Assembly (NCBI GenBank): GCA_028554645.1
Contig: JAQOOI010000018.1
Coordinates: forward strand, 1,488,001 to 1,552,000
Direction: 5' to 3'
Source: Omphalotus guepiniiformis
Taxonomy: Eukaryota > Basidiomycota > Agaricomycetes > Agaricales > Omphalotaceae
DNA: 64,000 bases
The position numbers and the translations under genes were made by a program. Shown piece by piece: positions 1-64,000 of this stretch. The notes under the pieces are model-generated. The model made no database searches. It saw only the letters and a list, made by a program, of their open reading frames with translations, and was not told the origin of the DNA. How positions within the stretch are numbered: position 1 is the first letter of the stretch; the number at the start of each line of letters is the position of its first letter.

Positions 1-1711
1 TCTGATTTAGGTTGTCCGTAATTTTGTTCTCGGTCCCCAAAGGTACAAGACCCATAGATGGCTGGCTTCTTCTGTCCGTCACGAACCTGATACAGCGCCC
101 ATCCTGCTCCAATCCACGAAGCATCAACTCCCACAACCACCATCCCTTCGTCTGTTTTTCGTCCCTTCCGAGATATCGCACAAGCTATATCGTAATCCAC
201 CTTGATGAGTACCGGGGCCGTCGTGATCCGGTCAACTAGCTCGTTCATCGCTTCTTCCGCTTCACCTGTGAATTGAAACTCGTGTTCAGTGTTTGTATGT
301 AAGAGAACAGTCAATGGCTTAGCGATGAGCGCAAAACCCTTGATCCACCTCCTCCCGACTCCGGCAAGACCCAGAAATTGACGAACTTCCGACACCGATG
401 TGGGCTTCTTCCACTTCCTCACTTTACCTACCACATTCGGCTCAATGATCCATCCTTCCAGAGCTACAATTGTCCCGACGATTTTAAGTTGGAATGCCGC
501 AAGGATAGCCTTGGATCCTGACGCCGTTATTCCTGCGTTTATGAAAGCCCCCAAGAGCAAGTCGAGATTCTGTACGTATTCGTAAAAGAATCTTCTGATC
601 TTCGAATTTCCAGGAATGGTCTCGTCGTTGTACCGGGATTTCGGACCTTTTAGACCGCAATCGTCCACAAAATTTCTCGCGAACGACTTGACGTTGTCCA
701 ACGCATGACTAGTATCCCTCTGGAACTCCTGGAGTGCGTTCGTATACCCTTGGACCAAAGTGCACTGTTGCTTTGCTCCCGCCGGCGAATGGAAAGCTTG
801 TAAGGGTCTCGAGGATTCGGCCACCCATCTCGCGTCAAATCCAGAAAATAGATCAAATAGACCATATATGGCATATCCTAGAAAGTCTTCAGCAAACTCG
901 TTTACGTTTGGAGGAAGAGAAGCGTCTTGGACGGTGACCGCATTTAGTTCCTCTAGGTTCACCACCAGTCTAACCCCCTTCTTCTTGGCGACAGCAAACA
1001 GAGCAGATCTATAGCTTGATGTGGTGGGTTCGAATCTCCCGGCCTTTTCTTGCGAGTTGATTTCGTCGATGACCAGTTGTTCCAGCGCCTTCGGAATTCT
1101 GATCGGAGGTCGTTGCCACGGGGTATGCTCGATCGTCGGAATTTCGTAGTCTGGATAATATTCACGAGAGAAGTAACCCTTTTCGCTGAAGTCGAACGCA
1201 AACGCCATTTCCCTGGTAACCACAACGTACGCGAGAAGGTTGATTTCGTCGTCCGAGAATGACGATGGTTCGATTTTGCTCAGCATTTCCTCTAGCCTCG
1301 TTAGCGTGACCCTCGTGCCGAAAGGAAGTTGCGTGTACGGAATAGGATGTAGAGGGAGGATCAAGGGTATCGGCTGAGGTATCGGCTTGAATTGTTGTGC
1401 TCTAGGGTTCGGCATGTAGGTCGGAACAGGTCTATATTTTCTGTGGACGGGCTTGTATCGTCTAACAGGAGTAGCTGAAAGGGCTGAATTATTAAAGACT
1501 CGATTAGTCCAAGGTGTAAGTATAATACTCGATGAGTCAAGAGGTGAATTTCGAAAATAAGATTGAAGAAAGTAGTCGTAAGTATCGTTTGGGTTCAGGG
1601 AAAACAAGGAGTCAAATTCTGAGAACTCATCGTTGCCTAATAATCCTTCTAGTGACCTTCCCAAGGTTGCCGGAGCCGCATGGAAGATCTGGTTAACAGA
1701 CCCCGGCTTTA
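1..1711 (-). CDS. pol: Pol polyprotein (reverse transcriptase and start of RNase H), partial
   Basis: Read in the -1 frame relative to gag. After about 100 variable residues come a typical gypsy RT N-terminus (LEQLVIDEINSQEKAGRFEP), VAKKKGVRLVVNLEELN, YAIYGLFDLFSGFDARWV (motif A) and the catalytic box FVDD at 660-671. The connection domain (FLGLAGVGRRWIKGFA) follows, then an RNase H start (VVVGVDASWIGAGWALYQV). The frame is open to base 1, so RNase H completion and integrase are beyond the edge. The first ATG in this frame is about 85 codons in (near plus 1415), which supports translation by frameshift from gag rather than a separate start. The box is FVDD rather than the commoner Y[IVL]DD. 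Confidence 0.88.
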
Positions 1712-4117
1712 AAAATCCTCTTCGTCGGTTACTTCCTCTAAAATTGCGCTCTCCTGTCGGTCTCCCACGAAGCACCTCTTGATTTCAGTCGCGTTTCTCG
1801 GGTCCTTCGGGTCGGTGAGAGCTATAGTTATCGTCGGTTTTACCTTTGTTTTGTCGCATACTTCTTTCCACATAAACATACGCATTGATCCGTCAAACCC
1901 GAAGTCGAGTTGAGCCCCATACGTCCGCATGAACGGTTGCCCGAGAATGATCTTGTGTTTGCCAAGGCTGAACCTAGAGACGAATAAGTGATGTGAGAAT
2001 TCGTGGGCACCTACCATCATTGGTACATCAGTTACTACTCCTTTCAGAGGTTCCGGACCTCCGTGTACGCCTTTCATAGACCATTTCATGCCTTCGAAGT
2101 CTACTGGCAAACGAGTGTCTTCTGCGAGGTCAGCTTCCATGACATTTAATTCTGATCCTGTATCTATGAGACAAAGGACGTCAATCCCCTTCAGGTTTAC
2201 TGTCAGCTTCCCGGTCGCCATCGCGTAGAGCTTCACTTCTTGATGCATCATTACCGCGCTAGCATACTTCCTTAGGAATTCCGGCATATCCTCGGGATGT
2301 TCACAGCAGAGGTTGTCTGCGACCCAGTTCCCGGATGTGCACATGGACATGTCATATTCCGAAGCTTTCGTGACATACTCCTTTCTCGTCCTTGTTGTAT
2401 CTGCCATTAGTTTCTGAAGAGCTGGGCTCGCACCTATGATATCTTTGATCGGGATTGTCATCTGTACGTTCATGATAGAGTCGTAAACCCTTTTGACGTC
2501 AGTGTTGCTTTGAACGTCAGATGTAAAATGGTACTTCTCTTTCTTCTCTTCTTTCATCTTGACGTCCTTGTTCTTGTCCAACGAGGGAACCGATGCCTTC
2601 CATCCGTCCGGTCTGTTGATAGAATGTTGAGGAGGAGGGATGTCGTTGTCCTTTTTCTTCCTCTCCACGATTGTCGGTTCAGGTCTCTGTTCTCTTCCTT
2701 TACCTTTCTCTTCTTTTCTCCCTACAGGGTCGAACCTAACGTTGGTGTCTCTACCAGATCGAAGGGCCGGATAAGCATCCAGAGCGGAGATAGCAAATTC
2801 ATCTCCTGCCAACGCCCTACCGTTACCGTACATCAATTCTATGGCGTTGATCTTTGACATGTGTGGGGGCGTGTCCCTTGATTGATTAGTACGAGCATTC
2901 TGAGCCGTATTAGCAGCAGTGTACAGATCCCGAAGATATCCTGCCATTCCCCCCACGTACCCACCGGGGATTCGAGGAAGCGGGTTTCCATCTGGTAATA
3001 CATACCTTCTCGAATCTTCATCGAACCTAATCAGATTCTCGCGCAAGAGCCTTGGGGTTTCGTCGCATTTTGAGGGGTGTAGTCCGTGACTGATCTCCGG
3101 TTCCTCTTTTCCACACATGAAGCATCTTCTGGCATACGTATTTTGCCTAGATATGTCCCCTTGGGGCTTCTGCGGTTCCTGAGCGGTCATATTGTTCTTC
3201 CCAGAAAGAGAGGACATAAGGGACATCACCTGTGCTTGGCTGATCCTTAGCTGTTCAAGTTTGCTAACCAGCTCGTCCATAGAAATTTGATCTCTAGAGG
3301 CCGTGTCGTAACTAACCTTAGGCGACGCTGAATTGTTCGCGATCTTCCTCCTTGATCCTTCAGAATCCAGTCGTACATCTTCAGACCTGTCCTTGTCGTC
3401 CTCGTTTCTCCAGGGTTCATAAAGCAGGGAGTTTTTGTCAAACTTAGTATAGAGGATCTTTACCGAGTCCGTGATTTTAGGAGCGCGACTCCTCGACCTA
3501 TTCGTTACTGGTACGAGGTTGAAGAACCACTCTTTCATATCCTTCGGAACCCCGCTGACAAAGTAGAAGTTGCGTTCACTGTCCGAGAGCAGCCCATCCT
3601 TGACCAAAGGGGCAGCGAACTTCTGAAAGGACTGATTATACCTATCAATTGCGCTTTTAGAAGAAAAGGAAGGCTTAGCGGATTGGGCTTGACAGAACTT
3701 GCGCAGATCTTCGACCGTTACTGTCGGGTTTTGATCCATAGCTCCATACAAGGCAATTAGCGTTTCTTTTGCGGTATCCCATGTTTTCAAGACCAGTTCG
3801 ACGTCGAATTCCGGCATATACCTCAAGGTGTCCTGTACGTCCTCAGTCGAGTAAAAGTATATGTAATCAACCCTCTCGTTCTCGTCCAAGTTCGCCGCAT
3901 CCGCATGTCGCTTCACAACCTCCAGGAATTGTCGAACCCTGAGTCTGTCAAAAAGCGGAGCGTGCTGGGTGCCGGGGATTGGCATCGCTACGATGAGTTG
4001 TGTGGTAGCGGACATATTTGCTGGTGTCGATGTAGCTGAAATGGATGGTTCGGTGATACTTGGAAATGTAGAGTCCGTTGGCGCGAATTCTTCTTCGGCA
4101 ACTGATGGCGTTGACAT
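1709..4117 (-). CDS. gag: Gag polyprotein with C-terminal aspartic protease
   Basis: 802 residues. The N-terminal third is capsid-like (retrotransposon-gag-type helical region with VVKRHADAANLDENERVDYI). A zinc-knuckle-like motif lies near residue 335 (CFMCG, then H and C; CX2CX11HX3C by my reading, longer than the standard knuckle). A retropepsin active site CLIDTGSEL lies near residue 650 (plus about 2150-2171), followed by the flap region and an ILGQPF motif. The frame ends with GAT TTT TAA at 1709. Pol is open in the -1 frame across this stop, so Gag-Pol is probably made by frameshifting. ATG at 4117 is the first in frame and lies about 70 bp downstream of the primer-binding site. Confidence 0.9.
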   Translation of the reverse strand: MSTPSVAEEEFAPTDSTFPSITEPSISATSTPANMSATTQLIVAMPIPGTQHAPLFDRLRVRQFLEVVKRHADAANLDENERVDYIYFYSTEDVQDTLRYMPEFDVELVLKTWDTAKETLIALYGAMDQNPTVTVEDLRKFCQAQSAKPSFSSKSAIDRYNQSFQKFAAPLVKDGLLSDSERNFYFVSGVPKDMKEWFFNLVPVTNRSRSRAPKITDSVKILYTKFDKNSLLYEPWRNEDDKDRSEDVRLDSEGSRRKIANNSASPKVSYDTASRDQISMDELVSKLEQLRISQAQVMSLMSSLSGKNNMTAQEPQKPQGDISRQNTYARRCFMCGKEEPEISHGLHPSKCDETPRLLRENLIRFDEDSRRYVLPDGNPLPRIPGGYVGGMAGYLRDLYTAANTAQNARTNQSRDTPPHMSKINAIELMYGNGRALAGDEFAISALDAYPALRSGRDTNVRFDPVGRKEEKGKGREQRPEPTIVERKKKDNDIPPPQHSINRPDGWKASVPSLDKNKDVKMKEEKKEKYHFTSDVQSNTDVKRVYDSIMNVQMTIPIKDIIGASPALQKLMADTTRTRKEYVTKASEYDMSMCTSGNWVADNLCCEHPEDMPEFLRKYASAVMMHQEVKLYAMATGKLTVNLKGIDVLCLIDTGSELNVMEADLAEDTRLPVDFEGMKWSMKGVHGGPEPLKGVVTDVPMMVGAHEFSHHLFVSRFSLGKHKIILGQPFMRTYGAQLDFGFDGSMRMFMWKEVCDKTKVKPTITIALTDPKDPRNATEIKRCFVGDRQESAILEEVTDEEDF

Positions 4118-4188
4118 ACGATTCCTCGCGATGAAAGATACGGTCGGTTAAGAGATAAAACTCCTATCAAAGCCTCGGATTACCAACT

Positions 4189-4206
4189 CCCCTGCGGTGG
4201 TCACCA
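4189..4206 (-). other. Candidate primer-binding site of the retrotransposon
   Basis: Minus-strand TGGTGACCACCGCAGGGG begins one base after the proposed LTR end and starts with TGG, as expected for pairing with a tRNA 3' CCA end. The matching tRNA was not identified. Confidence 0.5.
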
Positions 4207-4480
4207 CTGTGGAAGAGACGGATGGTCTGCCCAAAGAAAAGTACAGGGTAGTCGGTCGGGCACGAAAGACCGTAGACGTAAGATGACGAGATCTCGTAAG
4301 GATCACGACGCGAGGAGCTCGAGTATCTAGAAGACTGATATAAACGTCGATAAGGTAACAGAAAGCTCACTTGAAATAACTCTTGCTCGATGTAAGGCTC
4401 GATGTAGGCTCAGACTAGACTCTTTTGAAAGGATCAATGTGGGGGTTCAAGACAAAGCCCAATATCTGGCTTTCCCCAAC

Positions 4481-4487
4481 TTTTATA
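4481..4487 (-). promoter_or_regulatory. TATA box within the LTR
   Basis: TATAAAA on the minus strand lies about 365 bp upstream of the gag ATG and inside the proposed LTR, so it is the likely promoter of the element's genomic RNA. Confidence 0.5.
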
Positions 4488-4639
4488 CAGCAAGATGACA
4501 GAAGACAAGCGCGTGAAAATGAATGAATATGGTAAGTACGCGGTCACGAGTCCATCGGGTTATTCCCAATTGTTCCTTCCCTTCTCGCAAACGCGTCTCT
4601 ATCGGCTGACCACCAGATGAAAATCCCCTGCGCATCGAC

Positions 4640-5035
4640 ACCAGAGGGCGACCACTCCTCTTGTTCCACTTTCCCAAGGCGGGGTGTGAGCATCAGGTTC
4701 GGTGGGGCGGATTTCGACGGTCCACGAGACAATCCGGAGTAAGTATCGAATTGGAAGAGAACAGATATCCTGAGTCTATAAGTAAATCTGTAACCTGGTG
4801 AGCGATATAGAAGGGCAAAGAACGAAAGAGACTTTTGGCATAGGTAACGTATTTTTCAATGAACCGAGGGAATTCTTGATACTATAAGCTTTTGGAGTAA
4901 TGGAAGAGACACGTCTACCGTGAGGGCAGACGACTCTTCTACACCGAGGTTGACCACTCCTCTTCTCCACTTTCCCAAGGTGGGGTGATGCTCTGGTTCA
5001 GTGGCGCGGACCTTGACGGATTCGGATTCGGAGGG
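4640..5035. repeat. Two diverged direct repeats of about 85 bp in the LTR U3 region
   Basis: Units near 4645-4732 and 4941-5027 share a core (CCACTCCTCTT, then CCACTTTCCCAAGG and TGGGG or CGGGG, then a GGTTC-GTGG tail). They are about 295 bp apart, so the unit may be longer and more diverged at its edges. Repeated U3 blocks of this sort often act as enhancer-like elements, but that is inference. Confidence 0.65.
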
Positions 5036-5226
5036 CGTAAGTACAAGAAGAATATTTGAAAGGTTTCGTGGTAAGTATGGAAAAAGGGAAATATTCTTAC
5101 TTAAAGCATGAATCATCGATATCGATAACTTGAGAGAACAAGATGTAAATGCGGGGTATGTAGACTCTATGTCCAAAAGATAAGGGGATGCGGATGGCGA
5201 CGTGTAGGCCATACGGCACTTCCACA

Positions 5227-6991
5227 CCGTGTCCGTGTCTGTTCTGTCTAATAGCTTAACACCCCCACCCCCTATGTCCACTGTCCACTGTGATTGTCCC
5301 GGCCCCCTACATGCATGCATATATGCATATGTATATAGTTATACTATTCGTGTCCTTTCGTATTGTTTTTGTTTCTTTTTCTTCTTCATTAGGCGGTCTA
5401 TCTACGTACGAGTACTTGCGTATAGTGCGAATTCGAATCAAATCTACGGCTTACCTTTCCTGTAAACAATTTCAGAAGTGAGTCAATGATCCCTATTAGT
5501 ATATAGTATGTTTCGCGAAGGATTCCTCTTCCCACGGCATCTTGTGCATTGCAGCCTTGCGCTCGTACCACCAACCTCGTTCACTGAAGCTCAAGCTCAA
5601 GTTCAATGTACTGATTCTTGAACAGTCAACGCATTTGGAAGGAAGGAACGTCGAGTAGCCCGCTAGCACGTATTCGTAGTTCTGGTTCCTGCCATCCATG
5701 TATGATGTCGACTCCCGACTCTCTCATGTACACACATATCCCAGAAAAAGTCAAATTGGATCCCGGCGTCCATGCATTGAATCCGACGAATAGCGTCCAA
5801 GAGGGCGTCGCAATCTAGTTCCAGCCTTGGCCCGACGTGTACACTCGAAGGGCTCCTACCTTGCCTTGAATACGAAGGCGAACGAGAGGCATCCTATGCG
5901 GTTTTGATAAGTCGCGGTTGCGTCTGAATGCAATGGGAAAGGGAGCGTCCGGGCGGCGGTGGGTGGAATGTGAGTCGGAATTTGAGTGTGGAATTTGAGG
6001 TACGGGTTGTTTTTATGACTTCTTGGGATGAAGAGGTTTCAGAGATGGGTAGGGTAGAACGTTGTAGTTCCTGGTGCAGTAGGACGTCATGCGTTTACTC
6101 GGCTTATCTCCGTGATTATCTTATCTTTCACTCTCAGTGGTGATTGAAGCTCCGTTCGAATGCGTCGGCAGGCACACGTCATAGTCCATCTTCGACCAGT
6201 TTCTCCAGTAGATTCACTCACCTTCCTACGTCGTGCACTTGAAATCCACGTAGATGATGTACATCAGTACATTCTAGACACTAGCGTCTTTCGCTTCCGT
6301 GTCCTGCGGCTGCTGGCTACCTTACGAGCTCCCTTCACTGTCAGCGGCCTTATTGTGCCCTAGTATCTCCGTCTGGCTTTCTCAGGTCTTCTGCCTAGTT
6401 CTAGTCCTTCTTGGATCTTCGTTTCTGCTTATGATATTGATATCGACCCATGGCCATGTCAGTGTCTATTAGTATTTCGCCCTTCGCCTCGAGCACGCGC
6501 AGACTTATCTACTTGTTTCACCGGACCTTCAAGGAGTTCCATAGTTCCAGCTTGTATGCGGTACACAACCCTGCTTCAGTTATCCGCTAGTACATAGTAC
6601 ATAGTATAGCCAACGCTAGCGTCATCTTTCAATCACTAGTGATTGAAACCCTTGATCAGGAGATGGGAATTCTACTATACACTACTATACACCGATGTCA
6701 TCTGACCCCCCTTCCCTTAGCTTCCCCTTCACACAGCAGCCACTAAAAGACTTTACCTTCACACTCTGCTCCGATACTCTAGGACCTGGAACCGCCAATG
6801 GGCGCGCAACATATATCATCTATCATCAGGTCACCCGGCACATGTGGCCCCGTGCTGTCTGGCAAGTGTTCTTCGGATTCCAGATGATGATGATACATTG
6901 ATAGTGATTAGTGATTCAGATATCGCCCCCCTTCAGTCTTCTATCTCGGCTTTACCACCGCGGGTATGCTTATGCAGGGCTTATGCTAGGG
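5227..6991. other. Intergenic, no gene recognised
   Basis: The short open frames here (all under 80 codons) show no motif or codon pattern I could support. There are AT-rich patches such as alternating TGCATATATGCATATGT near 5310-5330. Nothing else was identified. Confidence 0.5.
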
Positions 6992-6999
6992 TATAAAAA
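6992..6999 (+). promoter_or_regulatory. TATA box of the Kre9/KNH-like gene
   Basis: TATAAAAA lies about 185 bp upstream of the ATG at 7180, followed by a plausible 5' leader. Confidence 0.5.
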
Positions 7000-7179
7000 G
7001 CTCCATCATGAAGCGGGGCTATTTTCTCTTCAGTGTGCCTCCGTCACTCACTGTCGACATCAGCCACTGTCTCGAGGGGTCTCAGAGAGCTTTTGCGACC
7101 GAGAACGCCTCAACCTCGTTACATCCACATCTCCGCATCCCATCCCATCCCAATAACGAAACTCACGCCTAACACGAAC

Positions 7180-7897
7180 ATGAACTTCCACTTCCATTTC
7201 CTACCCCTCCTCTTCTTCGCCCTCGCTTGCGTCACTTTCTCCGTATCCACTGTCAATGCGCTTGCGATTCCCCTCGCACCCACATTCGCACACGGTCTTC
7301 AGAAAAGAGACGTTTTCGTACCTCCCGTGCTATACCCTCACGAAGGGACTACTTGGTTCGTTGGACAGAAGCATAATGTTACTTGGTAAGTTATGTCTTC
7401 CGTCCTCCTATCCCCCGAGTCATCTGTTGAATCGCCTTTTGTCGTGGTTGATAGGGATATATCTCAAGCACCCGTGAATATCACTAACAAGATCGGAACT
7501 ATTATGCTTCGCAAGGGAGGGCTTACTACACCTCGTAAGTTCTCGTGTCCCCCCCATCCCCCAATCTTTCCCCCCATCATTTCCTTTCCTTTCCTTTCCC
7601 TTTCCCTTTCCCACCGAGGTCCTTCATAGTCACTCATACTCACTTGGCGTTTCATGTACACAGTAATCCTCGCATCAGACTTCGACATCCTCCTCTCTCG
7701 AATTGAAATTACAGTTCCTTGGGTTACACCTGGTGATGATTACGCTGTCGTATGTGAGTACTTGAGTTACATACTGCCATCGTTCGGCATTCGGTTTTCC
7801 ATTGTCAAGTTTCTGATCTTCTTTTCTACTTAATATGTTAGTGTTTGGAGATTCGGGTAACTTTAGTCCCGAATTCACTATCACAGGTAGCGAGTAA
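7180..7897 (+). CDS. Secreted Kre9/KNH-type (Ser-Thr-rich GPI-anchored family) small protein
   Basis: Four exons: 7180-7385, 7455-7534, 7664-7753 and 7842-7897. They join in frame to 143 residues. The N-terminus is a clear signal peptide (LLFFALACVTFSVSTVNALA) with a likely KR site (LQKRD) shortly after. The body is an immunoglobulin-like KNH module: VLYPHEGTTWFVGQKHNVTW, then ITNKIGTIMLRKGG, ILASDFDILLSRIEITVPWV, PGDDYAVVLFGDSGNFSPEFTI. This is the pattern of Kre9/KNH1-domain proteins linked to the cell wall (beta-1,6-glucan in yeast). The protein ends right after the domain (ITGSE), with no Ser/Thr-rich tail or GPI signal, so it is probably freely secreted. A possible alternative ATG at 7033 would bury the signal peptide and is less likely. 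Confidence 0.85.
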
Positions 7898-9104
7898 GCA
7901 CCGCCAGGGCCGGAGGGGGAGGTGTAAGAGGGTATAAGTGAACCCTGAATGGACTTGGACTTGGACTATTCCGATTCGTTTTTTCGTTGCGGGTTCTTTT
8001 GCATCGACAGAAAAGCTTTTAAATGGACTGGACAATTTACCGGACAGACGTATGTAGGCGTTGTGGAGTTTCAGATTTCTTCCGGTGTTGGGTGGTAGCT
8101 GTGATAGTTTCACGCCTTTTGTCCTGCCTACTTCTCTTCTCTTCTCTTCTCGAGTTATTCGTTATCATTGACAGCGTGGACGTGTAGGTTCTAATCGCTT
8201 CACGATTCACGCTTCACGCTCATGGACTCGCATTGCCATGAACCTTGATTTACTTACTTACTTACCTTACTCACTTATCATTGTCATTGATGTAATATGT
8301 ACGAAAATCGAAACGCGAACGCACGATGTCTTTTGGAGTCTGTCGTTTGGAATACACTTGCCTTGCCTTGCCTTGCCTTGCCTTGCCGGTCGTGTATGGC
8401 CATGACACGCATGCATGGCGTGTAGCGTAAGTATTTCGGCACCCTCGTTCTACGCCAATGATAAGGATTTCGAACTGGTCAAAGAAGCCCTTTGACATGT
8501 CAATGTTAAGGGCGCCGGCGGTCATGGTACACCGCAGTTCCTTAGGGTTCCTTTCACGTTCAATTCATTCCGAGTCAGACAGCTAGTATGTACAGTATCT
8601 TCAGAGATCTCTTTCGACGAGAGCGTGATACCGACACCGAACGTACCCAAGTTCGTCCCTGTTCCTCCCCTCGTACGCGTAAGTACTTAGAACGAAGGAA
8701 GGAGGGAAGGATTGGGAATCATTGAGACTGTTCGGGATCGAACACTGACAGCTGCAGATGATGCTCAAACACCCCCCGTGCGCGTGAGGTTTTGAGCCCC
8801 GAACTTCCAACGAAAGAACACATATTCTTCCTCTTCCCCTTCCTCTAGCTCTTTCTCGCCTCGTACACCAGTAGCCGTTTGCTGATAAGTTACGATTCGA
8901 AATAGCTCCAGTGGAGAGCAAGCGCAAGCAATTACGATGCAGGAGATTCGAGGTTTAACCAGATAGCACTCAGAGCTAAATTTCGATACATCCATGAATA
9001 CAATTTGATGCTCTCATATTGACAATACGTGCGTTAACAAAATAACCGATAATACAATTGAAACGAAGAAAACATGCCAACATCCCTCAGTGCGCAACAA
9101 CTCC
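7898..9104. other. Intergenic, simple repeats only
   Basis: No gene recognised. It holds short simple repeats: TCTTC runs near 8130-8150 and six tandem CCTTG units near 8358-8387. The small open frames on the minus strand have no supportable motif. Confidence 0.5.
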
Positions 9105-10563
9105 TCATTGCTCATTGACGAACACACTCGCCATTCCCATCCCACTACCAATGCACATGCTAGTCACAAACACTTTTTCATTATCATGCTTGGCAATATT
9201 AAATCCCGTGGCTATTTGACGAGCGCCAGCTACAGTATATTGATGAGAATCACTGAATGAACGACGAAGAAAAAACTCAGTGCAGCCGAGAGGATGTCCA
9301 ATGGCAATAGCCCCACCCCACCTGTTGAGCTTCCCTTTCGAGCTACCATCCTTCCAAGGAATACCGAGCTTTTCAGCTGAGAATACAGCCTGTGAAGCAA
9401 ATGCCTCGTTGATCTCGAAGAAGTCGATATCAGACAACTGCAGCCCAGTCTTCTCAAGAACCTGCGTACAAAAATACGGCTGTCAACACGTGAAAATTCG
9501 ACGACAAGACCTTGCATACCTTGGGAATGGCAAACGCGGGACCAACACCCATTATTCTGGGCGGTACGCCGACAGCCTGCGCAGCGACGAACTTGCCCAA
9601 GATCGGCAAACCCAACTTCTTCGCCGTGCTCCGTCTCGCCAACAAAACTGCCGCAGCACCATCCGACACCTGCGACGCATTACCAGCATGTGTCGAACCG
9701 TCCTTCTTAAACACCGGTTTAAGCTTAGCCAAGCTCTCCTTCGTCACGCCATCTCTCACACCATCATCCTTCTCCACAACGATCTGCGATTCCTTTTCTG
9801 ACTTGGGATCAATCCAAGTAGCTTTGATGGGAAGAATCTCGGGTGTGAACAAGTTTTGCTTCTGAGCTGCAGCGGCTTTTTGGAATGACAGAGCAGCAAA
9901 TTCGTCTTGCTTGGCACGATCCACTTTATGGTCGGCAGCAACATTCTCAGATGTGATACCCATGGGAAGAAGACAGTCGGCAGCCTCGGGGTTGGACAAT
10001 ACGAGGTCAGAATAACCATCAGCGGAGGCTGAGGGGCCATAACCGAATGTCATCGATTCGAAACCAGCACCTTGAAAGAAAAAAAGGATGAGTTATACGA
10101 AAAAAAAACCATGCGAAAGGCGAGCGCGCACCAATGCCAATGTCAATCTGACCTGTCCTAATTTCGTTGGCGATCTGGTTAACCGCCGTCAAACCACTTG
10201 AACATTGCCTATTGATAGTATTGATAGGAGTCGTATTGGGAATCCCAGCGGCAAGAGCAGCCATACGAGCAACGCTGGCACCTCCAGAAGGCGCTAAGAC
10301 ATTCCCAACCGAAATATCGTCAATGAGAACGGGGTCGAGCTTCGTAGAAGTATACGCATGTTTCAAAACATGAGTGAGTATCTCCTCCGGTCGTGTATCC
10401 TTAAAACCGCCTTTCCTAGCCTAGTAAAAAAGGTCCAAATTCAGTGAACAGTCCTACACGGAGGGGAAAAAAGACACGCCTTGGTGACAGCTGAACGAAT
10501 TGCACAGCAAACGACTACATCGTCGTCATGCTTCTCCAAAATCTTTGTTCGTGCAGCAGACAT
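9105..10563 (-). CDS. Acetyl-CoA C-acyltransferase / 3-ketoacyl-CoA thiolase
   Basis: Catalyses thiolytic cleavage of 3-ketoacyl-CoA in fatty-acid beta-oxidation. Exons on the minus strand: 10563-10480 (or 10478), 10420 (or 10415)-10132, 10070-9520, 9461-9105. Thiolase landmarks are present: catalytic Cys in INRQCSSGLTAVNQIA, NASQVSDGAAAVLLA, DFFEINEAFASQA, GGAIAIGHPLGCT (active-site His) and MCIGSGMG (second active-site Cys). Expected family length is about 400; this model gives about 426 because 17 codons (9228-9278) stand between GHPLGCT and GARQIA with no usable GT..AG intron. The first intron has either an AAG|GC donor, or a GT donor two bases later with a shifted acceptor; both keep the frame. 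I see neither a convincing PTS2 at the N-terminus nor a PTS1 at the C-terminus (VNEQ), so peroxisomal location is unproven. Confidence 0.9.
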
Positions 10564-11245
10564 TATAACTCGATTCGATTCTAGAGGGTCCGTAGAAAGC
10601 AGTGGTGGTGGTGGTATGAAAGCGAAGGAACGGTAATCCCAAAAAACCGAACGTGGATTATAAAATGATGTGTAGCATGTGATTTTCCGAAGCTGATGTT
10701 ATGTAAGTATCGGTGGCGGGACCGATATTGCCGGATTAATCGATTAATGCTTCAGTTGATTTTGATTTCTTTCAATTTATTTTTTGTCGTCTTTCACGCT
10801 TTTCAGTCATCCGGCTACCTGCAATTACCGCTCGTTCATTCCGTCTCCTTACATTGAGCATCTCCTCGGTCAGGCATCCCCGAGGTCAGGCATCCCCGAA
10901 GAATGAATCACGGTCAGTGTATGGTGTGCGGTATGAACTGTACGTTCATATATCATTATGTTTTGGTCGGTGATTCCCTCTTCCTGAGCAACGCTGCATT
11001 TTATGGTTTTTGCAGTTGGGTCAAGATGTCTACGAGCAAGTTTTCCAATGGCTCAAATGGAATTATCAAGACGAGGTTGTAAGCTACGAGGAAGTGTCTT
11101 CTCCAATCGCATTCACTAACTGATGATCTTTCGGTGACGAAGGTTTGACAACAGGAAATTGTTTGCACTTATACACATTTAATTTCATGAACAAGCAAGC
11201 TCAAGGTACCACAACTTCAGGCCTTCAGGGGTTACGCCGGGGTAA
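10564..11245. other. Intergenic between thiolase and MYND gene
   Basis: No gene recognised. There is a short tandem duplication (GTCAGGCATCCCCGA twice) near 10870-10900. The thiolase promoter must lie just above 10563. Confidence 0.5.
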
Positions 11246-12311
11246 TCATGATATTTTCTTTGGAGCGCAAGCAACTTTATGGGTCCTAAAACGAAATTAG
11301 TCAGTATTGTCTAGTAACGCTATCGAACATACACATACCTCCAATCACGTTTCTGGCATTCAGAACCACAGTCTAAACTCAAGCAATCAATAACATATCG
11401 ACCTCGACCTCACGGAAATGAGACTCACAAGCAACCTTCAAGCAAGAACCACATCTCATTAATTTCACATCCCTCTTCCCACACGAATTACACCTATCCG
11501 TCGCCATAGTCGCAGAATGCATGACCGTCGTAGACCCATCCCCCTCAATTCTCGTATACCCAACCGGTACCTCCTCCTTCCTCAACCCACCCACTGGCGC
11601 CTCCGAGTCAACCGAAATCCCCGCCCCCGCAAGCATAGCAGCCACCTCCGCATTATACGCATCATTCTCCACAAGAGCCTTCAAATTATCCTTCGCCTCC
11701 TTCACATTATCCGCTACCCAAAATTCAAAATGCTTGACATTCTCATAACCTGATTGCGGCGGCTCGCCATAGCTATCACCCATACAGTTAAACGGAGCGT
11801 AGGTTTTGGCTGCGTCGATGGCCTCGCGATAACGTTTAGCTGCGGTTGCGCGGTCTCTTTTGTCCCATGCGAGGAGGCCTAGAGTGAATGAAGCGACTAT
11901 TTGCATGCCTTGGAGTAGGTCCTTGGCTCGAGGTGAGGTGAAACGATCGTGTGATTTCGTATGCGTTGAGCCAATTCGGAAGCTGGTTAGGAGCTTGTAA
12001 GCTTCTGGTGCAGTATCTACGTTTTAACACTGAGTAGGTATATCTTGTCTCAGACGCATAACGAATTCACCTTGGTCAAAATTCATTGTAGGATCTCTGA
12101 AGAAACCAGTAAAACTCTGCCATACGACTCCGAGGGTCTCTTGAGGCATATTGGAAGGTACAGGTACTTGCACAGGCATCTTCGCGGTGACATCTTCGTT
12201 TTTCAGGATTTTGTTAATAGACTTTTGGTAATACTCGAATGCATCTTTTATACGTTCTGAATGATAGAAAACTTCAGCTTTATGATAGAGCGTGAAGCCG
12301 GTTTGAGACAT
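11246..12311 (-). CDS. MYND zinc-finger protein with N-terminal TPR/MIT-like helices
   Basis: Four exons on the minus strand: 12311-12071, 12016-11429, 11372-11339 and 11285-11246, joining in frame to 300 residues. The N-terminus (YHKAEVFYHSERIKDAFEYYQKSINKI, given in part) looks like a paired-helix MIT or TPR repeat, and further helical pairs follow (LGLLAWDKRDRATAAKRYREA). The C-terminus is a complete MYND finger built across three exons: CNSCGKRDVKLMRCGSC, then YCGSECQKRDW, then H and C (THKVAC), giving the C-X2-C, C-X2-C, C-X3-C, H-X3-C ligand set. MYND fingers mostly bind proline-rich partner peptides, so an adaptor role is likely; no catalytic SET domain is present. Specific function unknown. 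The last two exons are only 34 and 40 nt. Confidence 0.85.
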
Positions 12312-12927
12312 GGTGGACTATAAGGAGAGACGGCCGAGGAAATTTGTCAAAGAGCATTTTATTGCTTCAAACGTGGTGAAACCGTCAACGGTTCTGCACT
12401 ATTCTTGATTGTTCTAACGAGGCGGAAACAGGCGGAAACCCAAGACACTGTGGTTTCGGAAGTCTCAGGTTATGTAAATATCGACCCTGATTTCACGCTG
12501 GCTGGCAGTGAAAGCCAGGAAAAGCCGCCAGCGTCACTGTCATTCCATCCAGCATTTCCCGCTAGTTCATTCCATCTGGAATGTAACTCAGTTTTCATGT
12601 TCCCAAAGAATGTAATGAATAAATCATGATTTCAGCCGAGTTGTCATCTTGACTCGTAGAATGTCGTGCTGTCTGTTGGCTGTCTGTCTATCATGCAATG
12701 GGTCTGCAATGGAAATGAAGAGGTTCGTCAATTCTTTGTTCAACTATGTGCTACATCTTTGACCCGTGCATTGACTTTAAACAAGCTTGATACGAAACAT
12801 CAAATGCATTCAATTTGAGTCGCAACGATGAGGGATCCTTCTCCTGCTGGATACACTGCTCTTAAGCTTCAAAATATGCATGCCCCAAATATGTGAGTGA
12901 AAGGCAAAATTTATCTTCGGTTTGTCA
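12312..12927. other. Intergenic upstream of the tRNA gene
   Basis: No gene recognised. The divergent side carries the promoter of the MYND gene, just above 12311. Confidence 0.5.
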
Positions 12928-13017
12928 GCCTTCTTGGCGCAGAGGCCTAGCGCGTCGCACTTGTACTTACTCCGTTGTATAATGCGAAGGTCACTCGTTC
13001 AAATCGGGTAGGAGGCA
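12928..13017 (+). tRNA. tRNA-Thr (anticodon TGT), with a 16-nt intron
   Basis: Full cloverleaf by hand. Acceptor stem GCCTTCT (12928-12934) pairs with AGGAGGC (13010-13016), discriminator A at 13017. The D arm is GCGC-AGAGGCCTA-GCGC. Anticodon stem TCGCA (12955-12959) pairs with TGCGA (12983-12987). The T arm is ACTCG-TTCAAAT-CGGGT. The anticodon loop holds 23 nt; with an intron at the canonical site after position 37 (12966-12981) the loop is C-T-TGT-A-A, anticodon TGT at 12962-12964. A TTTTTT run at 13042-13047 is the Pol III terminator. The stem sequences resemble fungal elongator tRNA-Met, but the anticodon reads Thr. Confidence 0.85.
12966..12981 (+). other. tRNA intron (16 nt)
   Basis: This is the excess sequence in the anticodon loop at the canonical 37/38 position. 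Removing it leaves a 7-nt loop. Confidence 0.75.
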
Positions 13018-13041
13018 AACAGAGATATGTTTCAACAACTC

Positions 13042-13047
13042 TTTTTT
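13042..13047 (+). terminator. Pol III T-run terminator of the tRNA gene
   Basis: Six consecutive T residues lie 25 bp after the tRNA 3' end. Confidence 0.75.
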
Positions 13048-13550
13048 ATTGTTTTATCATGCAGATTCGGTCCGAAAAGAACAGGACGTATAAGATCGAC
13101 TTACACTTGTAGTTCCTCTGTCCTCTTCAATTCTTTCGTACAGCCCAAGTTAATGCCAATGAAACGTGGGTCGCCCATATGATGTTTGTTCTTCGGAGAC
13201 TTCTATAGCATCAATGTGTTCACAGGACCTTATGGTGCGCCTCCTTACCTTCCTTTGCGAGCATTTATCTCACCACGACACTGTAACATGCATATTATTC
13301 TTGACAGATGTACCTAGGTGCTTATCACCACTGTGTCATGCGTGCAGAAAAGATCGGACCTCGCCTTCGGGGTGGACTTTCAGACCCGTATGATAATATA
13401 TTGATTGGAGGATAGCCGCGTGGAGTCTCGTCGGTCCATGCACGCACGGTCGTTAGAGAGGAGAGCTATTTTTGAGTATCCGAGTCCGTATATAAACATA
13501 AGTTTCTTGTTGTTCACAGCAAGAAGGGCCCGGACTCTTGAGCCTAAACC
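13048..13550. other. Intergenic, promoter region of the S1/P1 nuclease
   Basis: No gene recognised. CCGTATATAAACATAAG near 13485-13500 contains a TATA-like TATATAA about 60 bp upstream of the nuclease ATG. Confidence 0.5.
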
Positions 13551-15226
13551 ATGACTTTCAAGTTGGTGGCAAGTCTCCTTTCCTTGTCTCTTTGTGTAGG
13601 TCATGGTGTATATGCTTGGGGTGCAATTGGTCATGAAGCTGTTGGGTGAGCCTCGATTCAACTATCCCTGGTGTCAAACTACTCCCGTGCTGAGATTTCT
13701 TTTGCTATCTAGTTTCATTGCTATGGAGGTAAGATGGTCGTCCGACTAAATTGCTGCCTTGTACTTCCGAGTCGTTTTGTAATGCAAGCTTCCCAGTTCC
13801 TTGCCCCGAATGCGTTGCAGTTTGTGAAGACTTCCCTTGGATCTGAGTTTAATGAATCGTTGGGTACGGGCGGACCGGTAAGTATCCAACTGTATGGAAC
13901 TTACAGTGGTTCTACTGACGTTTATTAGTGGGCAGATCAAGTCAGGTCTGAACCTGCGTTTTCATGGTATGCACTTTCCTCCACCCACAAGACCGATGCT
14001 TCGAAATGCAAACCTCCTTTCGCTTGTTCAGGTCTGCGCCATTCCACTTCGTTGATGCCGAGGGTATGCACGCGTCGCTCCAGTGTATGTATACATATCC
14101 GTGACTCATAGTATTTATCATAGATAACCCCCCGACCTCCTGTTCTGTTGAAGAAACTCGAGACTGTGGAAATGGACTTTGTATCTGTAAGTTCATTCTT
14201 TGTCTCCATAAATTCAAGCTTAGCACGCCCGCGCCGCAGTGACTGCTATCGCTAATTACACGGCTCGCGTCGTTGATACTTCTCTCGATGCGGAACAACG
14301 CATGGAGGCATTGTTGTTTGTTGGTAAGTGAAATGTTCAATCTACCTCCTGGGTTCTTGGCTCGTATTTGAGAAATCGGAAACGATGATTCGCTTTCTTT
14401 ATAGATCATGTATGTCGATGTTTGAACCACCCCTCAACCCTCTAGAAAACCTGCGATTTGTTTACCAGTTCCTTGGTGACATCGGACAACCACTTCATGT
14501 CGAAGCTATAGAAGTCGGTGGTAATGACATTAGCGCTACATGTAATGGTGATAAAACGAATTTGCATGCGGTACGATCTCGGTTTTGAGACCTGAGCTTG
14601 TATACATACTAAATATTTACTGCAGGTCTGGGGTAAGTGTCTCTCCCCAGTTCTCCTTCAATATGTTCCGTTCAAGTTTCGCCGAATGCAGACTCTGGTA
14701 TCATCAACATATTTCTAAAGTCAGACTACCAGAATTCTGTCAATGTATGGGCTGATGCTTTAGTTCAGTGTATCAAGGTGAGTTAAATGAACAGTTCTGT
14801 TTCTTCGCTCCTTACACACGATTATAGACCGGAGACTTCAAATCCTTGACTTCGTCTTGGATCTCCTGCTCCTCAACAACGGAACCTGTCAACAATCGCC
14901 GACGCAGTATTGAGAAGGATATAAATGACATGCTGGAAGGCAGGGTAACGATAACTCCTCTGGAGTGTCCCCTAGTATGGGCGCGCGAGTCTAACGCTTT
15001 CGATTGTGTATGTCCATCATTACATAGACCCTTCTGAGTAGTATTCCCCTACTTACGTTGTCTCTCTTCCTAGTCATTCGTATTTTCTGCCTCAAATTTC
15101 TCTGACCTCTGCACATCGGCTTATGCTACCCAGGCTCAGCCTATCATCGAGGAACAGATTGCAAAGCAAGGTTTTCGTCTAGCAGCGTGGCTGAATGTTT
15201 TATTTGATGGTTCTACTCAGCTCTGA
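13551..15226 (+). CDS. Secreted S1/P1-family zinc nuclease
   Basis: Degrades single-stranded DNA/RNA and removes 3' phosphates; family proteins are secreted trinuclear-zinc enzymes. Thirteen exons join in frame to 313 residues: 13551-13645, 13713-13728, 13797-13877, 13929-13966, 14032-14063, 14124-14186, 14240-14323, 14405-14409, 14469-14570, 14626-14632, 14692-14777, 14828-15007, 15074-15226. A signal peptide ends at VYA, so the mature protein starts W-GAIGHE, giving the N-terminal Trp and first His zinc ligands. Other ligands fit the P1 pattern: FHFVDAEDNPP (Asp, His), H-FLGDIGQPLH (His, Asp, His), NLHAVWD (His, Asp). Cys pairs and RLAAWLN near the C-terminus also match. All ligands are retained, so the enzyme is probably active. 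Two exons are only 5 and 7 nt. Length is close to the usual 270-330. Confidence 0.92.
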
Positions 15227-15457
15227 GTGTAATATGAATCCCTTTGTCATTCTAGTTGCGAAGTGAATGTGTTAGTCGGGTTTACTCAAATGCTTGTCGA
15301 TGTTTCTGTCGTGTTCAAATGCCGATACTACGCACCCAGTGAGCGTACAAACGATAGATATTCTATGAGCGAGGGCAAAATACAATCTATTCGGTCCGAG
15401 TCTCCAAACACTTGTTGCGACAGTCAATGTACAGGGATGCCATCATGGATATATGCA

Positions 15458-18038
15458 TCACTCATCCAAATGCAACCAGGCGACCGGAGGAGTCTTGGCA
15501 TCCAAAGGTGTATCTGGAGCCCAACACCAGTCCTCAGACGTAATCTGACTTGGCAGCACACCGTGTCTGTATGAACAAAACTTAGAGTAAACCTCTAACA
15601 TCGAAAACTCAATCGCAGACTCACTGGGATTCCAAATGTGCTTCCAACTGCAAAAATTCCATTTGTTTCACCGACCTTGGACAACGAGTACAAAGAAATG
15701 GGCTCTCGAAGTAGCAATTGAGATCGGCAGTTTCTAGAAAAAGTTTAGGTGATTCCGAATCAAGTACGCTTTGACGTGTGGTAGAGTCAACGAGTGTGAA
15801 TGCATGATGACCGGAAAGGGACTTGTCTTGAGCATGAAGAATAAGCTAAGCAGGATGATGGTCAGCAACAACAAGAAAAACAGAGCAGAGACGTACAAGT
15901 CGTTGCCATCGCATGAATGCCCTGCCTTTCGTAGAGTCCCGACAATCTTGACATTCTATCATCACATCAAGTTCATGGAGATCCTCCGACGTTGTGTTGC
16001 GATTTAAACCACACGTGTCTAGGATCTGTCCAAGAATCCGAAATGCTTCTGCTGAGAAGGCAACTCGGTTAGACCCAGAATTCCAAGGGATACATTCTAT
16101 GATATCGTATGGATCAAAGTCTGGGTCTGGATTAGGTGGATCATATGGGCCATGGGAGAAGCAGACATGATTGAAGACGTAAGGATGCCAGATATAATCT
16201 TTGCACCTGCTGCAAGAGAATACAGTGGACGCGAGGCTGAGACTTGCTGTAGTCGCATTGGGAATGTGCTCTTTCATGAGCCCCAGTAGTTCCAAACCTT
16301 TACTCTCCCTCCAATCCTGAACAAATTTTGGAAGGTGATCAAACCCAGCATCAAAGTTCCTTTCAGACAACTTTCGATCCATCGGGGTATCCCAAACGAG
16401 GCTGTGAAACGGGGAAGATTTTATCAACTCCCCGAGAGGTGGATATCCGGCCTGTGTGAGGCCTTGTTCAAAGATAAAGTCCTCGTAAAGACATTCCAAC
16501 AGAGTCAACCGGTGTTCCATACTCGAGGTGCGTAGTCGTCGTCGCTCTTTGCGTAACAGATTGAGTAGCTTGGGATATATCTCATTCCAAGCTACGAAAA
16601 AATTAGCTTCAGCTGTTCACCATGTAAAGATCAACGTACTTTTTTCTGTTTCCATCAGCTTGATTGGTTGCCAGACCAGTTCGTGATTAGAAAATTCTTG
16701 TCCTAGATATTGCATTTCTGTTTTCCATCCCAAGGAGATAAAGCGGGCTTCGACTCTGGAGGAAATTCGTGACCGGAAAACGCGAATTCGTCAAATAGAT
16801 ACGTACGATTTTTGATGCATGTAGCACAAGTGATCATGGTCACGCTTAAGCTTGGTAAGGTGTTTTAAGTACCAAAGTACGGTGGCCGTTGTGTACTAGA
16901 CAATCAAATCAGCACGAATCAAGCCACGGAAATTGCTCCGTTCATGGCCATTACCGTGATACTAGCCACTTTCTCTTTCAACGAGGCTGGAAACATGGCC
17001 TCCACTCTTATCACTGCAAGCAATTCATCATAAATTCCATGGGAAAATGTGAAAAATATGGTGAAACAACATGAAAAATTAAACTTTTTCATGTTGTTTC
17101 ACGACATCTTTAGCATTTTCCCACGGGATTTATGTTGAATTGTTTGCAGTGTATTCGGGAAAAACCATATGATCTCTGTATTTCTTGGAATCGCCTTTCA
17201 AACGCAGAAGCTAAAAGCGGAATTGTTTCTTCTAAGACCCCTACATTAGCTTATGACGAAAAGAAACTTGGAGAATTTGCTCGCCATCCAAACCGGGAAG
17301 CAGCTCCAAAATCTGTTTTGAACTTGTAGATTCCCTCAGATCGAGTACTTGCAGTATTTCACGTACATCATCGTGAAATATGGTCCTGCAATATACGACG
17401 AGTAAGAATGTAGATCTGAACCAATAAATGCAGCTATACTAACGATGCAGGAATACATTCATCACAACATGTATCGCAACACCGCAGGTCAAAAATTTCA
17501 TAGGGATAAATCCTACGAACCTATAAAATAGTGAGTTAAAGCTGAAAAGACTTGATTGCAATGGGAAACGTGCATGGGAATGTAGCTTGAATATGAGGTT
17601 CACATGCTGAGCTTCGTTCAGTCCTTGAGGAGGAGGTGGGAACCTATCGAACTGACGTCGAACATTCTGCCAGATGTATTCGGACGAGCGACGCATGAGT
17701 ATGTTGTGTAAATCACGACTTGTACGGGAGACCATAAGAAGATCGAGGGGTTCAAGATTTAAGAAGATCTGGAAATACAAACAATTAGCTACTATGACTT
17801 CTGGCTCTGCATCACATCGACATACCTCGAAGATCAACTCCAACGGTATGTCTGTTAATTGTTTATTGGTAGAGCGAGGCATCGTTTTCAAGGCATTAGC
17901 ATCGTCTTGCTCAGTCGGGCCCTCGTCGATCTTTGCCTGCGTTTCCGAATCGTGCTTGATGCGTTTCTGCGAGGGCGAGTCTGAGTTGAATTCAGTATCC
18001 TGCGAATTATGCCCGTGTTTCCTGAAATTTCTTCGCAT
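15458..18038 (-). pseudogene. F-box protein gene (large Agaricomycete type) interrupted by a MITE
   Basis: Minus strand from ATG 18038. It begins with a basic, Ser-rich tail, then an F-box (LTDIPLELIFE joined over a 57-nt intron to IFLNLEPLDLLMVSRTSRDL), a Cys cluster (FDLRCCDTCCDEC) and ELLPG joined to VLEETIPLLASAFERR. The frame then enters a 140-bp palindrome (17012-17151) that adds stop codons. It resumes in the original frame at RVEAMFPASLKEKV, and continues through LKRDHDHL, LGWKTEMQYLG, a WRESKGLELL block, FSCSRCKDY, CQDC and a final FLCTRC, ending at 15458. This order matches long F-box proteins common in mushrooms, so I treat both halves as one gene; F-box proteins recruit substrates to SCF ubiquitin ligases. 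An additional splice/phase problem near 17510-17560 may be further damage or a misread intron. The 3' half alone might still be expressed. Confidence 0.75.
17012..17151. mobile_element. 140-bp palindromic MITE (CACTA-like) inside the F-box gene
   Basis: The two arms (about 67 nt each) are imperfect inverted copies around an AT-rich centre near 17080. Termini are CACTGCAAGCAATTC and GAATTGTTTGCAGTG. It is flanked by TAT on both sides (17009-17011 and 17152-17154). CACT[A/G] termini with 3-bp duplications are typical of the CACTA/EnSpm superfamily. There is no coding capacity, so it is a non-autonomous foldback element. Confidence 0.75.
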
Positions 18039-19783
18039 TATAGATTGAAAGCGAAACGGGTCTGGGTGTTCAGCTCAAGGAATGGTTGCAAGATGAGGAA
18101 TGAGAAGATTGTGGTTTTCAGGAAGGAAGATAATACCACGTGGATAATTGACTCTTGTCTTCTCTTCCTCCACCATCCCCTGTTGTTGTCTTGGAACTGT
18201 ACACCTGTCCTATAATTAGTCGGCCTACGTTCTGCAAACGGCAAGAGAATTTGATACAAGCTTGGTCCTGCTGAAGGCCAGAAGAGGCTCTAACGAACAA
18301 GCGGCAAATTTTCAGCTCATATCTCGGACTAGGGGAATTGCGAAGCTGTTCTCTTCTCGAGATTCGAAAGTTAGGCTAGTAGGCGCGACAGGCTTAGAGG
18401 AATAGATGGTATTGGCACAAAAAGTACGTTCTCTACTCTGTTTCGTAAACTTTCACTGAGGCATTCTAAAAAAAAACAACATTTCTTTCCCTTCTAGATG
18501 GCGCCGTGGGGCAAGGTTTTCTTCAATCTTTTCTCTTATACATCTATTCCGCTTTTACTGTCTTTGGAACTCTATTTCACCTGTCCGTACAAAGCTTATG
18601 GCTGGATCGAGGCTGTATACCCCAAATTCAAATGGTTTACGCTGTAACTTCCTACCCGGCCGTTTTGTCCTGTCTTCTTGAGATTTACAGCGATACATCT
18701 GTTGTGCTCCAAACATACTCCGATAGTTTTTGTCAAAGCCGTGACCTATGAGCCGACAGGATTGAAGGGCTAGGAGACTGGAGCCGCTATCCCCGTTCTG
18801 GGTTTTGTTAGAGTGGAAGCGGAACAGATAGTGAGTGCGCAGGTCAGAAACTTTGGTTGAAAGATGGTCGAAGGAAGGAGAATTTCTCTTCCTGCAGCAT
18901 GACCCATCTCCCCTACATCAGGCCTCCAACATCAAATTGTCCTCTGGTTAGTCGGCCAGCGACGGTCTGACAATGGCAATAGATACACCGTGATCATTCA
19001 AATATTTAAGGCTTGTATTTCAATTCTGAAGGCTAGAAGGGCTTTAAACTGTGACAGGGCACCGCCGCTGAACAGACTTTCTCGTGAATAAGCGTAGACG
19101 ACCTTTTCAAGCTCAAATCTCGGAGTAGGGAATTGCGAAGCTGAGTTTGAGGAGATCTGAATGTTGTTAGAGGAGTACTAGGCGCAACTCGGAGTAAAGG
19201 TGCAATTCTTTTTTTTTACTCTATTTGTCGTTGAAGGTTCCTAAAAACAACCTTCCAGTCCTGACTCCTGTACATATAACGTTCCGAGGTCCTTATCCTG
19301 CCTCTTTTATGACTTATGTCGCTTTTCTATCGCTGGAATAACATTCTCATATCTTGTCTGCGGTGCCAGATTTTCAGACCTTTCATTGTTTCAAATATCG
19401 TTTGCCCTTGAGTACATTCCGATAGGTCTATGCGTTGAACAGCGAAGATGCCTATGAGCTAAGTCAAGGAGTTTGCAGTCGAATCGAATTCATAGCATGA
19501 CCCTCAAAGAAAGCGAAGAAAGGTGTATCAACGTGTTCAGGATTCGGAGAGCAAGGAGAAAAGCAAGAGCAACTAAAGGATTATACAAATAAATACTTTA
19601 CACTATGTACGGTACGCAAGTCATCATTTGCATTGTCCATTTGCATTGTCAGATAGAATAGCGCGACAGTTCCACACGGCCGTGCTAGTGAAATCAAGTT
19701 CTAGATCTATTGTCTATTGAGTAGTCGTCGGAGGGGTACAAGGAGGAACCGGAGGAGAGTTAAGCAGTAAATGCAGGCAGGAC
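18039..19783. repeat. Non-coding region with a diverged direct duplication (about 18200-18760 and 18940-19480)
   Basis: Segments share order and sequence. TTAGTCGGCC occurs at about 18218 and 18950, CTGAAGGC[C/T]AGAAG at about 18272 and 19027, and CTCGGA[C/G]TAGGG with AATTGCGAAGCTG at about 18323 and 19120. ACTCC/ATTCCGATAG occurs at about 18717 and 19416, and GCCTATGAGC or a close variant at both ends. The offset drifts between about 700 and 800 bp, so indels have accumulated. No conserved reading frame was recognised in either copy. Confidence 0.55.
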
Positions 19784-21135
19784 CTAAAGATCCTCATCGT
19801 CTGCGTCGGCAATGGGAGGTAGCTGAATCGACGGAGGTGGAACCTCCCCTAATAGAAAGAGTCTATGGTATAGGAAATTCGTCCACTCATTGTATATCGT
19901 CGGTAGGCAGTCTACAAACAACAAAGATTCAAGTCAGATCAAGTACAAAGCGAAAGAACGACTCACGATGCAAACAATCCTCCCCAGGCTCATAATGCGC
20001 ATCCGGCCTCTGCATACCCATCTGGGCAATACCCAAAAAATGCCACTAGACTTCCTTATCCCGCTCCTTTGATCTAGCGAGCGAATTCACCCTCTCCGTC
20101 CACATCACGTTGTATACGCTCCAGAGATCCCAATCCCACCTAGCGTATATGCGGCGCCAGTCATCGTTGAGTCCTTCGGTATGCAGCTGAAATATGCGTA
20201 CGTCATCGACCTGGACAGTGGCGAGGGTGGTAGGGTTTCGTGTATTTTGATTTTTTCGCATTGAGGATGTGGAGCGGCGGAGGAACGGTAGAAGATGATG
20301 GTGCGCTGGATGGATGAGGGGTTCATCTAGGAAAACGTCAGTGATGAGAGGAGAAGGAGTCAAGGAAGGGTTGGCGTACCATTTTTGCACATATACCGAG
20401 TAGAGTCGCTTGTTTGTGCGGATACTTGGAATTGGGGCGGCTACGTGCCCACTAGGATAAAACGCTCATGAGACACCAAGTTAACAAAAGAAAGAGGCGG
20501 GAAAAAAACGTACATGAGGACCAGTGCTAAACATTAGTATCGAATCCTTCGTCACTGTCTCCTCCTCTTTTGCTGAGATTCCAAAATCTCCATCATGTTT
20601 GTCACCTGTGGATGATATTGAATGAGCCAGAGCAAGGAGTCGGGAGCGTTCGAGATAGCCCGTATATCCTCCTCGCGGGACCGGAAAAAGTATATGGCCT
20701 TGTATCGTCGTCAAAAAGGAACGCATCCTCGAGTCCGGTACTCCAGCACGCTCCTGAATGACTTTAGTCATAGCAGAACGCAAAACATATCTCGACGTAT
20801 AATTATACTTCGTGATATGCGCAGGATTATGGTCGTGCTGAAACCCAACTTGGGGAAAAGTCGTGCCTCCGAGCATTGATCATCCCGCCTGGACTCTGCA
20901 AGAGCCTAACGAGGAATTCAACGGGGTGTCAGGCTGCCACGAGCATCCTCTCGCTTCACAGCTGCTGCCTCTCCTAGTTCTCGACGGTGGAGTCAATGAA
21001 CAATCTACTACCCTGTCCAACCATTTTTATGTTGGTTTAGTACGAATTCTTTCCAACGAGTAATAGAAGGACATACGGGATTCCCAATTTCCAGTTCTGT
21101 TTTGCTTGTTCTTGAGGAATGCTCGAGTGAAAGAA
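19784..21135 (-). pseudogene. Decayed TBL/PC-esterase-like gene copy
   Basis: A minus-strand copy of the family also present at 56926 and 63159, closest to the 63-kb copy. Recognisable blocks run from the TWAQEHEY-like region (near 21110) through NQHKNGW, GMIM, HDHNPAHITKYNYTSRYVLR, AMTKVIQERAGVPDSRM, DSILMFSTGPH, DVRIFQLHTEGLNDDWRRIYARWDWDLW and the C-terminal DAHYEPGEDCLH with YHRLFLLGE, ending DADDEDL at 19784. It is dead. There are deletions upstream of 20940, and a one-base insertion just before the GDS box near 20875. The GDSITRQ catalytic block itself is deleted, and a 2-bp loss shifts the frame at the third exon (near 20430). Small open frames survive inside but should not be called genes. 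Confidence 0.8.
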
Positions 21136-22082
21136 CATGAATTAGAGACAGGACGGTTGCGAACGAAAGTGTATATTGACAATGATCATGGTCGTGAAAA
21201 GAGAGAGTATATGCTAAACAAGTACAAAGCGGGGTCACTTGAATTTCCTTCTTCCCGTCATGGCCAACCATTGTCCTGGGTAGCTTCTGGACAGAAAATG
21301 GTACAGGAACAGGTATTGATAGCACGTACAACGTTGTCCTTGTCCTTAGACCTCCGAACTGATGTCCTTGATGCAGGAGAAGGGGCTTAGCAACTTTACC
21401 TGGAGAATGCTACAGTATAAGTTAACGTTGTTCTGTTCGCCGGATAAACCAAATCTTCTGAGAATTACTATCGAGCGACTCTCTTGGTACTGGTACTCGA
21501 AGCGCTTTGGATTTGATACACAGCTGCCTGATGGGTTTCTACGAAACTCATCAGGATATACAACGCTTTCTATTCTCCTGTTTGGTTGAAGGTTCTTGGT
21601 GCTCTTGACCCCAAGTATCTGACAGTAGGTTGTCGTACGTTTGTCACATCAGTGATTGTAGCTCCCCAGAAGAGGCCTGACCTCATCGTATCAGTGATTT
21701 CACAAGCTAAACCATCACTAACGATATTATTACTTCGATGGAATAAAGATTGTGTTCATCATAACGCACCTAACTTCCCATTCTCTACGAAACCTCCACC
21801 GCCCACCAATTCGTAATCACCGACACTCAGTGAAGAACCTGACGTACTCACGAGAGCCTCGGATAAGGAACCAGTGCCACTGAGAAGTGACAGATATTCT
21901 TCAAAAAAGCATGGACGTACCACGGACAGCTACCGACGAAAGATACGGGTTTAACAGTACCTCGTGATCGTGCCCGGAATCACCTTGCTGCTAAGCTAGG
22001 TTCTACACCCCCATAATTCGTGTGTGGAACAAATAAGTACAAACTGTCTGAGTTTTTTTCCCTCCGGTTGCCTGATGTTATC
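21136..22082. other. Intergenic, target region of the LINE
   Basis: Several frames of 75-95 codons, none with a recognisable motif. The 3' end of the region contains the LINE target-site duplication. Confidence 0.5.
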
Positions 22083-22097
22083 TTTGATTCCGGTTTC
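22083..22097. repeat. LINE target-site duplication, left copy
   Basis: TTTGATTCCGGTTTC, identical to 30451-30465. Confidence 0.85.
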
Positions 22098-22716
22098 TTT
22101 TTTTTTTTTTTTTTTTCGGAAGCCTTGGTGGTAGACAGTTCAGACGGTCGGTTTCCCAACTCGTATTAGACAGGCGCACTTCAGTGGCGCCTACTCTGTT
22201 TGGCTTGGTACGGCGAGAGGGGACCCTCACCTGGGTCATTAGTAGATGTCCGTGTAGATTTCGTTAGCATTAGGTGTCGTTAATTCAGTTTGAGCCGTTG
22301 TCCGAACGAGGAAATGCTGTTACGCACGACGTGTGGGACTCCGAGTTGAATTCGTTGAGCTCTGGGCCTGGACAGTTCGCGTACCGGTGTCGGAAACTTA
22401 CCTTCTCCATACTTACCTATCGCGCGTGCCTGTCCGTTGCCTTCTGTCAGACTCAATACCCACTAAAACCCCGTCTGTTTTTGCCCAGTCATCGGGCAGA
22501 TTGTCTTCATCCTGAATCACGTTCTTCCATGTTCGTCGCACAACTCGAGCGGGAAGACTTTTCCGGCCGTACTTTAGGTTAGTCATCCGGCAGTCGAGCT
22601 GCAGTCGTTCGGTGAGTGTGCGTTGCCATAGGTTTATGATTTCGTTAGCTGAGTTTGGCTTGTTCTCATTATCGATTACTCTCTTTATTCGGAACCTCCA
22701 GATGAGGTGCGCCGAT

Positions 22717-24117
22717 TCAGTTAGGAGTATTCGCCACAGTCGTGCGTCCCCTGCGTATATCTTCCCATCTGCATCTTGTATTCGTGCTAGTCCAGCACCT
22801 AGTATGTCCCCTAGTCCGGGTTTTTTGCCAGGTTAGGGGGGATTTTTTCTTTCTCCACAGGTCTTCTGCGAGCTCCCATATCAGGCCTTGTTCTGTGCTC
22901 TCACATTCAGTTAATATATGCTCCATGGTTTCAAACTTCCCTGGGCACGCCAGGCAGTAAGCGCGCTCTTGGAGTTCTGGTGGGGTTGAGGGTCGGAGCC
23001 AGTGGGAGCCTAGCCAGTATGCATCGTGCATTGTCATCCATAGGTATTGTCTTATCTTCCTCGAGAAGTCTTTGCTTTTGATCGCTTTCCAGATGGCTTC
23101 CGACGTGGGTATGTAGCCGAACATGTCCTCGGTCTGGATCTGGACTTTCTCTAGTATGGCTTCCGTCCTCTGGCGGCGGTGGTCTTTCTTAGCGACTTTG
23201 ATCTCTCGTATAGCTCTATAGGCGAGGGTTTGAGTCACAGTCGAAAGTTTGATCCCCGTGAGGGTGAGCTTGGGGTCCGTGGTTAGGTTTACAGGGTCCA
23301 CTGTCTCTTTTTCTGCTCCTGTCTTCGCAAGTTTGTCAGCTTCCTCGTTCGCTCTGTGGTCGCTGTGGCCTTTCACCCACTGGAAGTAAGTGAGTGCCCT
23401 TCTCGCCCTTATACTTGCGAGCGTGCTGCGAATTAGCTCTCTGTTGGGTACTTCGGTGTAGCCCCGGTCTTCCATGCTTTCCCTATTTTTGTTTATGTGG
23501 TCTAGCGCATATCTCGAATCCGAGATTATTAGGACTTCGTTGGTAGGGGGTATCGTCTCTGCTGGGTGCTTGATCGCCACTACTTCTCCCGTTTGGTTGG
23601 AGTGGTGTATGTTGTCGGGCAGGTGCAGGGCTCGGTTTCGTTCATCATTGATTGCGAAGAAGACTCCGGCGCCTGCCACCGCATTGTCTTCGCCGTTGTG
23701 GAAGCATGAGCCGTCAGTGGCCACTTGGATTGTTTCTTCGTTTATGGGTTGGGTAGTGGGGGTTGCGGCTGGTGGTAGGTCGTTACATACCGATCCCGTT
23801 GTGAAAACTCTGAATATGTCTGCTAGGTGTTTGCCTGTGGTGAGTCCGGGTTGGAAGGTTGTCCATTCGTCGTGTGGGGCTCGCCATTCTTTCTCGAAGT
23901 CTTCCGGCAGGTCTGAGCGTGGGTCCCATTCGGGAGGAAGGAGGTCTAGTAGCTCTTCTGCTCGCTCTGCGCAGGCGTGAGGGTTCCCGCAGGTTGTTGT
24001 TCGTCGTACTCGAACACAGTCATTGCATGCGCAGTTGGATCGTTGCTGGTGCGCTGGGTTTAGGAGGATGGACGCGATGTCCTGAGCGTCGCCTGTAAGG
24101 AGCGCGTGGTGGTTGTT
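22717..24117 (-). CDS. LINE ORF2, C-terminal part: Cys-rich segment, RNase H and CCHC-like tail
   Basis: This continues ORF2 in the shifted frame from the A6 run to the stop at 22717. It holds ALLTGDAQDIASILLNPAH and a Cys-rich segment (CACNDC, then C and H/C). RNase H follows with its four acidic sites: VATDGSCFH, GEVVAI, ISDSRYAL and DHRANEEADKLA. Near the C-terminus is the CLAC, then METMEHILTEC motif usual in Tad-type elements. The only in-frame ATG start (23724) is at the RNase H itself. In the ancestral element this was one protein with the endonuclease-RT part. Confidence 0.82.
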   Translation of the reverse strand, partial: NNHHALLTGDAQDIASILLNPAHQQRSNCACNDCVRVRRTTTCGNPHACAERAEELLDLLPPEWDPRSDLPEDFEKEWRAPHDEWTTFQPGLTTGKHLADIFRVFTTGSVCNDLPPAATPTTQPINEETIQVATDGSCFHNGEDNAVAGAGVFFAINDERNRALHLPDNIHHSNQTGEVVAIKHPAETIPPTNEVLIISDSRYALDHINKNRESMEDRGYTEVPNRELIRSTLASIRARRALTYFQWVKGHSDHRANEEADKLAKTGAEKETVDPVNLTTDPKLTLTGIKLSTVTQTLAYRAIREIKVAKKDHRRQRTEAILEKVQIQTEDMFGYIPTSEAIWKAIKSKDFSRKIRQYLWMTMHDAYWLGSHWLRPSTPPELQERAYCLACPGKFETMEHILTECESTEQGLIWELAEDLWRKKKSPLTWQKTRTRGHTRCWTSTNTRCRWEDIRRGRTTVANTPN

Positions 24118-27100
24118 TTTTCAGGCAAAGGCTGGCTGCTGAATGGTTGAGTCTCCGGATGGCTGGATCTGCCTCCCTGTGGTACCAGATTGGGATCTGC
24201 CTTATGACGTCCCTGGGGAAGGCTAGTCCTTCAGGGCGTAGGTGGTATTTACGCGCAGTCGCAACCATTAATTTTAGTTCGGGTGGTAGCTTGGATGGTT
24301 TACCTATGCTCGTTTGCCAGGATTGGAGGAAGATGTTCAGGCGGACCTTCTGGTCGACATTTTGCTCGGTTTGGGGGACGTGTTTTGCGAAGAGGGCGTC
24401 TGCAATGTAGGCCCACAGGGGGCGGTCATGGCCTAGTTTTAGGTACGCCTTAAGCCACATTATTGTGATGGCTTCGTTGCGTGCTTGTAGGTCCAGTACT
24501 GCTTTCCCCCCAGTGGTGGCTTTGTTAAGGATGGTTTCTGCATTTACGGGGTTGTGGGAGCGGTCGTTCCACATGAATCTGGATATACGTTTTACAAGGC
24601 GGCTCTCGACTTCGGAAGGCATGCCTTGGACTACTGTGAGGTATTGTGTGAACCCGCCCGGGACCATTTGGACTATGTGGCGTCGGCCTTCCATAGTGGG
24701 GCCAGACTTGCTCCAGTGCAGTAGGGAGGTGTCAATGCGGTCGAGCATGGTATTCCACAGGTTAGTGGAGTTGAAGTTATTTCCGTACCACCCTCCGAGG
24801 ATGCGTGACGCTTCATTTTCTTTTGTTATTCTGATCCAGTCTGGGAGGGGGATTGTTGTGGGTGTGGTTGTTCGTGTGTGCTCAATGCGCTGGCGGTAGG
24901 CTTTCGGTCCGATTGGTATTATCTCGGTTTTTGTAACATTGAATTTCGCGCGGGAGGCAATGCACCAGGTGTTTAGGAGCTGTTGGAGTTCGTCGAAGCT
25001 GTCGTGGGAGGACAAGAGAACGGTGGTGTCATCCGCGAACAGGTTGACGATTAGCCGTTCATTCAGACCTGGGATATTAAATCCTCTTAGGGGTGAATTT
25101 CGTATCATCGCGGCAAGGGGCTCTATGGCGAGGTCAAAAAGAAGACAGGACAGTGGGTCGCCTTGGCGTACACCGCGTGTGACGCGATACTTAGAGCTCT
25201 GGTGTCCGTTTATATATACTTGTGTCTCCGCGTGAGCATATAGCGCTTTCACTGTATCAATGAAGGACTGGGGCAGTCTGAATTTTTGGAGAGTTTTCCA
25301 CAAGTAGTCGTGGCTGATTTTGTCATATGCTTTTTCTTGGTCTAGTGCTACTATTAGACCCTCCTGCTCATAGGCTTCTGCGTAGTACATGATCATTCTA
25401 ATCAATTGTGTCTGGTCAGTGATCTGGCGCCCGGGTACGAAGCCTGCCTGGTTCGTATGCAGCAGGGACGGGGCTACTTCCGCTAGGCGTATTGTAAGTG
25501 CTTTGGTAAAGATTTTGTAGTCTGTGTTGAGTAGGGTGATAGGTCTATAGTTTGATATAAAGGTTTTATCGTTCTTTTTGTAGATGGGGCACATCCAACC
25601 TTCTGTGAAAGCTGTGGACGGGTCCACTCCGTGCGTTCGGATATCGTTGAAGGCTCTAGTCAGTAGGGCAACGATGTTGAAGGCGGGCCGGTTGCTGCCG
25701 TGGTCTTCGGCATAACGTGCGTGTAGCGCTTTCCAGAGTTCATATGGTGCTCCGTCAATTCCTGGCGCGGTGTCGTTCTGCGTGAGGCTCAGTGCTTCCG
25801 AGACAGTCAGTTCGTCAAGAGGGCGGTCGAGGAAATTATGTTGTGCTTGGGTCGTTTGCGCAGTCAGCGAGCGTAGTACTGACTCGATCACCTCGTCTCT
25901 GTTCCCGGGTTCATTTTCGAGACCATCAAGCTGGAGGTTTTCATGGTAGTCGCGGGCTAGTTCTGCCATTTTTCGCGAGTTTTTCTCGTATATCTCCCCA
26001 GGTGGTGTTGAGGGTGGATTTATGTGTTCGGGTCCTGTTGGTGGCTCAGGCTTCCGCAGTGCGTGGATGGGTTCGCGTGGGTTCTTCTGTTTGTTGACCT
26101 GTACCCAGTATTTGCTAACGGTCTCACCCTCGATCCAGTCTCTCGTGGACACTTTCTTCCGTGTCTTTTGGTGGTGTTGCTGTGTTAGGCGGGAGAGTTT
26201 TGTTTTAATTGCTGCGGAGGTTGTCTTTCGCTCTTGTTCGGGCGCTAGTGTATCATTGTTGACTTCATTTAGAAGGTCTTCCAGTTCCCGTTGCTGGCGT
26301 TGAAAGAGTGGGGTGATTGCTCGGCTTCTGTCCCTTGCTTTCTTTAGGACATCCGTTTTGAACTGGGCTAGTATCCGTTGGGGGTTGTTCTCGTCTGTAC
26401 GGTTCTCAGGCCGGAGGTTTCTGAGTTCGGTTTGGGCTTGCAATCCTCTCTCATGGGCGAATTTTTTGAAGGCTTTGTCCTGCAAGACGTGGTGTGGCAT
26501 CGTCCATCGTCCTTTACCCATTGAGGGCCCCGCCTCGCAGGTAATTTGTACCGACACCATGCTGTGGTCCGCGTGTGGTACACCGCTTTCCTCAATGATC
26601 CATTCTCGAGCTGTCTTGAACACTTGGTGCGAGACGTAGATTCGGTCTATTCTGGATTGGGAACCAGTGTCAGACTGGAGGTATGTGTAGTTTCGTGTGT
26701 CTGGGTATGTGTGACGCCACCCGTCTTTAAGGTGGAGGTTGAGTTTTAGGTCGTCCAGGGCGTCTACGATGTCATTTGAGTCTTCGTGGCTGGGGAGTCG
26801 GTCTAGGACTCCTTGTTCTACGGCATTAAAGTCTCCTGCCATCATTTGGGGCTTAGGGGTCCGGGAGTGATCCTCATAGTATTTAGTGATTTTTACCCAG
26901 AAGGCCGCGTTGTCGGCGGGGTTGTTGGGTGCGTAGACAGCGAGCAGGTTCAGTTTGGTATTTTCGTGCCATTTCGTCTGTAGTAGAAGTGCCCGTCCCG
27001 GGACAATCTCAGTCGTTTTTGCACCCGTGGGGTCGAGTAGTTCCTTGTTAATGGCGAAAGCTACGCCTCCCCGTCTAGTGGGGTGTTCCGGGTCAGATGA

Positions 27101-27925
27101 GGCAAATATTTTGAGTCTTTTGGAGAAGCGGGTCTCTATATCTATTCTTCGTTCCTCAGTCATATGTGTCTCTTGGACCATGAGTACAGCCAGTTTCTTG
27201 TGGCGCATTAGCTGGTTGACATGGTTCCATTTATTATCTGTGTGGAAGGCGCTAGGGTGTCCGTAACCCCTGATGTTCAGTGAGGCGATACGAATGGAGG
27301 GACGACTCGATTTACGAGTGGTGTTCTTAGATCTCAGGCGGAGATGGCGTGGTAGGTGCTGACGTTCGTTGGAAACTGGGTTTTCAGTCCTCATTCTATT
27401 CAAGAATTCACTTCTCCCAGGCGGGGGTGTGGCCACAGGCTGTGGCGTTTGGGCAGGCGGCCCAGGGGCATGCTGGTTAGCAGTAGGTGCATGGTCTGTA
27501 GGCGGCAGACTTTGGGCAGGCGGCCCGTTAAACTGAGGCCCAGTGGGTGCATTCGCAGGCAGCGAATGGTTTGCGGGGGGTAGCGAGTCTCGGTCATCGC
27601 CAACTCTGTTTGCGGAGGGCTCTGGAGACCTGTTCCCCCCCGTGGGTAGAACATGCCTGTTGCCGAAACCTAGCCCGCCTTCATTCGAGATGTGACCAAC
27701 AGGCACGTCGACATCCCCTCCAGCAGAGCTAGGCCGAGTGCCGGTTTGACGTCTGTCGTTTAGCGTGTGTGTTAAATCTGTAGTATGTAAAGGTGTAGAA
27801 GCAGTTAGCGCTCCACTCAAGGCTGCCGTCCTTGAGCTTCGATGCAGGTTGCTAGTAGTCCTCCTTGTACCTACTCGGTACGCAGAGGTATCCGTTTTCA
27901 CGGTTGGCCCTACCAGCCTGGCCAT
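24020..27925 (-). CDS. LINE ORF2: AP endonuclease and reverse transcriptase (frame ends early)
   Basis: 1301 codons. The N-terminus is low complexity. An APE-type endonuclease covers about residues 210-450: IASLNIRGYG, VQETHM, AGDFNAVEQG, SRIDRIYVS and HADHSMV, i.e. the Asn, Glu, Asp-x-Asn, Ser-Asp-like and Asp-His motifs. The reverse transcriptase covers about residues 680-1000, with YRPITLLNTDYKI, AGFVPGRQITD, ALDQEKAYDKI, GVRQGDPLS and the catalytic FADD. The frame shifts at an A6 run (plus T6, 24118-24123) just after SLCLKK. The normal continuation (HHALLTGDA, a Cys-rich segment, then RNase H) is in the +1 frame, so the last 30 or so residues of this ORF are an artefact of the shift. Confidence 0.88.
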   Translation of the reverse strand: MARLVGPTVKTDTSAYRVGTRRTTSNLHRSSRTAALSGALTASTPLHTTDLTHTLNDRRQTGTRPSSAGGDVDVPVGHISNEGGLGFGNRHVLPTGGNRSPEPSANRVGDDRDSLPPANHSLPANAPTGPQFNGPPAQSLPPTDHAPTANQHAPGPPAQTPQPVATPPPGRSEFLNRMRTENPVSNERQHLPRHLRLRSKNTTRKSSRPSIRIASLNIRGYGHPSAFHTDNKWNHVNQLMRHKKLAVLMVQETHMTEERRIDIETRFSKRLKIFASSDPEHPTRRGGVAFAINKELLDPTGAKTTEIVPGRALLLQTKWHENTKLNLLAVYAPNNPADNAAFWVKITKYYEDHSRTPKPQMMAGDFNAVEQGVLDRLPSHEDSNDIVDALDDLKLNLHLKDGWRHTYPDTRNYTYLQSDTGSQSRIDRIYVSHQVFKTAREWIIEESGVPHADHSMVSVQITCEAGPSMGKGRWTMPHHVLQDKAFKKFAHERGLQAQTELRNLRPENRTDENNPQRILAQFKTDVLKKARDRSRAITPLFQRQQRELEDLLNEVNNDTLAPEQERKTTSAAIKTKLSRLTQQHHQKTRKKVSTRDWIEGETVSKYWVQVNKQKNPREPIHALRKPEPPTGPEHINPPSTPPGEIYEKNSRKMAELARDYHENLQLDGLENEPGNRDEVIESVLRSLTAQTTQAQHNFLDRPLDELTVSEALSLTQNDTAPGIDGAPYELWKALHARYAEDHGSNRPAFNIVALLTRAFNDIRTHGVDPSTAFTEGWMCPIYKKNDKTFISNYRPITLLNTDYKIFTKALTIRLAEVAPSLLHTNQAGFVPGRQITDQTQLIRMIMYYAEAYEQEGLIVALDQEKAYDKISHDYLWKTLQKFRLPQSFIDTVKALYAHAETQVYINGHQSSKYRVTRGVRQGDPLSCLLFDLAIEPLAAMIRNSPLRGFNIPGLNERLIVNLFADDTTVLLSSHDSFDELQQLLNTWCIASRAKFNVTKTEIIPIGPKAYRQRIEHTRTTTPTTIPLPDWIRITKENEASRILGGWYGNNFNSTNLWNTMLDRIDTSLLHWSKSGPTMEGRRHIVQMVPGGFTQYLTVVQGMPSEVESRLVKRISRFMWNDRSHNPVNAETILNKATTGGKAVLDLQARNEAITIMWLKAYLKLGHDRPLWAYIADALFAKHVPQTEQNVDQKVRLNIFLQSWQTSIGKPSKLPPELKLMVATARKYHLRPEGLAFPRDVIRQIPIWYHREADPAIRRLNHSAASLCLKKQPPRAPYRRRSGHRVHPPKPSAPATIQLRMQ

Positions 27926-28259
27926 GTGTGGGGGAACCTCAAGCTTACCTGTCCGACCTACGGGGATAGAGCGTCAGTAAATTCATCTTGAGGGGGGTGG
28001 GAGTCGTGGTGGGTGTCTGCGTGCCAGGCGGGCCCGTTCCCTTAGGTTTCAGACACTGAGAATGTCGCTCTCTTATGTGGGGTATGTAGGTTTCCACTCT
28101 CGTTGTCGGTCTTAGCGTTGGGTTTTATCGTGGTCAGTGATATGGGGGACAACGAAATTTATTGTCTATTTTACGTATACGGGGGGGCAGCGTGTAGGGA
28201 CAGGACGTGCGTGTAGGGTTCGCATTTTAAAGAGAGTGTAAATATGGCCGCACGGCCCG

Positions 28260-29867
28260 TTAAACATATTCAAAATCTTCGGTGAAGTACTGTCCGCCAT
28301 TGTTATAAGGACGCGATCCTCTCCCTCGACTCCCTCTAGTGGAGGGGTAGCCACGGCTTCGGGTGCCTCTGGGGGTGCCTCTGGTGGGGAATCTGCCTCG
28401 TCCTCGCCCTCGGTGTTCACCTCCCCCAGCGTCAGGAGTTTCGCTCGTGGGGAGGCGGAACCCATTCCATCCGTCGACTGCAGGGAAGGGGCATGCGAAA
28501 CCAGGGTGGGTGTTGGCTTTGCAGTGGACGCAGTGGATTTTGTAGGGGGCAGGTTCCATCTTCCTCCAGTCGCGTATGAAGTAGGGACGCGCTATGAGGT
28601 TCAGCCATTGTCTGTGGCTCGCGGGGTCTGTGGTTATGGGTTTTCCAGTCAGTTGGTAGACTGGCGTACCTCCGTCGCGTCGATTTGCGAGTAGGAAAGT
28701 GAGCTCAAAGGAGCTCGTGGCTTCCACAACTTGTTCTGAGATCGAGAGGGAGGTAGCATGGGGGGTCAGGCGGTTCACTAGGGCTCGGAATTCTCCTAGA
28801 TTCCACAGCTCTTCTCGTATGGCGGCCATGGCGTCGGTGCGAGACCTAGTGTCATCCTTGACTGCAGGACCGTGGAAGTTCGCGATTACCCATGAATGGA
28901 CGGAGGGATCAAAGAGGGTGACCTGGAAGGCCAAGTGCTCGTTGATTGCGAAGACACGTTCGTAGAGGAGGCGTTGTGCCAGGGCGTCGCTGAAGCCGAG
29001 AATGATGAGCGGCCAGGGGTGGTCGTAGTCTCCTCGGCGGGACCTGCGTGTTCTGCCTTGCGCGGGTTCGGGAATTACGACGTCCAGATAATCATTTTCT
29101 GGGTATTCCATGCTGCGTAGGAAGTCGAGGACGTCCTCGTTGAGTCTGGGGTGGTCATGGAGGAGTTTTGTCCCTGCGTCAAAGGGTATTACCGCCATGT
29201 AGTCAGTTGGTTTCTGCATGATTGTCTCCTTCTGCCTGGGGGCAAGGCCGTCCAGTAGCGATGTCAGTTCGAACGGGATCTGTGGCCATCCGATTGGATT
29301 TTGTGTGAAGGGGGTCGAGTTGTTCCCTGGGATGATAGGAGGAGGGGCACCGGCGTGCGTACGGGCAAGGTGGGGGTTCTCATCTCGCAGGGCCGGCGTT
29401 CCTTCCATGTTATCGTAGGCAGGGAGGTCATTGCGCGTCTCTGGTGGAGGACGTGGGAGGGGTAGGGGTGCGGTGATTCGTGGCTGCAGACCTTCCATGG
29501 TGGTCGAGACTGGCTCTGGTCGTTCCCTCTCCTGTCTTTCTCCGACCATAGAGACTATTCGCTGGCCTTCTTCTGCACCTCTCGCCGTTTTGAGGGGAGG
29601 GCCTCTGGAGGGGGAGTTTTGCACTTCGTCTGCATTTCTCGGCAGCTTGAAGGGTGCGGGTGGGGCGTCGGTTGGGGAGTCACCCTCAGGTGTCGTTCGA
29701 TTCGTGGGTGGAGCTGTAACCGACATGATGTAGGTGTTTGATTGTCTGAGCTTTTTGTTTGCCTTTTTGGTGGCTCGTCTTAGCGTTTCTGTAGCTGTAC
29801 GGAAGCGGGTGCCAAAGTAGCGCAGGGGGGGCTGGGATGAACTGTATCGGGCACGAAAATTTTCCAT
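28260..29867 (-). CDS. LINE ORF1 protein (nucleic-acid-binding, CCHC knuckle)
   Basis: 535 residues. It has a basic N-terminus, a long Pro-rich low-complexity stretch and a globular middle (PFELTSLLDGLAPRQKE and onward). Near residue 450 comes a standard CCHC knuckle C-VH-C-KANT-H-PGFA-C, then an RGG-like tail (RGRGRGRFPTRGTPRG). ORF1 proteins of LINEs coat the RNA. No stop or frameshift was seen. Confidence 0.85.
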   Translation of the reverse strand: MENFRARYSSSQPPLRYFGTRFRTATETLRRATKKANKKLRQSNTYIMSVTAPPTNRTTPEGDSPTDAPPAPFKLPRNADEVQNSPSRGPPLKTARGAEEGQRIVSMVGERQERERPEPVSTTMEGLQPRITAPLPLPRPPPETRNDLPAYDNMEGTPALRDENPHLARTHAGAPPPIIPGNNSTPFTQNPIGWPQIPFELTSLLDGLAPRQKETIMQKPTDYMAVIPFDAGTKLLHDHPRLNEDVLDFLRSMEYPENDYLDVVIPEPAQGRTRRSRRGDYDHPWPLIILGFSDALAQRLLYERVFAINEHLAFQVTLFDPSVHSWVIANFHGPAVKDDTRSRTDAMAAIREELWNLGEFRALVNRLTPHATSLSISEQVVEATSSFELTFLLANRRDGGTPVYQLTGKPITTDPASHRQWLNLIARPYFIRDWRKMEPAPYKIHCVHCKANTHPGFACPFPAVDGWNGFRLPTSETPDAGGGEHRGRGRGRFPTRGTPRGTRSRGYPSTRGSRGRGSRPYNNGGQYFTEDFEYV

Positions 29868-30450
29868 TGTGTTTGTGGATGTTTATATGGTGGCTTCGCA
29901 GCTGTATAGGCCTGTGGTTCAGGTATCTTTCGTCGCAGCTGGTGTGGGGAGGGGAGGTTTCAATTCAGGGAGGGGTTCTCTTATGTCTCGAGTTCTGGTG
30001 GCTTTTCACGTTGGCGTGGAACCGTTTGGTAATGTTGTCGTATCAGTAATGTATGTACATTTTTATGTTAGGCGAGGCCAATGATAAGTCATGGGGTATT
30101 CCAGAAGAGAGCGTGTGTATACCCGTAGGGTGGGTGGTTACTGCGTCTAGTGCAGTTAGTCTATGACAGTGAGGCGTACTGTGTTGTGGTGGCCAGGCAG
30201 GCTTTTTTAGAGCAGTGAAGTTCGTGACGTGGCAGCCGGGCGGGCATTTTCGTCGTCAGTGCAGGCGGCTAGTGACATCTTTCGCAGGCGGCGAGTCCAT
30301 CGCTGGCGGCGTGGTTTTGGTTTTCACAGACGGTGAAGCTATCCCACTGTTAGGTGGAGCATCTGTTGGTTTCCCATTGAGGTACTAGTCCCTTGCGCCG
30401 CGAAGAGGCCAGATGCCGGACCGACCATGGTGGTGGTCCTTGTGCAAGGG

Positions 30451-30465
30451 TTTGATTCCGGTTTC
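30451..30465. repeat. LINE target-site duplication, right copy
   Basis: TTTGATTCCGGTTTC, identical to 22083-22097, directly at the 5' end of the LINE. Confidence 0.85.
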
Positions 30466-30536
30466 AAAACCCGTTTCTACGCAATTCTGTTTTGAATCCG
30501 GTTTTATATTTTCGCTCGATGAAAAATTGAATATTT

Positions 30537-31213
30537 CTATGTGCTGTAGTTGTAATGTCCTTGTGCAAATTTTCTTCTAGTTATTAATTCTAATTCGTCT
30601 AGTCTTTCCTCGTCTTCTTTTAAATCTGCACTTGGATGAGTTGTAAAAAGAGTGCAATCAAATGTCTGAAGGAGTCTGATGTTCTGTCTGCCTCTGCTCC
30701 TCGACAGCGCAACGTACGCGCTGAAGGGCGTCAGTTTTAGACCGGTCGGTGGTTGATAAATGTCTACTACAACTCTATTAATTGTCTGGCCTTGACTTTT
30801 GAAATCTGTAAATGCGTAACCCCCAGCTATTAGAAATTGTTTTCGAGCCGCTTTCGACTTGTTAGTTTTGAAAGTGGTTAGCGTTGGCGTCACCGGTAAA
30901 ACACCAATGGGTAAGCCCGGAAGATGTACTTTGCAATCGCCTTCGACCTTCAATAGTATTGCTAAGGGCAAGAATTGAAGGTGTACGATAGGTTGATTTG
31001 AAAGGGGTGTGAGCTCTCTCGAATCTAAGACTATGTCCTGGCAACTTGTACTGCTATTATTGCTGCAACGAGACTTGCGACGTGTATACTACCAATTTCG
31101 GCTCACCCGCAAACGATTCAAAAAATATAATTGCTCAAACTGCTTCGCAGCAAGGTTTTCGTTGACTTCGTCAACACCTAGTATTCCAAGAGCTGGGCAA
31201 AACGCAAACAAAA
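30537..31213 (-). pseudogene. PIF1-like helicase C-terminal fragment
   Basis: The C-terminal domain of a PIF1-type helicase is clear: ARKQFLIAGGYAFTDFKSQGQTI, INRVVVDIY, TPFSAYVALSRSRGRQNIRLL, ending at 30537. Upstream (31213-30980) coding continues with EVNENLAAKQFEQLYFLNRL and QDIVLDSREL. It joins across the KDZ insertion to a stretch right of it (42436-42530, minus: GRLALERLLIQNTNPSL) through a GT..AG pair. The Walker motifs are not in the window. Such fragments are common remains of Helitrons or of captured PIF1 genes in basidiomycetes; which of the two cannot be told here. Confidence 0.7.
31206..31213. repeat. KDZ element target-site duplication, left copy
   Basis: AAACAAAA, identical to 42428-42435. 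Confidence 0.85.
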
Positions 31214-31485
31214 CACCTGATCAGCCCACATAAACCATCAAATTAGACGGAACCATCCGCCGCGTGGTTCCGTCTAGTTAGACGGCTTACCGGGCACCAT
31301 GCCTTTCCTCTGAAAACGGCTCGCAATTTAGGGGACTTGAAGCTTTTGAGAGTGCTCGGGTAAGTAAGGTATGGGTGTCCTGTCATCAACGTGCTGACGC
31401 ACGACTCGTCACGCGTCTCGCTTCTCTCCCGACCTTTCCGACACCGTCTGTACCTCTCCGCTCGTCGTCGAGCTCGACGAGCTCA
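31214..31485 (+). repeat. Left terminal inverted repeat of the KDZ element (272 bp)
   Basis: Inverse of 42156-42427 with only about two base differences seen by eye (C/T near 31298 and T/C near 31449). It contains a sub-terminal hairpin with arms TAGACGGAACCA and TGGTTCCGTCTA and, at its inner end, the self-complementary run GAGCTCGACGAGCTC. Confidence 0.92.
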
Positions 31486-31551
31486 CTGTAATCTGTCAAT
31501 TTAGAAAGAACCACTTCAAATGTATAGTTAATATATTTCTAATATAAAAGG

Positions 31552-34500
31552 CTACACATTTGGACTATCGTTCGATACACTCAGGGCACTGATCAACTTA
31601 ATAGCCTCCTCCTCCTCCTCCTCTTCCTCCTCCTCCTCCTCCTCCTCCTCGTCGTGCTCCTCTTCATCGTTGGCAGCAACGGAAGGTTCTGCTGGTATGC
31701 TGGGAGCAGACCTTGTTCTCCAATGCGACAGAGATCCTTGACCAGGGGTTAGTGTTTTGCGAGGAAAGGCAGGATATTTCAGAAGCTTCTGCAGGCGTGT
31801 TGTATGCAACGCGAAACAACGCCCACGTCGTTGTCTATATAGAGCAACCTGGTACGCAAGGGTAGGGTTGTTCTCTCGGAATTCCTCCTCTTTTGCGAGC
31901 AAAAACGCAGCTTCATCTTCAATGTACGTTATGAGGCGCCGTATCTCTATCTGCAGCCTCTCAATTTCCTCAGCAGCCCGTTGTGTCTTGAAGTATTGAT
32001 CCATCGCAGCACGTCCAGCCGGTGTTGCCCAGATTTTCTCCCGCACGTCATTCCTTGCATCACGAAGGAGGTCAAACTCGGCAAGGAACGTGTATTCGAC
32101 AATCGTATCCCAATCGAGTGGAGGACGGGGAGGGGAGAGTTGGGCGGCGGCGGCATTGTAGTTGGCAAGTGCTGTTTTGATAGCTTGCGACCTGGCCTTG
32201 AGTGCCTTTCCTATATGCTTTCGTAACTTATAACCTTGTGATAGGCTGTTGAGATGGTATTCTGCGAGACATTGAAAGACTCACCTGTTTGAGACATATT
32301 CATCCGTGTTAGCTCGAACATGCGAGCCACCACTAGCCCTTCTAGTCTATCGAGGCAGCACTGATAGGTGGAACGAGCCACCAGCTTCTCAGCAGCTATC
32401 CACTCCTCCGAGCCCTCCATCCACCGGTCTTGAGGTGCGATATTCAAGCGCCATTCCATATCAAGCACGGCCTGCTTTGCATCATGGAGGGCTTCGTAGT
32501 CTCGTCGGCGTTGTTTCTCGATTTCATTCACCTGCTGTGATTCCTCTCTTGTTGACCCACTTGCGACTGTCTGCTCCGTGGTATTGATCCATATAGTCTT
32601 CGTGTTGGAGTACTTCAACCTGTAAGAACATTCATATTAGTATTTCGAGAGCATTCGCAGGTTCGAATATACGTACTGTGCATCCCTTAGCCTGATGAGC
32701 TTCTTGTAATATTCCATCTGGAGAGTCTCCTCTTCAGGCTCCTTTTTCAGCGAATGAAGATATAGCCTTTCCTCCTCCAACCAACCCTCTACCTGCTGCG
32801 GCTCTGTTACGCCGATTGCATTGAGCGAACGAAGCATGGTTTGCTCAGTTCCCAGAATCTCCACTGCTCGCTTATAGCTGATGGAAAGAATCTTGCTAAC
32901 CTGAGGGAAGGTCTCGAAATCGTCCATGTGGCGTGCGTACACTGCAATCTCTTGATGACGATGGAAAACGCTGGCATGTCGGACAGAGCTGGCAAGTGCA
33001 TTGGATCTAGAGAAGAAGGACTCGCAACCCTCCAGGTCTTCGAGCCCTGTGCCTTTCACATATGTTCCCAGGTTATTTGTTTGGCAAAGTCGAGCGTGCC
33101 CATGTCCGTGAAATATCCCAACCAAACTTGTGTAGTTGTGAGACTTCGCGAGGGCTGCCAGGGGGCTGTGACGGACAGTCGACCCGAACTTGCAGCCAAT
33201 GTCGTAACCTCCGCCCAGACCATTACCGAGAAGACGAATGAGCTGGTTGACGATTGCGAGGGGATATTTCGACCTGTAAATACCAATTAGTTGAGTCTTG
33301 ATATCCGCAGCGGCGACTTACAATTCCCCGCTTTGAACCATGTCAGCGATGAGGAGAATGAATCCATGGCGACACAGAGAGAGAAAGACGCCTGTCTCAT
33401 CATAAATTGACCACATTTTAGACGTGTTGGACTCCTTCATGTTGTGCCACCGGTCCTCGCATGAGTTTTCCTCCTCCTCCTCCACATCCTCCCATTCGTC
33501 CCAATTTGTCCTATCCCATCGGTCAACCTCAGCACGGCTCAAAAAGTAATCCAATCCTCCAATGCGTGAATCCAAACGCTCCTTCGACGGCCCCAAACCA
33601 GCCACTAAGTTCCCATCCTCATCAACACCAGCATCTCGGCATTTGAAACGTTTCAGCGAGTCATTGCCATCCATCGTGAAAAGCATGCTGAATTTGAGCT
33701 CTTTCTCCCCCTCGAGCTTATAAAGACAGCATGGACAAGCATTTTTTAGACGCCAGTCTGATGAGTCTCGTCCGAGTGCAGTCTTGACCCGTATATCGAC
33801 ACGTCGCTGCACCTCCAGATACAAATCGTAGGCGATAGAGAATTGGTGATAGAAATACGGCTTGTACGGGCGACTGTGAATGTCACATAAGCCCTTAACA
33901 AACGATTGGATTGAAAGACGAGGTGCTCGTACATGAAGAACCCTGAAGAGCTCGAGAGTGCGAATAGAAAAGCCAAGGGAGGCGTCGGATGGGGCACAGG
34001 GGAAGAATCCATGTTGAACGAACGAGGAAGACACGTAAGGATCCTTTTTGTCATCAATATAGATGCATTGCTTCTGGACACCTGTAGTACATGTCAGCTA
34101 GTTCAGAGTTTTCAATGAAAGGGAGATGTACCGAAGAGATCTGCCCCAGTGACTACTACGAATGGCAACTCCGATAGTGTTGGTGTTGTAGGGTCATGGG
34201 CCATGCTTGAAGCACCCAAAGACGCACTCCATTCCATATATGACTGCACCATTGAGTCGTACTGGGGCGCAAAAGCCAGGTTACGTCTTTGAGTACGGTC
34301 TCTTCGTGTACGGTAGTCCATGCGTTTCCTACACGGACATAAATATCATGTAGCTCATAGGATATCACCAAAACTCACCTTTTACCTCGCAGTTCTTCTT
34401 GAAGTTCTAAGATAATATCTCCAAATTCCCCCCCTTGATGACTGGTCTCCATAGTAGTATCCCCAGCCAAGACATCCTCCAGCTGTTGATTACCCTCGAA

Positions 34501-34710
34501 TGTCTCGCAATCGAAGCTATCGTCGACCGCCATAAATTCAAAAACATTCGGAGGTGCGTCTGAGATTTGCAAAGCTGCTTGCTCTTTGATTTGCGTGATC
34601 TCCTTGGGCTTATACAGGCGCGATGTAGCGGGACGAGTGCTTATTCCAGCACCTCCAGATATGTGGCGTAGTTTTTTTGAGCTTCTGTGACGATTTGCAT
34701 TCTTGCCCAT
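31552..34710 (-). CDS. KDZ-family transposase
   Basis: Six exons on the minus strand (34710-34379, 34328-34132, 34081-33322, 33273-32677, 32619-32285, 32234-31552) join in frame to 967 residues. Landmarks: a basic N-terminus (MGKNANRHRSSKK), SFVQHGFFPCAPSD, ACPCCLYKLEGEKELKFS, then TMDGNDSLKRF with the first catalytic Asp. IYDETGVFLSLCRHGF, ADMVQSGEL, GGGYDIGCKFGSTV (second acidic site), GIFHGHGHARLCQ and GLEDLEGCESFFSRSNALAS (third acidic site) follow; these are the RNase H-fold blocks of KDZ transposases. The C-terminal third is coiled coil, ending in a long Glu run (about 20 Glu; plus 31599-31652). ATG 34710 was chosen over the upstream in-frame ATG near 34770 because conserved sequence starts after it. 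All splice phases close and no stop interrupts, so it may be active. Confidence 0.92.
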
Positions 34711-35046
34711 CGTTGACGATTGACGCAGTGCGCGCGTAGCACGTGAATAACAGAACGCGCGCGTGGCACGTGACATGGCAAACCACTTGTCGCTACTGAT
34801 CAACAACTTGTCAACTCTACACTCTACACTCGCGTCGCCGCTTGTAAGTCGTTCATACCCTCATCTCTTCTTACCATACAACTATCAGAACCGTTCTACA
34901 TAGAGGGCATGATTTCAATGCGGAATCGTTCCCGGGTCCAGGGAATCATGCTGGCTATGTGCAATGGCTCTGGTAATTGTATGGCAAGAAGAACGTTCCT
35001 TCATATACTTCAAACGTTGATGCTTGCGAGTTCTCTTAGGTTCACA
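34711..35046. promoter_or_regulatory. Divergent promoter between the KDZ transposase and TET/JBP gene
   Basis: 336 bp separate the two starts, so both genes probably share a bidirectional control region. Small direct repeats are present (GCGCGCGTAGCACGTGA and a close copy GCGCGCGTGGCACGTGA near 34730-34775, each with a CACGTG E-box). No TATA box is obvious. Confidence 0.5.
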
Positions 35047-36602
35047 ATGGGTAACACGAGAAAAGTACGGTACTCTTCTTGCATGTGAGTTTGTGCTAAG
35101 GCGCTCCTTCTCTAGCTACGATCTGGAAAGACCTACGGAGACTTCGACTGGCGTGCTGAGCTGAAGGATGCACGCGTCTTTACCGTTGACGTCGAGTCAT
35201 GCCCCTCTCTTGAAGCCCTCTTACTTCGTGCCCTGGATAATGAAACGAAATCGCCTGATGAGGAGCTGGAAGCATTTGATGATGGCGGGCAAGAGAATTC
35301 GGCAGACCCAATCAGCGAGACGACAACCGCAGCGGAAGAAACCACCACCACTCCGACAAAGAACGATAGAAAACGCGATGCGCCAAATCCCAATGGCAAA
35401 AAGTTCAACCCCCGTCACGCAAAGCGACGTTGTCGACGAGCTGCCGAATTCGAAGCATCAGGCCACTTGCATGCGAATAGAAGCGATGCCCTCGACTCCT
35501 GTCAACCATATCCCACCGACGTTGACGTTGAGGATCTGCGTGCAGCAGCCGGTGGATTTGTGGGTGTCGACGCAGAGTACGTTGGCGCGAAGAATATTCA
35601 CACACCACTGTGGCTTCATGAGAATGGATTTCGCTATGTGGAATGGGAGGGGAAGTGAGTACACCACAATTCGTCATGTGAGATTATCTGCTCAATAGGA
35701 TGTAGCTATGCGATACCAATCGTCGACTCCAAAAACCGTCTTTTTGCTGTTGCCGTGAAGAGAATCAAAGAGGTAGGATATCAACGTGCCGTCGAGGAAG
35801 CATGCGCAGCTCTGGAGAAAGCTCGCGCCGATACGACCTTTGAGCCGAAAGAGAAGGAGCATAAGCGCGGTGGCTTCCCCGCAGCTGCATTTGGTTGGTC
35901 TATTGGACAGGGCCAGAAGCGTCCCACCCACACTGCTGGACTGCGAAAGGATCTTATGCAGAAGCTTGTTGAATTGCCGTGCTTTCAGCGAATTGCTGCT
36001 GCGCAGGATGGTACGTCCCGGGATAATCGCTTGGTATGTTTACTGATAGGATGGGTCAGCTGCATTCGCCTATTGGTCTCCAAAGAATTATGTGTACTAT
36101 AAAAAGAGCATGGATGAATTGAAGCAACGTATTCCCCACTTCAAACTGAACTTCGACCGGAGCATCTTTGCTTGCATCACTTTAAACTTCGGCCCTCGGA
36201 CTTGCACCTATATCCATACTGACACGAAGAACGCTGTCCACGGTATGTGTGCTATCACTTCAGGTGGTAGCTACGACCATAAAAAGGGCGGCCACTTGAT
36301 TTTGTGGGACTTGAAGCTTGTCATTGAGTTTTCCACCTGGTTGTACCATCTTGATTCCCTCCGCTCTTCTCCGTCACTCCTCCAACACCCCTGTGCAGGA
36401 TGGAGAAACGCGCTACTCCATAACCCAGTACACTGCTGGAGGAATCTTTCGCTGGCTTGAGTATGACGGAAATACTGAGAAGCAGCTGGTTCAGAAGCGG
36501 AAGCGCGCCTTGCTTAAACGCCTCTTCGACGAGCGGGGTAAACGCTGGGCTAAGATGGTTGACATGTTTTCAACGTTGGATGAGCTTCGCAAGGACCTAT
36601 AG
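35047..36602 (+). pseudogene. TET/JBP-family 2-oxoglutarate/Fe(II) dioxygenase, frameshifted
   Basis: TET/JBP enzymes oxidise 5-methylcytosine or thymine in DNA. Exons 35047-35064, 35116-35654, 35706-36010 and 36060-36602 give the fungal family blocks. These are YAIPIVDSKNRLFAVAVKR, HKRGGFPAAAFGWSIGQGQ, QDAAFAYWSPKNYVYY, TYIHTDTKNAVHGMCAITSG (His-x-Asp iron ligands) and GGHLILWDLKLVIEF. The next block, FPPGCTILIPSALLRHS (distal His) with ETRYSITQYTAGG (2OG-binding Arg), is one frame later. The break is at a T4 run, 36329-36332, where T3 would keep the frame. The exon total is one base too long, confirming a single extra base. The N-terminal half is low complexity with a basic patch (RHAKRRCRRA). 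Either a recently dead gene or a sequencing error in the homopolymer. It is divergent to the transposase. Confidence 0.88.
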
Positions 36603-37604
36603 TGGTTGTATGCCTATATACGAATGATCTTATCACAGCTTGCGATCATGTACACGTATTGTATCTGAATATAATCTCTGTATCTGGCTCTATATGTTGA
36701 TTCAGAGTGAACTATTGAAGTATAGTTGTATGTCCGAGATGCCCGACGTTCGAGCTCAACGTGAATAACGATGAAAGCAGCATGAGTATTCATCGTAACA
36801 TCTTCTAGCTGGGTGAGTAGAGTCTTGGATACTCAATACACAGTCTTAAGTCTTTACATACTGAGTTCTCATTCATTTTGTGAGTGGTACATGAAGTCGT
36901 TACGATCATAGTCAAGTATCCTACTTATACCTTAGACAAATGTATGTTATGTTGTTGATTTTTGTGTAAGTCACTCAATCTCATGATATATGCACAGAGA
37001 CCTCAGATCCAAGATTTTATTGCAAGATTTGTTCATTTACACTCACTACAACCTTGTAAGTACCAAATGTAGAGGGTCTTGCAAGTCATCTGTAGAGTCT
37101 ACAGAGAGTTCCTGAGCATTGAGGATTGCTATATACACTGTATATACATCCATAGGCTCTCTAGACTCATTTCTCTTATGGATGCCACTCACGATGAATT
37201 CAGTATTACTTGGGAACTTTACAAAAGAAATACTTGATTATTATATCAATTGTACATAATACACGGTTAGAAAAAGTGACATAAGATTTGTATTGACACT
37301 CCTGAGGTCCTTGAATGCAGTTTACTCTATGTCTTTGTCAATCTGAGGAAGTTGAGGCCAAAGTGTGGTTGACAGTCGGAGTACAAGCAGGAGCATATAC
37401 CTTTTATGGACATGTCTGTTTGTCATTACTCTCTCGCGCAAACAAGAACTTCAAAACTTTCGGCCACTTCAACCTAGTCAGCACCATACAGAAACTACAA
37501 AATAGTTTCCTATTACCTGCTTCATGTCTCAAATTTAACTGAATGCCTACACAGAGAAAGATGACAAGATAATTTATTCCTCGGCAAAAATACAAGAATA
37601 TCTA
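36603..37604. other. Non-coding stretch inside the KDZ element
   Basis: About 1 kb of AT-rich sequence between two convergent genes. Small open frames only, and no motif recognised. Confidence 0.5.
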
Positions 37605-38927
37605 CTATTCGTCGTTGTCAAAATTGAAAGGAGGATCCCAGGCTTGGACTCGATCGGCCATGTATTCACGCACAAAGAAAGCATTTGCGTCTTCAACTGT
37701 GAAGAATACCTGCAACGCCCCTCCACCCCATCCGAGACCTTCTCGAAGTGCCGCATGCCTGGAGAAAACAGTGGCCGTGAGCTTCAAAGCAGACAATGAA
37801 TAACGAAAATAACAGAACGTACACATTTTCATACACTCCAGGGTTGACACCTTGAGTAATTACCCAGTAGTAGACTATGTCAGGATTTGAAGGAACTGAG
37901 TTGAGACGTTCGATTACACCACTTTTACAGGCTTGAAGGTAGGCTGCCTTCGCTGTCGGGTAGGAGAAAAATCCCTTGAATACCCCACCTTTGTTCTTGT
38001 CGGCAGAGGGAATTTGAGACCTGAAGGAATAAAATGAGACACTCTGAAATGAAAAAAAATTGCCCAACACACATACCATGATGAGAAAGCACCATGCTTG
38101 GAGCCACGATAGAGTACGTAGGCATTCCAGCCTTTCTTTGAGGGAGAGCGCTGTGGAGTCTGGTGAACCGGCCGCGATGGAGTCGAAGGAGGCGACTTAA
38201 ACTTGTAGCGGGGTAGCTGTGGCAGCTTGGAGGGAGAAGCCGGTATTTCTTTTGAAGTATGCAGAGTGGGACGCGCTGCCGCAGCACTTGACTCACCAAC
38301 CACCTCATGAGAGCGACGTAGCTGGTCTCGACGGCTTTCATTGACCGCGCAATGCAGCTGCGCTTGTTCGAACGTATGTTCGTCTTCGTCGTCATCGGTT
38401 GTTTCATCATCAGTGGGAGGTTCATCTGTTTCTGACGGGGAATACAGTTCATCTGTAAGGACTAATATTACCTTCAGTAACACACAAAATAAAACAATCC
38501 ATGACGACGTACGAACTTGAAGCTGCTCCATTCTATCAGTCAAGGCAGCTGCAGACAGTGTGTGTGTACTTAGTATTACCCGCATATGAAAAGAATTAAG
38601 AGCAAGTACTCACCAAGATGTTCCTGGCCATCCTTTTGCGCCCTCTTCAAGTCTTATGCCGGTAGCACATTGAAGTCAGAGTTATACATTCGAGCATTAG
38701 CAAGGAACGTACCAGCAAACATGTCGGACAATTGAGTTGCACGCAAGCGTTGACCTACGCAGAATGTCAACCATTCAGAACACAGATATATGAACAAAAA
38801 AAAGTACCATGACGAGCCTTGGGCCTGAGTTTTTCCGACCTTCCCTTCCCTTTTTCTTTGTCTTTTCCTGAAATAAAAAACATCTATGAACGGAAGATCA
38901 ACATGGCAAGTAGCACGTACCTGCCAT
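37605..38927 (-). CDS. KDZ-element cargo protein with two RNase H1 N-terminal (viroplasmin)-like modules
   Basis: Eight exons on the minus strand (38927-38921, 38867-38808, 38754-38713, 38652-38614, 38548-38513, 38452-38077, 38020-37823, 37758-37605) join in frame to 303 residues. A basic start (MAGKDKEKGKGRSEKLRPK, nuclear-type) is followed by a coiled coil and an acidic linker (TDDETTDDDEDE). The first module is KGWNAYVLYRGSKHGAFSSW with GGVFKGFFSYPTAKAAY; the second is YYWVITQGVNPGVYEN with ALQVFFTVEDANAFFV. Both fit the RNase H1 N-terminal / caulimovirus-VI fold that binds RNA-DNA hybrids or dsRNA, with no RNase H catalytic domain attached. The first exon is only 7 nt. Role in transposition is unknown; hybrid or DNA binding is an inference from the fold. 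Confidence 0.75.
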
Positions 38928-39283
38928 TCAGTCTTGAGGTATGATGGGGGGAAGAAAGAGAGAGAGAAAGTCGGAGTCGAACTCGAACATGGAGTAACTA
39001 ACAGAGGGATAACCGACCAGCGCTACCATGTGGATGGGCGCTTTCATGCTTATCAGCGATAACACCTGACCAATCTTTGAATTTGTAAGCACTTATCTTT
39101 TATCACCACCCGTCATCACAACATCACAACATGGGTCGGCGTCCGCTTGCAGGGAAACACGACAGCGACGTGTTTCAGCGCGTTTCACGCAATGAGCATC
39201 GCGGTCAAACGTGACTTTGTTGAGCGAAACTTTGTGAGTGCTTACACATTCAAAACTGGCCTTGCACGCTCATCTTCATCCTC
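38928..39283. other. Divergent spacer between two KDZ cargo genes
   Basis: 356 bp between divergent starts, so probably a shared promoter. No TATA box was recognised. Confidence 0.45.
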
Positions 39284-41835
39284 ATGCCAGCCAATTTAAT
39301 CAACCTCCTGAACCCTTCAGTCTCTGAGCAGCCATCATGCAATGAATATCTCAAGTCAAACACACAGGCCTTCACCGAAACCTCCGAGTACCTCCCCCAC
39401 AACTACACCTCTGATCTTTCGTTCTCGACAGCTGGGCCGTATGCTCAGTCATGGGGCACCACCAACAATCACGTTGATCTTCCCTCAATGCTGACATGGC
39501 CTCTAGACCATCACTCTGCTCATCTTGCTGGCAGTCTATACCAGCCGGATGCCGCCTTCGACGCGCTCAATTTCGAAAACTTCCACTTTGACGACTTCAG
39601 TCACAATGACTTCAGTCACAATGACTTTGGTCACAGCATTGCGGCACCCCATAGTAACTCAGACTATACACCTACCGCCTCTGTCAGCAGCAATAGGGTG
39701 CAGGAAAACCATCCTTGCGATGATGTGTACCCCTCGTCTTTCCTATCCTCCCAAAACGACTTCATTTCACCTACATCTTCTGCACCGAAAACTCCTCCGT
39801 GCAGTAATTTCAGCACCTCACCCTCTACACACAATCAAGTTGCTTCAGACGTGGATGCTGTATGCGCAAACTCAACAGAAGCCCCGATTGAGTTTGTGAA
39901 CACGTTCGGACCTGCACCAGCCCGTCTACCACCTTCAAGGAACGATCTTATCCCTCCTAAACCTTCTCAACCAACGCCAGCCATCAACCCTGATGCTGCA
40001 GGCTCTCAGAATGACTACCTTCCCCCTGCACCTCCTCGCACTTCCTACAATGTTCCAAACACAACCACCTCGTGCGCCGACGCAGAAACGCATGCTAACG
40101 GAGGCTGAGAAAGCTTCGAGGGCTTTGAGCCGAGCAAATATCAAGGCCTTGCAGGATCAGCTTGCTTTGGATATTAAGGAGGCAACCGGTGCCTATGAAG
40201 AACGTCTGCAGGAAATTGCTGACAAGTACAGCTATACCCTTGACAAGGTTAAGGGTATAGCTAATAATATGTCTCGCGCAAAGGGCAAGAGGGCACCTGC
40301 GGCCCACAATGCCCTTCTTCATTTCGCAAGGAAGGATTTGGTTGCTAGCGGGAGTGCGTGGTTCATACTTTTATCCAAACCTCATTGCTGATTATTGTGG
40401 TTCAATAGAGCTCGCCCCAGGTGCACCAATGCCCAAATTACAGGAGTTACGCCACATCATCAACACAGACGAAGACTACCGAAAGCTGCAAGAGGATACG
40501 AAGAAGATTGAGGAATTGAAACAGGAGCTCGCGGAGGATCGTGCACTCAAGGAAGTCGGTGTGCGAATGTCAAAAGTATCGGTTCAGCAGGACGTACGAA
40601 GCACCTTTGACAACGCTATGATGGAGGTGAGTGTACTTTTCCAAGCAATGCAGCATAGTGTATCTAACACGGTATAACTAGCTGATCATGCTCTCAAAGC
40701 GTACTGGAGCCAAGTCATTCCTCTACGTCACCCGGGGAACAGCAAATTGCTCATCTGCACCAGCATTTGGGACCTCCGACGATACAGTGGAGGACTTCTT
40801 TCGCGAGCAAATGAAAGTCGATCCATGGAACCTCTTATCAATGTTCGAACTATGGTCTATTTCTAGAGACGTATCTCGTGAGTACTTTTGGTACCGTCCG
40901 GTCTTTAAATACTGTCTCAAAGGTTGATTTAGAGATACGACCCAAGAATTCATCAGAATGGCGAACCGAATGTGTATCAATGATCAATGCTGGCCTCCGT
41001 GAGTCTCTATGTTCTCTCTGTGCGCCGTATATTGCTGAAAATGCAGGTTTCACACTACAGGTCAAATTGTTCGTAATCCAGAGTTACACATGAGCTACGA
41101 CAGGTATCGCACAGCGATTGTGCAGACCTATCATGTCCGACTCATTGGCTGGCCGTTCAAGGAGGAATCGAGCAACGATGACGCTGGCGAGCCCCTACCA
41201 AAGCTCATAAGCCCTCATCGTATCACTTCCATGGAGGATGTACGCCTCCTGCATCATCGCCTCAAGACGGGAACCTGTCGGTGGGAGCCTATGACAGCCA
41301 AGGATGTGGATCAGGAGATGGAGGAATACAGGAGGTTGAAGGACAGTGGCAAGTCGTCGTCACATGGCTCTTCAGGAAATAAGAAGAGAAAGAAAGGTGA
41401 ACGGGGCAAGGATAAGGAGAACGGAACGTACAGAGATATTGGGGAAGGGTGTGCCGGTGTAGCGATGATGATAACAACGATGACAACGATGACAACGCCC
41501 TTCATGAAGACACCAATTCTGCTGCACGTTCTACTGCGAGGAAGAGGCGACGTACGAAAGAGACGACAGATCATGGCCTGCGGAAGTCGACGAGCAAGAA
41601 GGCGAAGCAGAAAGTCAGTCAAGGAAGCCGAACGAAGGAATCATCTACGACACGGAAGCCTGCGAGGAAAAAGACACACAAAGCAGATGCTGCTGCCCAG
41701 CTACCCCCAACGTACAAGAGTAAAGAGTTCGTTGATAGTGATAGTGACAGCGACGAGGACGACGTCAACGTCAACGTCGAGACGGGCCTTCGCAGCGGTG
41801 GAGCCGGCGCTGACAACGACAACGACACTGCATAA
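39284..41835 (+). CDS. KDZ-element cargo protein of unknown function (basic, nuclear-type)
   Basis: A model starting at 39284 has exons about 39284-39895, 40002-40353, 40409-40626, 40682-40870s, then pieces around 40937-41001 and 41061-41428, and a last exon to 41835. The N-terminal 200 residues are low complexity, with a tandem DDFSHNDFSHNDFGHS repeat. The conserved core is MLTEAEKASRALSRANIKAL, LDIKEATGAYEERLQEIA, GVRMSKVSVQQDVR, SFLYVTRG and YHVRLIGWPF, then SPHRITSMEDVRLLHHRLK with CRW. I recall this core from many Agaricomycete hypothetical proteins, often near transposons. The C-terminus alternates basic and acidic runs (RKRRR, KKAKQK, DSDSDSDEDD). The intron at 39896-40001 and a 35-nt one near 41429-41463 are inferred from frame continuity. 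Function unknown. Confidence 0.65.
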
Positions 41836-42155
41836 GCAGCCCCTCGACTTTGTCTCCCTGCCCCCATTACACACTCAAAAATCTTCACTCAATCCCTTCC
41901 CCTGCCACTGCCATATACCATCCTCACTGTGGCCTTACATGGTCAATAGATAGTTGAAATAAATATGCTTTCAGTCTTATTTTAACCAATGATGCAAGTA
42001 ATCCTTCAATTACTCCTAGAGAACAGTGTGTTACATGAGAATAAGAGCTATTAAGTCCACAAGTATAGCTTGAAAGGTACAAGGTTGAGCTTATAGTGCA
42101 GGGGAAATCTTATTGGAGGTGTAGAGGTGAAATATAAGGAAATATAAGGAAATGT
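41836..42155. other. Non-coding inner flank of the right TIR
   Basis: 320 bp, AT-rich, with a short direct repeat (AAATATAAGG twice near 42130-42150). No gene. Confidence 0.5.
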
Positions 42156-42427
42156 TGAGCTCGTCGAGCTCGACGACGAGCGGAGAGGTACGGACGGTGT
42201 CGGAAAGGTCGGGAGAGAAGCGAGACGCGTGACGAGTCGTGCGTCAGCACGTTGATGACAGGACACCCATACCTTACTTACCCGAGCACTCTCAAAAGCT
42301 TCAAGTCCCCTAAATTGCGAGCCGTTTTCAGAGGAAAGGCATGATGCCCGGTAAGCCGTCTAACTAGACGGAACCACGCGGCGGATGGTTCCGTCTAATT
42401 TGATGGTTTATGTGGGCTGATCAGGTG
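42156..42427 (-). repeat. Right terminal inverted repeat of the KDZ element (272 bp)
   Basis: Inverse of 31214-31485 over its whole length, with the same sub-terminal hairpin and inner palindrome. Confidence 0.92.
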
Positions 42428-42435
42428 AAACAAAA
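42428..42435. repeat. KDZ element target-site duplication, right copy
   Basis: AAACAAAA, directly after the right terminal inverted repeat. Confidence 0.85.
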
Positions 42436-45400
42436 CATACCGAGTGAGGGGTTTGTGTTCTGAATCAATAAGCGCTCAAGCGCTAAACGTCCTAACAACA
42501 CCGTTGTGGTAGACTTCCTCCAAAAGTACATTTCCATTTCACGTCGTGTACTGTAACCTAGCGGCCCTGCGACTCAAAATGAACCTCAGGCGCATTTTTT
42601 ACGGAGTACAGTGGAGGTAGAGAAAATATTGATACCGAATCGTACCTATCATTTAAGCACTGGCACAACAGTTTGGCCCGGGCGACATTCAGTGACAGTG
42701 CTTAGCTGCCAAGTCCGAATCCTGTGCGCTTGTGTCATTCCGTAGCAGTAAGTACGCTCTTATTTCTCCAACACACTTACGTGTGATGTTGCTCAAGGCC
42801 CCTGAGCAGAACAGATTAATCAAGAGTGATATTGAAGCTTGAACTCTACCGCTTCTCTCATCAGGGGGTGAGTTCAACAAGCTGCTCCAAAACGGTAAGT
42901 AGTCGATACTTATTGCACCGCCTCGAGTGACGAAGGCCGGGTCCGACGCTATCCTCAAATGCTCGGCGCATATAGTAACAAAGGTGCCTTTGTAATGATA
43001 AAAGGGCTTGCATCCCTTGACACGGTCACCCAGACACTTTTATCATTAGCCAAGGCCCAACACGAAGTCCAGTCGATGATACTCCTTATCCTCTGGATGT
43101 GTATATCAAGTTCTCTTTGAACCGTGACATTGCCCTGAGGCAGATTTGAACTTCTATGCCATGGCCCGATGGTCTCTCTATCCTTACACACACTCCTACA
43201 GAAAACGAGAAACGAGAAAGGAAATTGGTCCTTGGAAGCAACCCCGCAGGAAATAATTCTACTGTTTCTATACTGTGTACCCGTTCGGCAATTAGGAAAC
43301 CCTTCTAGTTGCGTCATGCGACGCATCGAGCCATAGTCCGGGGAATTGAAGTGCTAGCAATGCATCATAAGAACAGAACATCACTGCAAAGTTAGTTTCT
43401 CGCGTACGTTCAATCGATGCGCTACATATACATTTAGTAAGTTAAATGTAGCCCATGAAACCCATACTGACTGCAAACGTCTGTGATTTCAGTATGTATC
43501 TCACTTTGTTAGCAAAAGGCTGTGGTACGAGCTTGAGCTGGGCCCCAAGCTTGAGCTAGATCACTGGTCACCAACTGCTCAGCGCTCAACCCTGGAAACA
43601 GGAAAGGGACTAACTGACGGGGATTATATTTTATAGGTAACCCAAACTGCACATGACATTACATATGTAGTACCAAGTACAATTCGTACATACATACATT
43701 CAAACGTGATTTCCCAGGGACTCGGACTATAAAGTGGAGTACCATTGAATGATATATACCTACTGTTGAGATCCGTCCAGGACCGAACGACCGAACGACC
43801 GAACCTGAAGTTACTTACCCCGGGATTAGACACACCAAAAACACGAGGACCTCCTTTGAATTCGGACTCGGAGACGTCGCTTCGAGAGCATTCAAGAACA
43901 AGAACTTGCCCACTCGTGACCAAGTTGAGTTTGTAGGGGTCGACCTCGACACCGTTCTCGGAGGTACTCAGGCTAGACTTCCCTTGCCTTTTTTTTTGTT
44001 ATACGCTGAAACAACTGCGAAACAAGTCGACCGCGGGATCTCGAGGATATTCTAATTAGTAGCCAAGTTCCTCCGTTAATTCAAGCCCAAGAAGCCTTGC
44101 AAGATTTCGTTGCGTTGTCTAAATGCAGAGCAGAGTATCGTAAGTAAATGTTGGCCCTGGCGAAAGATTATTCTCGGTGCGATTTAGACCTCGACGTACA
44201 TACCATTCCTCCGTGTCCGAGTCTATGATAATGACATATGTCCCAGCATGATATGTACATCGCGAATACCGGGCCTCGCGAGGTACATATTTCAATTGCT
44301 CAGGTAGTAGGTTCCGTCTACCTTGACAGGCGTATGACCCTCGTAGGCCTCAGGACCCTCTTGAGAATCAGAATCACAGATAAGAATCAGAGACATGCAC
44401 AGTGATAGGAGGTCCACGAAAAAGGCACCAATCCCCCGAATGACAACAAAATCCAGACGAAATCACGGCTGGAGGAAGTGCAAGTAACAGCTATGCCAGG
44501 CTATGCCCCCTTGTGATCACGACAGTCCACGACTGTTATAGCGTCTCGTCTGCGCATGTGTTGTGTTGAATGAGATCTATACATAAACGGTCAGCTACTG
44601 GACGATACATATTCTCAATCTCGTGCACTGACCCTGGCAGAAACATGCATGTGCAACCAGTGCAAGGATTGACTTTTGAACTGTTGCCTAGTGGGTTTGA
44701 GATATGGCCCTTGGGGATGAGAGCTGGTAGACAGACTGGATCATCTCGCGATTGTTCGGTCGTCATCCCAAGGCGCTGTGAATTGGCGGGACTCGCACAT
44801 AGTCATTCCTGTCATCTCGAGCAATTCGTAGACCGGATACTTCGGATTGCATCATCATTCTGAGCGCCAGAATAGGATGAGGAATCGTGTAGATGTGGAT
44901 GTACTCACATAGCGCGTGTATATGGCAAGGAATGGCAGACCTCCGTTTCGTGCGGGCAAGACGTCGATTGGGGGTTCATTCGAATTTCGCCTATCCGAGG
45001 AAACTTGACACCGAGTTCACGTCGGCCGACAAACGACGTAAGGAGCTTGGCACGTATGTACCGCCTCCTTCGCTTGTCGCAAGCTGCCCTGAACCATTAT
45101 ATCTATCTGTACACGCGCGTCGCAGGGGCGGAGTTATCGGACCCACCGGGGATGCAATGCGGCCACATTGATCATTTTAATCATTTCCTGCGGACACGAC
45201 GTGACGGACAAGTGAAATAACCGACAAGCGTCCGAGTTGTCAGGACGTGTATGTATAGATAGATCGAGTTTCGAACGAATTTACTTACCCTTTCGAAATG
45301 AATGAATGAATGAATTGTTCACCTCGTTTGTACGGTTCAAGCGAGATTTATTTATTTGAAGTTTCATCGAGCAAGGAGGTTGTGTAAGAGAGTGTCATGA

Positions 45401-46675
45401 AACAGGTGTCATTTCATTCAAGTCGCTTGTCCCTATACATGACAGTACATGAGACGGAGATAAAGCAGGCCTGGCGGTTAGAACACCCGTGATCCTTACG
45501 GAAACATGAAATACTTACGGCGATTACTTGTGAAAGCATAGCTCCATCTGTACATCGAGTTCCGTTTCATGGAGAGAGGAATTGAGTGGGCTCAGAAAGT
45601 TTAGATGGCGGACGATACCGTATGCCTACAGCTTTACGGCTATAAACGTGCAACCCCGTGGTATGGTAATGGCAAGGGATTTGAGAGTTTTGAGAAAGTG
45701 AATATACGGAAGAGATTCACTTGCTATTAATATGGCAGTGTGGGGCCGATTACGGGAAGTCTATGAGTTGATTGGCCGCATGACTGTGTCTGGGCCCACA
45801 AGTATGAGGAAAAGAGACCTTCATTTTAGTACATGAGCATTACATGGAGACGACTAGAGTGACAAACCTGGAGAGAGAGCTTCAGCAGCCTGGGCGAGAG
45901 CTTTGGGGCAAGCGGCGCGCGCTGGCAGGGGACAGAAGAAAAAAATAAAGATACTCCGGCCCGGCCAGATAAATATGGAGTGTTACACCCGGGCCTGACA
46001 TGGCCTGACAACGAACCCTTTGGGTGGGCACGAGAAATTAGGTTGGTTGCGCAATTTGGCCAAGGGTTCGTCACAGGGCCGTCTTTCCGTATTTGCAGTA
46101 GTTCGGATTTGAAACGCTAATCATCCGGGTAAGAATTGGTATCAACAAGTCACGGAATTTTGTGACAGACAGAAAGGTGCTCGGAGATGTTCAGATAAAG
46201 ATGACCTCGTGCCACCGATGAGAATGCGATATAGGCGGGGTATGCGGACAGTGGCCGTACATTTCGAATTCATCGATCTTTGGAGGTGCAACGTATGCAC
46301 AGGGAAGGGAAGCACTGCGAGAATGGAATACGAGGACCAAACTCGGAGGAGAAGATGGTGGACAAGGAAGAATTCGGAGTTAGACGGAGTTTAGGGAATT
46401 CAAAAACCTTATGAAGCTGAGATGCAGGGAGAGCTGAGATATGTTTCATGTTTTTTTTTCATTTTCTAATTTCTTTTGAATTTTTTTTATTTAGGTAACA
46501 AGCGTGACAAAATAGTGGATACAGTATCGGGTACTATACGCGGCTAGACTGACGTGCAGTGCCTTTTTGAGCAGAATCGCTGGCACGAGATCAAGCATGT
46601 CTTGCTTTGCTTTAAGAGCCTCCTCATCTCCTGCTTTGTCCCGGTTCGTCAAATGCCCAACCACCCCGACGCGAC
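42436..46675. other. Intergenic, 4.2 kb, largely unexplained
   Basis: The first about 100 bp (42436-42530, minus) belong to the helicase fragment cut by the KDZ insertion. Beyond that I recognise no gene. A minus-strand stretch at 42690-43330 has several intron-like junctions and two open frames (89 and 123 codons) but no known motif. Simple repeats: CGAACGAC units near 43780-43805 and four AATG units near 45298-45312. The promoter of the Zn2Cys6 gene lies at the right end. Confidence 0.45.
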
Positions 46676-49150
46676 ATGAATCATCCTTCCAGATCTTCTC
46701 CTCCGCCCTCTCCTTCTTCCAGTCGTGTTCGTCTAGGTGATCCCCCGCCCCCGCCTCCGCCTCCCGCCTCCCACCAGACTCCTTTACCTTCCATTCGTCA
46801 ACTTCATCCGTATCTTCCTCCTTCAGGAGCTATCGGTCACTTGCAGCCAGACTCTATTTCTTATCCTTACTCTCAGCATCAACCCCCTTTTCATTCACCC
46901 GTCCCTTTGCGTCATGAACAGGATCTTTATGCGCCTCCCGAGTCGGATGGGGAGGATTTGGAAGCTCAGGGTCCTCCAAAGAAGAAACGTCGTAGGCAAG
47001 CTCTTAGCTGTACTGGTCAGTCAAACTTGGCACGTCTTGTTTCTTATCTCATCCTCACGTCTGGCTCTGCCTTTTTTCATATCGATCCCTATTCTCGACC
47101 CACATTCTGGGCATAACCGTTCATTTCTGCTTCGTACATTACACCTTGTGACCTCCTCCGCTCGTGATGCAGAGTGTAAACGGCGTAAGATCAAGTGTGA
47201 TAGGTAAGTCGCCGAACAATCATTTCGTTTTATTTTCAGCCTCGTTGATAACGTGCTTCCGGTTAGGAACCAGCCTTGCGCTCCTTGTACCCGACGTGGA
47301 GAGCAATCTAAATGCCAGTGGCACATCGTCGAGCCTGTGTAAGTCTCACTGGTTACTTCCATTCCATTCTACCCATCATTCATTCCTTTCCGTTTCATTA
47401 CCCAACCCCCCAAACTAATTTCATTTCGAACCCGACCCGTAAAAAAAAATGTTCCAATTCACACCCCCTCCCTGCATGTCCATATAACCCCCCTACATCC
47501 CCATCAAGTCGACTGACATCACGTTCTGCCCCTTCCCCTTCCTCCTCCAGTGAGAAGTACGTCAGTCGCGCCGAGTTCGATGCATTAAAGACACGAGTCG
47601 AGAAACTAGACGCTCTCGTTCAACAGCTCACAGGTTCCAATGACTCGATCCCCGGACCTAGCCTAGTCGCACACTCTCCGATTAACCCTAGTGGTCTTGC
47701 CGCGCCTGTCGGGGAGGTAGCCGCTGCGGATGCTGTCGTTGCTGCACCACCACCAACTGGACACTCACTATATTACCAATTTGGCAGCCACCATCAAGGC
47801 ACGCTTAGCTCTACGGGGCATGGCGTGCCAGGGTCGGTCGGCGAGGCTATGCAAGCTCCTCAACCGCATCTATCCCCTAAGATTCTCAGTGGATCCCATC
47901 TAGACGCGTCAACTTATCATTCCAGCAACCTCTCTTCTTACCGTCATCACACGCACACACCTCAGCCTACCACCACCCGACAGATGCCTCCACCAACGAA
48001 CTATCCATCGGACTCTGCGGCGCCGGCCTCGATTCATCATCAAAGACAACATCATTCACAATCAGGTAGGAACACCACTTTTCCTGCGACACTCTGCCGA
48101 ACTAATTCCTCATCTCTCTTCTTCCTCCTTCTCGGCATCAGCTTCGACTCGACGTACACACACTCGTCAAGGTTCTCGTGGCTCTATCGGTTCTGTAGGC
48201 TCTCATGGTTCATCTTCGATGCAATCGCCACTCGTGACCGTTGGTGGATTACCATCTGCTGCAGCAGGGAGTACTTCACCGATTCATCAGACTCGAGCTT
48301 CTCCGGTCGTTGCGGCATCTTCGGCCTCATCCTCCAATCTCAAGCATTCACCTCTTTCCCTGGCTTCAATAACGTCTCCATACAATAGCAGTAATTCACC
48401 TCCTTCTCATGGAGATTCGGCAAGTGGTACTGGCGTCGACGCACCTACATCATCAAGCTCACCATCCCTAGCACCAGGTCCATCTTCGTCAATTGCGATT
48501 GTAGGATCTTCGGCTTCTTCTCCAGTCCAGTCAAAAAACTTCTACGCGCAGACGCTCAAGCTGGGCGAACGTCTGCGCCAGCATTTCCTCACATACATAA
48601 CCCTGCCCCTCCTCCTCCTCATGCTCATGCTCCGTCTCCACCTCAATCTCACCCTCATAATCCCTATACACCGTACGGACCCTACCCACCTTACGGATCA
48701 TACTCTTACCCAGCACCAACACCCATCTCAACTGGAAACGGTAAAGGAAACGGAAACGGAAATGGGTCAAGAAGCGGGAATGGAAATGGAGGTAGTTCAT
48801 CAACGAGAGGAGAACGAAGACCCAGCTTTACTACTACTACGACCACGACGAACTTGCCACGCACGTTATCACCTCCTTCGAAATCACCTACTACCGCGGC
48901 GGATAGAACGCCTACACCGACGCAGTCTCAGATTACACCAGTTGCAACTTCCTCGACCTCAGCACGCGGTGCAGCACCTATGGAGTTGGACGTGGATTCA
49001 CGAGTCGGGGTACCTTCTTCATCACCCTCTATACGATCGAGGGAGCGGGAACGGGAAAGGGAACGTGGGAGGAGAGACGAGCCTAGACGTGGATGGGTAC
49101 GACCTAAGGAGAGGTCAGAACACGAAGATGACCGTCGCATGATTGATTAA
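46676..49150 (+). CDS. Zn2Cys6 (fungal binuclear cluster) transcription factor
   Basis: Exons 46676-47015, 47173-47203, 47267-47338, 47551-48065 and 48142 onward. The zinc cluster is assembled across three exons: SCTECKRRKIKCDR, then NQPCAPCTRRGEQSKC, with basic KKKRRR just before it. A heptad linker/coiled coil for dimerisation follows (EKYVSRAEFDALKTRVEKLD). The rest is Ser/Pro/His-rich low complexity, with no fungal-specific middle homology domain recognised. The predicted C-terminus (PISTGNGKGNGNGNGSRSG to RPKERSEHEDDRRMID, stop 49150) is in a different frame from the exon starting at 48142. The switch must occur between about 48520 and 48620, and I found no canonical intron there. DNA targets unknown. 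Confidence 0.85.
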
Positions 49151-51299
49151 CCTAATACCACCACCACCACTCCTCGAGCACCGGTGGCTCCAGGTATCAC
49201 TCATTGTTTTCTTTCTTTCCTTTCCTTTCCGCTTTTTTTCTGTTTGTTTTTTTGCAATTAAAAATCCTATTTGTCGTCGCCACCGCCGCTCATCAACAAT
49301 TTTTTTTTAACATGCGGAATTTTTTGGAGGGGCCGCTCAGTACATTCTTGTAAAACATAAATACTTACTCGTATATAATTGCTTCTATTCTTGTAATTCC
49401 ATTGCATTTTGCATTCGACCACACGTCGTGTCTGTTGTCTCGAGGGTATCTCTTCATTCATGCATACATTCATGATGCACACAAGTTTTACGAATTACCG
49501 AATTCCATCTGGGCCTGGCAAATGCCGAAGGGTATGTAGAGGTCACCGGACCGAACACGCCGTTTGCGCAAGAGAATCGAGATTACGCCGAATCTCTGTG
49601 CATACACAAGTTCGAAATCTGTACATAGAGGCAAACCAATTTTGGCTTGTCTTCTTTCTCGGTGTTTCCGAGGCTTTTCTCCGGGCACTCCGTGCTTCGA
49701 AACTTGCTTGTCACGTCTGCGGGAGACTCAGTCACTGCGGTTCTTTGGTTCTTTGGGTTCTGACTCGTTCCTTGCCACTTGGTTGGCGTTTACATACTTA
49801 CCTCAATTCGTAGTAGGTATCTTCTGCATGCATAACGCGAAACGGCTGGCTAGATTCCGGCTTGGGATCTGCTGAGATGAATCAAGTATTGCACTCCGTT
49901 CGTAAAAAAACTATTATCCGTAAGTAGCACATCTAGCACTATTCCGTAACAACAAAAAATCTCCTGCTGGCAGTTCATATCGATCAAGGACTCGGTATAC
50001 ATACATACACAGGTATAATCAGCTGACTCATTTGGGTATTCATAGAGATGGAGGTAAGTACGACCCCCGTTGGCTCCGTGATACTAGCCTAAGACCTACT
50101 TACACCCACCCTCCCGGTTAAGTACGTTCTCTTTCCAAGTCCCCTCGATCTAATCTCAGCGAGTCCGTTCTAGCCGCTAGCAAGGCATGTTGAGTCCTCG
50201 AGGAGAATAAGTAAGTAAGTCTCCTACTACGCCAAACAAAGTCGTCGTTCATCGTGACGGGGTTGACAAGATGAATTGAGACTCCACTGGCACTGGGTTC
50301 AGTGCCGAGAACCTTGGATCAATACAATATATGTACACACATAGTATGTACTAAGTAACGTCAAGGATACATGCCACTGGGGGTGATTAGTCGATAGGGT
50401 GTACAAAAAATTCATACAAAATTCAACTCAGCGACATCTTTCAATCCGTCCAAACCGTAAGCTGGCGCACTCTGGAGCACTCAGTCAAGGCTAGACCGCC
50501 GTGCCTGACATGTTCCACAAATTACAATCGTTCAAAGCAGATATATTTTATTTATTTGCGGGGAAGGTCCATCCCATCTGCCACTAGTAACTACTAGTAA
50601 CCCTTAGTCCTTGACACTAATTTATGAAACCCACATGTACACATCAGAACTAACGCTACAGACTTTCCCCCTAATGGTTATGCGAACAGCATTTTGCGGT
50701 TGCGTTATTAAACCCCTCGACCGGGAGTTAAGTATGCCACTACTAGTCGGTAGCGGGACCGTGAATAGAATAAGTAAGGCCTAGAAGTAGTTAAGACGGG
50801 TAGAAGGTGAAACAACTGAAAAAAAGTACATTGTCCGTTATGTCCCTTCAAGATTTCGAGATCGAGTCTAATCTGCCGGAGGCATTGTGCATTTGCAATG
50901 AGGAAGGGACAGGAATCAGGATATTGCTTGTCTCTAGTCTGTATTCCGAGTACGATGAACAGGAGGTTCCGTCCAAGTCTAACGCAATTTCGGAGATCGA
51001 TGCCTCCTCATTGAACAAAAGCCAATCCGATGGGATGGGGCATCTTGCTACTATACCCGGGAAAACGCAAAACGTTCACGGCTGGAAGCGCCCGATAGCA
51101 CATGCACACCAACCAAATCAACGATATATTAGATAGCGAGAAACATACGACTGAAAAAAGTAAACCAACGGATAATGCAAAGACCGGAAAATAATATAAT
51201 TAAAAGAATATCTTACTAACAGTTGAAACCAGTCCAAATCCTTCCACCAATATCCATGCGTTCACGCACCCGGTTTTTTAGGTCCTACTTCAGAAGCTA
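49151..51299. other. Intergenic, 2.1 kb, no gene recognised
   Basis: Open frames up to 134 codons occur on both strands, but none has a motif or splice pattern I could support. Homopolymer-rich 3' flank of the Zn2Cys6 gene near 49200-49310. Confidence 0.45.
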
Positions 51300-53661
51300 T
51301 CAATCCCAGACCAACTTACCCCTATCATCCACCGTCGCATTCATCCCGCCACTCTTCGCTTTTCCGCTCTTCACACTATACTGCTCTTCAATCCTAACCT
51401 TTTCCAACTCTCGCTTATGTCTCTGAAGCGTAGCAAGCCTCTGCTTCTCAGCCTCAACTTTAGCCGTTTTCTGCGCTTCTCGTTTCGCAGCATTCTGACG
51501 CTGACGTTTGGTGATTGTCTCCGGAGCACTAGAAAGCGAAGAAGAAGCTTGCGTGAATGAGGACGACGGAGATTGTTCTACGTAAAAACGTAAGTTCACC
51601 GTCGTAAGTAAAACGAAGAACAAAAACACAAACTCGAGCGCCCACTCCTCTTAACGACACCCCACCCATCATCTTCACCGTCCGCATCTGCGTCTGCCTC
51701 GCCTTCGTTGAACCCACTTCCACCAGTCCCAGTACGACCGATAACCCCGCTTGGACCTGTAGAAACATCTTCGTAATCTCCCCACGAGAACCCCTTTGCA
51801 GGCTTCTCTCCGGGACCGGGTTGAACGCGCATGACGCGTGAATACGTCGCGTAGTCTGGCGTAGAGAGCATACTATTAAGCAACGAGGTAATTAGTAACA
51901 AGGAACTCTACAGAGGATGTGAAGAAGAACAGTAAAACAGATAAGGATGATATCATTCCAAACAACATATTATTGCCCGTCAGGCTAAAACGACATCGCG
52001 AAAACCCGAAGGGCAGGAAGCTGAAGTTGACGGAACTATGATCCGTCTCATCTGATAACGAGCAATAAAACCCAGAAGGTGATTCTCTAGGACCCTGCGC
52101 AAAAAAAATCGATTTCGGGATGAACCTAATCATTGCACCGCATCATGTCATGTCGTTAAAATATGATCACTGCAGCGGAGATATGCGAGTCCCCAAAGGT
52201 CCCCAACTGCATGCGCGACCATTCAAAGGGCTCTCGAGCGTTCCGATTATCGGAACACGGACCTTGAACCCACACTCGTGTTCAAAACCAAAATGAAAAG
52301 TGATACGGATCATAAGGACGGAAGGTCAAAAGATGTCAATGGCAAAGATAAACCATAAAAGTTGACATGGCAAATGCCGGTATGAACTGTTGGGTTCAAA
52401 ACAACGGTGAACGGAGAAGTGAAGAGGGGACGGCATTCTCTGAGGTGGGTCAAGAGGATGGAGTTGCGGCAATAAGCGATGCCCAAAAGAATATGGTAAC
52501 ATTCAAGGTGGAGCGCGAGCGATAGGGTCAGGTGAAGGCGGGGAAGTGAGGAATGGTAGAAAACGAGGATAAAGCATGGCAAGATGAACAGGAGAAATGA
52601 AGGGGGACAACAAAGCCTCGGGAACGGGAGGGAAAAGGGTATTGATATGCAAAAGAGAGAATGGAAAGATGGAAGAAACGAGCAACGAGAACAAAAAAAA
52701 ATCAACAAACTCACTCTTCAACGCCTGTCTTTCTCGGTTTCGGAAGCAATCTTTTCGCTAAAGGCTGTCTCTCCGCAGCCCCACCGAGGACCGCTTCGTC
52801 ATTCTCGCCTTCGTCGTCCTCTTCCTCCTCTGTTCTAGCTTCAGCGGAGGACGACGTCTCAGTAGTGACGCTAGCAGTGGTATACTGCCCTGCATCGCTA
52901 ACAGCACCAGCACCATCAATATTCTTCTTGTCACCTCGCCGGGAGACCCTGGTCCATTCACCGTCAGTGTCAGTTGCAAGCGACGCTACAGATTGTTGGA
53001 GCTCAGCAGAAGACGGTTCCGCCGCTGTATGAGCTTTCGCCTTCGCCTGCGGCCCGGGATTTGGCTCAGGGACAGATGGTGAATGTTTAGCGCCGCTAGT
53101 AGTAGAAGACTGCAATGTCGATTGAGATTGGTTTTGTTGTTTCCGCTGGCGTCTCGATTTTTTCGACTTGGTCGTTGTTGATGGTGGTACCCTAGATTCT
53201 TCGGCAGCAGACTCTGTAACCACAGGACCAGGAGAGGATTCGTCGGCCTTTGCTTTCTCTTCCTTCTCCGCCTGTACCACTGCCACCGGTGTAGCCTTGC
53301 CACCTTTTCTCTTCTTACCCTTCTTCCCCTTTACGACAGACGTGCCATTTCCCGTCCCTGCATCCACTTCATCAGACCCTGCAGCATCAAATTGACCAGG
53401 AATGACAGCGGGAAACGGGACCACTGTAGGTGTCGCGGTCCCAGCTGTATCCGCGCCAACGCCAACAGCTGCTGCATCACCAGAAGATTTCTTCTTCCCT
53501 TTCCCCCTCTTTTCGTCCAAAGAACCACCACCACCACGAGCATTATCAGAACTTGAGCTTGAACCAGCGGTAATTTGCTGGTACCCAAATCCAACAGCCC
53601 CAATAACAACAGCACCAGTAACCACCATTTGTGGTGTCATATACGACTGAGTAGCCCCCAT
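51300..53661 (-). CDS. Membrane-anchored low-complexity protein of unknown function
   Basis: Minus strand, ATG at 53661. The N-terminus is one membrane segment (MVVTGAVVIGAVGFGYQQI). It is followed by about 300 residues of Ser/Thr/Lys/Glu-rich sequence with Lys blocks (KGKKGKKRKGGK, SKKSRRQRKQQ) and a short ordered motif, DTDGEWTRVSRRGDKK. The exon ends near 52723 (GT donor after GVEE) and resumes at an AG near 51881 with MLSTPDYATYSRVMRVQPG and GEDDGWGVVKRSGRS. A third exon (about 51578 to 51300) is a charged helix, ITKRQRQNAAKREAQKTAKVEAEKQR, ending GKLVWD. The first intron would be about 840 nt, far longer than others here. The C-terminal WGVV and KRQRQNAAKR motifs are known to me from uncharacterised basidiomycete proteins. 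A membrane-tethered adaptor is possible, but that is inference. Confidence 0.65.
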
Positions 53662-56230
53662 TTTCGAAAGAAAGTTGATGTAGGTGTAAAAGGCGAACGA
53701 GTTTGAGACGGGAGGAGGAAAGCAATTGGCTTGGGATGCTAATTTCACAGGCGAATGAGACTCTTTGTTGCTGCCTGTGACGTGGAATTCCCAAAACGTG
53801 ATCGTGTTGCCGCGGCGGCAAATATCTTCGCGTACACAACGCCACATAACGCGTCTGAGGGCCGAGTTGGGTAGCCTAGGCCCTGCCGTTCTACCGATGC
53901 TCAACGTTCAACCGTAGTAGTACCATGACACTACTTACAATGAACGCTAACTTGAGGCAAATTAGACTCAAAGAGGAATGTTAGATTAGCTAGCTGAATG
54001 ATCAATGCAAGTAAATGTCGCGCGTCTCGGCGGAGAAACTACCAGTTTAGTGGTTTCTTTCAGAACTCGGATATATAGAAATGCTCATATTCGTAGAGAA
54101 GTACAGCGTACAATAGCCATCTATAGCCCAGGATATAGATCTGGAAGGTCGTATGTACTGGTAATAAAAATAACGGCATACGAAGATTCGATTCTTTCTA
54201 CTTACTACTATAGCGGGCCTCGGGTTCAATTTTTCCGGAGAATTGGCACTAGAGGACCGCCTTCTCTAGCACAATGCCAGTTGAGACATCGAAAGGTAGT
54301 GGAGAGACCAAAAGCCGAAGTCTATCTTGGGAGACAAAGAACTGAAAGTAAGATGAATTGTAGCGGGAACAGACCACCTATGATCGAGCGCAATACATCT
54401 GGATTGAAGTACATATGTATACCTGCAGGTCAACAATCGCCCCCACTAGAAGAAGAAGAGCATCGCGTTAACTTGAAGTCGAGAACGCTTGAACAAATCT
54501 AGACCGCATATAACGGTCCAAGTATCTTCCGAGCTGGATCCACTTGTTCATTTCCCTATTCTTGGCCACCACGAAACTGCGCAGCGAGAACCTCCACCTC
54601 CATTGCGTTCTCGATCCCGTGTTATCAACGCGTTTATTTACATTGACGAATGTGTATTGTGATGATAGCTGTTGCAGCGGTGGAGGGACTCGCCTTCATA
54701 TATCATGCATCATGGCCGATATCATGAGCAGGTTCTAAGTAAATGCTAGGTCACTGACGAGTTTCAACCTTAGTCTCTAGTAGGCGTAGACAAATATCAT
54801 AATTGCTTTGTAAACAATGGTCTATATCTGTATCAACATGTTTTTCAAAAGATAAGTAATAGCGAAACTAGTACTCAAAAGATATCTGCACCGTCACGTT
54901 CAAGCCTATAGTGATCGTATTATCAAGAACTGGAAGAGATACATCCCCTCTAGCAATGCATTAGGAGGACATAGAAGTTACAGCGTTCTGGACACTAAAA
55001 CGGGTACTAAGCCGAAGAGCTCGCAAGGAACTTGAGATTTACACTTACAAAGATATGTTCTGGAAGGGAAGACGTGTTCTGACCCAGGAGTATCAGGGAG
55101 TATCCAATGCAGATAGCCTTCGTGATTCGCTACTGTTAAACCGTACCGTTCTGTACGACGCAGTATGATCGTTTTCCATAACGGAAAGCGGTCAAAAGTA
55201 CACAGTAGCTTGTGCGCTGACTCGACCTGAGAGTATATCAAAGCACAGAAATGCTTCAAAATGCGAGCGAAAACTCATCTTGCAGTAAACGTCGCCAATC
55301 TCATCATCCAGTATAGCCACAGCCGTTCAATGAGTCGATAACTGGCGAATGCTTTGTATGATAATGCCATCTTCCGTCTTCCAATTCTGTGTCAAAGTTC
55401 GTAGTGCGGGAATCGAACTGTTTAAACGAGATCCTTTCAACGACGAGAAGACGAGCAATATCATGAGAAGCCCAGCCAATCCAGTCCCGACTCTTTTATA
55501 TCATATACTTCAAAGTCAGTGGGTTACGTTTGAGAATTAACTCTGACCTACGAGGAACAACTCAGTTCAGTCAGGAATCCATGCATCCGAAGGGCGGCTG
55601 GTAAATTTCAAACTTTCAACTCGTCCAGGGACTTGGGCCAAGGAGATACTACATAGTGGTAGGCGAGTGGTTTCTAGTGAGTATACTTCCGCAATAACGT
55701 TAGCTTTGAGGGTGTCTGACGATGTCCTGGTCCTGGTTTAAATTGCGGAGATGGATGAGGAAGAGAAGGTCGTGAGAACTTGAGTTAGCGCTCATTTGGG
55801 TTATGCCGCCCGGCAGGGCCCACTACGGCAATTATGTAAACATTATGCGCTCATCCGAGCAGCGCGCAACGTCAACGCGTCCGCCTGCACAACCCTCAGC
55901 CTGAATGTTGCTTCACTCCGGTCTTTCTCGTCTCGTTGAACATATAATGGTATGTTATATGCTCTTAATCGTCGTACTATAATCGCCACAGACTCACTCC
56001 CACAGTCTGACCATCTTGCGGGCACACTGGACCGATTATAAGTCATGCCTAACAAAAACTTCGAATTCTATTCGTTTCACCTCTTCACCTGGCCATTGGC
56101 CTGGCAGGGCCTGGGCTGGCTTTCATCGCCGCCTTACCTGCGCCTTACTATCCTCAGCGGCCAAAGTACATACGATGCCGAGCGCCAGGTGTACTTCGGT
56201 AGGCTTCGGTCCACCTCGGATCACAAGAAG
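53662..56230. other. Intergenic, 2.6 kb, no gene recognised
   Basis: The largest open frame (54005-54502, plus) has no motif and ordinary codon noise. The promoter of the gene ending at 51300 must lie just above 53661. Confidence 0.45.
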
Positions 56231-56238
56231 ATTCTGAT
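56231..56238. repeat. Target-site duplication of the hAT MITE, left
   Basis: ATTCTGAT, repeated exactly at 56839-56846. Confidence 0.85.
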
Positions 56239-56838
56239 TAGGGCTGGGTTAGAAATTATTTTGAGATTGTTATAAACGTAAGATATTCTTGGGGGTCCAA
56301 ATTATAAACAAATGGCATGTATTTAACATGTTTTTTACATTCAAGTAAAAAAAACACATTTTTTGTAAGAAACATGTAATTTTTTTACATGTTTTAAACT
56401 GTGATATTTGATAATCACTGCCTGTGATGCCCCAACCACTCAGTTTTGTTTTCTTTCGAGTGCCTTGAAAAGACTGAGCATCAAGATCACTATGTAAATA
56501 GCACGTTGGAGGAGGGATATCGTGGTGTCAAATATTAGAAAATTAGTCAGATATTGCTATATCCGGGGAATTCTATGATGAATTCTGCAAGTTATGTAAG
56601 CCAGCGCGGTCAAAAGCGGCAAAAGCAGGTCAAACTGGAAGATTTGGAAGCCTTGGTTTCCGTCGGGTTTCCGTCCAGAGCTGCATAACTGACCAAACTG
56701 CCTTCGTCAGTGAGGTAGATTTATTACAATTTATTACATGCAACTTTGGGACCTCTGGTGTAATAAATGTTATTTACATGTTTTTTACAGTGTAATAAAT
56801 AACCTGTTATTTACTTTTGAATTTCTAACCCTGCCCTA
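56239..56838. mobile_element. 600-bp hAT-type MITE
   Basis: Ends are inverted copies: TAGGGCTGGGTTAGAAATT (56239-56257) against the inverse of 56820-56838, with one mismatch in 19. It is flanked by an 8-bp duplication ATTCTGAT (56231-56238 and 56839-56846). TIRs starting TAGGG with 8-bp duplications are the hAT signature. The interior is AT-rich, with repeated ACATGTTTTTTACA blocks in both orientations (near 56326-56340 and 56776-56790), and no coding frame. It ends 87 bp before the first ATG of the next gene. Confidence 0.85.
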
Positions 56839-56846
56839 ATTCTGAT
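56839..56846. repeat. Target-site duplication of the hAT MITE, right
   Basis: ATTCTGAT, identical to 56231-56238. Confidence 0.85.
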
Positions 56847-56925
56847 ATGGGATCGAAAAAATTGAAAATTCTCCCTCTGCCGGTTTGTCGTCGCCGTGGG
56901 CGTTGAACTAAAGTGATACGAATCA

Positions 56926-58747
56926 ATGACAGTGCCCTTCGCTGCTTTGTACATCACTTCCACTGCTCCACGTCGGTTCGACCACACCATGCGCGGTGCT
57001 CGGCGCATTTCACTCTTTCTCCTCATAACATTCTCCATAATTCTCGTTCATTATTTTTCCGATAATTTAACTTCGGCTTGGTACGACAAATCAATCGCGT
57101 GGTTAAACCTTCCCTTTCAAATTGACAATGATCAATCCCCACAATATTCGTCTTCGTCTTCGTCTTCGTCTTCATCCTCATCCAAATCCTCACAAATCCC
57201 CGACTCTTCTCTCTTGCCACCTATCGATGATTCTGAACCTACCCTTCTTTCTCCTTGGGCTCAAGAATCTGAATACGGCGCAGGTACATGGATTCCTCGT
57301 TCACCTCCCTACGCATCCTTCGAAGAGTACAAATCCCTTAATCAACCCAAAAGCGGTTGGTTCTGGAGCGGTTGTCTGCTATTCAACGACTCTAACATCG
57401 ACGAAGGGGAAGAGAAGAAGAAACTACAACAAGAAAGGATGAAAGATCTCATGAATTGGGTCTGGCAGCCCTCGAGAGGCGAACTCGTTCCTTTCGACCC
57501 AGTGGAGTTGATTGTCCGTCTCATACAAAGTCCAGGAGGACTAGTAATGTTGGGTGATTCGATTACACGACAGCATCACGATGCATTAATGACGACGTTA
57601 TCCAAGTTCGAGATTCCCTACGAACACATGGCCCCGAGGTTGAACTATACTGCGAGATACGTTCTACGACGGGGTGATCCTATGACGAAAATCATTCAGG
57701 AGCGTGCGGGGGTACCTGATTCGAGGTTATTGAGGCCTTTCCTCACGAGTATTCAAGATCATATGGTTTTGCCGGAGGAGGATATACGTAGGATAACGAA
57801 TGCGTCTGAGAGTTGGGTTTGGCCGCTTAAGCATCATCCTCATATCGAGAATTTGGTAGAGAGGTTACATGATGTGCTGATGCCGGTGAAAGGGGAAGAA
57901 AATACGGTGATAAAGGACTCGATATTGATGTTTGGAACGGGACCACATGTGCGTAAATGGATTTTCTTATCCCTAGTATCGTACTCACGTAATTGTTCAT
58001 TGGTCTCGCAGCCGTTTACCAATACCCAACACCAACTACAAAGACGAAAGAGCCATCATGGTCGACGTATATCGCAAAATGGTACCTTATTACCTTTTCT
58101 TTTTCCCCCTGTTCCTCACTATTCCTAATTATTCCTTGTCAGATGGACATCCTAACCGAACGATTCTCCCTTCTCCCAAATACAACAATCATCTATCGTC
58201 TTACCCCTGCCCCTCACCCTCAATGTCAACGCCATACAAAACCGCACCCCAACATCAACGCCGCTCTACTCGAAGACGCGCGCATATTTGAGCTCCATAC
58301 TCAAGGGCTAGACGTGCACTGGAGGCGAATACACGCGAAGTGGGATTGGGACCTTTGGAATGTATATAATAAGATTTGGATTGAGAAGATTGGTGAATTG
58401 ATGAAAGATTCCACGGCGAGGGACGATCATGAGGGCGAAGATGATGAAGATAAAGCGAAATGGTATTTCCTTGATGTTGCACAAATGAGCTTACAACGTC
58501 CGGATGCTCATCATGAACCTGGCGAGGACTGTTTACACTGTAAGCCCCATCTTTTTCTCTTGTATACCGACTAACTGCCCGTGAACCTTTTGTAGATTGT
58601 TTACCTACGATATACGATGATTGGACTAGGTTCTTATATCATAGACTGTTTCTTCTTGGAGAAGTTAGTGGACCTCCTTTGGATTTTGAAGAAGGTGTAG
58701 AAGAACCAGAAGCAGATGTGGATATTTATGAGGATGAGGATATTTAA
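56926..58747 (+). CDS. TBL/PC-esterase-like (GDSL-type) type II membrane protein, copy A
   Basis: Exon 1 (56926 or ATG 56989 to 57948) encodes a short cytosolic tail and a signal-anchor (ISLFLLITFSIILVHYF). A Ser-rich stem, SGCLLFNDS, the GDS nucleophile motif MLGDSITRQHHDALM and KIIQERAGVPDSR follow. Later exons (to 58081, 58143-58539, 58596-58747) give RAIMVDVYRKM, ILTERFSLLPNTTIIYRLTP, WRRIHAKWDWDLWNVYN and a C-terminal DAHHEPGEDCLHYCLP followed by DDWTRF. The GDS box and D-x-x-H near C-x-x-x-C resemble plant TBL/PC-esterase O-acetyltransferases, so Golgi acetylation of polysaccharide is a fair inference but unproven. The first intron lacks an AG acceptor at the expected site (see findings). 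A MITE occupies the proximal promoter. The ATG at 56989 suits the anchor better than 56926. Confidence 0.75.
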
Positions 58748-60340
58748 TACTGGGAGGGAGGGAGATGTATTTTTGTAAGTTTTGTGTCGACCGATCATAT
58801 CATATCATATACCCCCTTGATTGTATAGGACCTGCCAGTGTACAGATTTTCTGTCTGTAATGTAGGCGTAGCTATCACAATCTATCATCAACGTTGATCT
58901 TCAACAGGATGCGATCGAAGTTGGAATCGAGGTACTGCCCTCCATGACTCCCTGAGAAAGGTTCCTCAGAGTGCAAGTCTTCTGCCACGGCGACAGTGTC
59001 CCATTCCATTCACCTCTCAATACATCAACATATGTAGTCAGGTTTCTTCATGATAATTTGACTTCCATCCAGGCCACCGTTGACTCCAGTGGACTCAGGC
59101 CCGTTCTAGGGGTTGTATCGCCCGCGATGGAAAGCGATCTTTCTTCCTTTTTCTTCAAGTTGCATGGTTCGTTCCCCTGCCACGAATATGGCAAGCAGTC
59201 TCAACACCAACTGGTACTAACGCTAGCAGATGCTTCGAAGTTCGTTCCGAAGGTGCGAATACTCAAAAGCAGTGCGTTAAATATACAGGAAAACCTAGAT
59301 GGGTCAATTTCTACGCTTACTACTACTACTGACGACACTACGGACGACAGGTCAACCGGTCACCTCCACCACAGCACTGGTGACACCCCCCATCCGCAGT
59401 TTTCTGTCATTGGTACAGCCCTCATGTTCACGTTTGTCGAAAGAACCAAGGAATAGCAGTGCTCTTCTGACATCATTTCTCATTTCTCATTTCACGTCCG
59501 ACCTCGGCATGCCAGATTCCATCGACCGCGAAATTCTCAGAACATCCGGCTCGATCAGCCAAACTGCCAACCTGAACAACAACTTCCTTCAGATATGTAG
59601 GAACGGAATTTCTTGCCGCTCGGTAATTCTTCTGAGACCGCGGCCGACTTTCTTCCGGCGAACGAACAAACGCAGAAGCAGTGAGCACGAATGGTCGGTG
59701 AAGCATCGATGATGTTGACTTGTAGAGACCTTTCATCCGAAGTCCGAGAGCGCCTTGAATCCCGAAGATCAATCTCCGCTTCAAAAGTAGGATGGGCATG
59801 CTGCATACTCATGCGACACTCCTTCCCAAAACAGCTCAAGCCCACCAGCTAGGCTTCACATGCACGGATCTGCATCATATGTATGGGCGCGGTCGTACTC
59901 TACCGCCGTTCCGAATCGGAGTCGGCGTGCGCAGCCAAGTTACAAGCAAAGCAAAGCATATGCTACTTACCGCCGGCGTCAAAAACACTGCGGATCGCCC
60001 TACTTGTAAGTTGTGACTACCACCGGGCTACCTTTCTTGGTCTTGCTTAGACATCGTGAATTCAACGCAACGCCAATCATGATGATGATTCTGATTGAGA
60101 AAATTCACTGTTCGTTCGTTTAGATCTTTTTCGTCAGACTGTCCAGTTCTGAGGCCGAAATCCCCATCTAACACGCCACCCCCCAGGCCCCCAGTTCCTT
60201 AGCGGCGACATGGTGAACCCACTGGATGGATGGAAACTTATATAAGAAGGTTACCTGTATAACTCTTTCTTCCATCCCCGGGTTTTCCAAAACCATCTTA
60301 CATAGGACTCGAGTAGCCTACATCTCAACGCTGTGCCGCT
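58748..60340. other. Intergenic with a possible arrestin-like fragment
   Basis: An open frame at 58971-59456 (VFCHGDSVPFHSPL, then VPKVRILKSSALNI) faintly resembles basidiomycete arrestin-fold proteins but has no start, splice or family support. Treated as uncertain remnant. Otherwise nothing recognised. Confidence 0.3.
60239..60246 (+). promoter_or_regulatory. TATA box of the AttH/CrtC-like gene
   Basis: TATATAAG lies 95 bp upstream of the ATG at 60341. Confidence 0.6.
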
Positions 60341-61681
60341 ATGTTCGACATGAATAGGATCACTTCATACCTACTTGCTGCCAGTAAGTATGAATTATTC
60401 ATTTTCTATATAGCCCAGCGTTAATCACATCATGCGCATGCGTCTAGGCCTTTTGATCTCTACTGCGAACGCCGCCACACCCTTCGATGGTCAATATATA
60501 AATCCAAATGAATCAAACTCCCAGGTCGAGTGGTGGTGGGGTAGCGCAGTTGGTAGTCCGAGTCCTCAGTCTTCCGGCGTTCCAGGTCCCCAGATACAGT
60601 TCATTTTCTACCAAGGTAAGGGTTACGTTCATGTTGTCATTACACTCCCGACTGAATGAATGAATGAATACCTACTGATTTCATCTATGATACATAGGAT
60701 ATCCAATACTCGAAACAGAACCTAAAAATCCCTCACTACCTGAATACTACATATCAATCAACGGATACTACCCCAACGGCACAGACTTCGCTTTAACTAT
60801 CCCCTCTGAAACTGGTTTCATCACCCCCGGAGATGCCAGTGTTCAAATGACAGGAACTTGGGGTACAGTTGGTTCTTTCGCGATCTCTCAAGATCTCAGA
60901 ACCTTTACTGTAAACTTCAACGCATCCGCTGCTCCCTACGGAATCACGGGCACCTTGAAATTCAGTAGCAATCGGGCGAACCACTTTGGTTGTAATACCA
61001 CTGGTACCCCATATTTCAGTGACTTTGCTCCGTCTGGAAGTCTTAACGACTACGAGAAGGTTCTGTATAACGAATTAGGGTGGGCAGTGGCCGTACCAGG
61101 TAAGTGTAGTTGCTTACCCGCCAATATGTATGTCACTGACACCTTCCTTGATAGGTGGTACTGTGGACGTCGATATCACAATCAACGGTACACAGCTTCA
61201 ATTCACCGGAGATGGTTATCACGATCAAAACTGGATGCCTCTCCCCTTAAACGACTTCATCGACACTTGGTACTTCGGTTTCGGTCAAGTCGGTCCCTAC
61301 ACATTCTCCTACGTCTCAGTCCTTCCCAAAAACTCTTCCACCGTTTTCACGACTGGGTACCTCGCAACAGACGAAACTGTTTTGCAGAACCAGTGTGGTG
61401 TTAATGGAACGAGGACGAGTGATATTAGTATTATTAGGCCTCATGGAAGGATGGGTGGTGCTGATGGTACTGTTGCTCCGGCGGGATGGACCATTGGTTA
61501 TGTTCTTGGTGATGGAAGTGAGTATGAGTTCGAGTTGACGCCTGTTGCTGCGAATCCGAGCTCTGCTGTGTATCAGCGATGGACAGGGCCGGTGAAAGGA
61601 GGGTTGAAAGGCGGGTTGAGTTATGAAAATGTTGCTACTTTCGAGTGGTTGAATCCTGGTCTTACGACCTACACGCCGTGA
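60341..61681 (+). CDS. Secreted AttH/CrtC-type lipocalin-like protein (hydroxyneurosporene synthase-like)
   Basis: Exons 60341-60383, 60448-60615, 60698-61099 and 61155-61681 join in frame to 379 residues. A signal peptide spans the first junction (SYLLAASLLISTANA). The body shows the two-lobed CrtC/AttH pattern: NSQVEWWWGS and IQFIFYQGYPI early, GWAVAVPG in the middle, then GDGYHDQNWMPLPLNDFIDT followed by WYFGFGQVGPYTFSYV. In this superfamily the H-D-x-N-W region forms the pocket; members include bacterial CrtC hydratases, kievitone hydratase-like fungal enzymes and pericyclases of secondary metabolism. Substrate unknown. No neighbouring biosynthetic genes were seen, so a wall or detoxification role is as likely as a pathway step. 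It carries several N-glycosylation sites (NGT, NAS, NTT, NSS). Confidence 0.8.
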
Positions 61682-63158
61682 AGCCATAGAACAAAAGGCA
61701 GCATGTCAGTAGAATATCCATGTTTGGACTCATCTTCCGTAGCCGTTTACCAATATACACGATAGAAACTGTCGGAGGCTCTACGTATAATTGTCCGGAT
61801 GGAGGTTAGACATGATAGATGTCGGTGAACGAAGATTTGATACAGTTCGTCCTATGAAGCTCAAGAATCAAATCCGTTGATCTAAAGAAACTGCCATTCG
61901 AGAGAGCGATAACATAAAATCCACAACGTAACAGAAAAATCAAGCTCCTCCAAGATTCGTCCAAATCATCCCAGAACTTCCAATAAATGTCCCTTCCATA
62001 CGGGCCCCAATCGACACTGTTCCAAGTCGAGCAAGACTAGGTGAAAGGAAATTATCCATCTCCCACACGTTACATAGGTTCAAGGTCGTCCCAGTAGAAA
62101 ACCCCGGGACTACCCCAAATATCAACCCGCGAGGTAAAACTTTCGATAGAAAAAAGGAAAATTTTCGAGCGTCTGGGCTTTCTTATATATGGCGCTGGGA
62201 CTGCGCACGGACCAGGAGCGGAGTATGAATAGAAAATGAATTTGAAAGGTAGCGCCGATCGGGACGCGGGTCTTCCATCCAGACTTCTACCTCCAGCGTC
62301 TTTGCAAGCTGCCAGCATTGAAGCTTTTGGAGCTTTGAAGCTTGAAGCTTTGAAGTCATAAAGTAAGAATCCCTGAACATTTAGTCACGAAAGGCAGGGA
62401 CCTTCGAAGATGGTTCGTAAGTGAATCATGATTTGTGTGAGCGACATGCCAGTTTCTATGTTGATTCTATGAATTTCGGCTCTCCCTTGAAGGTCGTTAA
62501 TATTTGACCTGTATTTGACTGCTTGTTCAGTAACATGGTGTTCTCCTCGGAGTCCTCCCAGTGTCCAAAGCCTCAAATCCGCGCTCTCAGGCTACCGTAA
62601 AATGACCGTAAAGCTATGCCGTGTAGACCGTGAATACTTTAGTAATTGAGGCCAAGAGGCTGTCGCCGGTTCCAGGCAAAACAAATCTATATGATGATGG
62701 CGGAAGTTAGCATGTCCCGCGAGTCTGTATGTGTACGGAGAGAAGGCTAGAGACTGCTAGAGAAGGGTTCAGAGGCCTATCATCCGAACGTAAGCGTGAT
62801 TCACAATAAACACAAATAACTGACGCGTAAACGGTCAGGCTGACCGCCTACTTTTACAGCTTTACCATGTAGTCTATCATAGCTGCGTCCAACTCCAACT
62901 ACTTCTCTTGAGAACAGTGAAGTAAAATCTCTACCTCGACGACGACATATTTTGACCATTTTGATAATGAATTGCAGGAGACATGTCTGTTTGTTGATAT
63001 CACCGAACCGAGCCTTCGGGAGTGATTGTTCGGTTATCAGTACGAAACATAGAAAACTAGCGGAAACTTATAGCCGTTTCTTTCAGATTTTTATAGGTGC
63101 GGATAGCTCTCTCCCACTCCACTCTTTTGCATAACTTAGTCCCACTTTTTCCGCGACC
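61682..63158. other. Intergenic, 1.5 kb
   Basis: No gene recognised. A minus-strand frame (61940-62318 region) has no motif. The sequence near 62320-62355 holds short AAGCTTTGAAG/AGCTTTGAAG repeats. Confidence 0.45.
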
Positions 63159-64000
63159 ATGGTACAGGGATACACCTCCTTCGTTCGCAGTCGGCGCCTT
63201 CCACTCCTTTCATTCTTGCCTCTAATTCTCGTTCTTTTCTTTGTACATTCCTACTACAGCGACTTGACATACTCTTGGTATGCAGAAGCTGGTCCTTGGC
63301 TCCGCGAACATCGTCCTTCTTTCAATGGTCCCCATTCATGGTCAGATACCGCAGCCGCAGCATTGGCCCCGCCAGAAGACCCTATAAATATCCTCGACAG
63401 CGGCGAATCTTCCCCTCTTGCCAATGTATCCCCCGTCATCGAGTCAACGCCTTGGGCTCAAGAACACGAATACGCCACTGGAAAATGGGTACCTCGTACA
63501 CCCCTCTATTCCTCGTTCGAAGACTACAAATTCGCGAACCAACATAAAAATGGTTGGCTGTGGAAAGGGTGTCGATTGTTCAATGACTCCGGCGTTGAGA
63601 AGAGCGAGGAGAAGCAGCGGTTACGAGGCGAGAGGATGGTCGATCTTATGAATTGGGTTTGGCAACCTGATAGGGGTCAGCTTGTCCCATTTGACCCCGT
63701 TGAATTTGTCGTACGGCTCTTACAGAGTCCAGGCGGGATGATCATGCTCGGAGACTCAATTACGAGACAACATCACGACACACTCATGATGTATTTTTTA
63801 CAAGTTGGGATTCAGCACGACCATAATCCTGCGCATCTCACGAAGTACAATCATACGTCGAGATATGTTTTGCGTCCTAGTTCTGCTATGACTAAAGTCA
63901 TTCAGGAGCGTGCTGGAGTACCGGATTCGAGGATGAGGAGACCTTTTTTGACGGCGATACAGGACCATATGATTATTCCGGAGGAGGATATACGTGCTAT
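63159..64000 (+). CDS. TBL/PC-esterase-like type II membrane protein, copy B (partial, right edge)
   Basis: Open from ATG 63159 to the window end, 280 codons. A basic start (SFVRSRRLP) is followed by a signal-anchor (LLSFLPLILVLFFVHSYY), a luminal stem, STPWAQEHEYATGKWVP, NQHKNGWLWKGCRLFNDS and DLMNWVWQPDRGQLVPF. The catalytic GDS box comes as GGMIMLGDSITRQHH, then TSRYVLR, TKVIQERAGVPDSRMRRPF. It is a close paralogue of copy A (5 kb upstream, same strand) and of the dead copy at 19.8-21.1 kb, sharing HDHNPAH with the latter. The C-terminal Asp-x-x-His part is beyond the edge. The GDS box is intact, so this copy is probably functional. Role inferred: O-acetyl transfer or esterase activity on polysaccharide in the secretory pathway. 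Confidence 0.85.
   Translation, partial: MVQGYTSFVRSRRLPLLSFLPLILVLFFVHSYYSDLTYSWYAEAGPWLREHRPSFNGPHSWSDTAAAALAPPEDPINILDSGESSPLANVSPVIESTPWAQEHEYATGKWVPRTPLYSSFEDYKFANQHKNGWLWKGCRLFNDSGVEKSEEKQRLRGERMVDLMNWVWQPDRGQLVPFDPVEFVVRLLQSPGGMIMLGDSITRQHHDTLMMYFLQVGIQHDHNPAHLTKYNHTSRYVLRPSSAMTKVIQERAGVPDSRMRRPFLTAIQDHMIIPEEDIRA

Follow-up and report, generated by a model that had tools for sequence, protein, structure and literature searches.

TET-bearing KDZ transposons of fungi are already known, namely Kyakuja, Zisupton and Dileera (Kojima 2025, PMC12730594), so that the statement in the preliminary description of the present locus that KDZ elements with TET/JBP genes occur in mushroom genomes agrees with the published record. 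The published TET-bearing Kyakuja elements have 7-bp target-site duplications (TSDs) and no terminal inverted repeats (TIRs), the described Kyakuja families have CA..TG ends, and Zisupton is characterised by 8-bp TSDs together with TIRs (PMC12730594). Two types of TET protein are distinguished in the same paper. The AG type, as stated for Kyakuja members, has Asp at the position of Asp337 of CcTet and Gly or Ser at that of Gly331; the PE type has HxE in place of HxD. Asp337 of CcTet is essential for activity on 5mC but not on 6mA, and it is conserved in the AG-type TETs of Kyakuja (PMC12730594). In Cryptococcus neoformans the element KDZ1 (about 11 kb, 241-bp TIRs, 8-bp TSDs) has been caught moving, KDZ3 is about 10 kb long with 169-bp TIRs, and KDZ2 and KDZ3 have TSDs of 4-8 bp; the available text of that report describes KDZ and CxC1 transposase domains for KDZ1-3 and mentions no TET (PMC12810828). 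In Pleurotus a CxC2 region preceded intact KDZ elements (PMC7641404).

The element described here, copy A, occupies positions 31214-42427 (11,214 bp) of a 64,000-nucleotide stretch of the Omphalotus guepiniiformis genome, which we call the window (contig C18, 1488001-1552000). It resembles the elements of Kojima (2025) in joining a KDZ transposase and a TET/JBP-type gene in one transposon of the Agaricomycetes, and the CA..TG ends are common to the described Kyakuja families and the elements reported here (PMC12730594). Unlike the TET-bearing Kyakuja, the present elements have 8-bp TSDs and TIRs of 237-351 bp. Copy A shares 8-bp TSDs and TIRs with Zisupton, a likeness of termini alone, and it also resembles KDZ1 of C. 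neoformans. What is different here is the combination of long TIRs with 8-bp TSDs, a TET subfamily with Cys and Asn at two specificity positions, and the recurrent partner genes 3 and 4. Neither gene 3 nor gene 4 was found described as a partner of KDZ transposases in the literature searched, and prior mention, for instance in Kojima's supplementary tables, is possible; the words 'rnase' and 'viroplasmin' do not occur in the main text of PMC12730594, whose Table S1 may hold the partner genes.

Table 1. Features of copy A (window positions) and of related elements elsewhere in the genome (contig and position)
Feature	Position	Strand	Details
Left TSD	31206-31213	.	AAACAAAA, exact, directly outside element end
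Left TIR	31214-31485	+	272 bp, begins CACCTGATCAGCCC
KDZ transposase gene	31552-34710	-	967 aa; exons 34379-34710, 34132-34328, 33322-34081, 32677-33273, 32285-32619, 31552-32234
TET/JBP-type 2OG-Fe(II) dioxygenase gene	35047-36602	+	exons 35047-35064, 35116-35654, 35706-36010, 36060-36602
Gene 3, two RNase H1 N-terminal (Cauli_VI) domains	37605-38531	-	268 aa; exons 38077-38531, 37823-38020, 37605-37758
Gene 4, basic protein	39284-41835	+	exons 39284-40353, 40409-40626, 40682-40877, 40933-40998, 41061-41835
Right TIR	42156-42427	-	272 bp
Right TSD	42428-42435	.	AAACAAAA, exact, directly outside element end
Copy B	C22:2267127-2278359		full length minus four bases; flanked by CTAAGACC on both sides
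Copy C	C77:106954-111630		element positions 6538-11214 only; 137 bp more past an insertion
Copy D	C51		403-bp end
Element E	C22:717086-718831		1,746 bp; TSD CATATATT
Element F	C18 ~235,535-254,993		transposase -, TET +, tandem RNase H1-N gene -, gene 4 +; order as in A
C41 locus	C41:120-126 kb		transposase -, TET +, weak gene-3 match -; order as in A
Element G, two copies	C65:212631-224073; inverted C65:893940-905385		transposase, TET and gene 4 in the order and strands of A

The two TIRs of copy A match at 270 of 272 nucleotides, differing at positions 84 and 236 of the repeat, and beyond nucleotide 272 the homology stops; at 99% over 272 bp, chance repeats are ruled out as their explanation. 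The preliminary description had given 272-bp TIRs with about two differences and an 8-bp duplication, both of which are borne out. Its claim that the element is complete stands for the structure but not for the coding content, because the frames of the TET gene and gene 4 are broken as assembled. It had also asked for further copies with the same boundaries and for an empty site. With the left TIR as query, such copies were found in the genome (42.5 Mb in 80 contigs); no empty site was found in this assembly, in which the joined flanks of copies A and B match only their own two halves. Copy A is almost certainly a genuine, structurally complete TET-bearing KDZ transposon.

Copy B carries the same genes, which rules out a gene capture unique to the window copy. 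At its left end the first four TIR bases are absent, the junction running through a short shared sequence, and the flank repeat is longer than eight bases; this end falls in the poorly assembled half of the copy. Alignment of copies A and B over 11,180 columns shows 47 substitutions (0.42%), and the two are further separated by 47 indels. Because 43 of the indels lie in the first ~5.7 kb of B, 42 of them of 1-2 bases, this part of B is probably poorly assembled. The low divergence suggests that copy A is recent, and to judge from it the copy may have been active not long ago. Element E, the ends of which (126-127 bp) are 90-91% identical to A and whose longest stop-to-stop frame has 94 codons, is a short non-autonomous relative. 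Both ends could be read in eight elements, and a clean 8-bp duplication is present in six (A, E, both copies of G, and the family H copies on C20 and C53).

An uninterrupted KDZ transposase of 967 residues had been reported, and six exons without a stop, in a clean frame in copy A, give the same residue count. Residues 307-547 match the KDZ profile (PF18758) with an E-value of 1.9e-72 and 243.9 bits (Pfam cut-off 26.6). For the cysteine clusters reported with KDZ transposases, the protein scores below the cut-offs of CxC3 (16.3 bits against 26.6) and CxC1 (12.3 bits against 26.9).

The TET gene of copy A is divergent from the transposase gene; its start codon was chosen by judgement. The preliminary description had named matches to the KDZ, RNase H1-N and TET/JBP profiles as a check and had set the absence of a match beforehand as counting against it. 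The first two profiles match (PF18758, PF01693), but the window TET protein does not match Tet_JBP (PF12851, Pfam) at E<=1. When 66 homologues were scanned against Pfam, 26 matched Tet_JBP at E<=0.1 (best 2.8e-6) and 19 matched 2OG-FeII_Oxy_3 (best 6.3e-4); PF12851 is a precomputed annotation of four of the best 120 of 202 homologues. A search of PDB profiles with the TET alignment gave seven matches, no dioxygenase among them. The case for TET/JBP membership is made by the predicted fold of a homologue and by conserved catalytic residues. The predicted model of homologue P0004, which is 46% identical to the window protein, has a pLDDT of 81.9, and its top 16 VIA rows are CcTet, NgTET1, TET2 and CMD1; families missing from the VIA list were given no weight as evidence. 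Identity with CcTet of Coprinopsis cinerea (PDB 7vpn, 7w5p, 8jkk) is 14% over the structural alignment. The HxD...H iron triad and the 2OG-binding Arg are near-invariant across the 66 homologues, the Asp of HxD being present in 65 with one gap. A divergent gene of TET/JBP type, as first proposed, is thus supported by predicted fold and catalytic residues, with a frame that is broken in copy A.

This TET subfamily differs from the described types at the positions of CcTet Asp337 and Gly331, which are replaced by Cys (66 of 66 homologues) and Asn (65 of 66); the window protein likewise has C and N there, not the residues of the AG type, and its HTD motif sets it apart from the HxE of the PE type. 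Among the best 120 of 202 homologues the closest come from Dendrothele, Stygiomarasmius, Lentinula and Marasmius (46-51% identity), those with an organism name are all from mushroom-forming fungi, and members of this large mushroom enzyme family are mostly labelled hypothetical. The frame of copy A is broken near 36329 by a one-base homopolymer length difference, which may be an assembly error, and the first in-frame stop is at codon 421 of 468. HxD (as HTD) remains in frame, and the distal His and the Arg lie downstream of the break.

Gene 3, whose start is uncertain, has a clean frame in copy A. The earlier assignment as an RNase H1-N-like protein is confirmed by PF01693, which matches in two stretches each in the window protein (29.2 bits) and in that of element F (32.5 bits; cut-off 21). 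These two domains constitute the likeness to RNase H1-N/viroplasmin domain proteins. The protein differs from the RNase H1 enzyme in its tandem N-terminal domains and in that no RNase H catalytic domain was found in its 268 residues (Cauli_VI only; Pfam, E<=1). A search of a large protein database, which needs shared exact words and does not imply uniqueness, gave no homologue at E<=0.001. In a genome search PF01693 matched three times, always on C22 and never at an element, probably because introns split the gene 3 domains there. A gene with an RNase H1-N domain has been reported in a Pleurotus Helitron (PMC4289320).

Gene 4 of copy A is divergent from gene 3 and encodes a basic protein, again as the preliminary description had it. 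It is open in copies B and C, with five exons and 772 codons translated. In copy A the frame is broken near 40058 and 41457 by length differences of 11 and 2 bases, B and C agreeing against A, and the first stop is at codon 275 of 775. The N-terminal part of the protein is rich in Ser, Pro and Asn, and the C-terminal part has Lys/Arg-rich and acidic stretches. No Pfam profile exceeds its cut-off (for DUF2894, 17.1 bits where 25 are required) and no NCBIfam profile matches; an exact-word search of a large protein database with residues 255-640, which likewise does not imply uniqueness, gave no homologue at E<=0.001. The AF2 model of the conserved C-terminal segment, made from four sequences, is poor (pLDDT 63.6). 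Full-length TET and gene-4 proteins are probably not produced by copy A any more, in which case it would depend on other copies. The view of the element as a self-contained package does not hold for this copy as assembled.

The four-gene layout noted in the window recurs with the same order and strands in element F (Table 1). Amino-acid identity between F and A over aligned codons is 53% for the transposase, 46-54% for TET, 42% for gene 3 and 39% for gene 4, and the presence of the layout in so diverged an element indicates that it was inherited and is not accidental. Element F itself has decayed and holds many inserts; CACCT is not the start of its inverted ends, and no TSD could be found at it. 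In all four genes third codon positions differ between F and A more often (0.65-0.71) than first and second positions (0.19-0.46; aligned codons), which points to purifying selection on each, in a measure that leans to conserved stretches, uses 140 codons of gene 3 and excludes the unaligned N-terminal part of gene 4. At the C41 locus the match to gene 3 is weak (E 0.004; BLASTP to the protein of F, E 1e-8; below the Pfam cut-off) and TET is separated by 19 kb from the closest match to gene 4. The copies of element G are 99.85% identical, with TIRs of 237 bp and TSDs of 8 bp; gene 3 could not be confirmed in them, and their third gene has no Pfam match. In family H transposase and TET are convergent with gene 4 beyond, and its ends, seen in two copies (C20 and C53), carry TIRs of 351 bp and TSDs of 8 bp. 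Gene 3 was detected only in the A family, in F and, weakly, at C41.

After matches had been collapsed by hand to one per locus, the genome contains at least 65 TET and at least 55 KDZ loci. TET lies within 10 kb of 26 KDZ loci, in divergent (10), convergent (11) or tandem (5) arrangement. Gene 4 matches at 17 loci, 13 of which have TET within 10 kb against an expectation of 3.1%; the others are the truncated copy C and loci on C41, C79 and C19. These 17 are not independent: A with B, G1 with G2, and a group of five H-like loci each seem to repeat a single family, and by judgement about seven families are represented. Gene 4 was detected in 12 of 27 KDZ-TET pairs and not, at this sensitivity, in the other 15, which counts against the explanation favoured below, as do the narrow occurrence of gene 3 and the different ends of element F.

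Changes private to copies A, B and C were polarised by comparing the three, C-to-T being counted on either strand; CpG accounts for 21% of cytosines. Copy C has 31 private changes, 29 of them C-to-T, with 23 of these at CpG. Copy A has 10, including six C-to-T, all at CpG, and copy B three, of which two are C-to-T and one of these at CpG. Unpolarised transitions are at CpG in 24 of 34 cases between A and B, 30 of 39 between A and C, 7 of 11 between G1 and G2 and 11 of 27 between the ends of F; in other transposable elements inside F the figures are 20 of 46 and 2 of 16. Such a bias is consistent with CpG methylation of transposable elements generally and is not specific to the A element. Methylation is not always what restrains KDZ elements, since those of C. 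neoformans transposed while carrying almost no DNA methylation (PMC12810828).

The explanation that we favour, and regard as probable when taken as a whole, is a cut-and-paste KDZ DNA transposon lineage with a set of partner genes, its TET countering silencing. The transposase would act on long TIRs with CACCTG ends and leave an 8-bp duplication, an anatomy seen in several copies. Its partners would be a TET-fold dioxygenase, a tandem RNase H1-N protein that probably binds RNA:DNA hybrids or double-stranded RNA, and the basic product of gene 4, which is probably nuclear. The most likely task of the TET protein would be to counter silencing by oxidising methylated bases in the element or at its promoters; the chances of this anti-silencing role, judged from sequence, seem to us about even. 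The proteins of genes 3 and 4 may assist transposition or counter-silencing. TET genes are expanded in mushrooms, and a lineage that keeps TET and specific partners over deep divergence suggests a set working for the transposon; the four-gene element may be a kit for evading host genome defences. Rather than relieving silencing, however, the enzyme might make stable 5hmC or 5fC that marks or silences the element, the gain being host tolerance, or it might mainly serve the host. In Laccaria bicolor and C. cinerea 5hmC and 5fC are enriched on transposable elements and highly modified elements are weakly expressed (PMC8889193), and in the present genome a detected KDZ locus is found within 10 kb at just 26 of the 65 TET-like loci, both of which speak for this reading. 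Yet 5hmC is positively linked to expression in lowly methylated genes of C. cinerea (PMC8889193), and the persistence of TET beside transposase and gene 4 in diverged families is compatible with a gain for the transposon; we consider marking or host service unlikely. Action on another base or step, for example 6mA or something new, is also doubtful. The invariant Cys and Asn suggest that the substrate may differ, given that Asp337 of CcTet is needed for 5mC and dispensable for 6mA, but conventional TETs contact 5mC differently, so the change need not alter the substrate (PMC12730594), and the CpG loss in the elements fits 5mC on them. The two residues amount to a precise biochemical prediction on substrate range.

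The broken frames of TET and gene 4 in copy A bear on two further possibilities. They would be expected if the partner genes had been captured and simply carried along, copy A being a decaying relic that moves, if it does, with the help of other copies; copy C is truncated and CpG-depleted, and the transposase half of B carries many indels, which fits the same picture. Against this, element F has kept order and strands and shows the codon signature of purifying selection, B and C have an unbroken gene 4, and the copies of G are nearly identical, so that passive cargo appears quite improbable. The breaks could also be assembly errors in an intact copy. That in TET is a homopolymer length difference, and the assembly has poor stretches such as the indel-rich start of B. 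The 11- and 2-base breaks of gene 4, at which B and C agree against A, and the clean transposase and gene-3 frames of A nevertheless make errors throughout a rather unlikely account. Within the favoured explanation of a transposon-serving gene set, a bolder and distinctly speculative version would be a two-pronged anti-silencing kit. The altered-site TET would work against DNA marks, the tandem RNase H1-N protein would shield R-loops or double-stranded RNA from RNA silencing, and gene 4 would supply a nuclear partner directing both to element DNA. Its RNA-silencing arm is drawn by analogy, and no more, with P6/TAV of cauliflower mosaic virus, which suppresses RNA silencing (PMC5734791, PMC3469532). 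Near-identical copies with and without an open gene 4 in one genome provide a natural comparison.

The element ends show two further features. Within the left TIR lies a subterminal inverted repeat of 25 nt (31231-31255/31265-31289, 84% complementary), a candidate binding site for the transposase. All 11 genomic occurrences of the 14-mer CACCTGATCRGCCC are at ends of known elements, against no occurrence of the control.

Each terminal inverted repeat of the 11.2-kb KDZ transposon (copy A) contains within it a shorter inverted repeat, whose arms are 84% complementary, and this internal repeat is a candidate transposase-binding or hairpin site judging from its sequence. The same ends delimit a much shorter element of 1.75 kb on another contig (element E, C22:717086-718831), which is flanked by an 8-bp duplication of its own. 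Element E has no long open frame and is a non-autonomous relative.

In the partial copy C, gene 3, which encodes a tandem RNase H1-N protein, is split by about 15 kb of foreign sequence (C77:111631-126692), past which another 137 bp of the element follow. The start of this foreign sequence is similar to the ends of inserts within element F, a diverged four-gene element. Relative to copies A and B, 24 of the 29 C-to-T changes in copy C lie on one strand, a marked strand asymmetry.

The genome yielded seven Tet_JBP matches, only one of which (C46:181495-181911) exceeded Pfam's cut-off. Because this TET has Asp and Ala at the two positions that correspond to the specificity positions of Coprinopsis cinerea CcTet, it belongs to a different subfamily from the TET of the element. 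Among at least 65 TET-like loci (hits collapsed by hand to one per locus), 39 had no KDZ locus detected within 10 kb. Relatives of the window's TET on C63, C78, C27, C19 and C12 are among these 39. These KDZ-distant loci may be carried by other transposons.

Retroelement sequences also occur elsewhere in the window, and the contig, C18, ends 13 kb past the window and 35 kb past the KDZ element.

Repeat and retroelement features in the window
Feature	Position	Strand	Content
Inverted repeat, left TIR	31231-31289		25 nt, 9-nt spacer
Inverted repeat, right TIR	42352-42410		25 nt, 9-nt spacer
LINE-like retroelement frames	22720-27973	-	RVT_1, Exo_endo_phos, RNase_H
RNase_H part	22720-24120	-	RNase_H
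RVT_1 part	24023-27973	-	RVT_1 and Exo_endo_phos together
Retroelement remnants	3-4147	-	RT_RNaseH_2 (slightly below its cut-off), DUF4100
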